In this document: positions 1-64,000 of the stretch, in pieces | How positions within the stretch are numbered: the first letter of the stretch is position 1 | How the letters are laid out: each line of letters begins with the position of its first letter | NCBI RefSeq assembly: GCF_020164455.1 | Contig: NZ_JAIQWW010000024.1 | Span: 1-64,000 of the forward strand | Length of the DNA: 64,000 nucleotides | Source of the DNA: Phyllobacterium chamaecytisi | GTDB lineage: Bacteria; Pseudomonadota; Alphaproteobacteria; Rhizobiales; Rhizobiaceae | Direction: 5' to 3' | The notes under the pieces: model-generated | What the model was told of the DNA's origin: nothing | The model's database searches: none | What the model saw: the letters and a program-made list of their open reading frames with translations, nothing else | Position numbers and translations under genes: made by a program

Positions 1-16
1 TGATGGAGAACATCTC

Positions 17-1015
17 ATGTTGTCGTCCAACGCACTCTTAAAGCCCATACTGACTGGTGTTCTCATCCTGCTGGCCAGCGCAACCGCGCAGGCTCAGACG
101 GACCCGCTGCCGTCATGGAACGACACGGCACCAAAGGCGGCCATCGTCGAGTTCGTCAAGAAGGTGACCACAGAGAACACGCCCGACTTCGTCGCCGAGC
201 CGGAACGCATCGCCGTGTTCGACAATGACGGCACCTTGTGGGTCGAGCATCCGATCTACACTCAGCTCGCTTTCGCCCTTGACCGGGTAAAGGCCGAGGC
301 CGCATCGCATCCCGAATGGAAGGACACACAGCCATTCAAGGCGGTGCTTGAGGGCGATATGAAAACCCTTGCCGCAGCCGGCGAAAAGGGGCTGTTGGAA
401 CTCATCATGGCGACGCACGCCGGAATGACCCACGAGGAGTTCCAGACGATCGTCACCGACTGGATGGCAACCGCGCGTGATCCGCGATTCAAGAAGCCCT
501 ACACCGAGCTCGTCTACCAGCCGATGCTCGAACTCCTTACGTATTTGCGCGCCAGCGGCTTCAAGACCTTCATCGTGTCGGGTGGCGGCATCGAGATGAT
601 GCGGCCATGGACCGAAAAGGTCTATGGCGTTCCACCCGAACAGGTCGTCGGCTCGTCGATCAAGACGCAATTCGAGATGAAGGATGGCGCGCCGACCTTG
701 ATGCGGCTGCCGCAAGTCAACTTCATTGATGACAAGGCCGGCAAGCCCGTTGGTATCAACGAGCACATTGGCCGCCGTCCTATCGCAGCCTTCGGCAATT
801 CCGATGGCGACCTTGAGATGCTGCAGTGGACGACTTTGGGCGACAAACCCGGTTTCGGGATGATTATCCACCACACCGATGTGGAGCGCGAATATGCCTA
901 CGACCGCAATACGCAGTTCGGTCGCCTCGACACGGCGCTTGATGCGGCCGCCGTCAACCAGTGGACCGTTGTCGACATGAAGGCCGACTGGAAACAGATC
1001 TTTCCCGAAAAGTGA
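17..1015 (+). CDS. Exported HAD-superfamily phosphatase
   Basis: Predicted periplasmic hydrolase of the haloacid dehalogenase superfamily, resembling phosphoserine-phosphatase-like acid phosphatases; the substrate is unknown. The 332-residue protein begins with a signal peptide (hydrophobic stretch ending AQAQT near residue 27). HAD motif I, DNDGTLW, lies at residues 69-75, with D69 as nucleophile and D71 as acid/base. A later SGGG segment fits motif II and GNSDGD fits the motif III/IV acidic cluster. GGAG lies 7-8 bases before the ATG. The gene starts at the window edge, so an upstream partner cannot be judged. The Gly-rich exported protein follows 60 bases downstream in the same direction and may be co-transcribed. 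Family call firm, substrate open. Confidence 0.85.
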   Translation: MLSSNALLKPILTGVLILLASATAQAQTDPLPSWNDTAPKAAIVEFVKKVTTENTPDFVAEPERIAVFDNDGTLWVEHPIYTQLAFALDRVKAEAASHPEWKDTQPFKAVLEGDMKTLAAAGEKGLLELIMATHAGMTHEEFQTIVTDWMATARDPRFKKPYTELVYQPMLELLTYLRASGFKTFIVSGGGIEMMRPWTEKVYGVPPEQVVGSSIKTQFEMKDGAPTLMRLPQVNFIDDKAGKPVGINEHIGRRPIAAFGNSDGDLEMLQWTTLGDKPGFGMIIHHTDVEREYAYDRNTQFGRLDTALDAAAVNQWTVVDMKADWKQIFPEK

Positions 1016-1075
1016 CGCACGTCCGGACGTTGCGGACCGATCGGCACCTTTCCCGACAACTCGGAGGATATCGTT

Positions 1076-1891
1076 ATGAAGATCAACCATCCCATCGCAG
1101 GCTCTATGGCCGTTGCCGCAGGTTTGGCGTTGGCAACGACGGCAGCATTCGCCCAGGATTCCGCCAAAAAACCCAACGTACCGCTGGAAAAGTCCATCGG
1201 GACTGTCACGCCGACCGGCCCTGTGCCGTCACTTGCAGTCATCAATTCGGCAGGAGCCAAGCTTGACGGCGGCAAGCTTGTTCTCACCGGCGTGTCGGCA
1301 AATTCCATCGTCTTTGCCGACCGTCCGGTGCGGGCCGCAGGACATGTCGCCACCGAGCAGTTCATCATGCAGTGGGATGAGGGCAAGGACAACTTTGCCA
1401 TTGACCCGCCAAACGCCACGGTATCCGTGCTCGGCGGCGACGGATCGGGTGTGAGTGACGCTGTCGTCACCCTCAAATCTCCGAAGCTCGACGGCGGCAA
1501 TCTCACATTCGACGTTACGGTTCTTGAAGGAAGCCTGGATGGTGGGTCCGGGCCAGCAGCGCTTTTCATCGATCATTTCGGTGGAAGCTTCGGCGGCGGC
1601 GGCGGATTTGGTGGAGGCGGTTTCCATGGAGGCGGATTTGCCGGGGGTGGGAACTTTGGCGGAGGCGGCTTTGCTGCAGGAGATTTCCATGGAGGCTACG
1701 CCCATGTCGGTGACGTCAATGTTGCCCACGTCGGCGGGACCTACTGGCATGCTCCGGTCTATCACGGTGCCTGGTATGGCAGCGGTGCGGTGGCAGCCGG
1801 CGCGGTAGCGGGAGCTGCCATAGGTGCGGCGGCGGCCAATCCATACTACTACCCGCAATGCGGCTACTATCCGCTTCCGCCGTGCTACTAA
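1076..1891 (+). CDS. Exported protein with Gly-rich/His/Tyr C-terminal half
   Basis: Function not recognised. The 271-residue protein has a signal peptide ending near AFAQD (residue 27). A beta-rich soluble domain of about 150 residues follows, then a low-complexity stretch of GGGG/GGF/HGG repeats (about residues 165-205). The tail contains AVAAGAVAGAAIGAAAA, which looks like a glycine-zipper or membrane-inserting helix, and ends in Tyr/Pro/Cys-rich sequence. A strong GGAGG sits 7 bases before the ATG. It follows the HAD phosphatase gene by 60 bases. The composition suggests a cell-envelope structural protein, but this is inference only. Confidence 0.75.
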   Translation: MKINHPIAGSMAVAAGLALATTAAFAQDSAKKPNVPLEKSIGTVTPTGPVPSLAVINSAGAKLDGGKLVLTGVSANSIVFADRPVRAAGHVATEQFIMQWDEGKDNFAIDPPNATVSVLGGDGSGVSDAVVTLKSPKLDGGNLTFDVTVLEGSLDGGSGPAALFIDHFGGSFGGGGGFGGGGFHGGGFAGGGNFGGGGFAAGDFHGGYAHVGDVNVAHVGGTYWHAPVYHGAWYGSGAVAAGAVAGAAIGAAAANPYYYPQCGYYPLPPCY

Positions 1892-1896
1892 GTTGC

Positions 1897-1944
1897 CTGA
1901 CGCAAAGTTCACGCCGTCTTGATGCAGGATGAACTTTGCGTCAG
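1897..1944. terminator. Bidirectional terminator-like inverted repeat
   Basis: A perfect 15-bp inverted repeat: CTGACGCAAAGTTCA at 1897-1911 pairs with 1930-1944 across an 18-base loop. It lies exactly between the convergent ends of the Gly-rich protein gene and the outer-membrane protein gene. No strong T-run follows on either strand, so it may block read-through or stabilise 3' ends rather than act as a classic intrinsic terminator. Confidence 0.6.
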
Positions 1945-1966
1945 CATGATCCGCAGCGTTCCCAAC

Positions 1967-2755
1967 TCAGAAACGCATGACGACGCCGAAGATCGGTCCC
2001 TGCTGGACGACGTCGAGGACGAAGCCGTCATCGCTGTAGTCGACACCAAGCGCCCGATAGCCCGCGACGGCCGATATCTTGTCGTTGAAACTGTAGCCGA
2101 TGCCGCCTGCGACATCCCAGTCGACGTTCGCCCCGCCACCGCCAACAAGGCCCCACCCTGTCAGATATACCTTGTCGGTGATGGAATATTTGCCGCGCAG
2201 TCCGGCCAGCCCGTCGACCCAGGTCGCCCCGTCGCTCCGGCCGCGGCCGTCGAGGATGCCGCCGCTGAACGAAATGTCCGTGCTGGCGTGCCAGACCCTC
2301 AGGCCTCCGACAATATCCAGATTGCCCCGCTCATTTTGCAGAACCGAATAGCCGGCACCGATGAGGCCGGCAAATGTTTCGGATGAAACGTCGACGCTTC
2401 CGGCAATAATGCCTCGCGGCGTGCCGCGGCCACTCGAGATCTTGGTGTACAAGATGTCGGTGAACAGGCTGTAACGGTCGTAGCGCGCCTCGGCAATCGC
2501 CATCGCGGCAAAGTCGAGATCTTTCAAAATGTCGCCGAAATCCATGTCGAGATGCACGGTCGGCAAACCGAAAAGCCCGGCGTCACCGGACATGCCCGCA
2601 GCCCAGAAATACGGGGCAATGGCAAACGTCCAACCATCCCTCTCGGTCTGCTTGAGTTCGGGTGCCATCGGCGACGTGATGTCGGCGGCACGCACGGGAG
2701 TTGCTGCCAGAAGACCAGCTGCGATCAATGCTATCAACGAAATGGAATATTTCAT
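1967..2755 (-). CDS. Outer-membrane beta-barrel protein
   Basis: Predicted outer-membrane barrel, possibly a small porin-like or OmpW/Omp25-like protein; no specific cargo can be assigned. The chosen start (ATG at 2755) gives 262 residues, a clean signal peptide (MKYSISLIALIAAGLLAATPVRAAD) and a GGGGGG ribosome-binding run 6 bases upstream; a longer frame to 2953 lacks these. The mature part has alternating aromatic/polar strands (WTFAIAPYFWAAG, YSLFTDILYTK, LDIVGGLRVWHAS, VYLTGWGLVGGGG) and ends in VVMRF, the C-terminal Phe typical of BAM-inserted barrels. It is convergent with the Gly-rich protein gene. Confidence 0.8.
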   Translation of the reverse strand: MKYSISLIALIAAGLLAATPVRAADITSPMAPELKQTERDGWTFAIAPYFWAAGMSGDAGLFGLPTVHLDMDFGDILKDLDFAAMAIAEARYDRYSLFTDILYTKISSGRGTPRGIIAGSVDVSSETFAGLIGAGYSVLQNERGNLDIVGGLRVWHASTDISFSGGILDGRGRSDGATWVDGLAGLRGKYSITDKVYLTGWGLVGGGGANVDWDVAGGIGYSFNDKISAVAGYRALGVDYSDDGFVLDVVQQGPIFGVVMRF

Positions 2756-3123
2756 GTTGTTCCCCCCAACGTCGATCGACCGTCTCCAACACACTGCGTG
2801 CCAAAACGCGACGCCGTCCAAATTAAATCCCCACGCGCAAGGTAACACCGTTCCAGCTTGACCGCCATCGACCTTAGGGGAAGCATCGGCTGCAGTCGGA
2901 TGCAACAACCAGAAGTGCGTAACGAACTGGCTCAAATGACCGCTTTGAGCCATAAGCAGGCACTATGATCGTCTTGATGGGAATTGAACCATCGATCCTG
3001 AAACAATATGCGGGGGATGATTCAGCAGCATAACAGCAACTTAAAGAATGTCAGGCCGTCTGTTACATTCCCAGCGGCGATTGCTTTAAAAGCAACTGCG
3101 CTTGTCTGTTCAATCGGCGGACC

Positions 3124-3405
3124 CTAAGCAGGTTCGCTGGCCCAATCTTCATGTCCATGGCGTATTCGGATCACGAAAATGGTTCCCTTCTCTTCGATGC
3201 GGTAGACAATCAGATGGGCTTTGAACGGATGGATCCTGACCGGCGGCGAAATCTCTTCTCGCTCACGCGCCATTCGGGGATTCGCGGCGATCAGTTCAAG
3301 GACCGCGAACAAGTCGTCATGGTACCGCCTGGCCTGTAGAGTTGCGAATATGCGGATACCTTGCTCGGTGAAGGCGATGATGTCCTCTTCCGCGGAATCG
3401 CGTAT
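3124..3405 (-). pseudogene. ParE/RelE-family toxin, 5' end broken
   Basis: The minus strand reads as a ParE-type toxin: IRDSAEEDIIAFTEQG, then ARRYHDDLFAVLELIAANPRMARER, and a C-terminus FKAHLIVYRIEEKGTIFVIRIRHGHEDW that matches the end of ParE proteins. A TAG codon stands immediately before the first family residues (about 3403-3405) and no credible start lies downstream; TTG at 3312 would delete a third of the fold. No ParD-like antitoxin is found upstream, where the HWE kinase gene ends. It is probably a decayed orphan toxin. An unrecognised non-ATG start cannot be excluded. Confidence 0.65.
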
Positions 3406-3471
3406 CTAATACGAGATTCTTTCAGGGATCGTTTGGTGTGCTGGAGCCCGGTACCTGGCGGAGGCACGGGT

Positions 3472-4512
3472 TCAGTCTCTTGGTGAGACCTTCGAAAGCG
3501 GTCCACTGACAACGCACCGCAGGCCGGCAGGATCAAAAGTCACAATGGGCTTTTCTCCAAAGACGGCAGCCAGCGCCGAACGCACGTATCTGGTTCCGTA
3601 ACCTGCCCTCGTCGGAGGCGCGACAGCCGGCCCCCCGGTCTCGGCCCACTCAAGGGTCAACGCCGGTGTGTCGGTGGCAGAAATTTCCCAGACCACGCTG
3701 ACGCTTCCCTCCGGGGTTGAAAGCGCACCGTACTTGATGGCGTTTGTGACAAGTTCGTGCAGGCATAGCGCCAGGGTTGTCCCCGCCTCGCGGGTGAGCA
3801 GCAGATCAGGCCCTTCGACATAAATTCTGTTCCTCCCGTCGGCACGATAAGGCTCCAGAGTGAGGTTCACCATGCCTCTCAGTGCGACGGCGACGCCTCC
3901 TGCTTCGAATACGGCGGAGTGGACGTTGGCCAGTGCCCCCAGGCGGCCTTCGAAGTCAGCGGTAAGAGCATCGATCGTGTCGGCACCGCGACGGGTCATG
4001 CGAAAAATCGATGTCACGCTGGCCAGGATATTTTTGACGCGGTGGTTGAGTTCGAGACGAAGCTCCCTTTCCCGCTCGATGGAGTCTCTGACTTCCCGCT
4101 GGCGCAACCGGACAAGGAGCGCAGATTGCACGCCGCTCACAAGCTCCAGGGAAGCAACGGGTCTTTGAAAGAACAGCTGGCGTGAGCGTGGCCATCGCCT
4201 GTCCAATTCCGCCCGGATTCGCGATTGCTGTGCTGTTCGATCCAACAGCACGAAAATTGGCAAGTCCGACCAGTTTGGCTGAGTGGTCAAATGGTTTGCG
4301 ATGGCCTCGATCGTCGGAGGATTCAGGGACTCGTGGGTGGCAATGATTACGCCGGGCGATTGCGGAAGCTTCCGCACCAGATCCTCCGTATCGGCACAGG
4401 CCCTGACGACCATGCCATGCTCCACGAGCAACATCTCGATATAGGCTGCGTCTTTCCTGTAGGGTGCCAGGACAAGCACCCAGTCCAGTTCGCCGTGATT
4501 GCTGGCGTCCAT
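3472..4512 (-). CDS. HWE-family sensor histidine kinase with pseudo-receiver domain
   Basis: Cytoplasmic histidine kinase of 346 residues. Residues 8-125 resemble a receiver fold but lack the phospho-acceptor Asp (the strand reads GVIIATHES). The H-box LELNHRVKN places the phosphorylated His at 157. The N-box HELVTNAIKYGALS has Asn257, and the W-x-E signature LEWAETGGP (W289, E291) defines the HWE subfamily typical of alphaproteobacteria. GYGTRYV is the G-box. There are no membrane segments, so it senses a cytoplasmic cue. The start overlaps the stop of the KaiC-like gene (TAATG), implying translational coupling. It probably phosphorylates the stand-alone receiver encoded first in the same operon; that pairing is inference. 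Confidence 0.88.
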   Translation of the reverse strand: MDASNHGELDWVLVLAPYRKDAAYIEMLLVEHGMVVRACADTEDLVRKLPQSPGVIIATHESLNPPTIEAIANHLTTQPNWSDLPIFVLLDRTAQQSRIRAELDRRWPRSRQLFFQRPVASLELVSGVQSALLVRLRQREVRDSIERERELRLELNHRVKNILASVTSIFRMTRRGADTIDALTADFEGRLGALANVHSAVFEAGGVAVALRGMVNLTLEPYRADGRNRIYVEGPDLLLTREAGTTLALCLHELVTNAIKYGALSTPEGSVSVVWEISATDTPALTLEWAETGGPAVAPPTRAGYGTRYVRSALAAVFGEKPIVTFDPAGLRCVVSGPLSKVSPRD

Positions 4513-5954
4513 TACGCCTCTGGCAGGGGGTTGTACGCAACAACGGTAACGCCGGAGCTTTCGATCAAGAGCTCCCGGACGTCGAGGTCATGTGGACCGT
4601 GCCGCTTCTTGACGACCGTGATGCTGCGTCTGAGCTTTCCTTCATGTTCGGAGATCCTGAGAAGCAGGACAGTGTCTCCAAGGAAGCTGACATCGACGTC
4701 AATGCCAACATTTTGCCCGAGCAAACCGTGTTGCGCGACGATCAACATGGTCAGTACGCCCGAACGGGCGAGATATTTCAGCAAAGACTGGATATCGCGC
4801 ACGGCCTTCTCGCGGTGCGGCAGTGAATTCAGATATCCGGTGAAGCTGTCGATCACCACAACGCGCGACTTTTCCCGGGTGACCACCTCTTGCGCGATCT
4901 TGCCGAATTCGCCGGGCGATATCTCGTTGGGATTGAAATCCCGTATGATCAGCTGGCCGTCCTTGTGAAACTGGCGCAGGTCCATGCCAAGTCCCTCGGA
5001 ACGCCGGAAAAACGTTTCCAATCTTTCCTCAAACAGAAAGAGCGCAACGCTCTCGCCCCGTTTCAATGCAGCTGTCGCGTAGAGCGATGACATGGTGGAT
5101 TTGCCGGTCCCCGACTGGCCGATAACCAGCGTCGTCGTTCCCGACTCCTGTCCGCCGCCAAACATTTCATCGAGGGCTGTAACGCCCGACTTGATCAGCT
5201 GCGGTTTGACTGTTTCGGATGCCGCGCCGGGAATTATCCTTGGGTAGATGATAACCCCTTCTCCTTCCCGTATGGCCATATCATGATAGCCGTCGGCCAC
5301 AGGAACGCCGCGCATCTTGCTTACCTCGACCCGGCGACGGACCCCGCCATATTCCTCGAGCGATTTGTCGAAGCGGATGACACCATGGGCAATCCCCTCG
5401 ACCTCCTCGCCGCTGCGCTCAACTGAGCCGTTCGTCTGTGTATCCAGTAGCAAGGCCACCACCTGCCGCTGCGCCAGGAAAGACTTAAAACCCAACAGTT
5501 CGCGTCTAAAGCGCGGGGAATCTCCTGTGATGAGGCGGATTTCCAGAAGCGAGTCATAGACAAGCCTGTGGGGCTTGTGATCTTCAATTGCCTGCTCAAC
5601 GGCTTTCCGGGTTTCGTCGAGCCGGAGCTCCGTGGTTTGAAAGATCGTTTGATCCGAAGCGCCATTCACAGCATCGGACGCCGACAACTCCTCAACTCTG
5701 ATACCCTTGAGGCTCCAGCCGTGAGAAATGGCGATCGATTCAAGCTCTGCCGCGGTCTGGGAGAGACTGACGTAAAGGCAGCGTTCCCCGGCCTCGACGC
5801 CGGCGAGCAGAAACTGTAGCGCTGCTGTTGTCTTGCCCGATCCGGGAGCACCTTGCAGGATGTAAAAATTGGAAGAAGGCAAGCCGCCCCGGAGGATTTC
5901 ATCCAGCCCGGCAATGCCGGTCTTCACGACAGATTGTTTCTTATGCGTGACCAT
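4512..5954 (-). CDS. KaiC-like tandem RecA-fold ATPase
   Basis: Double-domain KaiC homologue of about 480 residues. Domain CI has Walker A GAPGSGKTT (about 35-43); domain CII has GQSGTGKST. CII keeps the catalytic Glu pair (LFLFEER), but CI reads YVSLSQT where cyanobacterial KaiC has FEET, so CI should be a weak ATPase. At the KaiC phosphorylation site the sequence VSFLGDT keeps the Ser equivalent to S431 but replaces T432 with Phe and T426 with Ile. I chose ATG 5954 (MVTHKK) because the family fold begins shortly after it; ATG 5969 and 6038 are alternatives without better ribosome sites. No kaiA or kaiB is nearby. Likely an energy- or redox-responsive signalling ATPase rather than a clock component. 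Confidence 0.85.
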   Translation of the reverse strand: MVTHKKQSVVKTGIAGLDEILRGGLPSSNFYILQGAPGSGKTTAALQFLLAGVEAGERCLYVSLSQTAAELESIAISHGWSLKGIRVEELSASDAVNGASDQTIFQTTELRLDETRKAVEQAIEDHKPHRLVYDSLLEIRLITGDSPRFRRELLGFKSFLAQRQVVALLLDTQTNGSVERSGEEVEGIAHGVIRFDKSLEEYGGVRRRVEVSKMRGVPVADGYHDMAIREGEGVIIYPRIIPGAASETVKPQLIKSGVTALDEMFGGGQESGTTTLVIGQSGTGKSTMSSLYATAALKRGESVALFLFEERLETFFRRSEGLGMDLRQFHKDGQLIIRDFNPNEISPGEFGKIAQEVVTREKSRVVVIDSFTGYLNSLPHREKAVRDIQSLLKYLARSGVLTMLIVAQHGLLGQNVGIDVDVSFLGDTVLLLRISEHEGKLRRSITVVKKRHGPHDLDVRELLIESSGVTVVAYNPLPEA

Positions 5955-6110
5955 GTCGATCGAATCCATTCCGTTGAAATCGAGTAGGGGAGACGCCAGA
6001 CGGCTGACTGCAAACGCTTCCCGCTTTATATTCCACATTGACCATCGTCAACATCGCGATCGACGGCATCCGCATTCATACGACCTCGAGCCGCTATCGA
6101 GCCACCTCCA

Positions 6111-6482
6111 TTAATTCACCATTCCCATCTCTCGTACGGCCTCTATGATGTGTTTGTGGTGGTAAGGCTTTCCAAAAAAGCGGCCCTCGACCGGAAGTGC
6201 GTCGTCGGACATGTACCTATGTCCCGATGTAACAATGATCTTTATCGGTGGCCACCTGTCCCGCACCGCGGCCGCCAGTTTCAATCCATCCATGCTTCCG
6301 GGCATGTCGATATCGGTGAACAGCACCCGGATATCAGCGCTTTCACTCAGGATAGCGATTGCCTCGTCGGCATCTCCCGCTTCCAACACGCTAAAGCCGG
6401 CGGCTTCCAAAGCGTGGGCGATGTCCATGCGGACGATGACCTCGTCTTCTACAACGAGGACTGTGATCGAGTTCTTCTTCAT
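6111..6482 (-). CDS. Single-domain response regulator (CheY-like)
   Basis: Stand-alone receiver of 123 residues with no output domain. The acidic pocket is VVEDE (residues 10-14), the phospho-acceptor is D57 in LFTDIDMPG, a Ser/Thr switch lies in IIVTSGH, and the conserved Lys is in FFGKPY. It is the first gene of a minus-strand unit: receiver, 156 bases, KaiC-like ATPase, then HWE kinase. Single-domain receivers of this kind commonly act as phosphate sinks or partner-binding switches; its partner here is presumably the HWE kinase. Confidence 0.88.
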   Translation of the reverse strand: MKKNSITVLVVEDEVIVRMDIAHALEAAGFSVLEAGDADEAIAILSESADIRVLFTDIDMPGSMDGLKLAAAVRDRWPPIKIIVTSGHRYMSDDALPVEGRFFGKPYHHKHIIEAVREMGMVN

Positions 6483-7021
6483 ACGAAGTCCCTTTCATAG
6501 CGCTGTCCGTCTCATCGTGGGCTGCTTTCCAACGCGTGCGCTCTCAAATCGATCCGAAGAAAATAAATAGTGGACCAAAGCACGGTAGCGGACGACCACG
6601 GCCCGCAAGCTTGGAATGGGCGCAAACGCTTGCGAAGAACGAATATTTTCACCTGTCCTGTCCTGCCCTGCTCGCCTGCAAATTCAGTGCACCGACCCTG
6701 CAAACGCCCCCTGAAAATCCTGGGACGACAAAGATGCAAAAGCGAAGCATCGGTTCGCCTTGAACGATGCGCTTCTTTGCGACCGTCGTGCGCGCGGGAA
6801 GGGCTTATGATGCTGACAGCGACACCGCGACCGGAGGGGGCACCGCATTGACATCTTGGTGTGTGGAGGGGTACACGTCTAGCGTCGATGTTTGCTAGTT
6901 TGACTTTTGTTATCGCGCGCTGGCAACGTGCCCTGGACGAACTTCCCCTTCAAAGATCGAGATCATCATCCGCCAAGCTCTCTGTCGGCGGGTCGTTGCA
7001 ATTGCTATGAAAGGGTTCGTT
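6483..7021. other. Intergenic region: divergent promoters and cspA leader
   Basis: About 540 bases without a credible gene, lying between the divergent receiver/KaiC operon and the cold-shock gene. It must hold both promoters and probably a long cspA 5' leader, which is usual for cold-shock mRNAs. I could not identify a convincing -35/-10 pair or an EcfG-type site. Confidence 0.4.
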
Positions 7022-7231
7022 ATGACCACTGGCACAGTTAAATGGTTCAATTCCACCAAAGGCTTCGGCTTTATCCAGCCTGACAACGGCGGCACCGATG
7101 CGTTCGTTCATATCTCTGCGGTCGAGCGCGCCGGTATGCGCGAAATTGTCGAGGGTCAGAAGATCGGCTACGAGCTGGAGCGCGACAGTAAGTCGGGTAA
7201 AATGTCGGCCTGTAATCTGCAGGCTATGTAA
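7022..7231 (+). CDS. cspA: Cold-shock domain protein CspA family
   Basis: A 69-residue nucleic-acid-binding OB-fold protein that melts RNA secondary structure. RNP1 is KGFGFIQP and RNP2 is DAFVHISAV, both intact; the opening GTVKWFNSTKGFG is diagnostic. ATG 7022 is chosen because AAAGGG lies 7-8 bases upstream and the family N-terminus starts there; an in-frame ATG at 7007 would add only five residues. A rho-independent terminator at 7295-7321 ends the unit. The long upstream gap suggests post-transcriptional control by a leader. Confidence 0.95.
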   Translation: MTTGTVKWFNSTKGFGFIQPDNGGTDAFVHISAVERAGMREIVEGQKIGYELERDSKSGKMSACNLQAM

Positions 7232-7294
7232 TCGGTAACCGCTTTGCCTTGGCCACGGCTATACTGGTACTGTCGAAGGCAAGTCAACCAAGTG

Positions 7295-7321
7295 GGTCAG
7301 GCATCTGCCTGGCCTTTTTTT
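7295..7321 (+). terminator. Rho-independent terminator of cspA
   Basis: Stem GGTCAGGC (7295-7302) and GCCTGGCC (7307-7314), with one G-U pair and a four-base loop, is followed by seven T residues. It lies 63 bases after the cspA stop. Confidence 0.9.
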
Positions 7322-7397
7322 ATGTTCACGAACTGTCGGAAGCCTCCGAGCCGGATAGCATTGCTCGCGGCCCGCCGGCGCATATTCGGAGATTTGA

Positions 7398-7673
7398 ATG
7401 ACAGAGCAGAGCAATGAGCTCCAGGCGATCAACACGGCCTGGCAGATTGCCATTCAGGAAATCCTACGGATGGTCGTGCGGGATATGTACAAAACGGGCG
7501 ATGAAACTGTGTTCAAGTCGCATATCAAGCGCATCGAGGAGGCAGCGGTCGACAGCATTTACTCGGGCCTCATGCTGCGAGGGACAAACGAATGGACAGA
7601 GGTGCTGGTCAAAGAAAAAGCGAGTAACTTCGTCACCACTCTGCTTACCTCCTTTACCTTCGATCGTGCATAG
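7398..7673 (+). CDS. Small hypothetical protein
   Basis: A 91-residue soluble, helix-rich protein of no recognised family. It has good coding character (amphipathic segments such as NTAWQIAIQEILRMVVRDM, and mixed charge) and a GGAG ribosome site 7 bases before the ATG. It lies after the cspA terminator, so it has its own promoter or depends on read-through. No motif suggests a function. Confidence 0.6.
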   Translation: MTEQSNELQAINTAWQIAIQEILRMVVRDMYKTGDETVFKSHIKRIEEAAVDSIYSGLMLRGTNEWTEVLVKEKASNFVTTLLTSFTFDRA

Positions 7674-8004
7674 CCTGCGGCTAACGTGTGTACCCGGCGT
7701 GCCGCCGCATACGAATGCAGGGACCATGAACCTTGATCGATACCGCTGTGTCTTTTCTCGGCGGCATGGATGGCGCGACCGTCGCTGCCGCAAAGCCATC
7801 GGCGCCTCTAGTGCCGGCTTTTCGACGCTATGAACGCACCCGAAATCCGACGAATTCCTGGCTCTGTCGTAGCGCCATAGGGAAGGCTCACTCCTAGACT
7901 AAACCGCTTTATCCGAGCGTCCAGCAAGTCAATCTCGATGTTTGTAACGGGCAGACATCGCGCCAAAAGCTGTGGCGCGATGTCATGGTACCGGGAACCA
8001 GAAT
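7674..8004. other. Intergenic region before groEL 3' end
   Basis: About 330 bases with no credible gene. The only structure seen is the hairpin at 7954-7984, which belongs to the groESL transcript coming from the other side. Confidence 0.4.
7954..7984 (-). terminator. Hairpin at the end of groEL
   Basis: Perfect 12-bp stem: GACATCGCGCCA (7954-7965) pairs with 7973-7984 around a 7-base loop, 20 bases past the groEL stop. No T-run follows on the minus strand, so it is either a processed 3' end or a factor-assisted terminator. Confidence 0.6.
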
Positions 8005-9994
<1,990 letters not shown>

Positions 9995-10047
9995 GAGGAA
10001 CTCTTTCTGCAGCCAGACAATGTGGCTCACATGCCTTCATACCCTCA

Positions 10048-10074
10048 TTGGCACTCGAATGATAGGAGTGCTAG
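10048..10074 (-). promoter_or_regulatory. CIRCE operator (HrcA site) of groESL
   Basis: TTGGCACTC (10048-10056), nine bases, then GAGTGCTAG (10066-10074). This matches the CIRCE consensus TTAGCACTC-N9-GAGTGCTAA with only outer-base differences and sits at the expected distance upstream of groES. Confidence 0.93.
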
Positions 10075-10318
10075 CTGGCAGCGTCCAAATCGGAACCTGC
10101 AAATACCCTCGGCGGTTTCTTTCGCCGACGCGGGCGGTAGTGGATCACTCGTTGCCCTCTGCGCAATCAGGGCCGCAAGATATCTGAGCAAGTCCGAGAC
10201 GGTTTCGCCAGCCTGTCAGGGTGCACCCGGCCAGTTGCAGTCAGTTATTACGGGCATTGATCGCGATGCGCTTGGTCTTCGCCTGTGCCAACGCGACGCG
10301 GCGGAAGATCGGGGACAT

Positions 10319-10420
10319 TGAGCTCCGGTCAGTTTTGCCGAATCTCTGGCTCATTGCATCGGGTCCAACCGGCATGACCAGGCGGCCATCAATGGCCAGG
10401 GGCTCCTTGATGCTCGGGTG
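10319..10420 (-). pseudogene. Possible remnant of protein-L-isoaspartate methyltransferase (pcm)
   Basis: The minus strand encodes HPSIKEPLAIDGRLVMPVGPD followed by AMSQRFGKTDRSS. The QLAxGGRLVxPVG...QRLxKxTR pattern is the C-terminal region of protein-L-isoaspartate O-methyltransferases, which are often linked to heat-shock genes. Nothing recognisable of the SAM-binding N-terminal domain remains. The match is short, so the call is tentative. Confidence 0.4.
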
Positions 10421-10596
10421 GCTCCGGCGCAGCTTCTGGCCCTCCCCGCGTGCCGGCGCCAGTGCGCAGGTCGATATCGTCGCTGTTTCCGAACAGATGT
10501 TTTCTGCTGCCCGCCACGACAAGAATGCGACAATATGCATAGACTGTTATGCATGATTAAGGATTGCCTCAAATTTGACCTAAGGTAGTCTGGCGT

Positions 10597-10704
10597 CGTT
10601 GGGTTCTTCTCCTCCCGGAAACCCAGCTCAAGTGTGCTGCACCTCCTCCCGCGGTACATTTACAATCAGGACCGCTGCACCTCCTCCCGCAGCGGTCCTT
10701 TTTT
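10597..10704 (+). ncRNA. Candidate sRNA with three anti-Shine-Dalgarno loops
   Basis: Three successive stem-loops each expose a TCCTCCC loop, complementary to ribosome-binding sites. SL1: TGGGTT (10600-10605) with AACCCA (10620-10625). SL2: GTGTGCTGC (10632-10640) with GCGGTACAT (10651-10659), using G-U pairs. SL3: a perfect 10-bp stem GGACCGCTGC (10669-10678) with 10689-10698, followed by six T, an intrinsic terminator. The 17-base unit GCTGCACCTCCTCCCGC occurs twice (10636-10652, 10674-10690). This architecture matches rhizobial sRNAs with CCUCCUCCC motifs (the 'cuckoo'/alpha-r14 type). A possible promoter is TTGCCT (10564-10569), 16 bases, TAGTCT (10586-10591). No reading frame explains the region. 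It probably represses translation in trans. Confidence 0.75.
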
Positions 10705-10784
10705 GTTCATGACGCTCCGTACCCGATCGCCGGAGAGTTGACATATTCATGCAGCCGCGCCGGCGGCCGTCGCTGTCAGCCTAG

Positions 10785-11175
10785 AACCTATCTTGCTCAT
10801 TGGAGCATCGGCAGCGGGAAATTAGCCCGCCAGAGCAGCGCGGGATGGGTGTCCGCGTGATCGATAGGCCCGGCCTTTTGCCTCGAAATCTCAAATATAT
10901 GCGTGCCTTTGCGCAGGTGTTTCCCGACGAGGAGATCGTGCAACAACTTGCTGCAAGGTTGCCTTGGGGCCAAAACGTCAAACGCATTGAAGCTTTGAAG
11001 AGTACTGAAGAGCAACTTTGGTATGTCCGTCATGCGGAGAAACATGGGTGGAGCCGCAACCTCCTCGCATATCAGGTCGAGAGCGGCCTTTATCGACGGC
11101 AAGGCAAAGTACTTACCACTTCGCACGGACCCTCCCTGCTCCACAGTCTGCCTTGGAGGAGCAAAGCTTTTTGCG
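10785..11175 (+). pseudogene. YhcG/DUF1016-family nuclease-like gene, truncated and frameshifted
   Basis: Three frames must be joined to read the family. HWSIGSGKLARQSSAGW (about 10798-10850) is followed by GVRVIDRPG, LLPRNLKYMRAFAQVFPDEE, LPWGQNV and HGWSRNLLAYQVESGLYRRQGK (about 10845-11110), then FARTLPAPQSALEEQ in a third frame (about 11127-11172). These are the N-terminal PDDEXK-associated segments of DUF1016 proteins. The first part and the whole C-terminal domain are missing, and an IS30 remnant follows directly. Confidence 0.8.
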
Positions 11176-11199
11176 AAGACTAGCAAATTCGTGTTCGTG

Positions 11200-11490
11200 T
11201 CCTGGCGCGATTTGGCGGCCGTGATGGGGACGAAGGCATGGTTCTGCGATCCGCAAGCCCGCTGGCAGAAAGGCTCTGTCGAGAACATGAACAAAAGAGT
11301 GCGCCGCTACCTGCCGCGTGACACGGATCTCTCCTGTCGCTGCCGCAGCAAACCGTGCGTTCAATCTGCGAGCGTCTCAACACGCCCCCGCGAAAGTGTC
11401 TCGACGACAGGACCCGACCGAAGTGTTCAGAGAACAGCTTGTTGAAATCGTATCGCTGCCGGACTGGCCTGCCCCAGACCGCCGTTGCAT
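11200..11490 (+). pseudogene. IS30-family transposase C-terminal remnant
   Basis: Reads GTKAWFCDPQARWQKGSVENMNKRVRRYLPRDTDL, the hallmark DDE-domain end of IS30 transposases with its catalytic Glu in VEN. It then changes frame to ICERLNTPPRKCLDDRT and again to PTEVFREQLVEIVSLPDW. Two frameshifts and loss of the N-terminal two thirds make it non-functional. No terminal inverted repeat was recognised. It abuts the YhcG remnant, suggesting an old insertion followed by decay. Confidence 0.85.
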
Positions 11491-11637
11491 TTGAATTAGA
11501 ACCCACACCCGCTTGCATTGTGCCGTTATCTCAAATCGGGATAGTTGCCGAGGTTAAATCGGCGTCGATGAACAGTGCAGACAAGATTTTTTCTACAATG
11601 CCCAGAATTGCACCAAGGTTCAGGTCATCAACCTGGT

Positions 11638-12348
11638 TCAACGTTTGACCGCATAGAGAGCCCGCGAGCGCTCGATATGAACAACCATAGCCCGTTCCGC
11701 CGCGTCGGCATCACCACCTTTGATGCAATTCAGGATTGCCTCATGCTCCTGAAGTGTCACGTTTTCCTGACCGGTCCAGATCAACATCTCGATGTGATAC
11801 TCGAACAGCCATTTTAGCAGCGACTCGCTCAATGCCTCGAGGATGGGATTACCGGAAATCGAAGCGATTTTACGGTGGAAAGCAATATCATCCGCGATGA
11901 AGCGCTCAGAATTGCCGTAGTGGCGTTTCTGGCTGGCCAAGATTGACTCGAGCGCGTCGATGTCACCGGGCGTCGCCCGCTCGGCCGCTATGCGGACCAA
12001 ACCGCGCTCATAGAACAGCCGGGTGCCTTTGAGATGTTCAAGCGATTCCGGGGAAGTCAGCATCAACATGCGTGCCACCACATCGATCTGCTTGAACATC
12101 TTCCGCGGCGTTAAAGCGCTAACCCTTGCCCGCTCGCCGTGGGAAATGGATATCAACCCCATAGTGTGCAGCGATTGCATCGCCTCGCGGATCGCGGGCC
12201 TGCCCACGCCAAATCGCTCCATGAGATCCCGCTCGGAGGGCATCTCATCTCCGGGACCGATTTCGCCGCTGGCGATAAGGTCGTGCAACCGATCGAAAAC
12301 CTCATCGGACAGCTTTCTTCGGACGATTCGATCATCGAGATTTTTCAT
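11638..12348 (-). CDS. GntR/FCD-family regulator of the apiose locus
   Basis: A 236-residue FadR-subfamily repressor. The N-terminal winged helix-turn-helix spans about residues 12-80 (MPSERDLMERFGVGRPAIREAMQSL is the recognition region). A helical FCD ligand domain follows, with the metal-site pattern D-x3-H (IADDIAFHRKI) and a later EHEAIL/HIERS pair. It is the last gene of the long minus-strand operon that begins with apnO. That position suggests it autoregulates and responds to D-apiose, D-apionate or a downstream intermediate; the palindrome at 20632-20652 is the likely operator. Confidence 0.85.
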   Translation of the reverse strand: MKNLDDRIVRRKLSDEVFDRLHDLIASGEIGPGDEMPSERDLMERFGVGRPAIREAMQSLHTMGLISISHGERARVSALTPRKMFKQIDVVARMLMLTSPESLEHLKGTRLFYERGLVRIAAERATPGDIDALESILASQKRHYGNSERFIADDIAFHRKIASISGNPILEALSESLLKWLFEYHIEMLIWTGQENVTLQEHEAILNCIKGGDADAAERAMVVHIERSRALYAVKR

Positions 12349-12411
12349 AGGCCAAAAGGACTCCCGAAACCTTCATTTCAAATCAGTGTGGTGCGGACGA
12401 AGTCAGCACTG

Positions 12412-14331
12412 TCAAACGTTATAACGCAGGAGTGCTACCGCATAGGGCTTCAATAAAAGCTCGATCTGATCTTCGCCAAAAGGCAATCTCCTCGTCGCCG
12501 CTCCTGGGAAACTATCCTCGTCCAATATGGCGACCGACAGCCTGGACGGGCGGGCGGACAGATCAAGGGTGGCTGTTTGTACTTCCCCCGTGATATTGGA
12601 GATCAAAACGCTTACATGTCCTGCATCGTCCTTAAAGGCTGCGAGCAGTATTGAGGCCTCTTCCTCCGAGCTGCTCTCGAGCACTGATTGCCCGGCGAGG
12701 CAGCATAGCCACTTGGCGACAGTGCACGCCGGATAAGGGGTATCGGCGTCGCCGACAAGGCCGGCGGCGCCGAACAGGCCAGCGGGAACGAAGGAAGCAA
12801 TGTTATGTTCGGCAACGCGCGCGGCGTACCCGGCCATGAATGAAGCAGCAAATACGCCGCCCTGTCGCGGGTCGGCTTTCGCCATCGCCTTGCGTTCGCC
12901 CAAATCGTTCTCGAAGGCGCGCGAACCATAGGGGTTCTGGCGCATCGGAATGAAGGATGGCCCCAGGCGATACGTCTGGACGTCGCCCATGATCTTCCTT
13001 GCAGAACGAAAGATGAAGGGCAGCGCCTCAAGCGTCTGCATCACACTTTCGTCGTCGGCTGCATGAACGATTGGATTGGTGCCATGCGTGACGAAATCCA
13101 GTTTTTCAACAGGCGGCCGCTTGCGATTGAGTTCGGTAAAGTAGCTTACCATTCCACCGCCAATGGCAAGACCCGGAAAGTTCTCGTGCGCCGCGTCGTA
13201 AAGAGCGGACAATGGCGGGCATTCAGGCCAGCGGCTTCCTGGCGGCGTAGACTGCCTGTCCACCAACGGGCAAACGGTCAGCCCGGCAAGCCGAAGCGCG
13301 GATCGCTCGATCTGCGCTGCCAGCGCCCGAAACTCGCCGTCGAGGTCGGTGCCAGCAAGGGCGACATACTCCAGCAGGATCGGGCAGTTTGTACGATTGC
13401 GGAGTTGGGCATAGCCGGTCAATTCAGCTTCGCCGTGGCCGGCTGATGGGTCGAGATGACAAAGGAGAAAGCCGGGACCAATCTCTTTGACTGCCGACGC
13501 ACCGTCGAGTGTCTGCTGCAACGTGTCGGGCATGACGAGCAGTCCCGTTTCCGCCAGCCTATGGCCCGAAGGCTTCCCGGAAACCGTCACGCGGACGGTG
13601 TTTCCGTTCCTCCTGCGCGTCGCCGCCGATGGTGCTACCCGCAGCGACAGCTCAACCTCCTGCATGTTCGCGGTGCCGGCGGGCATGATGTAGGGCCATG
13701 GCAAGGCGAGCGGGCGCATATAAGTCTTATAGGAGGCATCCGACCAGTTGCGCTGATCCTCCATCTCGAACGCATCGCCAAGCAGGCGGCAGGTCGCTTC
13801 TATCCCCTCAGCCGGATTATGGCTCAGGGAACGGATCGATTTGAAGGGCTGCCAGGGCGCGATCAGATCCGGGAATATTGCCTCTTCTGTCGCCCCGTCG
13901 CAGTGTTCGACAGTGACGGGCTTCCCGGCGACCCCGACGATTGGATGCAGTACGCAGAACCCGCACCGATTGGTCTCGAAGTCCCGGTCCGGCGTTGCCG
14001 TGACGGAGAATTTCAGCGTTCCGTCGGCGTCGCCGCCGATTATCGCCGTATAGCGCAATCGACCGCCGCAGCTGGCGAAATAGCGCACTTCAAAACGTTT
14101 CGGCTGCATATCGACAACGAGATCGCTGATAGCCGGATCGAACGTGCCCCAGTCGCGATCCCGCACGACATAGGCGATGGCGCGCAGTATGTCGTGCCCC
14201 TTGAAGCGGATCGCGCGCAGGTTCCCCTGTACCAACTCCACCTCCAGATCCCCCGCCCTCAACAGTTGCGCGTCGGCCGGGGGAATGTCCGTTCCAAAGA
14301 GCCTGAGCGAACGAGGTGACGGAGCCGTCAT
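12412..14331 (-). CDS. apnL: Probable D-apionolactonase (ApnL)
   Basis: A 639-residue cytoplasmic protein with no signal peptide and no classic glycosidase motif that I can name. Length and context (between an apiose-dehydrogenase-like gene and a GntR regulator, beside apnO, oiaK and oiaX homologues) match ApnL, reported to hydrolyse D-apionolactone to D-apionate. The N-terminal half is beta-rich and the middle has barrel-like segments (PGLAIGGGMVSYFTELNRKRP, FVTHGTNPIVHAADD). Its ATG overlaps the apsD stop by four bases (ATGA), so the two are translationally coupled. The assignment rests on context and size more than on motifs. Confidence 0.75.
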   Translation of the reverse strand: MTAPSPRSLRLFGTDIPPADAQLLRAGDLEVELVQGNLRAIRFKGHDILRAIAYVVRDRDWGTFDPAISDLVVDMQPKRFEVRYFASCGGRLRYTAIIGGDADGTLKFSVTATPDRDFETNRCGFCVLHPIVGVAGKPVTVEHCDGATEEAIFPDLIAPWQPFKSIRSLSHNPAEGIEATCRLLGDAFEMEDQRNWSDASYKTYMRPLALPWPYIMPAGTANMQEVELSLRVAPSAATRRRNGNTVRVTVSGKPSGHRLAETGLLVMPDTLQQTLDGASAVKEIGPGFLLCHLDPSAGHGEAELTGYAQLRNRTNCPILLEYVALAGTDLDGEFRALAAQIERSALRLAGLTVCPLVDRQSTPPGSRWPECPPLSALYDAAHENFPGLAIGGGMVSYFTELNRKRPPVEKLDFVTHGTNPIVHAADDESVMQTLEALPFIFRSARKIMGDVQTYRLGPSFIPMRQNPYGSRAFENDLGERKAMAKADPRQGGVFAASFMAGYAARVAEHNIASFVPAGLFGAAGLVGDADTPYPACTVAKWLCCLAGQSVLESSSEEEASILLAAFKDDAGHVSVLISNITGEVQTATLDLSARPSRLSVAILDEDSFPGAATRRLPFGEDQIELLLKPYAVALLRYNV

Positions 14332-15356
14332 GTCAATGTCGCGACATCGACTGGCGCAAGGTTCCCCGCCGCCGATTGATAGGCGGCGGCCACGAGCGTC
14401 ATGGTTTTAAGATTATCGTCTCCTGAGGTTTCCGGGACGGTCCCGCTGGCAAGGCAATCCACCCAGTGTTTCTGTATGGCGTAGACACTTTCCTGGATAT
14501 TGTGCCAGGGCCGGCATGCCCAGTGGTGAAGGACCGGGGCGACCGTCTGCCTCTCGGTCACGCCATTGCTGTGCACGATCAATTCGTAGTTGGCATTGAG
14601 CCGGATCGAGCCCCGACTGCCATCGATTTCCAGCAGTGTCTGCGGGAAAAGCTCTTCTGCCAATGCTGTCGCGTAACTGCAATCACAGATACTGTTCACG
14701 CCGCTTTCGTGGAGCATGAGCACGGTCGCAACGTCCTCGCCCCTGATCTTGGGATTGACCCGATTGATGACCGCAGACAAGCGGCTTACATCGCCAAAAA
14801 GGAAGCGGGCAATGTCGAGGATGTGGATGCCGAGGTCCTCGAGGATGAACCGCTGCGATGTCGCAAGATAGGGTTGGCCCGAGAAGACGTCATAGGCCGA
14901 TCGAAACGACACTCTTGCCCAAAAGACGGTTCCGATCCGGCCGCTGTCCAGGACAGCGCGGACGGCGCGTATCGGCGCCTGCCAACGGAAATTCTCATGC
15001 ACCATCAATGGCACACCTGCCCGGGCACAGGCATCGACCATCGCGCGGGCGTCGCTGAGACTTTCGGCGAAGGGCTTTTGGCAAATGACAGGCAGACCTG
15101 CGCCAGCGGCCAACTCGACCAGCGGGCGGTGCGTCGCGACAGTTGTTGCGATGTCGACGAAGTCGAGGGACTCGCGTGCCATCATTTCTGCCGCATCGGT
15201 ATAAAGATTGCTGATCCCGAACTTCTGGCCGGCATCCCGCAATCTCTCCTCGTCACGATCGCACAGGGCCGTAATCGCGCCATCACCTATTTCTTGCCAG
15301 GCATGGAGGTGGTTATGGGCAAAGAAGCCACAACCGATCAGTCCGCCTCTCACCAT
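14328..15356 (-). CDS. apsD: Probable D-apiose dehydrogenase (ApsD), Gfo/Idh/MocA family
   Basis: A 342-residue NAD(P)-dependent sugar dehydrogenase expected to oxidise D-apiose to D-apionolactone. The N-terminal Rossmann motif is GLIGCGFFAHNHLHAW, and the family Lys motif appears as CQKPFAESLSDA (usual EKP). A C-terminal alpha/beta substrate domain follows. The stop overlaps the apnL start by four bases, and the start lies just after the permease stop with GGAGG upstream. The family assignment is firm; the apiose specificity comes from the surrounding ApnO, OiaK, OiaX and transporter genes. Confidence 0.83.
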   Translation of the reverse strand: MVRGGLIGCGFFAHNHLHAWQEIGDGAITALCDRDEERLRDAGQKFGISNLYTDAAEMMARESLDFVDIATTVATHRPLVELAAGAGLPVICQKPFAESLSDARAMVDACARAGVPLMVHENFRWQAPIRAVRAVLDSGRIGTVFWARVSFRSAYDVFSGQPYLATSQRFILEDLGIHILDIARFLFGDVSRLSAVINRVNPKIRGEDVATVLMLHESGVNSICDCSYATALAEELFPQTLLEIDGSRGSIRLNANYELIVHSNGVTERQTVAPVLHHWACRPWHNIQESVYAIQKHWVDCLASGTVPETSGDDNLKTMTLVAAAYQSAAGNLAPVDVATLT

Positions 15357-15358
15357 TG

Positions 15359-16426
15359 TCAGCCTCCGATCGCTGCCTGCTGTTGCAGCGCAAGTCTTTG
15401 TTGAAGCCTTCTCTGAAACTGGTCAACGACAACGGCCGCGATAATCACGACACCCTTGATGACAATCTGCCAGAACGAGCTGACGCCCATCATCACCAGG
15501 CCATCGGAAAGGATACCGATCACAAACGCGCCGACTATGGTGCCGCCGATCTTGCCGCGGCCGCCCGACATCGATGTGCCGCCAAGGACGGCAGCAGCGA
15601 TCGCATTGAGTTCAAAACTTTCGCCCGTGGCGGGATGGGACGCCACCAATTCGGATGAAATGATCAGGCCAACGATCGCGGCACAGAAGCCAGAGAACAT
15701 ATAGACGAACATCTTCACGCGATTGACACGCACGCCGGACAGGGCCGCCGCCCGTTCATTGCCACCGACAGCATAGATAAAACGGCCAAGTGGCGTGCGT
15801 CCGGCGATATAGGCAGCACCACAGCCGATGATGACCAGCAGCCAGATCGATACGGGGATGCCCAAAATCACGCCCGACCCGAGAAACGGAAACCCGGTCG
15901 TGCCGAGCTCAGCGTTACCGACGAGGTTCGGGAACGTACGTCCGTCCGAAGAAAGGAGGGCAAAGCCCCGGGCCACGTAGAGGGTGCCGAGCGTCGCAAT
16001 GAATGGCGCTACATTCAATCGCGTTATCAGAAATCCGTTGAGGGCCCCGATCAGGATGCCGACGGCCAGGGTAATGAGAACGACCTCGACCACATTGAAA
16101 TAGATCGTGTAGCCTATTGGCCCGAGATTGAGCCCGTTCATGATCAATCCGCCTGCAACCATACCCGACAGGCCGACGATCGATCCGACCGAAAGATCGA
16201 TGCCTCCGGTGATGATGACGAAGGTCATGCCTACGGCAAGGAACGCGTTGAGCGCCACATGTTTCGACATGATCACCATGTTCGCCGTGCTGAGGAAGTT
16301 CGGCGCGGCAAAGGAGAAGAAGATCAGGACCAGGAACAGGGCGATGAAGGTCCGCATGTGCAGGAGCGCCATCACTGCCGAACTGGAGGTCAATCCGGGC
16401 GCCTGCTTGGTAATCGTAGCGCTCAT
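15359..16426 (-). CDS. Sugar ABC transporter permease (RbsC-like)
   Basis: A 355-residue inner-membrane subunit of a CUT2-type (ribose/xylose family) ABC importer. About ten hydrophobic helices are visible, starting with TFIALFLVLIFFSFAAPNF. The conserved FVIITGGIDLSVGSIVGLSG and AVLGGTSMSGGRGKIGG (cytoplasmic EAA-like contact region) are typical of RbsC. The start overlaps the ATPase stop (ATGA). With the ATPase and binding protein it should import D-apiose. Confidence 0.92.
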   Translation of the reverse strand: MSATITKQAPGLTSSSAVMALLHMRTFIALFLVLIFFSFAAPNFLSTANMVIMSKHVALNAFLAVGMTFVIITGGIDLSVGSIVGLSGMVAGGLIMNGLNLGPIGYTIYFNVVEVVLITLAVGILIGALNGFLITRLNVAPFIATLGTLYVARGFALLSSDGRTFPNLVGNAELGTTGFPFLGSGVILGIPVSIWLLVIIGCGAAYIAGRTPLGRFIYAVGGNERAAALSGVRVNRVKMFVYMFSGFCAAIVGLIISSELVASHPATGESFELNAIAAAVLGGTSMSGGRGKIGGTIVGAFVIGILSDGLVMMGVSSFWQIVIKGVVIIAAVVVDQFQRRLQQRLALQQQAAIGG

Positions 16427-17970
16427 GATCGAGCCTCCATGGTTTGGCCGGTAATGTCGTGGCCGACGCTCGATGCGGCGACCACGGCTTGTTCCGTTGC
16501 CCCAACGCGTTGAAAATCGCCGGTGATGCGGCCTTTGGACATGACGATGATGCGGTCTGACAGCGCCATGACCTCTTCGAGGTCGGACGTCACAAAGAGG
16601 ATGCCAAGGCCGTCCGCCGCAAGCCTGCGCATGGTGCGGAACACTTCCGCCTTGGCACCGATATCGATGCCACGGCTCGGTTCGTCCATAAGCAGGACTT
16701 TCGGATCCGTCATGAGCGCCTTGCCGATGACCACCTTCTGCTGGTTTCCGCCTGAAAGCGATGCGACCTCATTATCCGGATTGGCGATCTTGATCGCGAG
16801 TTTGCGAACGTATTGCGCGACTGTCGCGCGCTCCTTCTTGCCGTCGATCTGCACGCCGCGCACATAGTTCCAGAGGCTCGCCAGAGTCATGTTGTCGCTG
16901 ATCGACATGATCTGGATCAGCCCTTCGGCCTTCCGGTCCTCCGGGATCAGGGCAAGCCCACCATTGATACGCTCAAGGACATCCGCCTTGGGCAATGGCC
17001 TTCCGCCAACGAGGATCGTCCCCCCGGCATGCTTGTGCCGCCCCATGATACAGTCGAACAACTCGGTTCGGCCCGCCCCCATCAGGCCGTAGATGCCGAT
17101 GATTTCCCCTGCCCGCAACGACAGTGAGACATGGTCAACCATATAACCGCCGCCTTGCCTCGGCAGAGTAATATCCTCGATTTGCAAAATCTCGTTGCCG
17201 TATCTGTGCTCTGCGGTCTTGGCATAGTCCTTTGACGATGCGCCGATCATGCTTCGCACGATCCAAGGCACATCGATGTCCTTCATCGAACTCGAGCCGG
17301 TTATGCTGCCGTCTCTGAGGACAGTGATGAAATCGCCGATGCGCACGAGTTCCTCGAGACGATGGGAAATATAGACGATTGCCACACCCTGCGCCTTCAG
17401 CTCGGCAATCACGCGGAACAGAATTTCGACCTCGGTGGCGCTCAATGCCGAGGTCGGTTCGTCCATGATCAGAATCCTTGCGTCCTGTGACAGGGCCTTG
17501 GCAATCTCGACAATCTGCTGCTGGCCAATGCGCAATTCTCCGACCGGCCGGTCGACCGCAATATCATGTTCAAGACGCCGCATGAGTGCCCGGGACTTCT
17601 CTTCCTGCGTCGTGCGGTCAATATCGATGCCGAAACGGCATTGTTCGCGCGTAATGAAGATGTTCTCGGCGACAGTCATGTTTGGGAACAGGTTGAGTTC
17701 CTGAAACACAATACCGATTCCATTGCGGATAGCATCCTGCGTACTGGTCATGCGAATGGGCTCGCCATTCAGCAGTATGGTGCCCTCGGTTGGCTGTTCG
17801 ACGCCGCTGATAATCTTCATAAGGGTCGATTTGCCGGCGCCATTCTCCCCGACAAGCACATTAACGGCGCCTTTGCGGACATCGAAGTCCACGGATTTCA
17901 AGGCGATCGTCCCCGGATAGACCTTGGTAGCACCGCGCACGCTGAGGATGACTTCCTGATCGGCGTTCAT
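16423..17970 (-). CDS. Sugar ABC transporter ATPase (RbsA-like, two nucleotide-binding domains)
   Basis: A 515-residue fused double ATPase of CUT2 importers. The first domain has Walker A GENGAGKST, signature LRIGQQQIVEIAKAL and Walker B ILIMDEPTSAL. The second has the degenerate P-loop GLMGAGRTEL, signature LSGGNQQKVVIGKAL and VLLMDEPSRGIDIG, the pattern usual for RbsA. Both ends overlap neighbouring genes by four bases (permease downstream, DUF2291 lipoprotein upstream). Confidence 0.94.
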   Translation of the reverse strand: MNADQEVILSVRGATKVYPGTIALKSVDFDVRKGAVNVLVGENGAGKSTLMKIISGVEQPTEGTILLNGEPIRMTSTQDAIRNGIGIVFQELNLFPNMTVAENIFITREQCRFGIDIDRTTQEEKSRALMRRLEHDIAVDRPVGELRIGQQQIVEIAKALSQDARILIMDEPTSALSATEVEILFRVIAELKAQGVAIVYISHRLEELVRIGDFITVLRDGSITGSSSMKDIDVPWIVRSMIGASSKDYAKTAEHRYGNEILQIEDITLPRQGGGYMVDHVSLSLRAGEIIGIYGLMGAGRTELFDCIMGRHKHAGGTILVGGRPLPKADVLERINGGLALIPEDRKAEGLIQIMSISDNMTLASLWNYVRGVQIDGKKERATVAQYVRKLAIKIANPDNEVASLSGGNQQKVVIGKALMTDPKVLLMDEPSRGIDIGAKAEVFRTMRRLAADGLGILFVTSDLEEVMALSDRIIVMSKGRITGDFQRVGATEQAVVAASSVGHDITGQTMEARS

Positions 17971-18653
17971 GGCTGGCCGCTTGCGATGGTGACGTCGGAC
18001 GGCGCAATCAGGATTTCAGCTCCCGCACTCGGGGCCACGAAAGCCCCCGTTACACTCACATGTTTTCCAACAAGGTTGTCCCGGTCGAGTTTGGAGAGTT
18101 TGGCCTCGTAGACATGCGCATTCAGCGCACGGCCAACATTGGCATATTCAATCTGGTTCTTGAAGGCGCTGAAAGGGATGAAAGGCAGGACGTCACGCAG
18201 CGCCGTGCCACGGATGACCGGGCCAAGCTGCACCTTGGCATCGCTCTTGCCGTCGCCATTCGTATCCACCGCGATATAGGCGGCCCTGGACTTGGTGTTC
18301 GAGTCGACCACCTGGCCGTCAAGCCTGACTATGAAACTATAGGGGTTCTGGGCAGGATTCTCGCTATATCCATACTGCGGCCCGGCACTCCTGGCGTCCT
18401 TTGCCAATGCCGATTGGACCTCGGCAAATCGATTGGCCTTGTCGCGCATGAAAGGCTCGACCTTCGGCGTCCATATATCGGCAACCACCTTCTCGGCATT
18501 GAAGTCCGAGGAATCAAAGAATATTTCGAGCTGGCCGGAGGCCTTGGCGCTGGCGGCTTCATTCTTCTTGATCTTGCAGCCCGAAACGCCGAGCACCACG
18601 ACGGCGACCGAGACGGCAACAAGGACGTTTACTTTGATTGTCATCCATTTCAC
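17967..18653 (-). CDS. DUF2291-family periplasmic lipoprotein
   Basis: A 228-residue predicted lipoprotein. A hydrophobic leader ends in the lipobox VSGC (Cys about residue 26). The mature domain contains FDSSDFNAEKVVADIWTPKV and TALRDVLPFIPFSAFKNQIEYANVGRAL, which I associate with DUF2291 proteins that travel with RbsABC-like sugar importers. Its molecular role is not established; placement between the binding-protein and ATPase genes suggests it assists the transporter at the membrane surface. The start carries the operon on after the hairpin at 18685-18716. Confidence 0.8.
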   Translation of the reverse strand: MKWMTIKVNVLVAVSVAVVVLGVSGCKIKKNEAASAKASGQLEIFFDSSDFNAEKVVADIWTPKVEPFMRDKANRFAEVQSALAKDARSAGPQYGYSENPAQNPYSFIVRLDGQVVDSNTKSRAAYIAVDTNGDGKSDAKVQLGPVIRGTALRDVLPFIPFSAFKNQIEYANVGRALNAHVYEAKLSKLDRDNLVGKHVSVTGAFVAPSAGAEILIAPSDVTIASGQP

Positions 18654-18684
18654 TCGCGAGCATAAGGATCAGGGCATCGAAGAA

Positions 18685-18716
18685 GGCATGGCGGATCTTG
18701 CGTGATCCGCCATGCC
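18685..18716 (-). repeat. Perfect 13-bp hairpin after the sugar-binding protein gene
   Basis: GGCATGGCGGATC (18685-18697) pairs perfectly with 18704-18716 around a 6-base loop, immediately 3' of the binding-protein gene and 5' of the lipoprotein gene. No T-run follows, so the operon continues. Such hairpins commonly protect the upstream binding-protein mRNA and raise its level over the membrane genes. Confidence 0.75.
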
Positions 18717-18724
18717 TCTTGTGC

Positions 18725-19690
<966 letters not shown>

Positions 19691-19714
19691 TTATCGATCG
19701 CTTTTCAATGGTGT

Positions 19715-19736
19715 ATCCCTGTCCTCCCACAGGGAT
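19715..19736 (-). repeat. Perfect 8-bp hairpin between apnO and the sugar-binding protein gene
   Basis: ATCCCTGT (19715-19722) pairs with ACAGGGAT (19729-19736) around CCTCCC. It lies in the 84-base gap upstream of the binding-protein gene; no T-run follows. It is likely an mRNA processing or stability element. Confidence 0.55.
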
Positions 19737-19750
19737 GGATCACCGTCGGA

Positions 19751-20575
19751 TCAGGTGATCCGCCGGATGCTCTCCGTAATCTCGTCGTGATTGAAGACGT
19801 TCAGCCAGTCCGGCTGCATTATCCGCGGCTTGCCGTTTTCGATTGCCTTGTTGCAGGCATCCGAGAATACGCCGTCGACCTCCCCCATGATGACGGCACC
19901 CAGAATGTTCATGTGCCCGAGCAGGAAGTCGCGGGCCGCGACCGGGTCAACGCCCCGGCGAACGACCTCGTCCAGGGCATCCTTCATGGCCGCCAGCAGT
20001 GACGCACACACAGTCTCCGAAAGGCCGGGTTCGAGCAGCGCCATCTGCTCGACAGTAACCCTGTGCGAGCGCAGGATGGGCTTGTAAATGAGTTTCGCCA
20101 CCTCTTCGCCCTGGGCGAAGTGTTCCTCGGGCCCTTGCATCAGCGCGCTGACGATTGACTGCGCCGCAGCGACGCCGCCGAAGAAATCGCGTTTTGCGGA
20201 CATTTCTGTCTCGTCATTGAAGATCGGCGGATGACAAGGGTGCGTGACGAAATAGGTGATGTCCTTGCGTTCCGGCAGGTGGCCGGCAAATGGTGCGGCC
20301 GCATCGAGGATGACAACCATCGTGCCGGGCTGGAGCTTGTCGACGATCTGATGAGACACTGCCCGGATCGCTGTATCGGGAACCGCCATAACAACGATGC
20401 GCGCCCCTTCGAGGCCTTCCTCCGGAGTGACGCAGTCGACACCCAGCACATCCTTCAGGCGGGCTTTTGCCGCCTCATTGACCTCTACATGAGCCACTTG
20501 GAATCGCGACCCCGCAAGGTTCTTCGCGAGCCGCGTCCCCATTTTTCCGCCAGCACCGAGCAGCGCGATTTTCAT
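19751..20575 (-). CDS. apnO: Probable D-apionate oxidoisomerase (ApnO)
   Basis: A 274-residue dehydrogenase of the phosphogluconate-dehydrogenase-like group. The N-terminal NAD motif is KIALLGAGGKMGTRLAKNL, followed by VVMAVPDTAIRAVSHQIVDKL. A helical C-terminal domain carries HPCHPPIF, seen in this branch. ApnO is reported to oxidise and rearrange D-apionate to 3-oxo-isoapionate. ATG 20575 (MKIALLG) is chosen because the Rossmann fold begins there and GGGAGGGC lies upstream; the frame extends to 20608 without homology. It is the first gene of the minus-strand operon and divergent from oiaX. Confidence 0.84.
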   Translation of the reverse strand: MKIALLGAGGKMGTRLAKNLAGSRFQVAHVEVNEAAKARLKDVLGVDCVTPEEGLEGARIVVMAVPDTAIRAVSHQIVDKLQPGTMVVILDAAAPFAGHLPERKDITYFVTHPCHPPIFNDETEMSAKRDFFGGVAAAQSIVSALMQGPEEHFAQGEEVAKLIYKPILRSHRVTVEQMALLEPGLSETVCASLLAAMKDALDEVVRRGVDPVAARDFLLGHMNILGAVIMGEVDGVFSDACNKAIENGKPRIMQPDWLNVFNHDEITESIRRIT

Positions 20576-20606
20576 GAAGAATGCCCTCCCTTGAATTCTT
20601 CGCCGC

Positions 20607-20652
20607 AATGTGTCGGCAAGATATCATGTTGTCAACTGGTATAATGAGTTGA
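20607..20652. promoter_or_regulatory. Divergent promoter/operator of the apiose locus
   Basis: An inverted repeat TCAACT (20632-20637), nine bases, AGTTGA (20647-20652) is centred between apnO and oiaX. Within its spacer lies a perfect extended -10, TG-G-TATAAT (TATAAT at 20640-20645), for oiaX. On the minus strand its left arm overlaps a perfect -35, TTGACA (20635-20630), with a weak CACATT -10 17 bases on (20612-20607) for apnO. A regulator bound here, presumably the GntR protein of 11638-12348, would block both promoters at once. Confidence 0.7.
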
Positions 20653-20702
20653 TCAGTTAATAATGCGCCTGTATGTATGCTGGCAATCAACGGGAGGTGA
20701 AC

Positions 20703-21959
20703 GTGAACCGAATTTACGCTGATTACGATCTGGAGACGCCCGGAAACCTTGCCGATACGGCGGCCATCATCGCCGGGGAACAATCCTCAGGCACGTTCAT
20801 GCAGCTCGAAGGCGAGACCGACGAGCTGAAAGAGGCCTATGGGGCGCGCATCGAGTCGATCGTCGAGACCGGTGCGGCCAGCAAGCCCTCCCTGCCATGC
20901 AGGGTAGCCGGCAGGAAATTTACGCGCGGGCGAATTCGCCTTTCCTGGTCACTGGCGAACATGGGACCGTCGCTTCCCAATGTGCTGGCAACAGTTGCAG
21001 GCAACCTTTTCGAATTGCGCGAGGTCTCTGCGCTTCGTCTGCTTGACGTCGAGCTTCCGGCGGAGTTTGCGGCCGCCTATCCCGGTCCGCGGGCAGGCAT
21101 AGGCGGAACGCGCAAGTTGGCCGGTGTACCTGTCGGTCCATTGATTGGTACGATCATCAAGCCGAGCGTCGGACTTGATCCTCTACAGACTGCCAGCCTC
21201 GTCTCGCGACTGGCGGAAGGCGGAATTGACTTCCTGAAGGATGATGAGTTGCAGGCCAATGGCCCGCACTGCCCGTTTGCTGAACGTGTCAAGGCCGTAA
21301 TGAAGGTGCTCCGCGACTTTGCTGACAGAACCGGCAAAAAGCCGATGTATGCTTTCAACATCACCGGCGGGATGGATGAGATGAAGCGTAACGCCGACCT
21401 CGTACGCGATGCGGGTGGAACGTGTGTCATGGTCGGGATCCACAGCGTCGGGCTTCCCGCTGTCACAGCGCTGCGACAGCATACGGATTTACCGATACAT
21501 GGCCATCGGAACGGCTGGGGCCTGTTCTCACGCTCGCCCGATATCGGGATCAGTTTCATCGCGTGGCAGAAATTCTGGCGGATTGCCGGGGTTGATCATC
21601 TTCATGTCAACGGGCTGCGCAACAAGTTCAGCGAGGATGGCACGTCGTCGATCGCGTCGGCAAGCCAGTGCCTCACCCCCCTGTTCGACGGTGACAGGGA
21701 TTTCAGGGTGATGCCGGTATTTTCTTCGGGGCAGTCGGCAGAACAGGTGGAAGACACCTACAAGGCGCTCGGCTCGACTGATCTCATTTATTGCGCTGGC
21801 GGCGGCATAATGGGGCATCCGCATGGTCCGGCGGGCGGGATAAGGAGTTTGCGCGAAGCCTGGCAGGCCGCCGTGGAGGGCATCAGCCTTGAAACCTACG
21901 CAGTCACGCACCCCGACCTTCGTGCGGCAGTTGAAACCTTCCGGTCGAGGTTGTCATGA
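20703..21959 (+). CDS. oiaX: RuBisCO-like protein, probable 3-oxo-isoapionate-4-phosphate transcarboxylase/hydrolase (OiaX)
   Basis: A 418-residue RuBisCO-like protein (form IV), not a CO2-fixing enzyme. GTIIKPS gives the active-site Lys K153, and LKDDE gives K179, the lysine carbamylated in RuBisCO, with metal ligands D181 and E182. HGHRNGWG supplies the catalytic His region and FSSGQ replaces the classic SGG phosphate loop. The loop-6 GKLEG of true RuBisCO is absent. In the D-apionate pathway this family is reported to cleave 3-oxo-isoapionate 4-phosphate to 3-phosphoglycerate and glycolate. The start is GTG 20703, with GGGAGG (20692-20697) upstream. The stop overlaps the kinase start (ATGA). 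Confidence 0.87.
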   Translation: MNRIYADYDLETPGNLADTAAIIAGEQSSGTFMQLEGETDELKEAYGARIESIVETGAASKPSLPCRVAGRKFTRGRIRLSWSLANMGPSLPNVLATVAGNLFELREVSALRLLDVELPAEFAAAYPGPRAGIGGTRKLAGVPVGPLIGTIIKPSVGLDPLQTASLVSRLAEGGIDFLKDDELQANGPHCPFAERVKAVMKVLRDFADRTGKKPMYAFNITGGMDEMKRNADLVRDAGGTCVMVGIHSVGLPAVTALRQHTDLPIHGHRNGWGLFSRSPDIGISFIAWQKFWRIAGVDHLHVNGLRNKFSEDGTSSIASASQCLTPLFDGDRDFRVMPVFSSGQSAEQVEDTYKALGSTDLIYCAGGGIMGHPHGPAGGIRSLREAWQAAVEGISLETYAVTHPDLRAAVETFRSRLS

Positions 21960-23284
21960 CGGAAAAAACGCAGATCGCGTTTTACGGCGATGACTTCACC
22001 GGGTCTACCGATGCGATGGAAGCCTTGAGCTCGAACGGCATCGAGACCGTCCTTTTTACCGGGATTCCGGATGATGCGCGCCTCAAAGCCTTCAACAACG
22101 CTGCGGCGGTCGGCCTGGCGGGAACGAGCCGCAGCCAAACACCTGAATGGATGGACCGCGAATTGCCGAGGATCTTTGCATGGCTGCGATCGTTGCGGGC
22201 TCCCATCTGTCACTACAAGGTCTGCTCGACATTCGACAGTTCGCCCGCGCAAGGGTCAATCGGCCGGGCAATCGATATTGGCCTTGAAACCTTCAAACAA
22301 GAGGCCGCGCTGCTGATTGTCGGGGTCCCCCAACTCGGACGCTACACCATGTTTGGTGAACTCTTTGCCCGGTTTCGCGGCGAGGTCTTCCGGATCGACA
22401 GGCATCCGGTGATGAGCCGGCACCCCAGCACACCGATGCATGAAGCCGATCTGCGCAGGCATCTGGCGCAGCAGACGCGCACTTCGATAGGCCTCGTCGA
22501 GCTCCCGGCACTCCTCGCTGGCGACGGATCGATGGCTTTGCGCAAGGCGCTGGACGAAGACCACAAAATCATCATGATCGATGTCGCCGATTTGTTGAGC
22601 TTGCGCTGCGCAGGTGCCCTCATTGACGCGAACCTTGGCAGCGCTGCCCCGCTCATATTCGGATCGTCGGGTGTCGAATATGCGTATATTGAAACCCTGC
22701 GCGCCGGGGGCAATCTTGCACCAGCGGCCTCGTCATCGCCGCTGTTACCCCAGGAGCGGATCGCGGTCGTCTCCGGGAGTTGCTCCCCGACAACGGAAAT
22801 GCAGATCAGATATGCCAGCAGTCATGGCTTCGAACCGATCGAGGTCGACTACGCGGCGCTTGCGACCGGTGCGGGGTCGGAACGAGCCGAAACTGCAGCT
22901 TTCGATACGGCCACAGCGGTCCTGACATCAGGAAGGAGCCCGCTGCTTTTCACGGCGCTGGGCAAACCATCAATACAGCCGATCACCGACAGGCGTGCCA
23001 ATGATCGTGTTGGCCGGCGGCTTGGCGCCTTGCTGAATCGTCTGACGGCGGCGAACGGCCTGAAGAGGGTTGTCGTTGCCGGTGGTGATACATCAAGCCA
23101 TGCCCTCAGCGAGCTCCATGTCGGGGCACTCACTCTGCGTCATCCGATTGCGCAATCCCCGGGCTCTCCGGTATGCCTGGGTCACCGATTTGATGGATCG
23201 GCACCGTTGGAACTTGTCCTTAAGGGCGGCCAGATCGGCAACGAAGACTTCTTCGTTCGCATCCGGGATGGACGGCTGGATTGA
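21956..23284 (+). CDS. oiaK: Probable 3-oxo-isoapionate kinase (OiaK), four-carbon acid sugar kinase family
   Basis: A 442-residue DUF1537-type kinase expected to phosphorylate 3-oxo-isoapionate at O4, supplying the substrate of the adjacent RuBisCO-like enzyme. The N-terminal substrate domain opens with FYGDDFTGSTDAME; the C-terminal nucleotide domain has VVSGSCSPTTEMQI and the ATP motif VVAGGDTSSHAL. It ends with SPGSPVCLG and LVLKGGQIGNEDFF, typical of the family. It overlaps oiaX by four bases and is the last gene of the plus-strand unit. Relatives act on erythronate or threonate, but the context favours oxo-isoapionate. Confidence 0.87.
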   Translation: MTEKTQIAFYGDDFTGSTDAMEALSSNGIETVLFTGIPDDARLKAFNNAAAVGLAGTSRSQTPEWMDRELPRIFAWLRSLRAPICHYKVCSTFDSSPAQGSIGRAIDIGLETFKQEAALLIVGVPQLGRYTMFGELFARFRGEVFRIDRHPVMSRHPSTPMHEADLRRHLAQQTRTSIGLVELPALLAGDGSMALRKALDEDHKIIMIDVADLLSLRCAGALIDANLGSAAPLIFGSSGVEYAYIETLRAGGNLAPAASSSPLLPQERIAVVSGSCSPTTEMQIRYASSHGFEPIEVDYAALATGAGSERAETAAFDTATAVLTSGRSPLLFTALGKPSIQPITDRRANDRVGRRLGALLNRLTAANGLKRVVVAGGDTSSHALSELHVGALTLRHPIAQSPGSPVCLGHRFDGSAPLELVLKGGQIGNEDFFVRIRDGRLD

Positions 23285-23648
23285 CGTGCGCCAGGCCGGC
23301 GACCAACGCCGGAGTAACGTGCTGATGCTGCGTTCAAGGCAACGGCACGCATGACATTTGCCAGGCTTCTCACTCGTTGCATGCTTTGCATCTCGACGAT
23401 TGGCTCACGCACAATTGACGGCGGTACGGGGGGCGCAAGTGGCGCGCGGTATGGCTGCATCGCCACCGATTTTTGCCAACTCGACCGAAAGAAATTGATT
23501 GACGCGTCCACCTTGCAAAAAAAATGTCCGATGTGAAAGTTGTTGCGCAGTTCGTCGGTTTCCCATAGCAGCAGCTGCAACCGGGTCGATGGCATAGCGG
23601 CAAGTGAATTCGGTGCCAACGTAGGTCATTATATCCTGAAAATTATTG
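23285..23648. other. Convergent intergenic region
   Basis: About 360 bases between the convergent kinase gene and the GntR gene. I see no credible gene or strong terminator here, only chance open frames. Confidence 0.4.
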
Positions 23649-24422
23649 TTACTCGCGGTCCTGGCGCTTGGAAGGGCCGGATTGATGAAAGCCATGCCGC
23701 GCCTGAAGGCGTTCGAGATATCGCTTTTGGCTGGCACTGAGGTGAACGCGCATTGCGTGACGGGCAGCTTCGGCATCGCCGGCGGAAATGGCCTTGAGAA
23801 TGGCTAAATGTTCACGATGCAGACCACGCTGATATTCGTCCGATTGCGACGTTTCCGTGGACCACGGAGAAGTCACGTCACAGGGAATGGCGCGGCGGCC
23901 AAGGACATCCAGCATTTCGACATAGATCGGATTGTTGGTTGCACTGGCGATAGCCCGGTGAAAAGCCAGATCGGCCGGCCCGGTGGGATCCCCATTTCGC
24001 AGGAGCACGTCGAACTCGAAATAGGCCTCCTGGATTGCCGCCTCTTGCGCCGCATTGCGCCGTGTGGCGGCCAGCCCCGCCGACTCGATCTCGATGGCCA
24101 GCCTGACTTCCAGAACGTTGAGCGCTATGGAGTTCTTCGTGCCCATCTCCGACGTCAATGCACCGAACGCCGTCGAAATCTGCTCGATCACAAAGACACC
24201 TGCCCCTTGTCTCGGCTCGACGAGGCCGGCGGCAGCCAACTGGGCGATGGCTTCGCGGATGACGGTGCGGCTGACACCAAAGGTTTCTGTGAGCTGGCCC
24301 TCGGTCGGAAGCTTCTGACCTGGCTGCATAAGCCCGGTCTGCAGCTGCTCGCGGATGGCCGCGACCACTGTTTCCGACAGCTTCGGCCGTCGTTCCACTT
24401 TTAGATCAGTCACAGTTTCCAT
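23649..24422 (-). CDS. GntR/FCD-family regulator of the TRAP operon
   Basis: A 257-residue FadR-subfamily regulator. The winged helix spans about residues 12-80 (KLPTEGQLTETFGVSRTVIREAIAQLAAAGLV); the FCD domain keeps the metal-binding pattern (ADLAFHRAIA, HREHLAILKA, MRVHLSASQ). ATG 24422 (METVTDLK) is chosen because the frame upstream, to 24572, overlaps the TRAP permease and is not homologous. It lies 14 bases after the TRAP large-permease stop, so it is co-transcribed last and probably autoregulates. The likely inducer is the imported acid or its metabolite. Confidence 0.87.
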   Translation of the reverse strand: METVTDLKVERRPKLSETVVAAIREQLQTGLMQPGQKLPTEGQLTETFGVSRTVIREAIAQLAAAGLVEPRQGAGVFVIEQISTAFGALTSEMGTKNSIALNVLEVRLAIEIESAGLAATRRNAAQEAAIQEAYFEFDVLLRNGDPTGPADLAFHRAIASATNNPIYVEMLDVLGRRAIPCDVTSPWSTETSQSDEYQRGLHREHLAILKAISAGDAEAARHAMRVHLSASQKRYLERLQARHGFHQSGPSKRQDRE

Positions 24423-24436
24423 TGCCGGTGCCACCT

Positions 24437-25717
24437 CTATTTGAACACGCTCGGAAGCCAGAGCGAGATGGCCGGAATATAGGTGACAAGACCCAGAACC
24501 ACAATTCCAGCGCCGTAGAAGGGCCATATGGAACGCATGGCTTGCCACACAGTGATCTTGCCCACGGCACACGCGACAAACTGGACGGTGCCAACGGGCG
24601 GAGTGTTCAATCCGATACCAAGATTGAGAATGAGGATGACGCCAAAATGGACCGGGTCGACTCCATAGTGCTGGGCCATCGGAAGGAAGATCGGTGTGCA
24701 GATGATAATCATGGGGCCCATGTCCATGAACGTACCAAGAAGCAGCATCAGGACATTCAGCAGGAGCAGAACGACCAGCGGGTCTGTGGAGATGGCATTC
24801 ATTCCTGCGATCAGCGCCAAAGGAACTTTGAGATAGGCCATAAGCCAGCTAAATGAAGCCGCAGTGCCAATTATCAGCAGCACCATTGCTGTGGTGCGCA
24901 CCGCACCTTGCGTGGCATGGACGAAATCGTCCCAACGCATCGATCTGTAACCCAGCACCGTCACCAGCAAGGCATAGATAACGGCGATACAAGAGCTTTC
25001 TGTTGCGGTGAAAATCCCTGAACGCACGCCGCCGAATATGATGGCGATCAACAGCAGGCCCGGGACGGCAATGACGGCGAAACGGCCGACCTGGGCGAAG
25101 CCCTGGAAGGGCTCCGTCGGGTAGCCCCGCTTGCGGGCAACGATATAGGCCGTGACCATGAGCGAAACTGCCAGCAGGAGGCCCGGGAGAATGCCGGCGG
25201 TGAACAGATCGGCGATTGAGATCTTTCCACCGCCGGCAATGGAATAAATGATCATGTTTTGGGAAGGCGGCAAAAGCAGTGCGATCAGTGCTGCCATGGA
25301 GGTAACATTGACCGCGTAGTCTGCACCATATCCCCTTGCTTTCATTTGCGGAATCATCAGTCCGCCAACCGCGGCGGCTTCGGCAACGGCCGAGCCCGAA
25401 ATGCCGCCAAACAGTGTTGCCGTCACGATGTTGACTTGTCCGAGCCCGCCCCGCAAATGCCCGACAAGCGAACCGGCAAAGGCGATGATGCGATGGGCGA
25501 TGCCGCCGCGAACCATGAGGTCTCCGGCGTAGATGAAAAACGGCACGGCCATCAGCGAAAAAACATTCATGCCGGAATTCAGTCGCTGGAAGACGACCAG
25601 TGGCGGCAGACCGAGGTAAAGCACGGTGGCGAAGCTGGCTGCGCCAAGGCAAAAGGCGATCGGCGTGCCGATAAACATCAGGAACGTGAAGAAGCCAAAG
25701 AGAATCCACAGCTCCAT
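24437..25717 (-). CDS. TRAP transporter large permease (DctM)
   Basis: A 426-residue inner-membrane protein with about 12 hydrophobic helices, the ion-coupled channel of a tripartite ATP-independent periplasmic transporter. Family features include FGGISGSAVAEAAAVGGLMIPQM, LLPPSQNMIIYS and GLNTPPVGTVQFVACAVGKI. ATG 25717 is chosen with GGAGG 9 bases upstream. It follows the small-permease gene with no gap. Confidence 0.93.
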   Translation of the reverse strand: MELWILFGFFTFLMFIGTPIAFCLGAASFATVLYLGLPPLVVFQRLNSGMNVFSLMAVPFFIYAGDLMVRGGIAHRIIAFAGSLVGHLRGGLGQVNIVTATLFGGISGSAVAEAAAVGGLMIPQMKARGYGADYAVNVTSMAALIALLLPPSQNMIIYSIAGGGKISIADLFTAGILPGLLLAVSLMVTAYIVARKRGYPTEPFQGFAQVGRFAVIAVPGLLLIAIIFGGVRSGIFTATESSCIAVIYALLVTVLGYRSMRWDDFVHATQGAVRTTAMVLLIIGTAASFSWLMAYLKVPLALIAGMNAISTDPLVVLLLLNVLMLLLGTFMDMGPMIIICTPIFLPMAQHYGVDPVHFGVILILNLGIGLNTPPVGTVQFVACAVGKITVWQAMRSIWPFYGAGIVVLGLVTYIPAISLWLPSVFK

Positions 25718-25720
25718 CAC

Positions 25721-26311
25721 TCAAGCCTCCTGCACGACAGGCATGTCGGGAACGTCTTCAAGGTTGACATCCTTGTCCACGCTGATCCCGGCCCATCGCA
25801 TCACGATGCGCTCCAGCGAAAACAGGCTGATCAGAATGCCGCCCGTGGTCAGCGGGAGATAATCGAAGCCAGCGGGCAGACCAAGCGATGGAATGGTGGA
25901 TTGCCATGTGAGGATCACAAGCTTGCAGCCGTACCAAACCATGCCGATACCGAAAGCAAGAACGATCACATCGGAAAATGCGCGCAGAGCCCCTTTGCTT
26001 CCCTGTGGCAGGACGTACAGAAGCACGTCGAAACCCATATGGAAATTCTCGCGAACGCCGATGGCCGCGCCGAGGAAAATGAACCAGCTCATGATCATGA
26101 TGGCGCTGGTTTCTGTCCAGCTCGGTGACGAGTTCAGAATGAAGCGGGAGAAAACCTGATAGGCGACAAGGACGGTCATGACGACGAGGCCAAAGCCGGC
26201 AAGGTACAGGGCTCCATCGCTGACTTTCGTCAGCATCGCGCCGATGCGAAGCAGGCGCGTTCTCCTTGCCGCGGAAACTAAACCTTGTTGCGAATTGTTG
26301 TTGCCGGTCAT
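25721..26311 (-). CDS. TRAP transporter small permease (DctQ)
   Basis: A 196-residue protein with four hydrophobic helices: LYLAGFGLVVMTVLVAYQVFS, AIMIMSWFIFLGAAIGV, VIVLAFGIGMVWYGCKLVI and YLPLTTGGILISLFSLE. The RFILNSSPSWTETSAI segment is diagnostic of DctQ. It pairs with the large permease immediately downstream. A strong hairpin (26337-26365) separates it from the binding-protein gene. Confidence 0.9.
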   Translation of the reverse strand: MTGNNNSQQGLVSAARRTRLLRIGAMLTKVSDGALYLAGFGLVVMTVLVAYQVFSRFILNSSPSWTETSAIMIMSWFIFLGAAIGVRENFHMGFDVLLYVLPQGSKGALRAFSDVIVLAFGIGMVWYGCKLVILTWQSTIPSLGLPAGFDYLPLTTGGILISLFSLERIVMRWAGISVDKDVNLEDVPDMPVVQEA

Positions 26312-26336
26312 CTACAGCTTCCCTTTCCTGTCAGGA

Positions 26337-26365
26337 CACAACGGCAGTGCGGAACTGCCGTTGTG
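26337..26365 (-). repeat. Perfect 12-bp hairpin after the TRAP binding-protein gene
   Basis: CACAACGGCAGT (26337-26348) pairs with 26354-26365 around a 5-base loop. It sits directly 3' of the binding-protein gene inside the operon, without a T-run. It probably stabilises the binding-protein mRNA relative to the permease mRNA. Confidence 0.75.
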
Positions 26366-26375
26366 GTCACAAGGA

Positions 26376-27350
26376 TTACTTGGTTGCCTGAATGCGGGCG
26401 GCGAGGTCTTTCAACTCCGGCGTCGACAGATATTTTTCGTAGACGGGCTTCATCGCGTCGATCAGCGGTTGCTTGTCGATCTCGCTCACCTTCACTCCCG
26501 CGGCCTCAACGGTTGCGCGCGATTTCTTTTCGCGAGCGTCCCAGAGCTCCCGCATTTTGGCAACACTGTCCTTTGCCGCCTGACGTACGATGGCCTGGTC
26601 CTCGGGAGTAAGCTTGTCCCAGCTCGATTTCGACATGACGAGGACTTCCGGGACCATCTGGTGTTCATCTAAAGTGATGAACTTGGCAACTTCGTAGTGT
26701 TTGGCGGATTCGAAGCTCGGCCAGTTGTTTTCGGCTCCGTCAATGACGCCGGTCTCAAGAGCGGAATAGACCTCGCCATAGGCCATCGGCGTGGCATTGG
26801 CTCCAAGGTTGTTGACCATGTCGACAAACACATCGGACTGGATGACGCGGAACTTCATCCCCTTCAGGTCCGCGAGAGAGGTGATGGCTTTCCTGGAGTT
26901 GTAGAAAGATCGGGCTCCGGAATCGTAGAAAGCCAGGCCGACGAGATTGTGCGTATCGAACGCCTTGAGGATTTCAGCCCCAATCGGTCCGTCCATCGTT
27001 TTGCGCATATGGTCTGCGGACCGGAATATATAGGGCAGCGAGGGTATCTGCGTCACCGGGACGACGCCGTTGAAGGGGCCCATTGACACGCGGTTGAAAT
27101 CAAGGACGCCGGCCTGCGTCTGTTCTATCGTATCCTTCTCCTCGCCCAGCTGCGCGGAATGATAGACCTCGACCGCGTAACGCCCGGCGGTGCGCTCCTT
27201 GATAAGTTCGCCCATATATTTGACCGCTTCAACCGTCGGATAACCATCAGGATGGGTATCGGCCGAACGAAGTACGGTCTGAGCGCTTGCAGCTCCGATC
27301 ATCAGCGCACCAATGGCAATGGCTGTCGTTGTCAGCTTATAAAAATACAT
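26376..27350 (-). CDS. TRAP transporter solute-binding protein (DctP)
   Basis: A 324-residue periplasmic receptor with a signal peptide ending ASAQT (about residue 24). [29 protein letters not shown] contains the two Arg residues that clamp a ligand carboxylate in DctP proteins, and [22 protein letters not shown] is family-typical. The ligand is therefore an organic or sugar acid. The sequence style and the neighbouring sugar-acid genes suggest a uronate or aldonate, but this is inference. GAGGA precedes the ATG. Confidence 0.9.
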
Positions 27351-28071
27351 GATGAGTTCCTCCCCATTTCGAAAATCGACGGGTTATTGACCCATCGGAG
27401 CTGGCAGAATCCACGAGTTCAGCCGCTGTGCACAGATTATGACCGTCAGCACTGGACCGGGCCGAAGGCTGCACGCGGTGTTCAATCGTCCTCCCGAAGT
27501 TGATACCGCTATTAGCCGAATGAGATCATGTCAAGATACAAATCTCAGTTTATTGTATTATGACTTTGAGCTGTTATCAGGAGATTGGGGGGAACTCAGG
27601 AAGCTGCGCGCCACGAAGATACGGATAGTCTCGCGCGAAGGGTGATGACCCTGTTCGATCAGGGCCTCCCAAATACAGAAGTCGTCGCTTGCACCCGGCC
27701 AACCAGAAAATATGAATTGCTAAAACCGTCGCGATGCGAAGCGCGACAAGGCCCTTCATGCAGGATGCGGTGAACCAACGCATCCATAGCAAACTCGAAT
27801 CCCCAAAGTGCCAAACCATCTGGTCACTGCATAAGGATGTAGAGCCGAGCACCTATCGTTTGTTGCTCTTGCGCAGAAACACATGGGGACGTGCATAATC
27901 TGGAGGTAGATTTTTACGCGCAAGGCGGCGGCGATGGCGTGTTCGAAATGCACGACGGCCAAATCATTCGAAAGGCTGACGCCATGCAACTTGATTTTGA
28001 TGATGGTCCAGACGGTCGCCCGCGGCATCGGAATTTGCGTCGCCCTCAACACCGTCTCGCGGCCGGTGGAA
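27351..28071. other. Upstream region of the TRAP operon, otherwise empty
   Basis: About 720 bases. It holds the TRAP operon promoter region with an operator-like palindrome at 27536-27558 and no gene that I can support. Open frames here have no family character. Confidence 0.4.
27536..27558. promoter_or_regulatory. Candidate GntR operator upstream of the TRAP operon
   Basis: ATACAA (27536-27541), 11 bases, TTGTAT (27553-27558): a perfect 6-bp inverted repeat about 190 bases upstream of the binding-protein start, in an AT-rich pocket. It is a plausible site for the operon's own GntR/FCD regulator. Confidence 0.4.
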
Positions 28072-28339
28072 ACGTGAAGCGCCAAACCATAATACCCGGA
28101 TTTCTTTTGGCGTTCCTCGTTCTGGCGAGCGCGAATTCGGCCGGAGTTATGCCCATGGTCTTGTTGACCTTCGGTGCCGAACGATCTCGCTGGGCACTGC
28201 CGGGAGGAATGCTAGCGGTCGGTATGAAGACTTCGCTTTATCAATTTCATATGCGGGTGCCCAAGCCGTTGCGTTCGTCGTCGGCGAGACCACTTTTGTC
28301 GCGATGTTCCTTTTAGGCGGTGTGTACTGTTTGAAGTGA
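28072..28339 (+). pseudogene. YeiH-family (UPF0324) membrane protein, C-terminal remnant
   Basis: Reads PGFLLAFLVLASANSAGVMP, then SRWALPGGMLAVGMKTSLYQF. After a frameshift near 28245 it continues as GAQAVAFVVGETTFVAMFLLGGVYCLK and a stop at 28339. These are the last three membrane segments of YeiH-type putative sulfate exporters (the GMKTSL and ALxVGET motifs). The first two thirds of the gene are absent. Confidence 0.75.
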
Positions 28340-28805
28340 AGCTTCCAAGATTTCCGAAATAAGCGGCGCACGTTCTACGCATCGCCGTGAGATAAATCCA
28401 GCTGCTCTGGAGAAACGGCAAGCCGTCCCAGCGCTTCTGAATTTATTCCGACCCGTACGATGATGTAATCGACTTTTAAACGGCTTTTCTGATGCTATTC
28501 CGGATCTTTGAGGAACGTGGTGGTGAAATCTCAAATTGCTGGGGCGACGGACTCTCGGCGATGTTCCCACTGAGCAACCCAATGGCATGCGCCGATCTCC
28601 TCAAGGCGATCGGCGAGGCGCAAATTGCATGGCCACATTGAATAAGCGCATAGTCGAGCCGAGCGCCCACCGCTCGACTATGGTATTGTCGTTCATACTG
28701 CGATGTCATGCATGGCAATTTCGGCCCGGCTTCAATTTGAACTGGAGACGCTTGGTTCCCATACGCTTAGAGACGCGGACGTGCTATCCGAGCGGTGCTC
28801 CACCG
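28340..28805. other. Intergenic region, nothing recognised
   Basis: About 465 bases between the YeiH remnant and the 3' end of the oxidoreductase gene. No supported gene, repeat or strong hairpin was seen. Confidence 0.35.
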
Positions 28806-29792
28806 TCACGTTGGGACATCGAGAACGATTTTTCCGCGGGGCCGGGGCAAAATGCCTTCCAGCATTTCATGGGCGGTCCTCGCTTCGGCCAAGGAAAGGA
28901 CCGCGCCGACCTGTGTCCTCATCTTCCCGTTGTCGATGAAGTCAGCGATTTTCGCAAGGCGATCGCCGGTCACCTCCACGAGGAAGAAAAAAGCTTCGAC
29001 GCCATGACGCTCGGCCTCTTCCTGATCGGGTTGCGAGACAGCGGAGACAAGCTTGCCGCCACGACGAAGCAGATTGAAAGAACGATCTTGCGTCCTTCCA
29101 CCGACGAGATCAATAACCACATCGGCCTGCCCCAAATGCTTTTCAAGATCCTCGCTCTTGTAATCGAAGGCTTCATCCGCGCCAAGGCTGCGAACATAGG
29201 CAAGGTCTGCGGCGCTGGCAGTCGCAACGACACGAATACCGGCCCGATGCGCCAGCTGCACCGCGTAGGCACCGACACTTCCTGCACCACCGTGAATAAT
29301 GACTATCTGGCCGGCTGCAAGTTTTCCATGCTCAAAGAGCGCCTGCCAGGCCGTAACAGCCACGACCGGAACCGACGCCGCTGCATTGTAGTCGAGTGAG
29401 ACTGGCTTCTTCGCGATCATCTTGGCTGACGCGATGGCGTATTCGGCATAGGCACCAACGAACTGACTGTTCGTTACGCCAAAGACTTCATCGCCCGTTG
29501 CAAAATTCCTCGCGTCAGGGCCGACCGACTCGACAATACCCGACAGGTCCGACCCGAGGGTAAGGGGCAAAGGTTGCGGCAAGGCGCTCTTGCCGGCTCT
29601 TATCCAGCCGTCCCAGGGGCCGACGCCGACGGCGCGCACCCGGATCAGCACTTCGCCGGGTCCCGGCTGCGGGCAGTCGATCTTCTCGAACGCCATGACA
29701 TCCGGTGGTCCGAATTCGTGAACCCGCCAAGCCATCATGAAGTGGTCCTTGCGGCCCTTGCCCGGTGCAGCCTTTTGCTCATTCGTGCTCAT
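28806..29792 (-). CDS. Zinc-independent MDR-family NADP oxidoreductase
   Basis: A 328-residue medium-chain dehydrogenase/reductase of the quinone-oxidoreductase type. The N-terminal GroES-like part has GPGEVLIRVRAVGVGPWDGW and TLGSDLSGIVESVG. The nucleotide fold IIHGGAGSVGAYAVQLAHRAGIRVVATAS has an AGSVG loop typical of NADPH binding. The zinc ligands of alcohol dehydrogenases are absent. ATG 29792 is chosen because AAGGAAG sits 5-6 bases upstream; GTG 29798 is directly against that site. It stands alone; the substrate is unknown. Confidence 0.88.
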   Translation of the reverse strand: MSTNEQKAAPGKGRKDHFMMAWRVHEFGPPDVMAFEKIDCPQPGPGEVLIRVRAVGVGPWDGWIRAGKSALPQPLPLTLGSDLSGIVESVGPDARNFATGDEVFGVTNSQFVGAYAEYAIASAKMIAKKPVSLDYNAAASVPVVAVTAWQALFEHGKLAAGQIVIIHGGAGSVGAYAVQLAHRAGIRVVATASAADLAYVRSLGADEAFDYKSEDLEKHLGQADVVIDLVGGRTQDRSFNLLRRGGKLVSAVSQPDQEEAERHGVEAFFFLVEVTGDRLAKIADFIDNGKMRTQVGAVLSLAEARTAHEMLEGILPRPRGKIVLDVPT

Positions 29793-30002
29793 TGTCACTT
29801 CCTTTCGCCTTGATTGTCGATTTCATTTTCTTTCAAGGAGTTCGAGTGGATTTTTGAAGCCTTTACAACGGTCGAATCCCAATGGAATTCTCGATCCCAG
29901 AACCTTGCACTTACGAAAGATGCCGACATAAGCAGTTCATACCATCGCCATGTTGCGGTCTGGGCCAATCAGCGTGGATCGAGACGGCGGACAGAAGCGA
30001 GA

Positions 30003-30390
30003 TTACCGTAGCTGACTTCGCGACGATGCAGGGCCACGCCCACGCTCGATTTCCTTGCGGCGATTTGCGTTGTCTCGGTTTTTTTCCAGGATTTCCGTCG
30101 CTGCCCGGTAGGCAGCAACCGCCGCCATGCCGCCGGTAACCGGCAAGAATGCGCGCACAGCGTCGCCCATGAACCTCAGCACTTCATCGCCCTTGCCCGC
30201 AATTGCGAGGACCACTGTGTCGAAATAGCCATTCAACAGCTGCATGGCTTCATTGGCAGGCAGCGGTTGGAAATCTCGGTGCAGTCGCCGAAAAGATCGA
30301 AACCGGTTGCCGTTTGCGGAAGCGGAGCCGCCATACGGGCGGTGCCGATGAGTTCCGGAACCGCAGCCTCGGCTCTGGGCAAAAAGCTGC
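30003..30390 (-). pseudogene. Class III adenylate cyclase remnant
   Basis: Two minus frames join to a cyclase catalytic segment: FDLFGDCTEISNRCLP (about 30254-30301), then LPANEAMQLLNGYFDTVVLAIAGKGDEVLRFMGDAVRAFLPVTGGMAAVAAYRAA (about 30110-30280). The second metal Asp (FMGD) is visible, but the first motif is corrupted (FDLFGDCT for FxDLRGFT), and both the N- and C-terminal portions are lost. It is distinct from the intact cyclase at 33839-35587. Confidence 0.8.
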
Positions 30391-30392
30391 AT

Positions 30393-31037
30393 TCAACTAT
30401 TCCATCTTGACGCAAGGATGACGCTGCACATATCAATCCGCCGAAAGTTGGGATCTTTGAACGCCAGGACATCATCGTTGAAGGTGCCGAAGGTGCTGTC
30501 GGGGCGATGTTTCATGCCCTGATAAAATGCGTCAATGATTCCGTCGTTGAAGCAGGTCTCTCGGGGAAAAGCGGCGGTAACGGCCTCGCGCTGCGCATCG
30601 GTAAATTGATCATAGCCACGGCCGGCCACATCCATGCCAGCCCCCGCCTGCACCAGCGCAATCTCGGGACGCATATATTGGGGTACGCCAGGAGTAGTGT
30701 GGAGAGCGACGGCGTTCCAGACCGTCTCGATATCGCTTTCGGAGATCCCGTGCCCCTGAAGAAATTCGCGCGCTGCATTCGCGCCATCCACTTCAAAGCG
30801 TAGCTGGCTGTTTTCATAACGTGCGGTGAGGCCGATGTCGTGAAACATGGCGGCCGTGTAAAGCAGTTCCGGATCAAAGTTCAGCTCCATCCGATTTCCT
30901 GCCAAGGATCCCCAGAAATACACCCGGACCGAGTGATGGAAGAGCAACTCGCTCTCGGTGTCACGAATGAGCTGTGTCACTTCGCGTCCGATCTTACTGT
31001 CGGGTATGCGCACTCCCGCTATTTGTTTGAGCATCAT
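30393..31037 (-). CDS. HD-domain phosphohydrolase-like protein
   Basis: A 214-residue soluble HD-superfamily protein. The metal-binding HD pair is in YTAAMFHDIGL, preceded by a His in LLFHHSVRVYFWG and followed by HTTPGVPQYMRPEIALVQAGAGMDV. This layout resembles cyanamide-hydratase-like and uncharacterised HD proteins rather than nucleotide signalling enzymes. AGGA lies upstream of ATG 31037; ATG 31034 is equally possible. The gene abuts the cyclase remnant. The substrate is unknown. Confidence 0.82.
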   Translation of the reverse strand: MMLKQIAGVRIPDSKIGREVTQLIRDTESELLFHHSVRVYFWGSLAGNRMELNFDPELLYTAAMFHDIGLTARYENSQLRFEVDGANAAREFLQGHGISESDIETVWNAVALHTTPGVPQYMRPEIALVQAGAGMDVAGRGYDQFTDAQREAVTAAFPRETCFNDGIIDAFYQGMKHRPDSTFGTFNDDVLAFKDPNFRRIDMCSVILASRWNS

Positions 31038-31171
31038 GGTTTTCCTAATCGTTGCTTGATCGCTGCTGGATACTCTGGGTCATTTTCCGGCAACCCACCG
31101 AGAGTTTCGCATCAGCGTGCAAAAATCCCTTCGGTGAAATTGGGGATCTTTGTCGGCCAACCCCAGTGGCC

Positions 31172-31258
31172 TCAGGCCAATGCTTCAGGCCATCTTAAAT
31201 GGCCGAGCGCCTTGGGCCCTTTGGGAGCGGTCTGGTCGTAATCGAGCCTCTTGGTCAT
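31172..31258 (-). pseudogene. Carboxymuconolactone-decarboxylase/AhpD-like gene, N-terminal stub
   Basis: Starting at ATG 31258 the minus strand reads MTKRLDYDQTAPKGPKALGHL, the usual beginning of CMD-family proteins. It stops after 28 residues, before the CxxC redox motif of the family. The stub follows the cupin gene by 19 bases, so the two were probably an operon controlled by the divergent MocR regulator. Confidence 0.6.
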
Positions 31259-31277
31259 CGTTCTTGTTCCTTCGGTC

Positions 31278-31694
31278 TCATTTGACAGGGGTGGTGAGCG
31301 CCTTGTCGTCAGAGTCGACGACGAAGACCGCGAGCAACTTCGCCGGCTCGGTCTTGCTCGCATTGCGGCTGACTGAATGGCTGGCGTTTGGCGGTTCGGA
31401 CCAGCTCTCGCCAGCTTTGTAGATGCGGGTCTCGCCATTGTTCACCTTCGACTCGATCGCGCCCGAGATCACATAGGCGTAGATGAAGGCGGACTTCGCG
31501 TGTGTGTGCGGCGGGGAAGCTGCGGCGGGTGCATAGTCGACTTCCACAGCGACGAGCGACTTGCCCGGGATGTTCGGGATCGCCTGATCGAATTTAGGCG
31601 TGACCGTTTCGGCTTGACTCTCATGAGCCGGGGTGGAGCCGGTACCCGCCAAGGCGAGCACGGCGCAGGTAGCAACAATGGTACGGACCTTCAT
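31278..31694 (-). CDS. Exported cupin-domain protein
   Basis: A 138-residue protein with a signal peptide (MKVRTIVATCAVLALAGTGSTPAHE) and one cupin barrel. The metal-binding motif is SPPHTHAKSAFIYAYVISGAIE, with His-x-His and a further His in ASHSVSRN. ATG 31694 has GGAGAAAG 4 bases upstream and gives the signal peptide; the frame extending to 31754 does not. It is followed by a truncated AhpD-like stub and is divergent from a MocR-type regulator. Cupins paired with AhpD-like proteins often handle reactive or aromatic compounds, but the substrate is unknown. Confidence 0.82.
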   Translation of the reverse strand: MKVRTIVATCAVLALAGTGSTPAHESQAETVTPKFDQAIPNIPGKSLVAVEVDYAPAAASPPHTHAKSAFIYAYVISGAIESKVNNGETRIYKAGESWSEPPNASHSVSRNASKTEPAKLLAVFVVDSDDKALTTPVK

Positions 31695-31766
31695 GGGCTT
31701 TCTCCTTTTTGTAACATAAAGATGCGTCCTGGTGGGCCAGAAAAAAAGCACCAAGAACGCGACAAA

Positions 31767-33197
31767 ATGCTGTACTACGGCAGCATGAACAAGCGGCTGA
31801 ACCTGACTGTCGACCGTACGGCAAAGATGCCTCTGGCCGAGCAGATCCGACGCGGGGTGACGACGGCCATCGAGAATGGTGTGCTGGAGCCCGGCGCACG
31901 CCTACCCTCATGGCAGGACCTCGCTGCCCAACTCGGTGTCGCGCGGGGTACCGTGCGGACCGCATATGAGAAACTGGCCGCTGCCCAGTTGATCGAGGCC
32001 TCGCGGGCGACTGGCACGCGCGTCGCCCAACGTCCTCGGGTCGTCGTAAAGAAAGAGCAGCCGCCAGACGCAGGCTCGTTCATGGAGATTTATCTGGAGA
32101 TGACGCAGGGACCTGCGCTCTTCCAGATGGGTGTGCCGGCAACCGAGACCTTTCCTGCAACGTTGTTCGCACGTATTCGTGCAAATGCCGTGCGTGCCGA
32201 GGCGAGTTCTCCCCCCATCTATCCCGATCCGCGTGGCGAGATCGAACTGAGGCGGGAAATCGCCGGTTATCTTGCTGTTGCTCGCGGCATCAGCTGCTCG
32301 CCATCGCAGATCATTATCACCGGAGGGTTCAGCGCGGGACTGGGTCTGACGCTCAGCGTTCTTGGCTTGGGCGGACAAAGTGTCTGGGTCGAGAATCCAG
32401 GCTTCCCCTTCGCCAGGAAAGGACTCGAACTCGCACACTTGTCCATTGCTCCGATCCCCGTTGACGCAGACGGTATCGATATCGATCATGGCATGCGCCA
32501 CCATCCTGATGCGAAGCTCGTCGTGGTGACCCCCGGTCAGCAAGCGCCGCTCGGCCCCACCTTGTCACTCAAGCGGCGTCTTCGTCTGCTCGAATGGGCA
32601 GCAGCAAACCAGGTTTGGGTGATCGAAGATGACTATCTGAGCGAGCTGCAACTGATGGGCAGGGCTGCGCCGGCGCTCGCTTCGCTCGACCGGGATGGAC
32701 GCGTCATTCACATCGGCTCGTTCAGCAAGACGATCAGTCCTACGCTTCGCCTTGGCTTTCTGGTCGCACCGCCCGAACTGATTTCTCCGTTCGCGGAGGT
32801 CGCAGCCTGCCTCGCGCCGCCACCTGGCCCCGCGCTGCAGCTTGCAACCGCCGAGTTCATGCACGAGGGGCACTATATGCGCCATCTCCGGCGCACCAAG
32901 CGCGCCTATGCCGCCAAGCGGCAGGCGCTGCTGGATTGTTTTCGAGCATCCGTTGATGCCAATAGCATTGCCGCGCCGGGGCTGGCTGTTCTCCTCAAAT
33001 TGCCGCGGGGAACACCGGACTTGGCCGTTGTACGCGAAGTCTCGGCGTTGGGCATGTCGCCGGCGCCACTTTCGCCCTGGTATGTGTCGCCTGATAGCGC
33101 CGAGTCTGCGCTCCTGCTTGGTGTCGCCACCGCGCCGACGAAAAACCTGGCTCGATCCTGTGATCAGCTCTTCGAAGTAATCCGTCGGTTCAGCTGA
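31767..33197 (+). CDS. MocR-type GntR/aminotransferase regulator
   Basis: A transcription factor of about 476 residues fusing a GntR winged helix (PLAEQIRRGVTTAIENGVLEPGARLPSWQDLAAQLGVARGTVRTAYEKL) to a class I aminotransferase-like domain. The PLP Lys is in GSFSKTISPTLRLGF, and the cofactor-contacting Asp and Tyr are in VIEDDYLSEL. Such regulators sense PLP-amine adducts. ATG 31767 and ATG 31785 both lack a clear ribosome site; the earlier one is listed. It is divergent from the cupin gene (72-base gap), its most likely target. Confidence 0.9.
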   Translation: MLYYGSMNKRLNLTVDRTAKMPLAEQIRRGVTTAIENGVLEPGARLPSWQDLAAQLGVARGTVRTAYEKLAAAQLIEASRATGTRVAQRPRVVVKKEQPPDAGSFMEIYLEMTQGPALFQMGVPATETFPATLFARIRANAVRAEASSPPIYPDPRGEIELRREIAGYLAVARGISCSPSQIIITGGFSAGLGLTLSVLGLGGQSVWVENPGFPFARKGLELAHLSIAPIPVDADGIDIDHGMRHHPDAKLVVVTPGQQAPLGPTLSLKRRLRLLEWAAANQVWVIEDDYLSELQLMGRAAPALASLDRDGRVIHIGSFSKTISPTLRLGFLVAPPELISPFAEVAACLAPPPGPALQLATAEFMHEGHYMRHLRRTKRAYAAKRQALLDCFRASVDANSIAAPGLAVLLKLPRGTPDLAVVREVSALGMSPAPLSPWYVSPDSAESALLLGVATAPTKNLARSCDQLFEVIRRFS

Positions 33198-33431
33198 TCA
33201 ACGCCAAGGCTAAATCGTCGGCTATTGATGAGACCATCTTGTCCAAGTGTGGTTCAAGCGATTGAATTTGGCCTCCAACTGGCGGCGAGGGTCTGCAACG
33301 CTCTCTGGCTGTTGTTTTACCGTGCAGCGTGCTTGAGATGCCGTGCGGAGATCAAGCTCGAGTGAGGGCCAATTGGCATCATTCGGGTTGGGCTCGGGTC
33401 TTCATCTGCTCGGCGGCCGCTGCGGCCCAGC
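33198..33431. other. Short intergenic region
   Basis: About 230 bases after the MocR gene with no recognised element. Confidence 0.3.
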
Positions 33432-33722
33432 CTAGGCTTCGACAATCTCCGGATCGGTCAAAACCGAGAGGCGCGCGGAAGCATTTCCCTTCTCCATTGA
33501 CCGGCGGGCCCACTCCTTGCTCGTAATGGGTTGAATGAATTCGAAAGCCCATTGTTTATTCTTTGATGCTGATTTAACAGCGAACGACCATACAAAAACA
33601 TGCTCTTGGTCTGTTCGCGTTTCTGAGCCCCCGGCACGACTGTCCAACCCCACCCCCGGCTGTTCTAGAGCTTTCGATTTGTTCATCAACTCCGCCTGAT
33701 CAGAATGTCTCATCTCCAACAA
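33432..33722 (-). pseudogene. ABC solute-binding protein (family 1), C-terminal remnant
   Basis: The frame reads RTDQEHVFVWSFAVKSASKNKQWAFEFIQPITSKEWARRSMEKGNASARLSVLTDPEIVEA, the late C-terminal lobe of extracellular sugar-binding proteins of the MalE/UgpB class. It lacks any N-terminal domain or signal peptide, and no transporter genes are nearby, so it is a fragment of a deleted operon. Confidence 0.7.
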
Positions 33723-33838
33723 TTATAATCATAATCTCGTGGTTATGCTGTATTACGAAGATCCCCACTGAAAATTTTGAAGACCAAACAATTTCGGAAC
33801 CAGGGAAAGCGTCACATATTTGATAAGTGTTTTCGCAT

Positions 33839-35587
33839 CTAATACAAACCAGCCAGACGAGCCCCTTCCTTGATTGCTGCGAGTGCCGGCGGATTTGTGA
33901 CAGGATATGTTCGGATGAAGTTTTCGACGGTGAAGGTTGGAAACTCGACGCCAATCTTCTTGGCGATCGTCTGGGCTTGGGCGACGTCTCCCAGTGATGC
34001 GTGACATAAGGCACGGAACATCAGCGTGACGGGATTATCGGGAGGGCTCTGGCGCAGCGCCGACAAACACTCTTCGCACCGACCAGCGACGAATTTGGCG
34101 CGGGCGAGTTGTGCGTAGTACCAACTTGGAGCCTGTGGATTGAGGCGAAGCGCCCGTTCGGCAAGAGCACATGCCTCGGCGGGATTTCCGCACACAAGAG
34201 CCCTGCTGGCTCCAAGCATTGACAGCACATCGGCGTTATTGGGTGCTAGTGCCAACGCCCGGTCGTGCTCCTCTGCGGCCCCGCTGAGATCGCCGTCAAT
34301 GCCGCGAAGATCGCCCAAGAAGAGGCGCGTCATTGGATCGGTGGGGTCGAGCATAACAGCTGTTTCCATGCATTCTCGCCAAAGCTTTATCGAAGTAGCT
34401 GAATCTGGCGAGAACGCGTAGCAAGCCTCGACCGCATGGGCCAATCCTAGCATCATCCAGGCCCGCGCGAAGTTGGGGTCAAGTTCTACCGCCCGCGACA
34501 ACTTGCGAATGGCCTCCGCTCGCGTTCCTGTCGTGAATTTGTCGTGCAGTTCGACCCCGAGTAGATAGCAATCGTAGGCATCCAGATTTGAAGGCATCTT
34601 CCGCCGGGCTGCCTCGCGTCCGATAGTGGCCAGCTTCCCGAAGGTACCAGCCAATGCATTGATGACGCTCTGTGTGACCTTGTCTTGCATGACGAAAAAG
34701 TCATCAATCAGCTCCTCAAATCGAGCAGACCAGACGTTGGCTCCGGTTCGGGCGTCGACCAGTTGGACCGCAACGCGAACATGTTGACCGATCGCCTGTA
34801 GAGTGCCTTCCAGCAAGTAGTTTGCGTTCAACTCCCGTCCGACGGAGCGCGTGTCGCTCGAGCCCCGGTAGGACTGCATGGTCTGGCGCGAAATGACCGC
34901 AAGGTCAGGATACCGCGCCAGATCGCCGGTCATGTCGGCCGACAGCCCGTCTGCAAGTCGTGTCCAGCCCTCGTCGCTGCTCAGATTTTCGAATGGCAGA
35001 ACCGCAATGACCGGCGGCTTTCTGTCATCCTCAGCAATAAGGCGTGGTCCGGCGGTCTTGCTCGCAGTCTCAGCACCGATCAAGACCCGGTAGACTTGAA
35101 CCGGCTCGGCGATACTTTTCATTTTTTGGTTGCCGAGGGAGGCAAAGCCGACCGGCAACTTTCCTCTGACCTGGTCGCAAGCGGGAGCAGAAATGGCGAT
35201 TCCTCCCGGTTCGGCCAGTCCCTGCAGTCGCTCTGCAATGTTCACCACATCACCGTGAATATCGTCACCCTCAACGAGAATGTCGCCGAGGTTGATGCCA
35301 ATGCGGAAATCAAGCCGCCGTTCTGGCGGAATGAGTTCGTTGACCTGCGCTTTTTGTTGCTGGATTTCGACGGCGCAGCGAAGGGCGTCGACCATACTGC
35401 GGAACTCGACCAGTATCCCATCGCCCATCGTTTTGACCAGCCGACCATGGTGCGCGGCGATCCTTGGCTCGAATATTTCCTGCAGGTCTGTCTGGAAGTG
35501 CGCGCGCGTACCTTCTTCGTCGATACGGCTCAGACGGCCATAGCCGACGACATCTGCAATCAGGATGGCTGCAAGGTGACGCTCCAC
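33839..35587 (-). CDS. Class III adenylate cyclase with TPR-type C-terminal region
   Basis: A 582-residue cytoplasmic protein. Residues 1-170 form a class III cyclase domain: metal Asp in LIADVVGYG and MGDGILVEF, the preceding Lys in VKTMGD for adenine selection, and the HGDVVNIAERLQ motif with transition-state Asn and Arg. Residues 190-310 resemble the TolB-like/FlgO-type segment (IAVLPFENLSSDEGWTRLADGLSADMTGDLARY) frequent in rhizobial cyclases. Tetratricopeptide-like repeats follow (AVELDPNFARAWMMLGLAHA, ALALAPNNADVLSMLGASRAL). The start is GTG 35587 with AAGGA 7 bases upstream. Rhizobia carry many such cyclases; the trigger is unknown. Confidence 0.88.
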   Translation of the reverse strand: MERHLAAILIADVVGYGRLSRIDEEGTRAHFQTDLQEIFEPRIAAHHGRLVKTMGDGILVEFRSMVDALRCAVEIQQQKAQVNELIPPERRLDFRIGINLGDILVEGDDIHGDVVNIAERLQGLAEPGGIAISAPACDQVRGKLPVGFASLGNQKMKSIAEPVQVYRVLIGAETASKTAGPRLIAEDDRKPPVIAVLPFENLSSDEGWTRLADGLSADMTGDLARYPDLAVISRQTMQSYRGSSDTRSVGRELNANYLLEGTLQAIGQHVRVAVQLVDARTGANVWSARFEELIDDFFVMQDKVTQSVINALAGTFGKLATIGREAARRKMPSNLDAYDCYLLGVELHDKFTTGTRAEAIRKLSRAVELDPNFARAWMMLGLAHAVEACYAFSPDSATSIKLWRECMETAVMLDPTDPMTRLFLGDLRGIDGDLSGAAEEHDRALALAPNNADVLSMLGASRALVCGNPAEACALAERALRLNPQAPSWYYAQLARAKFVAGRCEECLSALRQSPPDNPVTLMFRALCHASLGDVAQAQTIAKKIGVEFPTFTVENFIRTYPVTNPPALAAIKEGARLAGLY

Positions 35588-35847
35588 GTTGGGTCCTTCT
35601 TGTTGACCGCTTTTCCAGCCTACAGCAGCTCGCCTGTGGAAGCCACGTACTTTGCGGCGCGCCTGCTTTGAGGTCGCCGCACCCCTTGCGGATAATATGA
35701 AAGCATCACCAGAATGTACTTATCTTTCTGGCGAAGGCTCATGCCAAGGCAGGGCTTCCATAACGGCATGACGAAAACGGCGCAGCTTGCCATATCGCGC
35801 GGCTTGGGGGTGGCATCAAGGATGTCGGCTGCAGCCATACCGAATTT

Positions 35848-35872
35848 GGAACTCAAGCCAAATAAGAACGTT
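35848..35872 (+). promoter_or_regulatory. EcfG-type general stress promoter of the DUF3072 gene
   Basis: GGAAC (35848-35852), exactly 16 bases, CGTT (35869-35872) matches the alphaproteobacterial EcfG (sigma-EcfG/PhyR) consensus GGAAC-N16/17-CGTT. It lies 48 bases upstream of the DUF3072 start codon, a natural promoter distance. Confidence 0.8.
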
Positions 35873-35880
35873 TAGTGAAC

Positions 35881-35916
35881 AGGAACTATGGAGAGATCAG
35901 GAACTATGGAGAGATC
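35881..35916 (+). repeat. Tandem 18-bp duplication in the leader of the DUF3072 gene
   Basis: AGGAACTATGGAGAGATC occurs twice head to tail (35881-35898, 35899-35916), immediately upstream of the start codon. Each copy contains GGAGAGA, so the ribosome-binding site is duplicated; the second copy is the one correctly spaced for ATG 35920. Confidence 0.9.
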
Positions 35917-35919
35917 AGT

Positions 35920-36135
35920 ATGAGTAACGGCCCAAAAACTGACATATCTTCCAATAGGCAGAAAGATCCCGACGATTGGATCAGCGGCGACGAGCCCATG
36001 ACCGGCGCTCAACGCTCCTATTTGAAAACCCTCTCCGAACAAGCGCATAAACCGCATGCTTTCGCGGAGGGCATTTCCAAAGCCGAGGCCTCGAAAAGGA
36101 TTGAGGAACTCAAACAGGCGCTTGATCTCGATTGA
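35920..36135 (+). CDS. Small DUF3072-family protein
   Basis: A 71-residue soluble protein whose core WISGDEPMTGAQRSYLKTLSEQA and KAEASKRIEELKQAL match DUF3072, a short helical family of unknown function common in soil bacteria. ATG 35920 has GGAGAGA 5 bases upstream; an upstream in-frame GTG at 35875 would add a repetitive tail translated from the tandem repeat. An EcfG-type promoter precedes it, so induction in the general stress response is expected. Confidence 0.82.
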   Translation: MSNGPKTDISSNRQKDPDDWISGDEPMTGAQRSYLKTLSEQAHKPHAFAEGISKAEASKRIEELKQALDLD

Positions 36136-36159
36136 CATGAGTACGGGCTGGACGCTGGA

Positions 36160-36426
36160 ATGGCGGGACGCACCTTGGACACCGCATTGATCGTTGGTTA
36201 CCTCGCTTCTGCTTGTTCGGTAGCAAGTTTCGTTCCTCAAGTTTGGAAGGTCATGAGGACAGACGACACCGAAGCGATCTCGACCCGTATGTACGCTCTC
36301 ACCGTCGTGGGGTTCGCTCTCTGGTCCGCCTTCGGAATGATGCGGGGCGAGTGGCCGATCATTCTTACCAACTCAATTTGTTTCTGCCTTTCCGGTGTCA
36401 TCTTCATCAAGAAGCTTCGGTCGTGA
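36160..36426 (+). CDS. SemiSWEET-type small sugar transporter
   Basis: An 88-residue inner-membrane protein with three helices: IVGYLASACSVASFVPQVWKV, YALTVVGFALWSAFGMM and IILTNSICFCLSGVIFIKKL. The PQ motif of helix 1 (FVPQVWKV) and the Asn of helix 3 (TNSIC) are conserved in SemiSWEETs, which dimerise to pass sugars down a gradient. It starts 25 bases after the DUF3072 stop, so it may share the stress promoter. Confidence 0.85.
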   Translation: MAGRTLDTALIVGYLASACSVASFVPQVWKVMRTDDTEAISTRMYALTVVGFALWSAFGMMRGEWPIILTNSICFCLSGVIFIKKLRS

Positions 36427-36608
36427 TCTACGAATGAAAGTGCCACATGCATGCCCTTCCCGCTCCCGCTTCACCATTTCTAACCGCCACTTGTCCCTCG
36501 CCTCGACGGTCATCGCGGCGATAGTCGACGAGGCGGTCGGATCGAGCTTAGGCATGCCGTAGGGATCGCGGCGACTGGGAACCATTGCGCGGGTCAAGCT
36601 TGGCGACT

Positions 36609-36634
36609 GGAACGCCATCAATGGTATAATCGTC
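36609..36634 (+). promoter_or_regulatory. Candidate promoter of the small exported protein
   Basis: TG-G-TATAAT (TATAAT at 36625-36630) is a perfect extended -10. The same stretch reads GGAAC (36609-36613), 17 bases, CGTC (36631-36634), one base short of an EcfG site. A start codon follows at 36660. Confidence 0.45.
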
Positions 36635-36659
36635 GTGTCTCAACACATCGGAGTTCGCG

Positions 36660-36791
36660 ATGAGACAGCGTTACCTTGTACTTCCCGCGTTGGTTGCCAC
36701 GTTCTCACTACTGGCGGCGCTGGCGTTTTGCTCGAGCGAGGACGCACCGCCCAGTCTAGTCGCCCCTGATGAGGCGGTTGATCTTAGATAA
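36660..36791 (+). CDS. Small exported or membrane-anchored peptide
   Basis: A 43-residue open frame, MRQRYLVLPALVATFSLLAALAFC followed by SSEDAPPSLVAPDEAVDLR. It has a basic start, a hydrophobic helix and a Cys at position 24. It could be a small lipoprotein, though Phe before the Cys is atypical for a lipobox. GGAG lies 6 bases upstream of the ATG and an extended -10 precedes it. No family recognised. Confidence 0.45.
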   Translation: MRQRYLVLPALVATFSLLAALAFCSSEDAPPSLVAPDEAVDLR

Positions 36792-37281
36792 GCGCGGGTT
36801 GCGGCGGATCAACTCGAACCGACGATGTTCGCAAGACCGGCGCGATGACACTTCCACTTCGGATAAAACGTAAAACCAAGGTGGCAAATGAAGACTGCAA
36901 ACTGCGGCCGATACGGGTACATCATGCCGCGCGAAAACGCCAAAGACCGCCCTGCGCCGTAAAGCGTGAGGTGGTTTTTGTCGGCGGCCAAAAGGAGGGG
37001 TACAATCAGACCGGGCAAAGAGGATAATCCGGCGTCCTCGCGCGACGCACCGATACGCCGACCATGGAAAAGATAAACAAATGGGCGACAGACGGCTTAT
37101 AGGCCATTGCTGGGACGAGTCCGAGTGCACCGCAAGCAGCACCACAACACTTTGGATTTACCAACAACCGACAACCGCTTTCATCGATTAGAGGAATATA
37201 CGGATGGATGGTGTGTTGTCGGCTGATCCATCCAATTTCCGATCCTGCCTATTCCTCAATTTCTCTTGAAACAATGAGACT
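36792..37281. other. Intergenic region before selO 3' end
   Basis: About 490 bases with only chance open frames. The one structure noted is an 8-bp inverted repeat GGATGGAT/ATCCATCC (37202-37209, 37226-37233) past the selO stop, a weak terminator candidate without a T-run. Confidence 0.35.
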
Positions 37282-38757
37282 TCACGTACCACAAAATGTT
37301 TCGAGAACGCGCTCGTGGATTTCCGGCGGCTTTGCATAATGCGCGAATTCGGCCTGGTCCTCGAAAGGTTCGCCGACAACCGTCAGGAGTTCTTCAAACG
37401 GGCGGAAATCACTATTCTGGACCGCTGCAGCTATCACCGCTTCGACCCGGTGGTTTCGGGGAATGAAAAGCGGATTGACGTGACGCATTGCAGTCCGGCG
37501 CTCAAAACCTGTTTGCGGTTCGTGAGCGATGCGCGCCCGCCAGCGTGCCAGCCATTCCCTGAATGCACCAGGTTCTGTAAACAGGTTGAGCACCCTCTCA
37601 TCGTCGTTGACGGTCTCGGCACAGTGGCTCAGATATCGGAACGTCAGAGTAAAGTCCGCCTGGCTCTTCGTCATTGTGTCGAGCAGTTCCTTGATGAGTG
37701 TCAGGTCGGTTTCTGCCTCGGTAAACAGGCCAAGCTTCCGTCTCATCCCGGTGATAAACACTGTTTGGAATTGGGCGTCGAAAGTGGCTAGCGCGTTTTG
37801 AGCCAAGGACACCGCCTTGTCCTGATCGTCCGCAAGCAACGGCAGCAGGCTCTCCGCCAGACGCACCAGGTTCCACAAAGCGACCGGTCCTTGGTTGCCA
37901 TACGCATAGCGGCCCGCATGATCGATAGAACTGAAAACCGTCGCTGGATCGTAATTGTCCAGGAATGCACATGGACCATAGTCAATGGTCTCGCCGGCGA
38001 TGGACATGTTGTCTGTATTCATCACACCGTGGATAAATCCGGCTAACATCCACTGCGCAACCAGCAAGGCCTGGGCTTCGATCACTGCCGCCAGGAGCGA
38101 CAGGTAGGGCATGTCGCCTGCTGCCGCCTCGGGATAATGCCGGGCAATGACGTGGTCTGCGAGAGCACGGATGCCCTCAATGTCACCCCGGGCGGCAAAA
38201 AATTGAAACGTCCCTATTCGTATGTGACTGGAAGCAACGCGGGTGATAACGGCACCAGGGAGAGACATCTCACGCGCAACGGTTTCTCCGGTCAGTACGG
38301 CAGCGAGCGCACGGGTGGTTGGAATCCGCAGGGCGTTCATTGCTTCACTTAGGATATATTCGCGCAGGACAGGACCCAGCGCTGCACGTCCATCTCCGCC
38401 ACGCGAAAAGGGCGTCCGTCCCGCCCCCTTTAACTGTATATCCCGTCGGACACCGTCTCGATCAATGACTTCACCGAGCAAGATCGCCCTGCCATCGCCC
38501 AGTCGCGGGACGAAATGACCAAACTGATGCCCCGCATATGGGGTGGCGATAGGGTCAGCGCTCTGCGGGACATTGTTTCCTGCGAGCATGTCTATACCCT
38601 CGGCGCTGCTCAACCACCGATTATCTAGACCCAGCTGGAAAACGAGGTCAAAGTTCAGCTTGATCAATCTCGGAGACGCAACAGGGGTGGGCATGGTGCG
38701 GATAAAGAATTTGTCCGGCAGCCGGCTATAACTATGGTCGAATGCGATCTCGGTCAT
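37282..38757 (-). CDS. selO: Protein adenylyltransferase SelO (YdiU)
   Basis: A 491-residue pseudokinase-fold enzyme that transfers AMP from ATP to Ser/Thr/Tyr of partner proteins, linked to redox homeostasis. Seen: YAGHQFGHFVPRLGDGRAILLGE (glycine-rich/ATP region), IQLKGAGRTPFSRGGDGRAA with the nucleotide-binding Lys, FIHGVMNTDNMSIAGETIDYGPCAFLDNY (the catalytic HGxxNTDN and DYGP motifs) and a final C-G-T, where Cys replaces the selenocysteine of animal SelO. ATG 38757 (MTEIAFDH) is the family start; the frame to 38859 is not homologous. It is a monocistronic gene. Confidence 0.95.
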   Translation of the reverse strand: MTEIAFDHSYSRLPDKFFIRTMPTPVASPRLIKLNFDLVFQLGLDNRWLSSAEGIDMLAGNNVPQSADPIATPYAGHQFGHFVPRLGDGRAILLGEVIDRDGVRRDIQLKGAGRTPFSRGGDGRAALGPVLREYILSEAMNALRIPTTRALAAVLTGETVAREMSLPGAVITRVASSHIRIGTFQFFAARGDIEGIRALADHVIARHYPEAAAGDMPYLSLLAAVIEAQALLVAQWMLAGFIHGVMNTDNMSIAGETIDYGPCAFLDNYDPATVFSSIDHAGRYAYGNQGPVALWNLVRLAESLLPLLADDQDKAVSLAQNALATFDAQFQTVFITGMRRKLGLFTEAETDLTLIKELLDTMTKSQADFTLTFRYLSHCAETVNDDERVLNLFTEPGAFREWLARWRARIAHEPQTGFERRTAMRHVNPLFIPRNHRVEAVIAAAVQNSDFRPFEELLTVVGEPFEDQAEFAHYAKPPEIHERVLETFCGT

Positions 38758-39430
38758 TCCAAACCTGCTTTTTTGCTGTTTCAGCGTAGCCAAGCGTTTG
38801 CCGGAGCACAAGTCGGCGTCGATCGTGAAAAGAACGCACGTTTTGTCCAATCGCAGCATCGCAAATCAATTTGTCAAAAGTTTATTTCATCCGGTCGAGG
38901 TTCATTTGCGCCCGAGTTGCTGCCATGACATCGGCCAAAAATGGCGCTCGACCGGGCATCCCTTCACCTCGGCCAATCTCTCAAGGGAGATCTACACCCG
39001 GACCGACTGGCCCAGCGCATGACCTTCTTTGACCGTGGTTTGCGCGATTTCGATTTGATAGCTGCCAAGGCTGCCAATGCAGAAGAGAAATTAGAACCGG
39101 ATTCTCGTGTAACATCGGTACAAACTGAGTTGGTCCAACACATTCTCGTTCTCTGCGTCGCAGCCATTCATTGCGCGTAAAAGTCCACGACTTCGCCATG
39201 AACCAGATATAAGAATCGATCCGATTGAGGAGCCCGCGTTGGACGAGATGGCGAAACAATGATTGAGCGAGCTCACGCGTATTAAAGTTTGCTGGCCTTG
39301 CCCCGGTGCCAGTAGAGGTCTGGCGCTGATTCAAGACGACAGAATCGGCGCAAATACCTTGTTTGTATTTTTAGTTCCGAGGTGCAAAATAAGTATCAGT
39401 TCAAAAGGCCTATGTTGCGATGACCCTACG
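38758..39430. other. Intergenic region between selO and rsgA
   Basis: About 670 bases. A frame at 38941-39180 (+) contains RASLHLGQSLKGDLHPDRLAQRMTFFDRGLRDFDLIA, which has protein-like character, but I recognise no family and see no ribosome site. It may be a fragment. The promoters of selO and rsgA must also lie here. Confidence 0.35.
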
Positions 39431-40465
39431 ATGACCGAAACCACGACTGATTCTTGCGCTTCGCTCTCGAGTTTGGGATGGTCGGAATTTTTTAGCGATC
39501 AGCTTGTGTCAAACGAGACAAACCTCCTCCCGATGCGCATTGATACGGTTCACCGCGCGCGTCTCACAGCGATTTTTCAATCAGGAACAGTCAAACTAAC
39601 CCATCCCGCCGACGTGACGACCGCAGATTTTGCCGTAGGTGACTGGATTCTCGTTGATCCGGGCACGCATCTGGTGCAACGCCTTTTGAAGCGAAAAACC
39701 CTGCTGGAACGTCGCAAAACGGGTAATCGACCCCCACAGCTGGTTGCTGCGAACATCGATACACTGTTCATCGTTACCTCGTGCAATTCCGATTTCAATG
39801 CCGCCCGGCTGGAACGTTACCTTGCGTTGGCCAACCAAGCCGGAACAAATCCTGTCATCGTCTTGACCAAGGCTGATACGGTGTCAAACGCTTGGGAATT
39901 CGAACAGCGGGCGGCTGCACTGCAACGCGGTTTGACTGTCGTGACCCTGAATGCGCGCTCTCCTGACGCCAAGACTGCGCTCTTTGCCTGGTGCGGAGTC
40001 GGGCAGACAGTGACCTTGGTAGGGTCCTCCGGTGTAGGCAAATCGACTCTGGTGAACACGCTGGCGGGCCCGGTCCTAGAACTGCCCCAGCAGACGGGCG
40101 GCATCCGCGAGCATGATGCCAAGGGTCGTCACACCACCACATCCCGGTCTCTGCACGCGATTGCCGCCGGCGGTTGGGTGATCGATACGCCGGGAATACG
40201 AACGCTGGATGTCAGCCACGTGGGTTATGGCATTGACACCGTGTTCGCGGAAATCACAGAACTTGCCCCGCATTGCCGGTTTCGTGACTGTAGTCACGTT
40301 CATGAACCCGGCTGCGCGGTGCAAGCAGCAATGGCTGCAGGCAAGTTTGATCCCGAGCGTTTGACCCGCTGGCGAAAGCTGCAGAACGAAACCGGCGATA
40401 ACAGCGTCAATCAAGTCAGACCGCGTGGCACAAGTTCCATGCCTCGGCGCAAAAACAGGGAATAA
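39431..40465 (+). CDS. rsgA: Ribosome small-subunit-dependent GTPase RsgA
   Basis: A 344-residue circularly permuted GTPase that helps late 30S subunit maturation. An N-terminal OB fold (about 40-95) precedes the GTPase motifs in permuted order: G4 VLTKAD, G1 GSSGVGKST, G2/G3 region TTTSRSLH and DTPGIR. The C-terminal zinc motif is CRFRDCSHVHEPGCAV, with three Cys and one His. ATG 39431 (MTETTTDS) is chosen because the preceding frame back to 39263 has no similarity. A copy in an accessory region may duplicate a core rsgA. Confidence 0.93.
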   Translation: MTETTTDSCASLSSLGWSEFFSDQLVSNETNLLPMRIDTVHRARLTAIFQSGTVKLTHPADVTTADFAVGDWILVDPGTHLVQRLLKRKTLLERRKTGNRPPQLVAANIDTLFIVTSCNSDFNAARLERYLALANQAGTNPVIVLTKADTVSNAWEFEQRAAALQRGLTVVTLNARSPDAKTALFAWCGVGQTVTLVGSSGVGKSTLVNTLAGPVLELPQQTGGIREHDAKGRHTTTSRSLHAIAAGGWVIDTPGIRTLDVSHVGYGIDTVFAEITELAPHCRFRDCSHVHEPGCAVQAAMAAGKFDPERLTRWRKLQNETGDNSVNQVRPRGTSSMPRRKNRE

Positions 40466-40764
40466 ATGGAATTAGGCGACCCATCTTCCAAGATTCGGCC
40501 GACGCTGGCACGGGTCGAGGTGCCGAACTTCGTGCGGCCAAGATATCCGATGGTAGCCGCTGAATAACGCAAACATTGGGCAAGCCGATGTAAAACTGGC
40601 GGCAATCTCAAATTCGCTTCTTAATATCCTTCCCGTTTCAATGATATGCCCTCACTACCCATGCAGAAACTATGAAGGAGTGGGTGCTAAGCTGAAACCG
40701 AATACACCCCTGCTTATGGCACACCTCCACACCGGTTCATCGATGTCGGCGCGTTGCGGTTCCG

Positions 40765-41085
40765 TTAAGAGGTTCCATCGATAATCTCTTGTTTGATGCC
40801 GAGCATGAGACGAAGAATCCGGATTTTGTCAGCCGCTTCAAGCATGATTTCGCTTGTTTCGTCGACGTACTTGAAATCGATATGCTCAGCAAACTGCTCG
40901 AGTTCCCAGGCGATATCGGACCCGGTGTCCTGCTCCGGGGACCCTGAAAACGCAACTAGCTCTCTGTATATTCTGATCAACTCAGCGGCATTTCGGAGCA
41001 GGACTTGTTTTTCCTCACGGGTGAGATCCGTCGCGCCGTTTGCTTGTTTGATCAGCGCAGAAAGGATTCCCGTTTTCGCTGCCAT
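40765..41085 (-). CDS. Hypothetical helical protein
   Basis: A 106-residue acidic, helix-rich soluble protein of no recognised family (segments LTREEKQVLLRNAAELIRIYRELV and ETSEIMLEAADKIRILRLMLGIKQEII). GGAG sits 6-7 bases before the ATG. Coding character on this strand is better than for the opposite-strand frame. No partner gene is adjacent. Confidence 0.6.
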   Translation of the reverse strand: MAAKTGILSALIKQANGATDLTREEKQVLLRNAAELIRIYRELVAFSGSPEQDTGSDIAWELEQFAEHIDFKYVDETSEIMLEAADKIRILRLMLGIKQEIIDGTS

Positions 41086-41439
41086 GTTTACTCCATCTTG
41101 GGACGCCCCATTTGAATCTTTGGTGGACCATACTTCGGGTAGCAGCGATAAGGGTCTGACTCCATACCAAAACTCTATCCACTAACGATCAGGATGACTC
41201 ATGGAACAGCGGTGGTCTTTTGTGTCGAGTACATCGATGGAAGCAAGATCCATCGATATGATAAATAGCGTATCGGCTCAAGAGGACATATCTTGGCAAA
41301 AAAACGGCGGATCACATCATGAAAAATGACCGTCTCGCCTCCCTTTCTCGGCTTCCCCGATCGCCTCGCCGACGGCCGTAAGCCCTGTACGGTGATCTTC
41401 GGAGCCGGCCACGGCAGCATCTATTTCGGCAAGGACAAG

Positions 41440-41765
41440 AGTGGCTGTGCCTTGTCCCCCAACGCCATCCGCGCTGCGAGCGAACGATGGTGGGATCATG
41501 AGCGAAACGATCTGCCTTGAGAGCTTGGTCAGCGGTTTCCTGGGCGCAACGACGTCGACGATCCTGGAAGCGGGCTTGGCGAGACGAGAGGATGCCTTGT
41601 TGGCCCGTGATCATGATCATCGGCATCGCGCCGAGAAGAGCATACGCTGCTCCAGTAGAAAAATTCAAAGCGCCGGGCCGGAGCGTCGTGAGGCAGACAC
41701 GGGTTGCCAGTCAACCGTCCATAGGTTGCGGCCATGAAAGCGGCCGCTTGTTCGTGTCGGGTCAA
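41440..41765 (-). pseudogene. Acetolactate-synthase-like (TPP enzyme) N-terminal remnant
   Basis: Three minus frames join into the PYR domain of an acetolactate synthase or relative. TRHEQAAAFMAATYGRLTGNP (from 41765; its Glu is the TPP-activating residue) is followed by NFSTGAAYALLGAMPMIMITGQQGI, then LSSRQARFQ, and then IVDVVAPRKPLTKLSRQIVS. Two frameshifts and loss of the other domains make it non-functional. Confidence 0.8.
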
Positions 41766-41984
41766 GATGAGCTGGATTGAAGAATTACGAATGGCTCCGA
41801 CGACGCGGTCACCTTTGCCCGGGTCTCATTCGTCATGCGCGACGCCGGCGCAGGCTCCTTCGGTTGTGGCTGTTCAGCCAGTTTTCTTAAACACATCAAT
41901 CTCTTCGCCGGCGTCCGCGAGCCGTTTCTTGCTGGAGGCAACTGCCAATCGACACCTTAACAGGCCTACCTCGCTGACGCGCCT

Positions 41985-42480
41985 ACGGAGGCTTCGAGCA
42001 AGCCCAGTCCGCCTCCTATTTCGCGAAGAGATCGGGACGCAATTCCACGAGAATGTTCGACGCTGCCATGCTGGAATATGTCACCGGCCGCGCCCAGCTG
42101 GAACAGGCTGTGCGTATCGGCGTCAGGAACCACGAGACCGTTCCGTTTTTCCAACCTTTGGTGACTATAGGAGACGGCAAGCTTGTGAGGGTTCGAGGCA
42201 CTTGCCCGCTGGCAGCGTGCCGTAAGTTCACCGCGCCTGACGTGTTTATCGCACTTGCCGAACAGGTCGGGCTTATCATCGAATTGTCGAAGAGCCTCTT
42301 GCGTCAGGCCCAACAGGCGCGCTCGGTTGTCCGAATGGCCTTACCCTGACGATGTTTCTCCACCCAGCTAACCGACCGGCGCCTTGGATTGCGTATTAGC
42401 GGGATCCTTGCCGAAACCGAGCTCCCGGCGCAGAGACGCGATCGCCTCCTTCGAACCAGCCGAGATCGGGCATGGGCCGC
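41985..42480 (+). pseudogene. EAL-domain (c-di-GMP phosphodiesterase-like) remnant
   Basis: SASYFAKRSGRNSTRMFDAAM is the usual linker between GGDEF and EAL domains. It is followed by LEQAVRIGVRNHETVPFFQPLVTIGDGKLV, FTAPDVFIALAEQVGLIIELSKSLLRQA and, after a frameshift near 42350, QLTDRRLGLRISGILAETELPAQR. The catalytic EAL motif itself is lost (VRVRGT stands where xxEALxR is expected), and the C-terminal half is absent. Confidence 0.72.
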
Positions 42481-42601
42481 TCGCCGAGCAGCCGTATGCC
42501 ACGCCTTGCGTTCCCGGACACTAACGCGCGCTGATGGTTAGTCAGGACGTACCGAAAATCGGGCAGGACAACGCCAGTCCCCACCTTGGCTTCCTCAATG
42601 C

Positions 42602-43327
42602 TTATCTTCCGTTCTTCTCCCGCCACACGGCGAAATCAGCCTTTGGCTTGTCACTTGTGGCCGGATAGAGGCCGATGATCGTCGCACCGTTCATGACTTG
42701 CTCTGTGACAAAATCCTCATAAGCGGTCATTTCCAGCGTCTCGTCGGCGATCTCGTCCGCCAAATGTCGCGGAATAACGATGACGCCTTCATTGTCCCCG
42801 ACAAGCACATCGCCCGGAAAAACCGCGACATCGCCACAGCCGATTGGGACGTTGATATCGCAGGCCTGGTGGTGGGTAAGGTTGGTTGGAGCCGAAGGAC
42901 GATTGTGGTAGGCGTGAATGCTTAAATTGGCAATCTCAGGACTGTCGCGGAAGCCTCCGTCAGTAACCACACCCGCCGCACCCCTCACTTGCAGCCTTGA
43001 TATCAATATGGAGCCGGCCGAAGCTGCCCGGGCATCCTTGCGGCTATCCATCACCAGGACGGCTCCCTCCGGACATTGTTCCACCGCGGCGCGCTGCGGA
43101 TGACCCGGATCCTTGAAGACCTCGATCGTGTTAAGGTCTTCGCGGGCCGGTATGTAGCGCAGTGTAAAGGCTTGGCCGACCATATTGGTCTGCTTCGCCG
43201 ACAGCGGTCGCACATCTTGGATGCACTGGTTGCGCAGCCCACGCTTGAACAGCGCCGTCGCAATCGTTGGCGTGGCCACGCCCATCAGCTTTTTGCGCGC
43301 TTCTTCACTTAGATCATAGTTTGTCAT
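42602..43327 (-). CDS. RraA-family protein, probable 2-keto acid aldolase
   Basis: A 241-residue member of the RraA/HMG-aldolase family, whose catalytic members cleave 2-keto acids to pyruvate plus an aldehyde or oxaloacetate. Seen: TPTIATALFKRGLRN, the metal/substrate motif GVVTDGGFRDSPEI with Arg and Asp, and the C-terminal GDVLVGDNEGVIVIPRHLADEI. ATG 43327 (MTNYDL) is chosen; the upstream frame overlaps the dehydratase gene. It begins 17 bases after the sugar-acid dehydratase stop, so it likely acts on that enzyme's 2-keto-3-deoxy product. Confidence 0.85.
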   Translation of the reverse strand: MTNYDLSEEARKKLMGVATPTIATALFKRGLRNQCIQDVRPLSAKQTNMVGQAFTLRYIPAREDLNTIEVFKDPGHPQRAAVEQCPEGAVLVMDSRKDARAASAGSILISRLQVRGAAGVVTDGGFRDSPEIANLSIHAYHNRPSAPTNLTHHQACDINVPIGCGDVAVFPGDVLVGDNEGVIVIPRHLADEIADETLEMTAYEDFVTEQVMNGATIIGLYPATSDKPKADFAVWREKNGR

Positions 43328-43343
43328 TCGTTGTCCTCGGCTA

Positions 43344-45080
43344 TCAGTAGATATCTGGTTCAGGAGCGGATGGTCCGAAGCGTGTTTCGAGAAAGTCAAA
43401 ATCCGCGCCCGTGTCGGCTTGGCTCACGTGTCTGGCGAACATCCAACCGTAGCCCCGACCAGCCTTGTCTGCCGGTTTCCTCCATTCACAGCGACGGCGT
43501 TCGATTTCACCATCGTCTACCAGCATGTCAATCCTGCGTGCCTTCAGGTCGAGCCGCACGATGTCGCCCGTTTTCAGAAGAGCCAGCGGGCCGCCGACAT
43601 GCGATTCCGGCGAGACGTGCAGAACGCAGGCTCCATAGCTGGTGCCGCTCATGCGAGCATCGGACAGACGCAGCATGTCGCGATATCCCCTCTTGAGCAG
43701 GACCTTGGGCATCGGCAACATGCCCCATTCGGGCATGCCCGGGCCGCCCTGCGGCCCGGCCCCGCGCAGCACCAGGACATGATCGGGCGTGACGTCAAGA
43801 TTTTCGTCGTCGATCGCCGCTTTCATCTCCGGGTAGCTGTCGAAGACCAATGCCGGACCTTGGTGTTGATGCAGCCTCGGATCACAGGCGGCTGGTTTCA
43901 TAACCGCGCCTGTTGGCGCAAGGTTGCCTTTAACGACAGCAAGCGAGCCTTCCTGAAAGACAGGATTGTCGAGGGAGCGGATAACGTCGTCATTGAAACA
44001 TTTGGCCCCCTCCAGCGTCTCTCCGAGCGTATGGCCGGAGACCGTGAGCACCGAAAGATCGAGCTTTGATGAAAGTTTGGCCATAAGCGCGCGCAGGCCT
44101 CCGGCGTAGTAGAAATCTTCCATCAGATAGGTATCGCCAGTTGGCCGGATGTTCGCGAGAACCGGGGTCGTGCGGCCTGCACGATCCAGATCGTCCATTG
44201 TCAGGTCGACACCAGCCCGGCGTGCCATGGCGACGAGGTGGACGATGGCATTGGTCGAGCATCCGGTTGCCATGGCCACGGCCACGGCATTGCCTATGGA
44301 TGCATCGGTCAAGATCTTGCTCGGAACGAGGTCTTCCCAGACCATGTCGATGATGCGACGCCCCACGGCAGATGACATCCGGATATGATTGGAGTCGGCA
44401 GCGGGAATCGAACTTGCGCCCGGCAACGTCAAGCCGAGGGCTTCCGCGATCGCCGTCATGGTGCTTGCCGTGCCCATGGTCATGCAATGGCCGTAGGAGC
44501 GTGCGATTCCGGCTTCCACCTCGACCCATTCATCCCTCGACAGATTGCCCGCGCGCCGTTCATCCCAGAATTTCCAGGCATCTGAACCGGAACCCAGAGC
44601 TTTGCCTCGGTAGTTGCCGCGCAGCATGGGGCCCGCCGGCAGATAGATCATCGGCAGGCCGGCGCTCACAGCGCCCATCACCAAGCCCGGCGTGGTCTTG
44701 TCGCAGCCACCCATCAACACAGCGCCATCGACCGGGTGGGAGCGCAGCAGCTCCTCGACTTCCATCGCCAGCATATTGCGATAGAGCATCGTCGTTGGCT
44801 TGACGTAGCTTTCCGACAATGAAAGCGCCGGCAATTCGAGTGGAAATCCGCCGGCTTGAAAAACACCGCGCTTCACGTCCTCGACGCGGTGTTTAAAGTG
44901 TGCATGGCAAGGGTTGGCATCCGACCAGGTATTGAGGATAGCAATGACCGGCTTTCCGCTCCATTCTTCCGGCGCATAACCCATCTGCATTGTTCTTGAT
45001 CGATGGCCGGAGCTGCGCAGGTCGTCGGGAGCGAACCAGCGGGCGCTTCTTAATGTGTCAGGGTTTTTTTTCATAGCCAT
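43344..45080 (-). CDS. IlvD/Edd-family sugar-acid dehydratase (arabonate/xylonate type)
   Basis: A 578-residue iron-sulfur dehydratase. Three Cys ligands are visible: C58 (SDANPCHAHF), C126 (LMGGCDKTTPG) and C199 (SYGHCMTMGTAST). These and the conserved SDARMSGTSYG near the C-terminus place it with L-arabonate/D-xylonate dehydratases rather than with the branched-chain enzyme IlvD. The reaction would turn an aldonate into a 2-keto-3-deoxy aldonate. It sits between an ABC importer (44 bases upstream) and the RraA-type aldolase, forming one minus-strand operon. The exact sugar acid is unknown. Confidence 0.9.
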   Translation of the reverse strand: MAMKKNPDTLRSARWFAPDDLRSSGHRSRTMQMGYAPEEWSGKPVIAILNTWSDANPCHAHFKHRVEDVKRGVFQAGGFPLELPALSLSESYVKPTTMLYRNMLAMEVEELLRSHPVDGAVLMGGCDKTTPGLVMGAVSAGLPMIYLPAGPMLRGNYRGKALGSGSDAWKFWDERRAGNLSRDEWVEVEAGIARSYGHCMTMGTASTMTAIAEALGLTLPGASSIPAADSNHIRMSSAVGRRIIDMVWEDLVPSKILTDASIGNAVAVAMATGCSTNAIVHLVAMARRAGVDLTMDDLDRAGRTTPVLANIRPTGDTYLMEDFYYAGGLRALMAKLSSKLDLSVLTVSGHTLGETLEGAKCFNDDVIRSLDNPVFQEGSLAVVKGNLAPTGAVMKPAACDPRLHQHQGPALVFDSYPEMKAAIDDENLDVTPDHVLVLRGAGPQGGPGMPEWGMLPMPKVLLKRGYRDMLRLSDARMSGTSYGACVLHVSPESHVGGPLALLKTGDIVRLDLKARRIDMLVDDGEIERRRCEWRKPADKAGRGYGWMFARHVSQADTGADFDFLETRFGPSAPEPDIY

Positions 45081-45124
45081 TGCTCAATTGGAAAATGCGA
45101 CGGAGAAGGAAGCCTCAAAACTGC

Positions 45125-45994
45125 TCATTCCTTCATGCCCCATTTTTGTATCGTGTGGCGCTCAATGGTCTGAAAGACCAGGTTCTCGACGATGAGACCT
45201 ATGATGATCACGGTGAGCAGCCCGGCAAAGACGGCAGGAATGTCCAGAAGATTGCGGTTCTCAAAGATGAACCAGCCGAGCCCGCCCTGCCCCGAAGAAA
45301 CACCGAAGACGAGTTCGGCGGCAATCAGCGTACGCCAGGCGAACGCCCAGCCGATTTTCAGGCCGGTCAAGATCGACGGGAACGCAGCGGGAACGAGAAT
45401 CCGCGTCACATAGGATAAACCCGTCAATCCATAATTGCCTCCGACCATGCGCAGCGTTCGCGACACGCCAAGAAAGCCAGCATGGGTGTTGAGCGCCACC
45501 GCCCAAAGCACGGAATGGATCAGCACGAAGACAAGGCTGGAAGCGCCGAGCCCAAACCAGATCAAAGCAAGTGGCAGCAATGAGATGGCGGGTAGCGGAT
45601 TGAACATCGCCGTCATTGTTTCCAAAAAATCGGTGCCGATGCGCGTGTTAATGGCAAGGATTGTCAAAATGGCCGCTAGCAAAGTCCCTGCCACATATCC
45701 CGTGATGAGCACCTGAAGCGTCGTCCAGATGCGCGACGGCAATGTGCCGTCGACAAAACGATCATAAAGGGTGGTCAGCGTGTCGCTGAGTGTGGGGAAA
45801 AGCAGGGGATTGTCGAGATAGCTTGCATAGACCTGCCAGATGATGGCGAGGACAATAATCAGAACCGTCTTACGCACGGCGCTGATACCCAAGATCAGTT
45901 CGAGGGAACCGAGCCTCTGTTCGACCTCGGCTACATTGGCATGCTGCCTGTTTGTCGTAACATCGGCTGCAAGAATGATTTGCGGACCAGGCAT
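45125..45994 (-). CDS. ABC transporter permease (SsuC/TauC type)
   Basis: A 289-residue inner-membrane protein with six hydrophobic helices (first VLIIVLAIIWQVYASYL). The cytoplasmic EAA-like loop is ILVPAAFPSILTGLKIGWAFAWRTLIAAELV, as in nitrate/sulfonate/taurine importers. ATG 45994 (MPGPQ) is chosen with GGAG 8 bases upstream; GTG 46003 is the alternative and would overlap the ATPase stop. Confidence 0.92.
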   Translation of the reverse strand: MPGPQIILAADVTTNRQHANVAEVEQRLGSLELILGISAVRKTVLIIVLAIIWQVYASYLDNPLLFPTLSDTLTTLYDRFVDGTLPSRIWTTLQVLITGYVAGTLLAAILTILAINTRIGTDFLETMTAMFNPLPAISLLPLALIWFGLGASSLVFVLIHSVLWAVALNTHAGFLGVSRTLRMVGGNYGLTGLSYVTRILVPAAFPSILTGLKIGWAFAWRTLIAAELVFGVSSGQGGLGWFIFENRNLLDIPAVFAGLLTVIIIGLIVENLVFQTIERHTIQKWGMKE

Positions 45995-45999
45995 TGTCG

Positions 46000-46833
46000 T
46001 CACTCCCTGTGGCCGGACTCGGAAAAGAGCAGATTGTGGATATCGCGTTCGAGCGCGACCGCGCTGCCATCGTCCTGACAGGCGCGATCAACGTCGATGA
46101 CTTCAGCCTTCACGCGCCCCGGATGAGGCGACAACAGCAGAATGCGGTTGGAGATCTTGATGGCTTCGGCAATCGAATGTGTGACGAAAATGACCGTAAA
46201 CCTGGTGTCTTCCCAAAGCTGCAGCAGTTCGTCCTGCATCTGACGCCGGGTCAAAGCGTCGAGCGCCGCAAACGGCTCATCCATCAGCAAAATGTCGGGC
46301 TGCATGGCCATGCCGCGGGCGATGGCCACGCGTTGCTTCATGCCACCCGAAAGCGTGTGCGGATAACTGTCGGTGGCGCGTGTCAGCTTCACCTTATCGA
46401 TATATTCCTTTGCCCTTGCCTCGGCCTCCCTGCGCGGTAGTTTGCGCGCAACGACGAGCGGAAACATGACGTTTTCCAGTACAGTCTTCCAAGGCAAAAG
46501 CTGGTCGAACTCCTGAAATACCATCATACGATCGGCGCCAGGCTTTTTGACCGGACGCCCGTTGATATGAATTGATCCACTCACCGGGGCCATGTATCCG
46601 CCGACGGCCTTCAACAGCGTGGACTTGCCGCAACCGGACGGTCCGAGAAGAACAAAACGGTCGGATCGTTCGACAGAAAAACTGACGTCTTCCGTCGCGG
46701 TTATCAGCAGATTCGGGGTCTTGTAGCGAAGCGTCACCTTGTCCACGGTGAGAAGCGACTTGGCCTCACTTGCCGCTTTGACATCGGGCAGACCTGCCGT
46801 TGGATCCATTTTTTGCTGTATGGCCTGTAACAT
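46000..46833 (-). CDS. ABC transporter ATPase (SsuB/TauB type)
   Basis: A 277-residue ATPase with Walker A GPSGCGKST, Q-loop MMVFQEFDQLLPW, signature LSGGMKQRVAIARGMAM, Walker B ILLMDEPFAALD and switch His FVTHSIAEAI. ATG 46833 (MLQAIQ) is chosen because GGAGG lies 5-6 bases upstream; the frame opens 4 codons earlier. It works with the SsuC-type permease and the binding protein of this operon. Confidence 0.94.
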   Translation of the reverse strand: MLQAIQQKMDPTAGLPDVKAASEAKSLLTVDKVTLRYKTPNLLITATEDVSFSVERSDRFVLLGPSGCGKSTLLKAVGGYMAPVSGSIHINGRPVKKPGADRMMVFQEFDQLLPWKTVLENVMFPLVVARKLPRREAEARAKEYIDKVKLTRATDSYPHTLSGGMKQRVAIARGMAMQPDILLMDEPFAALDALTRRQMQDELLQLWEDTRFTVIFVTHSIAEAIKISNRILLLSPHPGRVKAEVIDVDRACQDDGSAVALERDIHNLLFSESGHRE

Positions 46834-46899
46834 ATGGGCCTCCATAGGATAGTCGGAAGACCCGGCGTCTCTGCCAGGTCGTTGGCTCGTTGCCGACAG

Positions 46900-47901
46900 T
46901 TAGTTGCCTTTTAGATCGGCGGATTCTGGCAGATAATAGTCTGTCCATGCCGCAGGCATCGTCTTGAGCGTTCCGATCTTGTGCAGATGCGTGGCAAACT
47001 TCATCGTTCCCTGAGGATCGGTGCGAAACTCCATCATGTCCGGCTGTCCGAGGATCTTGACCAAGGTATCAAGATCGGTTTTGTCACCGGAAACCTGCTT
47101 GTAGGCGCTCAAGGCGTCTTTCGGGTTGTTCTTGATCATGTCGATTGCCTCGACTGTGGCTTCGCGCACGGCCTTGATGATGACAGGATTTGCATCGGCA
47201 AAAGCCGTTGTCGTGAAGAACGTCGCTTGCGTTAAAGGACCGCCAATGATGTCCTTGGAATTGGCCACGACATGGTTGCCGGCATCGATCTCCAGATATT
47301 GGAACGGCGGTGCGGAGAAATGACTGGCCACCTCGTGGCTCTTGTTCGCCAGCGCCGCCATCGCATCGGGATGTCCGAGCTGCACCGTATTGACATCGAA
47401 ATGCTTGAGGTCGCCGTCTCCGTACATCTGACCTGCCGCCATTTGCAACAGGATCGCCTGCGTCGAAACGCCGACAGTGGGGACCGCGATCTTGTCGCCC
47501 GGACCGATGTCCTTCAATGATTTGATCTTGGGGTCACGCGACACCATGATGACCGGTTGCGCCGAACTGGTGATGATCCCTTTCACCTTGCCACGTGTTC
47601 TGTCCCACAGCAGAAGCAGGTTGCCCGTTCCGGTGTTGACGATGTCGACATTCCCGGAAAGAAGCGCATCGGTTTGTGCGCCGCCGCCGCTGAAGGTGCG
47701 CCAATTGACGGTAATATCTTTGAGGCCATCTTCCGCCGCGTGCTTCTCAATGAGCTTTTGCGTTTCCATGACATGGCTCGCCAGATACAGAATGCCTGGC
47801 TGGCGTGTAATGGAAATGTCAGTCTTTTCCTGAGCCTGGCTCACCGTGCCCAGACTCAGGATCATGCCCAAGGCGGCAATACCATTTGTAAGCAATCGCA
47901 T
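46900..47901 (-). CDS. ABC solute-binding protein (NMT1/SsuA-like)
   Basis: A 333-residue periplasmic receptor with a signal peptide ending VSQAQEK (about residue 24). The fold segments ITRQPGILYLASHVM, DALLSGNVDIVNTGTGNLLLL and SLKDIGPGDKIAVPTVGVSTQAILLQMAA match the NMT1/nitrate-sulfonate family. Its operon partners are a sugar-acid dehydratase and an aldolase, so an aldonate-like carboxylate is more likely than a sulfonate. GGGAGG precedes the ATG. It is divergent from a GntR regulator. Confidence 0.9.
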   Translation of the reverse strand: MRLLTNGIAALGMILSLGTVSQAQEKTDISITRQPGILYLASHVMETQKLIEKHAAEDGLKDITVNWRTFSGGGAQTDALLSGNVDIVNTGTGNLLLLWDRTRGKVKGIITSSAQPVIMVSRDPKIKSLKDIGPGDKIAVPTVGVSTQAILLQMAAGQMYGDGDLKHFDVNTVQLGHPDAMAALANKSHEVASHFSAPPFQYLEIDAGNHVVANSKDIIGGPLTQATFFTTTAFADANPVIIKAVREATVEAIDMIKNNPKDALSAYKQVSGDKTDLDTLVKILGQPDMMEFRTDPQGTMKFATHLHKIGTLKTMPAAWTDYYLPESADLKGN

Positions 47902-47977
47902 GTTTTCCTCCCATTTGATTCAACTGCGCCCGCCGGCACATCCGACGAAGGTCCTCCGACTTCGCCATGCCTTTAAA

Positions 47978-47995
47978 GCACTAATACATCAGTGC
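47978..47995. promoter_or_regulatory. Candidate GntR operator between the ABC operon and its regulator
   Basis: GCACT (47978-47982), eight bases, AGTGC (47991-47995): a perfect inverted repeat in the 148-base divergent gap, followed by ATCAA and an AT-rich tract. It is a plausible shared operator for the GntR protein at 48050-48742. Confidence 0.4.
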
Positions 47996-48049
47996 ATCAA
48001 CAAAAATTTTGTGCTATCGGTCGTCAATGCATGAGCGAAAGAGCCTGAT

Positions 48050-48742
48050 ATGAGCGGAAGAGTGAATGGGAGTGTTCTGGATCGAACACGGCAGGTGGCG
48101 CACCAGATCCATGAAATACTGCGAGACAGAATTCTTTCAGTCGATCTTGTTCCAGGCACGATACTCTCGCGCGCATCGCTGCAGTTGGAGTTTGGCGTCA
48201 GCCAAACCCCTGTCCGCGATGCGCTCATGCGCCTTGAGGAAGAGGGAATCGTCGAAGTCTTTCCTCAATATGCAACGGTCGTCGCAAAAATCGATATTGG
48301 CCATGCAAGACAAGCCCAGTTCTTGCGACTGTCAATTGAACTCGAGGCCGTACGGCGTCTGACCCAAGAGGCTCCGCAACAACTGGCCAACGAACTTGAA
48401 GAAATTCTGGCGCGACAACGTCATGTGGCCTCGCCTCAAACCTACGATTCGTTCGACAGGCTCGACAAAGACTTTCACCGCAAAATTTACGAATATGCGA
48501 ACATTCTCAACCTCTGGTCGACGGTGCGCCGGCAGAGCGTCCATCTTGACCGGCTGCGGCGACTTAATTTGCCTATGCCGGGCAAGATGCAAAATGTCCT
48601 CAACGATCACCAAGATATTATCGATGCGATAAAATCCGGACACGCGGAAGCCGCGGCAATTGCGCTGCGCAAACATCTGTCTGGAACGCTTTCAATCATT
48701 GATCTCATCAGCGAACAATTTCCGAATTATGTTCGCAAGTGA
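48050..48742 (+). CDS. GntR/FCD-family regulator of the sugar-acid ABC operon
   Basis: A 230-residue regulator. The winged helix spans about residues 14-80, with SRASLQLEFGVSQTPVRDALMRLEEEGIVEV as the recognition region. The FCD domain follows (LDKDFHRKIYEYANI, LNDHQDIIDAI, ALRKHL metal-site His residues). It is transcribed divergently from the binding-protein gene of the dehydratase operon, with a 148-base gap holding a palindrome. Likely inducer: the sugar acid or its 2-keto-3-deoxy derivative. Confidence 0.87.
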   Translation: MSGRVNGSVLDRTRQVAHQIHEILRDRILSVDLVPGTILSRASLQLEFGVSQTPVRDALMRLEEEGIVEVFPQYATVVAKIDIGHARQAQFLRLSIELEAVRRLTQEAPQQLANELEEILARQRHVASPQTYDSFDRLDKDFHRKIYEYANILNLWSTVRRQSVHLDRLRRLNLPMPGKMQNVLNDHQDIIDAIKSGHAEAAAIALRKHLSGTLSIIDLISEQFPNYVRK

Positions 48743-49383
48743 GTAACGTCAATTTTGATTCCGGGTTGCGACCTTGTTCGAAACGAACGGGATCGAATCG
48801 TTTGACCTCGTCGTCGGGGCCAGATTTTCTCAAACCTGAAGCGTCTGTTAAATATCGATGACGTTCTGAGGCTGCGGCTCAGGTCTCAAGCCATCGGGCC
48901 CGCGGCTCGGGCTACACTCCCAGGTTTGGTCGCTGGACGACCGGTTGCTGTCTGCGGGCATGACATGTCGCACTCAAGCGTTGATCGCATCAGCCGCGAA
49001 GTGCCCGATCCTTCATCGTCAGCCATCCACCGAACGGCTGGTGCCGTCCGTCTTCGAGCGTACCGAGATCGACCGCGGCGTAGCTGAGGCTCTCGACATG
49101 ATAACCCCCTGATACGCAAGCCCCAAGCTCGCGGTGCCGGCCCTGCCGAGGATGTCGACCGCTTTTACGCAAGCAAGGGAAGCCGGCATTATGCTTTTCG
49201 CATGGTCTGATACGCCCTACCTTGCGGAAATCGAGCATCTTCGCAAAAGCATCTGCAGAACATTCATTCCCGCCGCGATTGTCCTTTGCAAATATCTGCC
49301 GGTTTTGGCCCAGCCTATAGAATGCCGTTCCTCGCACGCCCTGCTGCGGTTGCGTAGTCTTTGTCTATAAATGGAGATGTTAT
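48743..49383. other. Intergenic region before the 49-55 kb catabolic operon
   Basis: About 640 bases with no supported gene. A minus-strand stretch (49000-49130) reads SGGYHVESLSYAAVDLGTLEDGRHQPFGG, which looks protein-like but matches no family I know and has neighbouring stops; it may be a remnant. The promoter of the downstream amino-acid-type ABC operon must lie at its right end. Confidence 0.35.
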
Positions 49384-50220
49384 ATGCTGTCTAAGGCCCC
49401 CCTGAGAGCCCTTGTCGGGCTTGCTCTGTCGATTTGTGCGCTGAGCGCCACGACCGCTTCGGCCGATGCGACGCTGGACCGGATCAAGGCCCGGGGAACG
49501 CTGACGGTCGGCGTTATCCTGTCCGGCGCGCCGTTCGGTTTCATCGACCCGAAAACACAGGAGCAGAAAGGCTTCAATCTCGACATCGCCAAGGGCCTTG
49601 CCGACGATCTCGGCGTGAAGCTCGAGACCGTCACGGTGACGCCGCCGAACCGCGTTCAGTTCCTGCAGCAGGGCAAGGTCGATATCCTGATCGCCAACAT
49701 GCAATACACCGAAGAACGCGCCAAGGTGCTGGGCTACGTTCCGACACCCTATGATCGCGCTGGGGGAGCCGCCGTGGGCCGCAAGGACAGCGGGCTGAAG
49801 GACTGGGCCGACCTGAAGGGAAAGACCGCTTGCGTTTCACAAGGCTCCAACTACACGCAGCCACTGATCGAGCAATACGGCGCGGAGGTGAAAGCGCTGC
49901 CGAGCCAACCGGAATCGCTGCTCGCCCTGCAGGGCGGCAATTGCGACGTGGCCGTCCACGTCGGCGCGACCGTCGGCCTGCTGCTGCAGGACCGCCCCGA
50001 GGAATGGAAGAACTATGCCATTCTTTTTCCGACCGAACTGATCCCATCGGATTCGGTCATCTGGTTGCGCAAGGGCGAGGCGGATACGACCGCGGCACTC
50101 GACGCCAGCGTCAAGAAGCTGCATTCCTCCGGCAAGCTTCTGGAGTTTGCCAAGACCAATCGGCTTTTGAAAACCGAATTCCTGCAACAGGAACAGAAGG
50201 CGCTTTCCGCAGCGCAATAA
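49384..50220 (+). CDS. ABC solute-binding protein (polar amino-acid family 3)
   Basis: A 278-residue periplasmic receptor with a signal peptide ending TTASADAT (about residue 28). LDRIKARGTLTVGVILSGAPFGFIDPKTQEQKGFNLDIAKGLADDLGV is the classic family 3 N-terminus. The Asp of KVDILIANMQYTEERA and the TACVSQGSNYT loop fit binding of an alpha-amino group and carboxylates. GGAG lies upstream of the ATG. It is the first gene of a six-gene plus-strand operon ending in a flavin monooxygenase. The ligand is expected to be amino-acid-like, possibly an aminopolycarboxylate. Confidence 0.92.
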   Translation: MLSKAPLRALVGLALSICALSATTASADATLDRIKARGTLTVGVILSGAPFGFIDPKTQEQKGFNLDIAKGLADDLGVKLETVTVTPPNRVQFLQQGKVDILIANMQYTEERAKVLGYVPTPYDRAGGAAVGRKDSGLKDWADLKGKTACVSQGSNYTQPLIEQYGAEVKALPSQPESLLALQGGNCDVAVHVGATVGLLLQDRPEEWKNYAILFPTELIPSDSVIWLRKGEADTTAALDASVKKLHSSGKLLEFAKTNRLLKTEFLQQEQKALSAAQ

Positions 50221-50244
50221 CGCGAATGCACCGATAGAGCGATA

Positions 50245-50991
50245 ATGCCCGATTTTGATGTCATCGACCTGTTCGTCAGCCTGACGAGCAGGATCGGCTT
50301 GAACTACGAGTTCCTGGCGACCGGATACGAGGCCCAGATATGGCGTGACGGCTTTGCCACCACGCTATATCTCATCCTGCTGTTGATCCCCGTCAGCCTC
50401 GTGTTCGGCCTTTTCTTTGCGGCCTGTCTGACCTCCGGGCGCTTGTGGCTGTCGACGCCGGTGCGTGCCTTCGTCGAACTGACGCGCAACACGCCGACGC
50501 TTGTGCAACTGATGTTCAGCTTTCTGGTTCTCAACACCTTCGTCTCCAGTCTCGTCGGCGGCACTCAGAACAATCCGTTGTCTGCTTTCTTCTGGGTGGT
50601 GGCCGTGGTGGGGCTGCATATCGCCGCGCTCCATGCCGAAGCGCTCCGCGCCGGGATCGAGGCGGTGCCGGCTGCAACCGTCGAGGCGGCGCGCGCCATC
50701 GGTTTCAGCCAGCTCCAGGTCCTGCGCTACGTCGAGGTGCCGCTCGCCTTGCGGGCCTCGCTTCCGGCAATCGTCAACAACCTCATTAACCTCGTGAAGT
50801 TGACGACCGTCGGTAATGCGATCGCCGTCAGCGAGATCACCTACGCCTCCATCATGGTGTGGACGCAACGCGACAATGTCGTGTCGCTGATGATCGTCAT
50901 CCTGCTGTTCTTCAGCCTTGTCAATCTGATTGTCGCTCGAGCCGGCCTCTGGGTCGAGCGCAAGCTCGCGGTTCCCGGGTACGGCCTATGA
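50245..50991 (+). CDS. Amino-acid ABC transporter permease (HisM/GlnP type), first
   Basis: A 248-residue inner-membrane permease with five hydrophobic helices. The VELTRNTPTLVQLMFSF segment and the cytoplasmic loop EAARAIGFSQLQVLRYVEVPLALRASLPAIVNNLINLVK (EAA motif) are typical of polar amino-acid importers. It overlaps the second permease gene (ATGA). It begins 24 bases after the binding-protein gene. Confidence 0.93.
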   Translation: MPDFDVIDLFVSLTSRIGLNYEFLATGYEAQIWRDGFATTLYLILLLIPVSLVFGLFFAACLTSGRLWLSTPVRAFVELTRNTPTLVQLMFSFLVLNTFVSSLVGGTQNNPLSAFFWVVAVVGLHIAALHAEALRAGIEAVPAATVEAARAIGFSQLQVLRYVEVPLALRASLPAIVNNLINLVKLTTVGNAIAVSEITYASIMVWTQRDNVVSLMIVILLFFSLVNLIVARAGLWVERKLAVPGYGL

Positions 50992-51770
50992 TGGGCGCCG
51001 TCCTCGCAAAGCGCGGCAGGAGCAGCCATATCCTGCGCAATGGCGGCTTCGTGGCATTGCCACTGATAAGCCTCATCTGGTCGCTCGCCGACCCGACGCT
51101 CGGGCGCGAGCTTCTCGAATGGGTGCCGTACCTGGCTTCCGGGTTCATGATGAACATCCTCATCGCGCTGTCGGCCATGACGCTCGGCACGCTGGTCGGT
51201 GTACTGTTCGGCATTCTGGCGCTCGCGCCTTTCAAGCTGGTGCGCTATCCGGTGGCAGTTTACGTGCAGATATTCCGCAACGCGCCGCATCTCGTTCTGA
51301 TCTTCGCGACGACCTACATTTTCCCTTTCGAGATCATGATCTTCGGCACCTACCTGCCGTTTCCCGATTGGGTGAAGGCGGTGATCGGGCTTGCCATTCC
51401 CGCCAGCGCCTATGTCGCCGAAATCACCCGTGGCGCCATTCTTTCCATTCCGACGACGCAATGGGAAGCGGCAAAGGGCCTCGGCTTTTCGCGCAACGAG
51501 GCCCTGCGCTGGATCATCCTGCCACAATGCCTGCGACGTTCGCTGCCGCCCTGGATGAACGTGCTGGCCTCTATCACCATGGGCACGGCGCTTGCCTCGC
51601 TGGTCGGCGTGCACGAACTGCTGCACGCTGCCACGGATGCCAGCACGGCGGTGCGGCGGCTCGACTTCACAGTTATCGCCTACCTCGTGGTGATGACCGC
51701 CTTTTTCACGCTATGCTACCCGATCTCCCACCTGACGCGCCGCCTCGAAGGCCGCTTCAATGCGGTTTGA
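50988..51770 (+). CDS. Amino-acid ABC transporter permease (HisQ/GlnP type), second
   Basis: A 260-residue permease. Helices include WVPYLASGFMMNILIALSAMTLGTLVGVLFGILALA; VQIFRNAPHLVLIF and the EAA loop WEAAKGLGFSRNEALRWIILPQCLRRSLPPWMN follow. The start at 50988 overlaps the first permease stop. The frame upstream, to 50859, lies inside the first permease gene and is not part of this protein. Confidence 0.92.
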   Translation: MMGAVLAKRGRSSHILRNGGFVALPLISLIWSLADPTLGRELLEWVPYLASGFMMNILIALSAMTLGTLVGVLFGILALAPFKLVRYPVAVYVQIFRNAPHLVLIFATTYIFPFEIMIFGTYLPFPDWVKAVIGLAIPASAYVAEITRGAILSIPTTQWEAAKGLGFSRNEALRWIILPQCLRRSLPPWMNVLASITMGTALASLVGVHELLHAATDASTAVRRLDFTVIAYLVVMTAFFTLCYPISHLTRRLEGRFNAV

Positions 51771-51783
51771 GCCGGCCCAGAGG

Positions 51784-52581
51784 ATGACGCTGATGACCAC
51801 AGACACGAAAACCGCGCTGGTTCGACTGGAGGATGTCCACCTGTCCTTCGGCCGGACCGAGGTGCTGAAAGGCATCGACCTCGCCGTCAACAAGGGCGAT
51901 GCCGTGTCGATCATCGGGCCTTCCGGCTCGGGCAAGTCGACCATCCTGCGCTGCATCAATGCGCTGGTGCAGCCCCAGAGCGGCCGGATCACCGTTGGCG
52001 GCACCCGCGTCGATCAGCTGACGGGGGAAAGCGAACGCATTGCGCTGCGCAAACGCGTCGGCATCGTCTTTCAGCAGTACAACCTGTTTCCGCACCTTAC
52101 GGTGCTCGACAATATCGTACTTGCGCCCACCCGCATCCTTGGCGCCGGCCGGCCGGCAACGGAAAAACTCGCGCGGGAGTTGCTCGAAAAGGTGCGGCTT
52201 TCGGACAAGGAAAACGCCTATCCCGGCCAGCTTTCCGGCGGTCAGCAGCAGCGCGTCGCCATCGCCCGCGCGCTTGCGATGAAGCCGGATCTGGTACTGT
52301 TCGACGAGGTCACGTCCGCGCTCGATCCGGAGACCGTCGGCGAAGTACTGTGGGTGATCCGTGACCTTATCCGCGAGGGCATGACCAGCATTCTCGTGAC
52401 CCACGAGATGCGCTTTGCCGAAGAGATCAGCGATACAGTCGTCTTCACCGAGAATGGCCGTGTCGTCGATCACGGGACGCCGCAGCAGATCTTTCACACC
52501 TCCGGCAATCCCCGCATCCGCCAGTTCGTCGGCGGGTTTTCTGGCGGACGGGGCGAGATTCGCGACGGCGAATCGATCTAG
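51784..52581 (+). CDS. Amino-acid ABC transporter ATPase (HisP/GlnQ type)
   Basis: A 265-residue ATPase with Walker A GPSGSGKST, Q-loop GIVFQQYNLFPHLT, signature LSGGQQQRVAIARALAM, Walker B LVLFDEVTSALD and switch His LVTHEM. The FFHLTVLDN-like segment and the short length place it in the polar amino-acid group. Starts at 51784 and 51793 are both near AGAGG (51778-51782); the frame also opens at 51760, overlapping the permease end. Confidence 0.93.
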   Translation: MTLMTTDTKTALVRLEDVHLSFGRTEVLKGIDLAVNKGDAVSIIGPSGSGKSTILRCINALVQPQSGRITVGGTRVDQLTGESERIALRKRVGIVFQQYNLFPHLTVLDNIVLAPTRILGAGRPATEKLARELLEKVRLSDKENAYPGQLSGGQQQRVAIARALAMKPDLVLFDEVTSALDPETVGEVLWVIRDLIREGMTSILVTHEMRFAEEISDTVVFTENGRVVDHGTPQQIFHTSGNPRIRQFVGGFSGGRGEIRDGESI

Positions 52582-52610
52582 AGCTTGGAAATGTGCATCA
52601 GGAACCCGCC

Positions 52611-53957
52611 ATGAACGCCATATCTTTTCCGCTGACCTATGCCTTCGCCGAGGCAATCGTCACGTCGGACCCGACGAGGGACATCCCTGCGATGAACGCA
52701 GCGCGCACGGCAATCATCGATTTCCTCGCCTGCGCCATTGCCGGTGCCGGCGACCGGGCGACGGGCATTCTGGCGCAGGCGGTCGGCGTCGAGCAGCCGG
52801 GCGAAGCGATCCTGATCGGCACGTCGCGCCGCACCGATCTCCTGGTTGCAGCCGTCATCAACGCCTATGCCGGCCACGTGCTCGACTATGACGACGTGCA
52901 TGCGAGCGTCCGCGGCCATCCGACCACCGTCATCATTCCGGCTCTGCTGGCGCTTGCGGCGGAACGGAACTTTTCAGCAGAACAACTGATCGCCTCCTAC
53001 GTTGTCGGCCTTGAGGCGATGGCCCGCCTCGGCCTTTCGATTGGCGCGAAGCACTATGAGAAAGGCTTTCACGCGACCGCCACGCTCGGCCCGGTCGGCG
53101 TTGCGGCCGCCATCGCGCATCTGACGCGCAGCCCCGTCGACCAAACGGCCGTCGCACTGGGTCTTGCGGCCACACAGGCCTCCGGCCTGCGCCTCCAGTT
53201 CGGCCATGACGCCAAGCCCTATCATGCAGGCATGGCCGCACGGTCCGGCCTGCTTGCAGCCCGGTTGGCGGATGCGGGCTTCGGCGGTGCGCCCGACTTT
53301 CTCGACAACCCTGTCGGGTTTCATTCGGCCTATGCCTTCGGTGCAGCAAACCTTGCCGCCCTGTGCGACAATTGGGGCGCGCCCTGGCAGATCGTGACGC
53401 CCGGGCTGACGCTGAAAGCCTATCCCTGCTGCACCGCCAGCCACCCGGTTGCCGCTCTCGGCATCGATCTCCACGGCGAAGGCCTCGCCGCCGACGCCAT
53501 CGAGCGTATCACCTTCACCTATCCGCCGGGCGCCGATGCCGCCCTGGTGGTGAGTCAACCGACCAATGGCATCGAGGCGCGCTTCAGCCCGGAATACGTC
53601 TTTGCGGCCGCCCTGATCGACGGCGTCCTGCGGCTGGACCACTTCGACGACAGGCCGGTGCAGCCCCACCTCATGGCGCTTGCGGCCCGTGCCGGGCGCC
53701 GGCACGACGAAAATGCGCCGCGCATGTCGAGCGATCCGGGAACGCGCTTCGTCATTCTCGATGTCGCGCTGCGCGATGGCACCACGATCACCCGCCGGTT
53801 TCAGGGCCTCCCCGGCCTCCTCGATCCCACCGAGAAATTCGGCGATGCGACCGCCCGCCGCCCGACCTTTGCCGAGCTTCCCCCGCTTGTCCGAGCCATG
53901 ACCAGCCGTGCCGATCTCGGCCGCCTGCTGGATCTGCTCAATCAGGACGTTGTCTAG
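52611..53957 (+). CDS. MmgE/PrpD-family protein
   Basis: A 448-residue member of the family that includes 2-methylcitrate dehydratase (PrpD), cis-aconitate decarboxylase and iminodisuccinate epimerase. Seen: NAARTAIIDFLACAIAGAGD, YAGHVLDYDDVHASVRGHPTTVIIPALLALA (family active-site region with Asp and His), KGFHATATLGPVGVAAA and LTLKAYPCCTASHPVAAL. It stands between an amino-acid-type importer and an NtaA-type monooxygenase, not in a propionate locus. That favours action on a dicarboxylic amino-acid-like compound over 2-methylcitrate. AGGA lies 8 bases before ATG 52611. Confidence 0.88.
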   Translation: MNAISFPLTYAFAEAIVTSDPTRDIPAMNAARTAIIDFLACAIAGAGDRATGILAQAVGVEQPGEAILIGTSRRTDLLVAAVINAYAGHVLDYDDVHASVRGHPTTVIIPALLALAAERNFSAEQLIASYVVGLEAMARLGLSIGAKHYEKGFHATATLGPVGVAAAIAHLTRSPVDQTAVALGLAATQASGLRLQFGHDAKPYHAGMAARSGLLAARLADAGFGGAPDFLDNPVGFHSAYAFGAANLAALCDNWGAPWQIVTPGLTLKAYPCCTASHPVAALGIDLHGEGLAADAIERITFTYPPGADAALVVSQPTNGIEARFSPEYVFAAALIDGVLRLDHFDDRPVQPHLMALAARAGRRHDENAPRMSSDPGTRFVILDVALRDGTTITRRFQGLPGLLDPTEKFGDATARRPTFAELPPLVRAMTSRADLGRLLDLLNQDVV

Positions 53958-53980
53958 CTCCCATCAAGGAAAGAGATGTC

Positions 53981-55288
53981 ATGACCACCAAGAGAGAAAT
54001 CCATCTGGGCCTGTTCCTTCAGGGCGCTGGCCATCACGTCTCCGGCTGGCGCCATCCGCGGGCGGAAGCGGGCAGCGAGAACTTCAATCTGCTGCGGCGC
54101 GTGGCGCAGATGGCCGAGGCCGCCAAGTTCGACATGGTTTTTCTTGCCGACGGCCTGACCAGCGGAGCCGACGCCCATCCCTCGACCATTGCCCGCTTCG
54201 AACCGCTGACGCTACTGGCGGCGCTGGCTGTTGTGACCGACAGGATCGGGCTGGCGGCGACCTCGTCCACCACCTATGGCGAGCCCTATCACGTCGCCCG
54301 GGCGTTTTCCTCGATCGATCACCTGAGCCACGGCCGTGCCGCCTGGAACATCGTCACGACGTCCTATGCCCGCACCGCCAACAATTTTACGAAGTCGCAT
54401 CCCGAGCATGACGAGCGTTACGCCGTTGCCGAAGAATTCGTCGATGTGGTGCGTGGCCTCTGGGACAGCTGGGACGACGACGCCTTCATCAAGGACAAGG
54501 GCAACGGCATCTATGCCGATCCGGCCAAGCTTCACATCCTCGACCACAAGGGCAAATATTTCTCGGTGAAAGGCCCGCTCAACATCCCGCGCGCTCCGCA
54601 GGGCCATCCGATCCTCATTCAGGCAGGCTCCTCGGGCCCGGGCCAGGACCTCGCCGCCCGCACAGCCGACGTGGTGTTCACCGCCCAGCAGAGCATCGAG
54701 GAAGCCCAGGCTTTCTATAAAGGCCTGAAAGAACGCGTCGTTCGGGGCGGCCGTCAGGCGAACGACGTTGCGGTTATGCCGGGCTTCCTGCCGGTTATCG
54801 GCCGCACTTCTGCCGAGGCCGCGGAAAAACTGGCGCAACTCGACCAGTGGACCGATCTGAAGAGCGGCATGCCGTTGCTGGAAGAGCGCATTGGGCACAG
54901 CCTTGCCGATTACGATGCGGACGGTCCGCTGCCGGACCTGCCTATCTCCGACCAGTTACGCAGCCGTGCCGAGCTTCTGACGGCGCTTGCCAGACGCGAG
55001 ACCCTGACGATCCGCCAGCTGGCGCTGCGCGTCGCCGCCGGTCGCGGCCACCACATCGTGCTCGGGACGCCCGTGGAGATAGCCGACCGTCTGCAGCAGT
55101 GGTTCGACGGATACGCGGCCGACGGCTTCAACATCATGCCACCTTTCTTTCCGGAGGGTCTCGAGGACTTTACGCAATTGGTCGTGCCGATCCTTCAGGA
55201 ACGCGGCCTGTTTCGTACCGACTATCAAGGTTCAACTCTGAGAGATCATCTGGGGCTTCGTCGGCCAGGATTGGTTAGCGGCACCTGA
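53981..55288 (+). CDS. FMN-dependent monooxygenase, NtaA/SnaA/DszA family
   Basis: A 435-residue bacterial-luciferase-fold flavin monooxygenase of the subgroup containing nitrilotriacetate, EDTA and dibenzothiophene-sulfone monooxygenases. Diagnostic segments: HHVSGWRHPRAEAGSENFNLLRRVAQMAEAAKFDMVFLADGL, LAATSSTTYGEPYHVARAFSSIDHLSHGRAAWNIVTT and GPLNIPRAPQGHPILIQAGSSGPGQDLAA. Such enzymes need FMNH2 from a separate reductase, and none is encoded in this window. AAGGAAAGAG precedes ATG 53981. It is the last gene of the operon and probably performs an oxidative C-N or C-S cleavage of the imported compound. Confidence 0.9.
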   Translation: MTTKREIHLGLFLQGAGHHVSGWRHPRAEAGSENFNLLRRVAQMAEAAKFDMVFLADGLTSGADAHPSTIARFEPLTLLAALAVVTDRIGLAATSSTTYGEPYHVARAFSSIDHLSHGRAAWNIVTTSYARTANNFTKSHPEHDERYAVAEEFVDVVRGLWDSWDDDAFIKDKGNGIYADPAKLHILDHKGKYFSVKGPLNIPRAPQGHPILIQAGSSGPGQDLAARTADVVFTAQQSIEEAQAFYKGLKERVVRGGRQANDVAVMPGFLPVIGRTSAEAAEKLAQLDQWTDLKSGMPLLEERIGHSLADYDADGPLPDLPISDQLRSRAELLTALARRETLTIRQLALRVAAGRGHHIVLGTPVEIADRLQQWFDGYAADGFNIMPPFFPEGLEDFTQLVVPILQERGLFRTDYQGSTLRDHLGLRRPGLVSGT

Positions 55289-55499
55289 TGTTTGTCCTAT
55301 TTGAGTCGTGATAATATATTTACCACAATGCGTTGGCGCATGCGGTCTACGTCATAAATCTCTTTGAAGTCACGTCGCCTCATGACGGCTCATTTCGAAG
55401 TTGGCAACCAACCAGGGTTCAGGGCGCTTCGTGTATCGAGGTCGACATAAGGCGCTCGCTGAGCGCTCGGAGAGACATCGCGACTCGACCAGGATCGTC

Positions 55500-58400
55500 C
55501 TACTCCGCAGCCAGCGCCACCGGCGGTTTCAGGTCTTCAGTCGTTTCCCCGTGGCTGTCTTCTTTCGTTGGCTTGATCCGGAACCACACCGCGTACAGAG
55601 CTGGAAGGAAGAGCAGGATCATCACGGTACCCGCCGCCGTTCCCCCAATCAGCGTGTACGCCATCGATCCCCAAAACACCGAGTGGGTCAGTGGAATGAA
55701 GGCCAGGATCGCTGCAAGCGCGGTCAGGATGACAGGGCGTGTCCGCTGCACAGTCGCTTCAATGACGGCGTGATAATCATCGAGCCCGGCAGCTTGGTTT
55801 TCCTTGATTTGCTCGGTCAGGATCAGCGTGTTGCGCATGAGGATACCTGCCAATCCTATCAACCCGAGAATGGCGTTAAAGCCGAACGGCTGATTGAAAA
55901 GAAGCAACGTCGGGACCACCCCGGCAAGTCCGAGGGGTGCGGTCAACATGACCATCGTCATCGTTGACAGGCTGCGAACCTGGAGGATGATGACGATAAG
56001 CATGGCTGCAATCATGGCCGGAAATATCTTGACGAGTGCGACATTGGCCTTGAGGGATTCCTCGATGTTGCCGCCCATTTCGATGCGGTACCCGACGGGA
56101 AGCGATGCGATCAGCGGCTGAAGCGCCTTCATGACTTGCTGTGAGACTTCCGGGGGTTGCGTTGCCTCGTTGATATCGGATCTTATCGTGATAACCGGTG
56201 TGCGATCGCGGCGTTTGAGAATTGGCTCCTCAAACCGGATCTCGGAATGGCCGATCTGATCAAGGGGGACCTGACGGCCATCCCTGCTCATGAGCGAGAA
56301 ATCGCCCAGCCTTGAAGGATCGAGCCGGTTGTCACCTGCGCTACGTGCGACAACAGGGACGTTGCGGATGTTGTCGCGCACTTGCGTGACAGGGATGCCG
56401 CTGAGCAGCAACTGCATCTGCTGGGCTGCCTCAGAGGGGGAGAGACCGATCAGATTGAGCCGATCCTGGTCGGGGACAAACCGCAGCACCGGAGTTCGGT
56501 TGCCCCAATCCCGGTTGGCCTGTCGGACATCTGGAACACTTTTCATGATAGCAAGAGCCTGCTCGGAGATTTTGTAAAGTTCATCCGGATCCGGTCCCAT
56601 GATCCGAAACTCGACCGGAAACGGCGTGTAGGGCCCAAAGACAAGCTGCGTTACGCGGACGGACGCCTCAGGGACAAGCCCCCCGGAAATGGCGGCGCGC
56701 AGACGATACTTCAAAGCCTCACGCGCATGGGCATCGGGGGTGAGCACAACGACCTTGGCGAAGGCGGGATCGGGAAGTTCCGGTGCCATGGCAAAGAAGA
56801 AGCGGGGCGCACCCTGCCCTACATAGCTGGTGACGATTTTTGCTTCCGGCTGAGTTTGCAGCCAGCCCTCGACTTTCTCCACTGCGGCTGTCGTGGTCTC
56901 GATGCTTGTGCCTTCGGGCATGCGAACTTCGACCAGCACTTCAGGCCGATCCGATGTCGGGAAGAACTGCTGTTTTACAATTCCCATCCCCATGACCGAA
57001 ACAGCCATCGTGATGCCGACCACGGCGCATACCATGAATTTATGGCGAACCGCGAACTCGATGAGGGAGCGCAGGCGACGATAGTTCGGCGTATCATAGA
57101 TGGCGTGATGTCCACCCTCGACCGGCTTGATGTCAGGCAGCAACTTGACGCCGAGGTACGGGGTAAAGATCACGGCAACAAACCACGAAACGATCAGCGC
57201 GAAGCCCACGACCCAGAAAATGTTGCCGGCATATTCACCTGCAGTCGATCTTGCAAAGCCCACGGGCATCAGACCAATGATTGTGACGAGGGTGCCGGAC
57301 AGCATTGGCGCCGCCGTATGGCTCCAGGCGTAGGCGGCCGCCTTGATGCGGCCCATGCCCTCCTCCATCTTCACCACCATCACCTCAATGGCAATGATGG
57401 CGTCGTCTACAAGAAGTCCTAGCGCAAGGATCAACGCGCCGAGCGTGATACGATCGAAGAACCGGCCGGTTTCCAGCATGATGAGGAAGACCACCGCAAG
57501 CGTCAGCGGCACAGCGAGCGCGACAACGATGCCGACGCGCCAGCCGAGGGCGACGAGGCTCACGAACAACACGACGCCAAGCGCCATTGCGAACTTGAGC
57601 ATGAATTCGCCGACCGCCTCGTCGATGTTGACGGCCTGATCGCTGACTTTGGTGAGCGTCATGCCCAGCGGCAGTGTCTGCGCGATCGCGGCGGATCGCG
57701 CTTCAAGCGCCTTGCCGAGATCAAGACCATTCCAGCCCTGTTGCATCACGGCACCCAGCATGATTGTCGGCTCGCCCTCATGGCGGATGACGTAAGTCGC
57801 GGGATCCTGATACCCGCGCCGCACATCCGCTAGATCGGAGAGCTTCAGCGTCCGTCCGGCCGCAGCGATTGGCGTATCGGCGATCGCCTGCACGCTGTTA
57901 TAGGCTCCGTCGAAACGGATGAAGACCTGTGGCCCACGCGTATCGATGGAGCCGGCGGGCGTGACCGTATTCTGTCTCTGCAAAGCTGCGGCGATATCGG
58001 TCGCCGATATTCCAAGTGTCGCAAGCTTGGCATAGGAAAATTCGACGAAGATCTGTTCGGGGCGCTCTCCAAGGATGTTGATTTTCTTGACACCCGGAAC
58101 ATGCAGGAGATCTTGACGGATGACCTCCGCCTGCCGAACCAAGTCGCGCATCGGCATCCCCTTTGCCTTAAGTGCATAAAGACCGAAGCTCACATCGGAA
58201 TATTCATCGTTGACGAAGGGACCAATGACGCCTGGAGGGAGATTTCGGGCTTCATCGCTCAGCTTCTTGCGAGCCTGATAGAACTCCTCTTCGACGGCGG
58301 CCGGCGGCATGCTATCCTTCAAAGTCACGGTGAGGAAAGCGTAGCCAGGCCGGGCAGTTGTTTCGACACGGTCATACCAGGTGAGTTCCTGGATGCGCTT

Positions 58401-58610
58401 CTCAAGTGGCTCGGCGACAAGATCCTGCATTTCACGCGCAGTGGCACCTGGCCAGACTGAAGTGACCGTCAGGGTCTTGATGGTGAAGGAAGGATCCTCG
58501 GCGCGTCCCAGCTTGACGAAGGCGTACGCCCCCGCCACGGCCAACAGAACGATAAAGAAAAAGGTAACGGCGCGTTCGCGAACCGCGATGGCTGAAAGAT
58601 TGAAGCTCAT
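55500..58610 (-). CDS. RND efflux pump inner-membrane subunit
   Basis: A 1036-residue proton-driven AcrB/HAE1-type exporter with 12 membrane helices in two halves and two large periplasmic loops. The helix-4 proton-relay motif LVDDAIIAIE has the two Asp residues of drug-efflux RND pumps, unlike the DE pattern of metal pumps. Its start overlaps the adaptor-gene stop (TAATG). No outer-membrane channel gene is adjacent, so it must borrow a TolC-like protein. Control by the divergent TetR regulator is expected. Confidence 0.94.
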   Translation of the reverse strand: MSFNLSAIAVRERAVTFFFIVLLAVAGAYAFVKLGRAEDPSFTIKTLTVTSVWPGATAREMQDLVAEPLEKRIQELTWYDRVETTARPGYAFLTVTLKDSMPPAAVEEEFYQARKKLSDEARNLPPGVIGPFVNDEYSDVSFGLYALKAKGMPMRDLVRQAEVIRQDLLHVPGVKKINILGERPEQIFVEFSYAKLATLGISATDIAAALQRQNTVTPAGSIDTRGPQVFIRFDGAYNSVQAIADTPIAAAGRTLKLSDLADVRRGYQDPATYVIRHEGEPTIMLGAVMQQGWNGLDLGKALEARSAAIAQTLPLGMTLTKVSDQAVNIDEAVGEFMLKFAMALGVVLFVSLVALGWRVGIVVALAVPLTLAVVFLIMLETGRFFDRITLGALILALGLLVDDAIIAIEVMVVKMEEGMGRIKAAAYAWSHTAAPMLSGTLVTIIGLMPVGFARSTAGEYAGNIFWVVGFALIVSWFVAVIFTPYLGVKLLPDIKPVEGGHHAIYDTPNYRRLRSLIEFAVRHKFMVCAVVGITMAVSVMGMGIVKQQFFPTSDRPEVLVEVRMPEGTSIETTTAAVEKVEGWLQTQPEAKIVTSYVGQGAPRFFFAMAPELPDPAFAKVVVLTPDAHAREALKYRLRAAISGGLVPEASVRVTQLVFGPYTPFPVEFRIMGPDPDELYKISEQALAIMKSVPDVRQANRDWGNRTPVLRFVPDQDRLNLIGLSPSEAAQQMQLLLSGIPVTQVRDNIRNVPVVARSAGDNRLDPSRLGDFSLMSRDGRQVPLDQIGHSEIRFEEPILKRRDRTPVITIRSDINEATQPPEVSQQVMKALQPLIASLPVGYRIEMGGNIEESLKANVALVKIFPAMIAAMLIVIILQVRSLSTMTMVMLTAPLGLAGVVPTLLLFNQPFGFNAILGLIGLAGILMRNTLILTEQIKENQAAGLDDYHAVIEATVQRTRPVILTALAAILAFIPLTHSVFWGSMAYTLIGGTAAGTVMILLFLPALYAVWFRIKPTKEDSHGETTEDLKPPVALAAE

Positions 58611-59722
58611 TACCTTGTCACCTCTTGCTGCGAGGCAGTTCTGACGGCTGCGCCATTTTCCAGAAGATGCGCGCCCAGAGCGACAACCTGCTCACCAATT
58701 CCAATGCCCGTGACAAATGCCGTCTCCTCGCCGATCCGCTGAACTTTGACCGGGGTGAACTTCACAGTGGACGTGGCGCCGTTGACAACCCACACACCTG
58801 TCCGGCTACCGTCGTCCAAGATGGCGCCTACAGGAATGGCGACTTCCGATTGCCTGTTCGTGTCCAGGATTCTAATCGTCACCGTCGAACCGAGCGGGGC
58901 CGCAGCGGCGGCGCCCTCGAGAACATACCGCGCATCGTAAGTACGGGTTTGCGGATCGGCGGCATCAGAGATCTGTCGCAAGCGAGCTTTTCCGCTTAGA
59001 CTGCCGCCACCATAGACATTGGCCTCAGCTTCGGACCCTATGTCGGGCCGCAAAGTCTCAGGTAGCCAAACAACAGCTTCACGTGGCCCAGCCTTCGCGA
59101 GTTGCACGACCGTCTGGCCCGCAGCCACGACCTGTCCGGTATCTCCAAGAGTATCGACGACGGTTCCATCTGAATCTGCAAGAAGGACGGTATAGGAAGC
59201 TGCGTTTTCTGCGACCCTGGCGTCAGCTTCAGCCGCGGCAAGCTGGGCAGTGGCCGTGTCGAGAGCCGCTTTGGCTTGTTCATAACGCTGTGGGGTGGCA
59301 GCCAATCCATTTTTCACCAGCGCCGCATAGCGCTTCTCATCTGCTTGTACCTGGATCAGGACAGCCCGCGCTGCGATGACCGTATTGCGCTTCGCTGTAA
59401 GCGCGAGTTGGAGATCGGTTTCATCGATGCGCATCAGGGCCTGGCCTTGTCTCACCTGCTGACCCACATCGACCATCCGCTGGACGATCTTGCCCGGAAC
59501 CCGAAACCCGAGATTGCTCTGTACGCGCGAAGCGACGGTGCCGGTAAACGACCTCTCCGCTGTATCCGTCTTCTTCGCCTCGGCCACCCTTACGAGCGGC
59601 GCAACCGTCCTTGGATCTGCGGCTTCGGCTTTCCGTTCAGTGGTTTCGGACACCAGGAAAAAGGCAGCGGCCGCCGCCACTCCCAAGAGACCGACAAAAG
59701 TCAGGACGTATTTGCGTTTCAT
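58610..59722 (-). CDS. RND periplasmic adaptor (membrane fusion protein)
   Basis: A 370-residue periplasmic adaptor anchored by an N-terminal hydrophobic segment (YVLTFVGLLGVAAAAAFFLV) without a clear lipobox. A lipoyl/barrel-sandwich half-motif (LGFRVPGKIVQRMVDVGQQVRQGQALMRID), a coiled-coil hairpin (about 100-170) and the returning half (VLLADSDGTVVDTLGDTGQVVAAGQTVVQL) are all visible. It bridges the pump to an outer-membrane channel. It is first in the operon, divergent from the TetR gene with the operator between them. Confidence 0.93.
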   Translation of the reverse strand: MKRKYVLTFVGLLGVAAAAAFFLVSETTERKAEAADPRTVAPLVRVAEAKKTDTAERSFTGTVASRVQSNLGFRVPGKIVQRMVDVGQQVRQGQALMRIDETDLQLALTAKRNTVIAARAVLIQVQADEKRYAALVKNGLAATPQRYEQAKAALDTATAQLAAAEADARVAENAASYTVLLADSDGTVVDTLGDTGQVVAAGQTVVQLAKAGPREAVVWLPETLRPDIGSEAEANVYGGGSLSGKARLRQISDAADPQTRTYDARYVLEGAAAAAPLGSTVTIRILDTNRQSEVAIPVGAILDDGSRTGVWVVNGATSTVKFTPVKVQRIGEETAFVTGIGIGEQVVALGAHLLENGAAVRTASQQEVTR

Positions 59723-59755
59723 TTTACATTCTCTACTTGACGAGCGATCTGCACC

Positions 59756-59810
59756 AATTAGATTGTGATCTAAATCTAATTACGCTATAGATGTCAAACG
59801 AAATCTAATT
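59756..59810. promoter_or_regulatory. TetR operator region between the efflux operon and its regulator
   Basis: AATTAGATT (59756-59764), eight bases, AATCTAATT (59773-59781) is a perfect 9-bp inverted repeat. A third copy AATCTAATT follows at 59802-59810, just before the TetR ribosome site. The three half-sites in a 98-base divergent gap mark the regulator's binding region. Confidence 0.8.
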
Positions 59811-59820
59811 GGAGGTCGAC

Positions 59821-60408
59821 ATGAGAGTGAGCCGCGCACAGGCCGAGGAAAATCGGGAAACCGTGATCAACGTCGCGAGCCGTCTCTTTCGAGAGCATGG
59901 CTTCGATGGGATCGGCCTGAAGGATCTGATGAAGGGTGCCGGCCTAACGCAAGGCGCGTTCTACAAGCAGTTCGCATCCAAGGACGACCTTGCTGCGCAG
60001 GCCTCCAGGCGGGCAATGGAAAGCGCCACGCGCAGATGGTCGACAGCAGCAGCGAAAAGCTCCGATCCTCTCGAAGCAGTCCTGGAGTTCTACCTCTCAC
60101 CGGGACATGTCGGGGAAAAGGCCGACGGTTGCCCTCTCGTAGCGCTGGGATCTGACGCGGCGCGCCAGAGTGAAGAGGTCAGGCGTCCATTTGAGGATGG
60201 GATCCGGGCTCACTTTGAGGTCCTGGATGAACTGATGGACGACGCCAAGAGCTCCAATCCCAGCGGCAAGGCAATGGCGATATTGTCTCTGATGGTGGGT
60301 GCTGTCACGCTATCGCGCCTCATTAAGGAAGAGGATTTATCGCAAGGCATTCTCGACGCAGCCGCCGGTGAAGTTAGACGTATTGCAAGCGGTGAAGATG
60401 TCGCCTGA
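59821..60408 (+). CDS. TetR-family repressor of the RND pump
   Basis: A 195-residue repressor with the N-terminal helix-turn-helix NVASRLFREHGFDGIGLKDLMKGAGLTQGAFYKQFASKDDL, a pattern typical of TetR/AcrR regulators with the Tyr-Lys-x-Phe signature, and a helical ligand-binding domain. ATG 59821 follows GGAGG by 5 bases (59811-59815). It is divergent from the RND adaptor-pump operon and separated from it by the AATTAGATT palindrome. It probably represses both directions until a pump substrate binds. Confidence 0.9.
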   Translation: MRVSRAQAEENRETVINVASRLFREHGFDGIGLKDLMKGAGLTQGAFYKQFASKDDLAAQASRRAMESATRRWSTAAAKSSDPLEAVLEFYLSPGHVGEKADGCPLVALGSDAARQSEEVRRPFEDGIRAHFEVLDELMDDAKSSNPSGKAMAILSLMVGAVTLSRLIKEEDLSQGILDAAAGEVRRIASGEDVA

Positions 60409-60580
60409 AGGCTATAGCGGGGTTCGATGACCTGATATGCGGATCAGGGCCCAAGTTTGAGCTGCTGCCCGAATGTGCGGGCAACAGTTCGCCCTTTGAA
60501 CCCTGGCGCAAACTGCATGTTTTGAGAACGGACGCTGGCCGCATCATCGTGCAGAAAGCGCAACATCGTGCGTAATATCA

Positions 60581-60859
60581 ATGAGAAGACAGCGGAAAAC
60601 ATATGCGCCGTATCTGTTGCGGGAGGATTTGCGAAATCCGACGCTTCGGGCACGTGGAGCCGCCTGGGGTACATATCTCGCTCAGTCCTTGGGCAGGCGG
60701 TTGACCAAAGAAGCTGCGCTTGCCGAGCGGATGGGCTGGCAAATGGCCAGCGTATGGCAGGGAGCCCTTATCTGGTGGGCGTTCAAGCGCGACGCCGATC
60801 CTGCTGTTGAGATTGAGGTTATACTTGGAGACTGGTGCCGGAGCGTCGGTGCCAAGTGA
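60581..60859 (+). CDS. Hypothetical protein upstream of the M23 peptidase
   Basis: A 92-residue basic, Trp-rich protein (GAAWGTYLAQSLGRRL, MGWQMASVWQGALIWWAF) of no recognised family. It ends 27 bases before the M23 peptidase gene in the same direction and may be co-transcribed. The start lacks a good ribosome site, so the true N-terminus is uncertain, and it could be the remainder of a longer gene. Confidence 0.4.
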   Translation: MRRQRKTYAPYLLREDLRNPTLRARGAAWGTYLAQSLGRRLTKEAALAERMGWQMASVWQGALIWWAFKRDADPAVEIEVILGDWCRSVGAK

Positions 60860-60886
60860 GGTGGGGCAACCTAAGCTGGAGGTGCG

Positions 60887-61799
60887 ATGAACGTCTCGCT
60901 GGCAATGGTGGGATTGATGATGGCGGTCTGCGTCATCGTCCCGCTTGCTCTTGTCTGGAAACTTTGGCAGCTCGACGAGCCCAGCTTTCCAGGATGGCTT
61001 CTGGTTGCGCTCGATACGGCGGCTTTCTTCCTGCTGATAATTCTCGTCGGCCGATGGGACATTGCGGGGCTTTGGACGCGCCTTATCCTCGTAGGTTTGG
61101 TCTTGGTCGTGGCATCGGTCTCCCTTGTCAGCCACGTTCGGCGACCATGGCGTATTCCGAAAGTTTCGCGGTTCTGGGCGCAGCATTTGCCGACGGGCGT
61201 TTCGCTCACCCTGTTCAGCGCGGTACTGGCCTACATTCTGACCGGCTTTGCGAAGCCGGAGAATTCTCGCTCGCTCGCGTTCCCACTGGAGCGCGGTCAT
61301 TTTGTCATCGCACATGGCGGTAGCATTGCCTTGCTTAACCATCATGCCAGTCATCGCGCGCAACGCTACGCCCTGGACATCACCGCGATAAACGAAGCTG
61401 GCTTTCGATCCAAGAGCATCCTGCCATCGGATCCTGCCAGCTATTTTATCTTCGGAGCGTCCGTAGTCAGTCCCTGCGAGGGGACGGGTCGTCTCAGTTA
61501 AAGACGGCTTGCCGGATTTGCCTGCGCCCAAGACCGACCGGGACAATGCCGCCGGCAACCATATCGTTCTGTCATGCAATGGGATGCAGGTTGAACTGGC
61601 CCATTTTCGGCAAGGAAGTATCGAGGTTCGGTCGCGCACCTCCGTGTCCATCGGTCAGCACCTGGGTCAGGTCGGTAACTCGGGCAATTCGACCGAGCCG
61701 CACCTTCATATTCATGCGGTCGATCCCAGGACCGGAACTGGCATTCCAGTTCTCTTCAACGGCAGATATCCGACGCGAAACACCGCCTTCAGAAGATAA
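60887..61799 (+). pseudogene. Membrane-anchored M23 (LytM-type) peptidase with one frameshift
   Basis: The first part (60887-61501) has four hydrophobic helices followed by a catalytic domain beginning GHFVIAHGG and HRAQRYALDI (zinc His/Asp). Near 61487 an extra G in the run ACGGGT shifts the frame to an early stop. In the next frame the protein continues SVKDGLPDLPAPKTDRDNAAGNHIVLS, QVELAHFRQGSIEV and GQHLGQVGNSGNSTEPHLHIHA (second zinc motif HxH), ending at 61799. GGAGG precedes the ATG. It is either a recent pseudogene or a sequencing error; removing one base restores about 303 residues. Confidence 0.8.
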
Positions 61800-61836
61800 G
61801 ATGCCGAATCCTGCAATTGGCGGCTGGGACGACCGA

Positions 61837-62244
61837 CTAAATTGTAACCAGGGAATAGTGCATGGAAATGACTGTCCAAACGCCCTGTCGGCAAGCCCAA
61901 ACTCTGGTGTAGGCAACTTTTGCCGAAAACGTTTCTCCGTAATACATACCGCCAATTCTGGCGCGCAGGGAAACCGAAGCTGCATTGGCTATCGGCTTGA
62001 TGATGCTGTCATAAACGTCGAGCTGATCCAGCTTGAGAACTTCCGTCCGATAGGCCTCAAGTTCCTGAGACTTATCCGCCCGCCGACCAAGATGGTCGAT
62101 GGAGGTCATGTCATCGGCGAGCAAAGCCTCCAAAGCCTCGACGTCACCAGCCAGCATGGCCAACCTAAGTTGCACTTCCAAAGGCTCAATAGTTGATTCA
62201 TCCGTCATGGTCATCGACAGGCTAGCACGGTTCGGCGTCGGCAT
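61837..62244 (-). CDS. SnoaL/DUF4440-type NTF2-like protein
   Basis: A 135-residue protein with the NTF2-like cone fold pattern: EVQLRLAMLAGDVEALEALLADDMTSIDHLGR, then KIANAASVSLRARIGGMYYGETFSAKVAYTRVWACRQGVWTVIS. Such small proteins are isomerases, hydrolases or ligand binders; no catalytic pair can be assigned. ATG 62244 is preceded by AAGG at 7 bases; ATG 62214 and 62208 are alternatives. It is convergent with the M23 gene. Confidence 0.78.
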   Translation of the reverse strand: MPTPNRASLSMTMTDESTIEPLEVQLRLAMLAGDVEALEALLADDMTSIDHLGRRADKSQELEAYRTEVLKLDQLDVYDSIIKPIANAASVSLRARIGGMYYGETFSAKVAYTRVWACRQGVWTVISMHYSLVTI

Positions 62245-62458
62245 CACGTGCCTTATCGGTGCCGAAGACAGAGTGTAGGCAAAATCTCAGCCCGACGCGA
62301 CCGGCTCTCCAATCTAAGCTCACCTGGCCATTTCACCAGGTCAAACGACACAATCTTTGCAGCTCCGTTTCCGCGATGCTGTACCGCCGTCTTGCTCAGG
62401 CGTCGGTTGTTAGGCTAGACGACTTGGCGATTGGAAGGACAACCTGGAGATTGGAAAC

Positions 62459-62896
62459 ATGGCGCTCAAGCGGATGGACAACGTAGGAATTGTCGTCGAA
62501 GACCTCGAAACGACGATTGATTTTTTTAGCGAACTCGGTCTCGAGCTCGAAGGGCGGGCCAACGTCGAAGGAGAATGGGCCGGACGTGTGACGGGACTGG
62601 GCGATCAGCGTGTCGAAATTGCCATGATGCGCACACCGGACGGCCACAGCCGACTCGAGCTCTCACGCTTTCTCAGGCCGACCGTCGTCTCGGATCATAG
62701 GAACGCACCGGTCAATTCCCTCGGCTACCTCCGCGCCATGTTCACAGTAGACGACATAGACGAAACGCTTGAGAAGCTTCACACGCGCGGCGCGCAGCTT
62801 GTAGGCGAAGTAGTCCAGTATAAGGACGTGTATCGGCTCTGCTACATCCGTGGGCCTGAAGGGCTCCTCATCGGACTCGCCCAAGAACTCGGCTGA
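62459..62896 (+). CDS. VOC-family (glyoxalase/dioxygenase-like) protein
   Basis: A 145-residue vicinal-oxygen-chelate protein with two beta-alpha-beta-beta-beta modules. The first opens MDNVGIVVEDLETTIDFFSELGLELEG; the second has YLRAMFTVDDIDETLEKLHTRGAQLVGE and RLCYIRGPEGLLIGLAQEL, with the C-terminal Glu-bearing strand (GPEGLLIGLAQ) of metal-dependent members. The substrate is unknown. The nearby sugar-acid and monooxygenase operons are too distant to imply a link. Confidence 0.87.
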   Translation: MALKRMDNVGIVVEDLETTIDFFSELGLELEGRANVEGEWAGRVTGLGDQRVEIAMMRTPDGHSRLELSRFLRPTVVSDHRNAPVNSLGYLRAMFTVDDIDETLEKLHTRGAQLVGEVVQYKDVYRLCYIRGPEGLLIGLAQELG

Positions 62897-62918
62897 CCGC
62901 ATCGCGAAGACAAATGCT

Positions 62919-63082
62919 GGCAAGTGCCCAATGTCGGCCAGGACTACGCGGAGGTCGTCCGGACTTTCGGTGCGAATTGCGGTTCCTTGATCGGCTATCT
63001 CGATGAAAGGCTTGGGGAGTACAAGTTCCTGCCACTATTTAAGCAAGGGGGCCTTCGTTTAAATAGCAGGGAACTAAGGTAA
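62919..63082 (+). other. Orphan coding-like stretch without a start
   Basis: An open frame reads CWQVPNVGQDYAEVVRTFGANC, then GSLIGYLDERLGEYKFLPLFKQGG, then a stop at 63082. It has good protein character but no start codon or ribosome site, and an upstream stop follows the VOC gene. It is probably the C-terminal fragment of a lost gene; the family is not recognised. CTATTTAA/TTAAATAG repeats lie at its end (63035-63098). Confidence 0.35.
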
Positions 63083-63205
63083 GCGCCTTTAAATAGGCCC
63101 GAGCACTTACCGAAGTCTGTTCCAATTGAGATGGGATGGTTGCCGCCCTCCCCTGACGGCATCGCAATGTGGTGCGTTAACCCACAAAGCGGAGAAGGCG
63201 GCAAA

Positions 63206-64000
63206 ATGAAGGATACGATGATGGGTGTGGATCTGGCAAAGAGTGTTTTCCAGCTCCACGGAGCGTCGATGACGGGTCAGTCGAAGTTTCGCAAAAAACG
63301 ATGCGGCCGACGCTGAGGCGATCGTGATCGCAGCGGCCGGAGGAGGCGCTTCGTGGAACCAAGGTCGCAATGGCAACAAGCCAGGGCGGTACTGTTCCGG
63401 GCCCGTGAACGTCTCGTCCGTCAGCGCACCGAACTTGTCAATGCCCTGCGAGCCGTGTTTTACGAATAGGTCACACAATCCCGCAGGGCATCGTCCACCT
63501 GAAGCGCATCGAGGCGCTTCTCGAGGAACCAGGCAGCGACCTGCCAGGTCTGGTCCGCGAGGAATGCCGGGATCTTCTGGCGCAAACCGGCGACAAGACG
63601 GTGCGGATCCAGACCAAAACCAGAAGGATCAAGGAAGTGGCGGCGGAAACCGATACGACACGACGGTTGCAGACAATGCCGGGGGTTGGCCCGATCGTCG
63701 CGCGTGCAGTCGAGGCCTTCGCCCCGGCGATGGCAAGCTTCAGGCGTGGCCGAGACTTCGCTGCCTGGCTTGGACTTGTTCCACGACAGCATTCGGGCGG
63801 CAAGGAGCGGCCCGAGCGTGTCTCGAAGGCCGGCCAGGCCGACATCCGCCAGTTGCTGATCATCGGGGCAATGTCGCGGTTGAGCCGGCTCGGGCGCAGG
63901 TCCATCACTGAGGGGTCGTGGCTGGACCGGATGCTGGCGAGAAAACCGAAGATGCTGGTCGCAATCGCCCTGGCCAACAAGATGGCGCGGGCAATCCGGG
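63206..64000 (+). pseudogene. IS110-family transposase, decayed, running off the window end
   Basis: The start MMGVDLAKSVFQLHGASM, with the first catalytic Asp of the DEDD domain, is typical of IS110/IS1111 transposases. After about 30 residues the sequence jumps to the middle of the protein in other frames (QWQQARAVLFRARERLVRQRTELVNALRAVFYE, about 63358-63470). The C-terminal half then reads in one frame from about 63481 to the window end: HLKRIEALLEEPG, TMPGVGPIVARAVEAF, FRRGRDFAAWLGLVPRQHSGGKER and the terminal helices. Roughly 60-70 internal residues are deleted and there are two frameshifts, so it cannot transpose alone. IS110 elements lack long terminal repeats, so the left edge (near 63131) is uncertain. 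Confidence 0.88.

Follow-up and report, generated by a model that had tools for sequence, protein, structure and literature searches.

We take the αr14 family of small RNAs to be that of NfeR1/Smr14C2 of Sinorhizobium meliloti, also called 'cuckoo' or CCUCCUCCC RNAs. In the available excerpts of the published accounts, αr14 RNAs consist of three hairpins with variable stems, each with an unpaired CCUCCUCCC anti-Shine-Dalgarno (aSD) motif (PMC10746234, PMC7143759, PMC3927594). The three motifs of NfeR1 are described there as acting redundantly on translation initiation regions (PMC10746234, PMC7143759), and NfeR1 itself as activated by LsrB and repressed by NtrC (PMC10746234, PMC7143759, PMC3927594), with a TGCA-N6-GCAT box upstream (PMC10746234). 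According to an excerpt of PMC7143759, S. meliloti carries six αr14 copies, only one of which was reliably visible by Northern blot in the conditions tested, and the family also occurs in Phyllobacteriaceae. The same excerpt describes AbcR (αr15), which likewise has CU-rich aSD motifs in unpaired regions; AbcR has two such motifs (PMC7143759), and the copy studied here has three. Our literature search for a Phyllobacterium sRNA with an anti-Shine-Dalgarno motif found no paper.

An αr14 gene beside groESL and its relatives in Phyllobacterium

We searched the window, that is, the whole 64,000-nucleotide stretch of the Phyllobacterium chamaecytisi contig analysed here, with the Rfam covariance models. 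The results showed that an interval beside groESL matched RF02344 (ar14) with 74.6 bits against a gathering score of 58.8, the alignment running end to end (model positions 1-123 of 123) with an E-value of 1.4e-11 for the 64-kb window. The preliminary description had named the αr14 family and its Rfam model, and this assignment was correct. Within the window ar14 alone passed its gathering score, every other Rfam family remaining below its own. The match to isrD was among the latter, as was that to CcsR1 (RF02791), the conserved CCUCCUCCC motif stress-induced RNA, with 34.8 bits over hairpins 2-3 only against a gathering score of 65.3. CcsR1 resembles the groESL-side copy in its CCUCCUCCC loops, but its model has two hairpins, and the groESL-side copy has no DUF1127-like open reading frame (ORF) upstream (pattern scan, 400 bases). 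A new sRNA class is ruled out because the Rfam ar14 model matches. The αr14 copy is real but ordinary, one more copy of an already described, curated family; its features are collected in Table 1.

Table 1. Features of the groESL-side αr14 copy, in window coordinates
Feature	Position	Strand	Basis
αr14 sRNA gene	10594..10704	+	RF02344, 74.6 bits, full-length model
Upstream box TGCATAGACTGTTATGCA	10536..10553	+	conserved in 22-copy alignment
-35-like TTGCCT	10564..10569	+	aligns with TTGCC of many relatives
-10-like TAGTCT	10586..10591	+	first T, A and last T invariant in 22 aligned copies
Hairpin 1, TCTCCTCCC	10598..10627	+	predicted fold; TCCTCCC 10610-10616, partly paired
Hairpin 2, loop ACCTCCTCCC at 10641-10650	10630..10661	+	predicted fold
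Hairpin 3 and intrinsic terminator, loop ACCTCCTCCC at 10679-10688	10668..10704	+	predicted fold, covariance-model alignment

The genome (6.36 Mb, 93 contigs) contains six αr14 matches, all above the cut-off. Counting matches at E 0.001 or better, we found the family in all 20 genus genomes searched, own genome included, with at least 4-7 copies each, and in 0 of 14 control genomes. The genus total was at least 102 matches, at least 95 of them above the gathering score; the counts are minimum values because in many genomes 104 first-look candidates were scored. Multiple copies per genome and a conserved box, divergent here, upstream of a candidate promoter are features shared with NfeR1/Smr14C2, as are three hairpins with an aSD motif in each and a terminator formed by hairpin 3.

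Lack of the three loops in relatives had been named beforehand as a finding that would refute the proposal. Three TCCTCCC were present in 96 of the 102 matches read (20 genomes), two in 3, one in 2 and none in 1, and the full CCTCCTCCC occurred three times in 27 of them, twice in 49, once in 18 and not at all in 8. The three loops are thus conserved, but they do not distinguish this locus as had been proposed, since three aSD loops are the published norm for αr14 in the excerpts of PMC10746234 and PMC3927594. The 17-base unit GCTGCACCTCCTCCCGC, reported as duplicated, was indeed located at 10636 and 10674, its only two occurrences on the + strand of the window. It is also found in relatives of the same subclass, indicating that the duplication is not peculiar to the groESL-side locus.

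Predicted fold and paired changes

We folded 114 nt and obtained three hairpins at -49.3 kcal/mol (z -8.26), a stability that none of 200 shuffles equalled. TCCTCCC starts at 10610, 10644 and 10682. Of the three loops, only the second and third contain the full CCTCCTCCC, and the CCUCCUCCC 9-mer of these two hairpins is unpaired; hairpin 1 has UCUCCUCCC, one base short of the 9-mer, and its loop reads TCTCCTCCC, with three bases paired in the predicted fold. The mean unpaired probability of TCCTCCC was 0.67 in loop 1 and 1.0 in loops 2 and 3, and for loop 1 of paralog L002 it was 0.88. The claim that each of the three stems presents TCCTCCC in its loop was confirmed, with the qualification that loops 2 and 3 are open and loop 1 is partly paired. 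In this, and in lacking the first C of CCUCCUCCC, loop 1 of the groESL-side copy differs from NfeR1.

The last stem had been described as an intrinsic terminator, and its features bear this out: 11 uninterrupted pairs (10668-10678 with 10689-10699) enclose a 10-base loop, and six consecutive T follow at 10699-10704, of which the first is paired. A simple terminator scan, which permits loops of 3-8 bases only, reported nothing at hairpin 3.

To compare the stems, we aligned 22 copies of the subclass, 21 collected by their stem-1 pattern and L153 added by hand. The RNAalifold consensus showed three hairpins with 24 pairs, and at 10 of the 24 at least one sequence was changed on both sides; in hairpin 2 these counts are affected by L150, L151, L153 and L156, which appear by eye to be misaligned. 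The covariation term was small (-1.73 of -20.89). These results bear on whether the element could be a chance pyrimidine-rich repeat. TCCTCCC alone is only mildly above its chance frequency, with 14 occurrences on both strands of the window against 8.81 expected and 6 of 100 shuffles reaching 14; the word itself is thus not rare, and the signal consists of three occurrences in three consecutive hairpins. A covariance match with an E-value of 1.4e-11 in 64 kb, conserved copies among relatives and paired changes in the stems argue against chance, whose probability we consider negligible.

Genomic neighbourhood, conserved unit and upstream region

The genes groES (Pfam Cpn10) and groEL (Cpn60) lie on the strand opposite to the αr14 RNA, the start of the groES reading frame preceding it by about 560 bases. 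The preliminary description had pointed out this neighbour; the comparison lent it no weight. The three best groES relatives come from Phyllobacterium. Among the best 80 of 520 groES loci found, several of which stop at contig ends, three TCCTCCC within 110 bases occurred at one, L036, and Rfam models run on 14 of the 80 gave an ar14 match in L036 only. L036 and the αr14 copy L149 represent the same very close relative, not two. Since groES and αr14 adjoin in only this one of the 80 loci, the neighbourhood is probably incidental, and we rejected a link with groESL.

Window 10800-11445, directly downstream of the sRNA, holds a fragment that matches DUF1016_N over profile positions 63-137 of 137 and, after it, an ORF that by eye looks like an IS30-type transposase remnant and has no Pfam match. 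The protein encoded at window 4512-6482 has two stretches of KaiC-type ATPase, and a response regulator lies beside it. The groESL region at 7002-10016 is 78-79% identical to groEL/groES/cold-shock regions in S. meliloti plasmid records 1.3-1.6 Mb long, and for 11638-23284 a Phyllobacterium plasmid record of 1.6 Mb shows 77.8% identity; given these likenesses, the contig may be part of an accessory replicon.

We then compared window 8000-13000 by BLASTN with the 101 other copies and their flanks of about 1.5 or 3 kb, and 20 of them matched. L149 aligned over the whole 5 kb with 98.4% identity. The other matched copies aligned over about 10524-10707 or over the RNA alone, with the farthest ends at 10518 and 10730, indicating that what is conserved as a unit comprises the upstream box, the promoter and the RNA with its terminator. 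Over comparable spans, identity was 79.9% for the own paralog L002 and up to 83.5% for copies of other genomes. As L002 is no closer than the copies of other genomes, the groESL-side copy is not a very recent within-genome duplicate; its stem 1 differs from that of L002.

The upstream box was exactly TGCATAGCTATTATGCA in 10 of the 22 aligned copies. The form TGCATAGACTGTTATGCA is shared with L149, and the remaining 20 copies lack its extra base. The three bases between the invariant -10 positions deviate from the usual TATCTT/TATTTT, and a consensus scan found no E. coli type promoter upstream of the αr14 copy, the aligned positions being divergent. The usual -10/upstream-box form was found by a loose pattern in 17 of 102 copies. 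In the groESL-side copy the box has the form TGCA-N10-TGCA, as opposed to the TGCA-N6-GCAT given for NfeR1 in the excerpt of PMC10746234. In 10 copies the latter form precedes the match by 72-73 bases, and 12 of the 102 have it anywhere within 250 bases; the 10 include the own paralog L003 (72 bases), which makes L003 a likelier NfeR1 counterpart than the groESL-side copy. By analogy with LsrB at NfeR1, the upstream box is possibly a LysR-type activator site.

Activity and proposed function of the groESL-side copy

With its atypical -10 and the extra base in its upstream box, the αr14 copy may be expressed weakly or not at all. That it is a surplus paralog, silent or decaying and no longer transcribed or useful, would be compatible with family membership; multiple copies per genome may be redundant, and the excerpt of PMC7143759 offers the precedent of undetected copies in S. 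meliloti. Against this, the RNA body is intact: it keeps all three motifs, its terminator stem is unbroken, and it is identical to that of L149. Region 10031-11637 has 46 differences from L149, and the 111-nt RNA has none (3.18 expected, P 0.035). There is one difference in 10524-10707 (5.27 expected, P 0.024) and none in 10536-10704 (P 0.006), a span trimmed after inspection of the data. An unchanged gap of at least 200 bases anywhere in the region has a P of 0.09, so that the test of selection is weak, and the low divergence of the RNA unit at most suggests selection. On balance, we consider the copy probably active and regard a silent copy as rather unlikely.

The element could also belong to a neighbouring gene, as its 3' UTR or terminator, and not be an independent sRNA, an origin to which the family lends some support, as a DUF1127-like ORF ends within 400 bases upstream in 38 of 102 copies. 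However, the groESL-side copy is outside those 38, Pfam gave no match for the + strand ORF at 10221-10556, and similarity to other loci begins only at about 10524, which together make this origin very improbable here. The 38 copies, identified with a custom-made pattern, include L001 (1-1500 side) and L005, and a DUF1127-like ORF upstream of αr14 copies recalls the CcaF1-CcsR arrangement of Rhodobacter. The own copy L006 comes after an ORF that looks phasin-like by eye.

We are highly confident that the locus is a member of the αr14 family and acts by the family's mode, that is, repression through aSD pairing. For the groESL-side copy itself, we infer transcription, activator, targets and repression from NfeR1. 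A sigma-70-type promoter of its own would give a short transcript that begins near 10594-10597 and ends at the terminator, and a LysR-type activator bound to the upstream box would perhaps assist. By pairing with mRNAs at their Shine-Dalgarno region, the CCUCCUCCC loops would then prevent translation. Judged from NfeR1, translational repression by such pairing is the most likely function, and repression of many mRNAs is plausible.

We scanned the whole genome for GGGAGGAGG-N4-10-ATG and found 9 sites, against 1 for the reversed pattern; the scan is crude, covering only full complementarity and ATG, and the starts are predicted. The frame after the site had at most 75 aa in 3 of the 9, and five of the other six were scanned against Pfam, L185 (113 aa) being left out. 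The frames were ketopantoate hydroxymethyltransferase, ATP-grasp/CoA-ligase, beta-lactamase-superfamily and glyoxalase-superfamily, and the fifth had no Pfam match. No ABC transporter was among these five frames, and the bias predicted for NfeR1 was not reproduced.

These findings show that raw sequence is enough to recognise a curated RNA family; they involve no new principle. With the locus comes a further paralog whose promoter is divergent, which may help in asking why these bacteria keep 4-7 similar anti-Shine-Dalgarno RNAs. We think it doubtful that the groESL-side copy has been re-wired by its longer box, changed -10 and partly closed loop 1 so that its signal differs from that of its five siblings; if it had been, it would represent subfunctionalised anti-Shine-Dalgarno RNAs within one cell.
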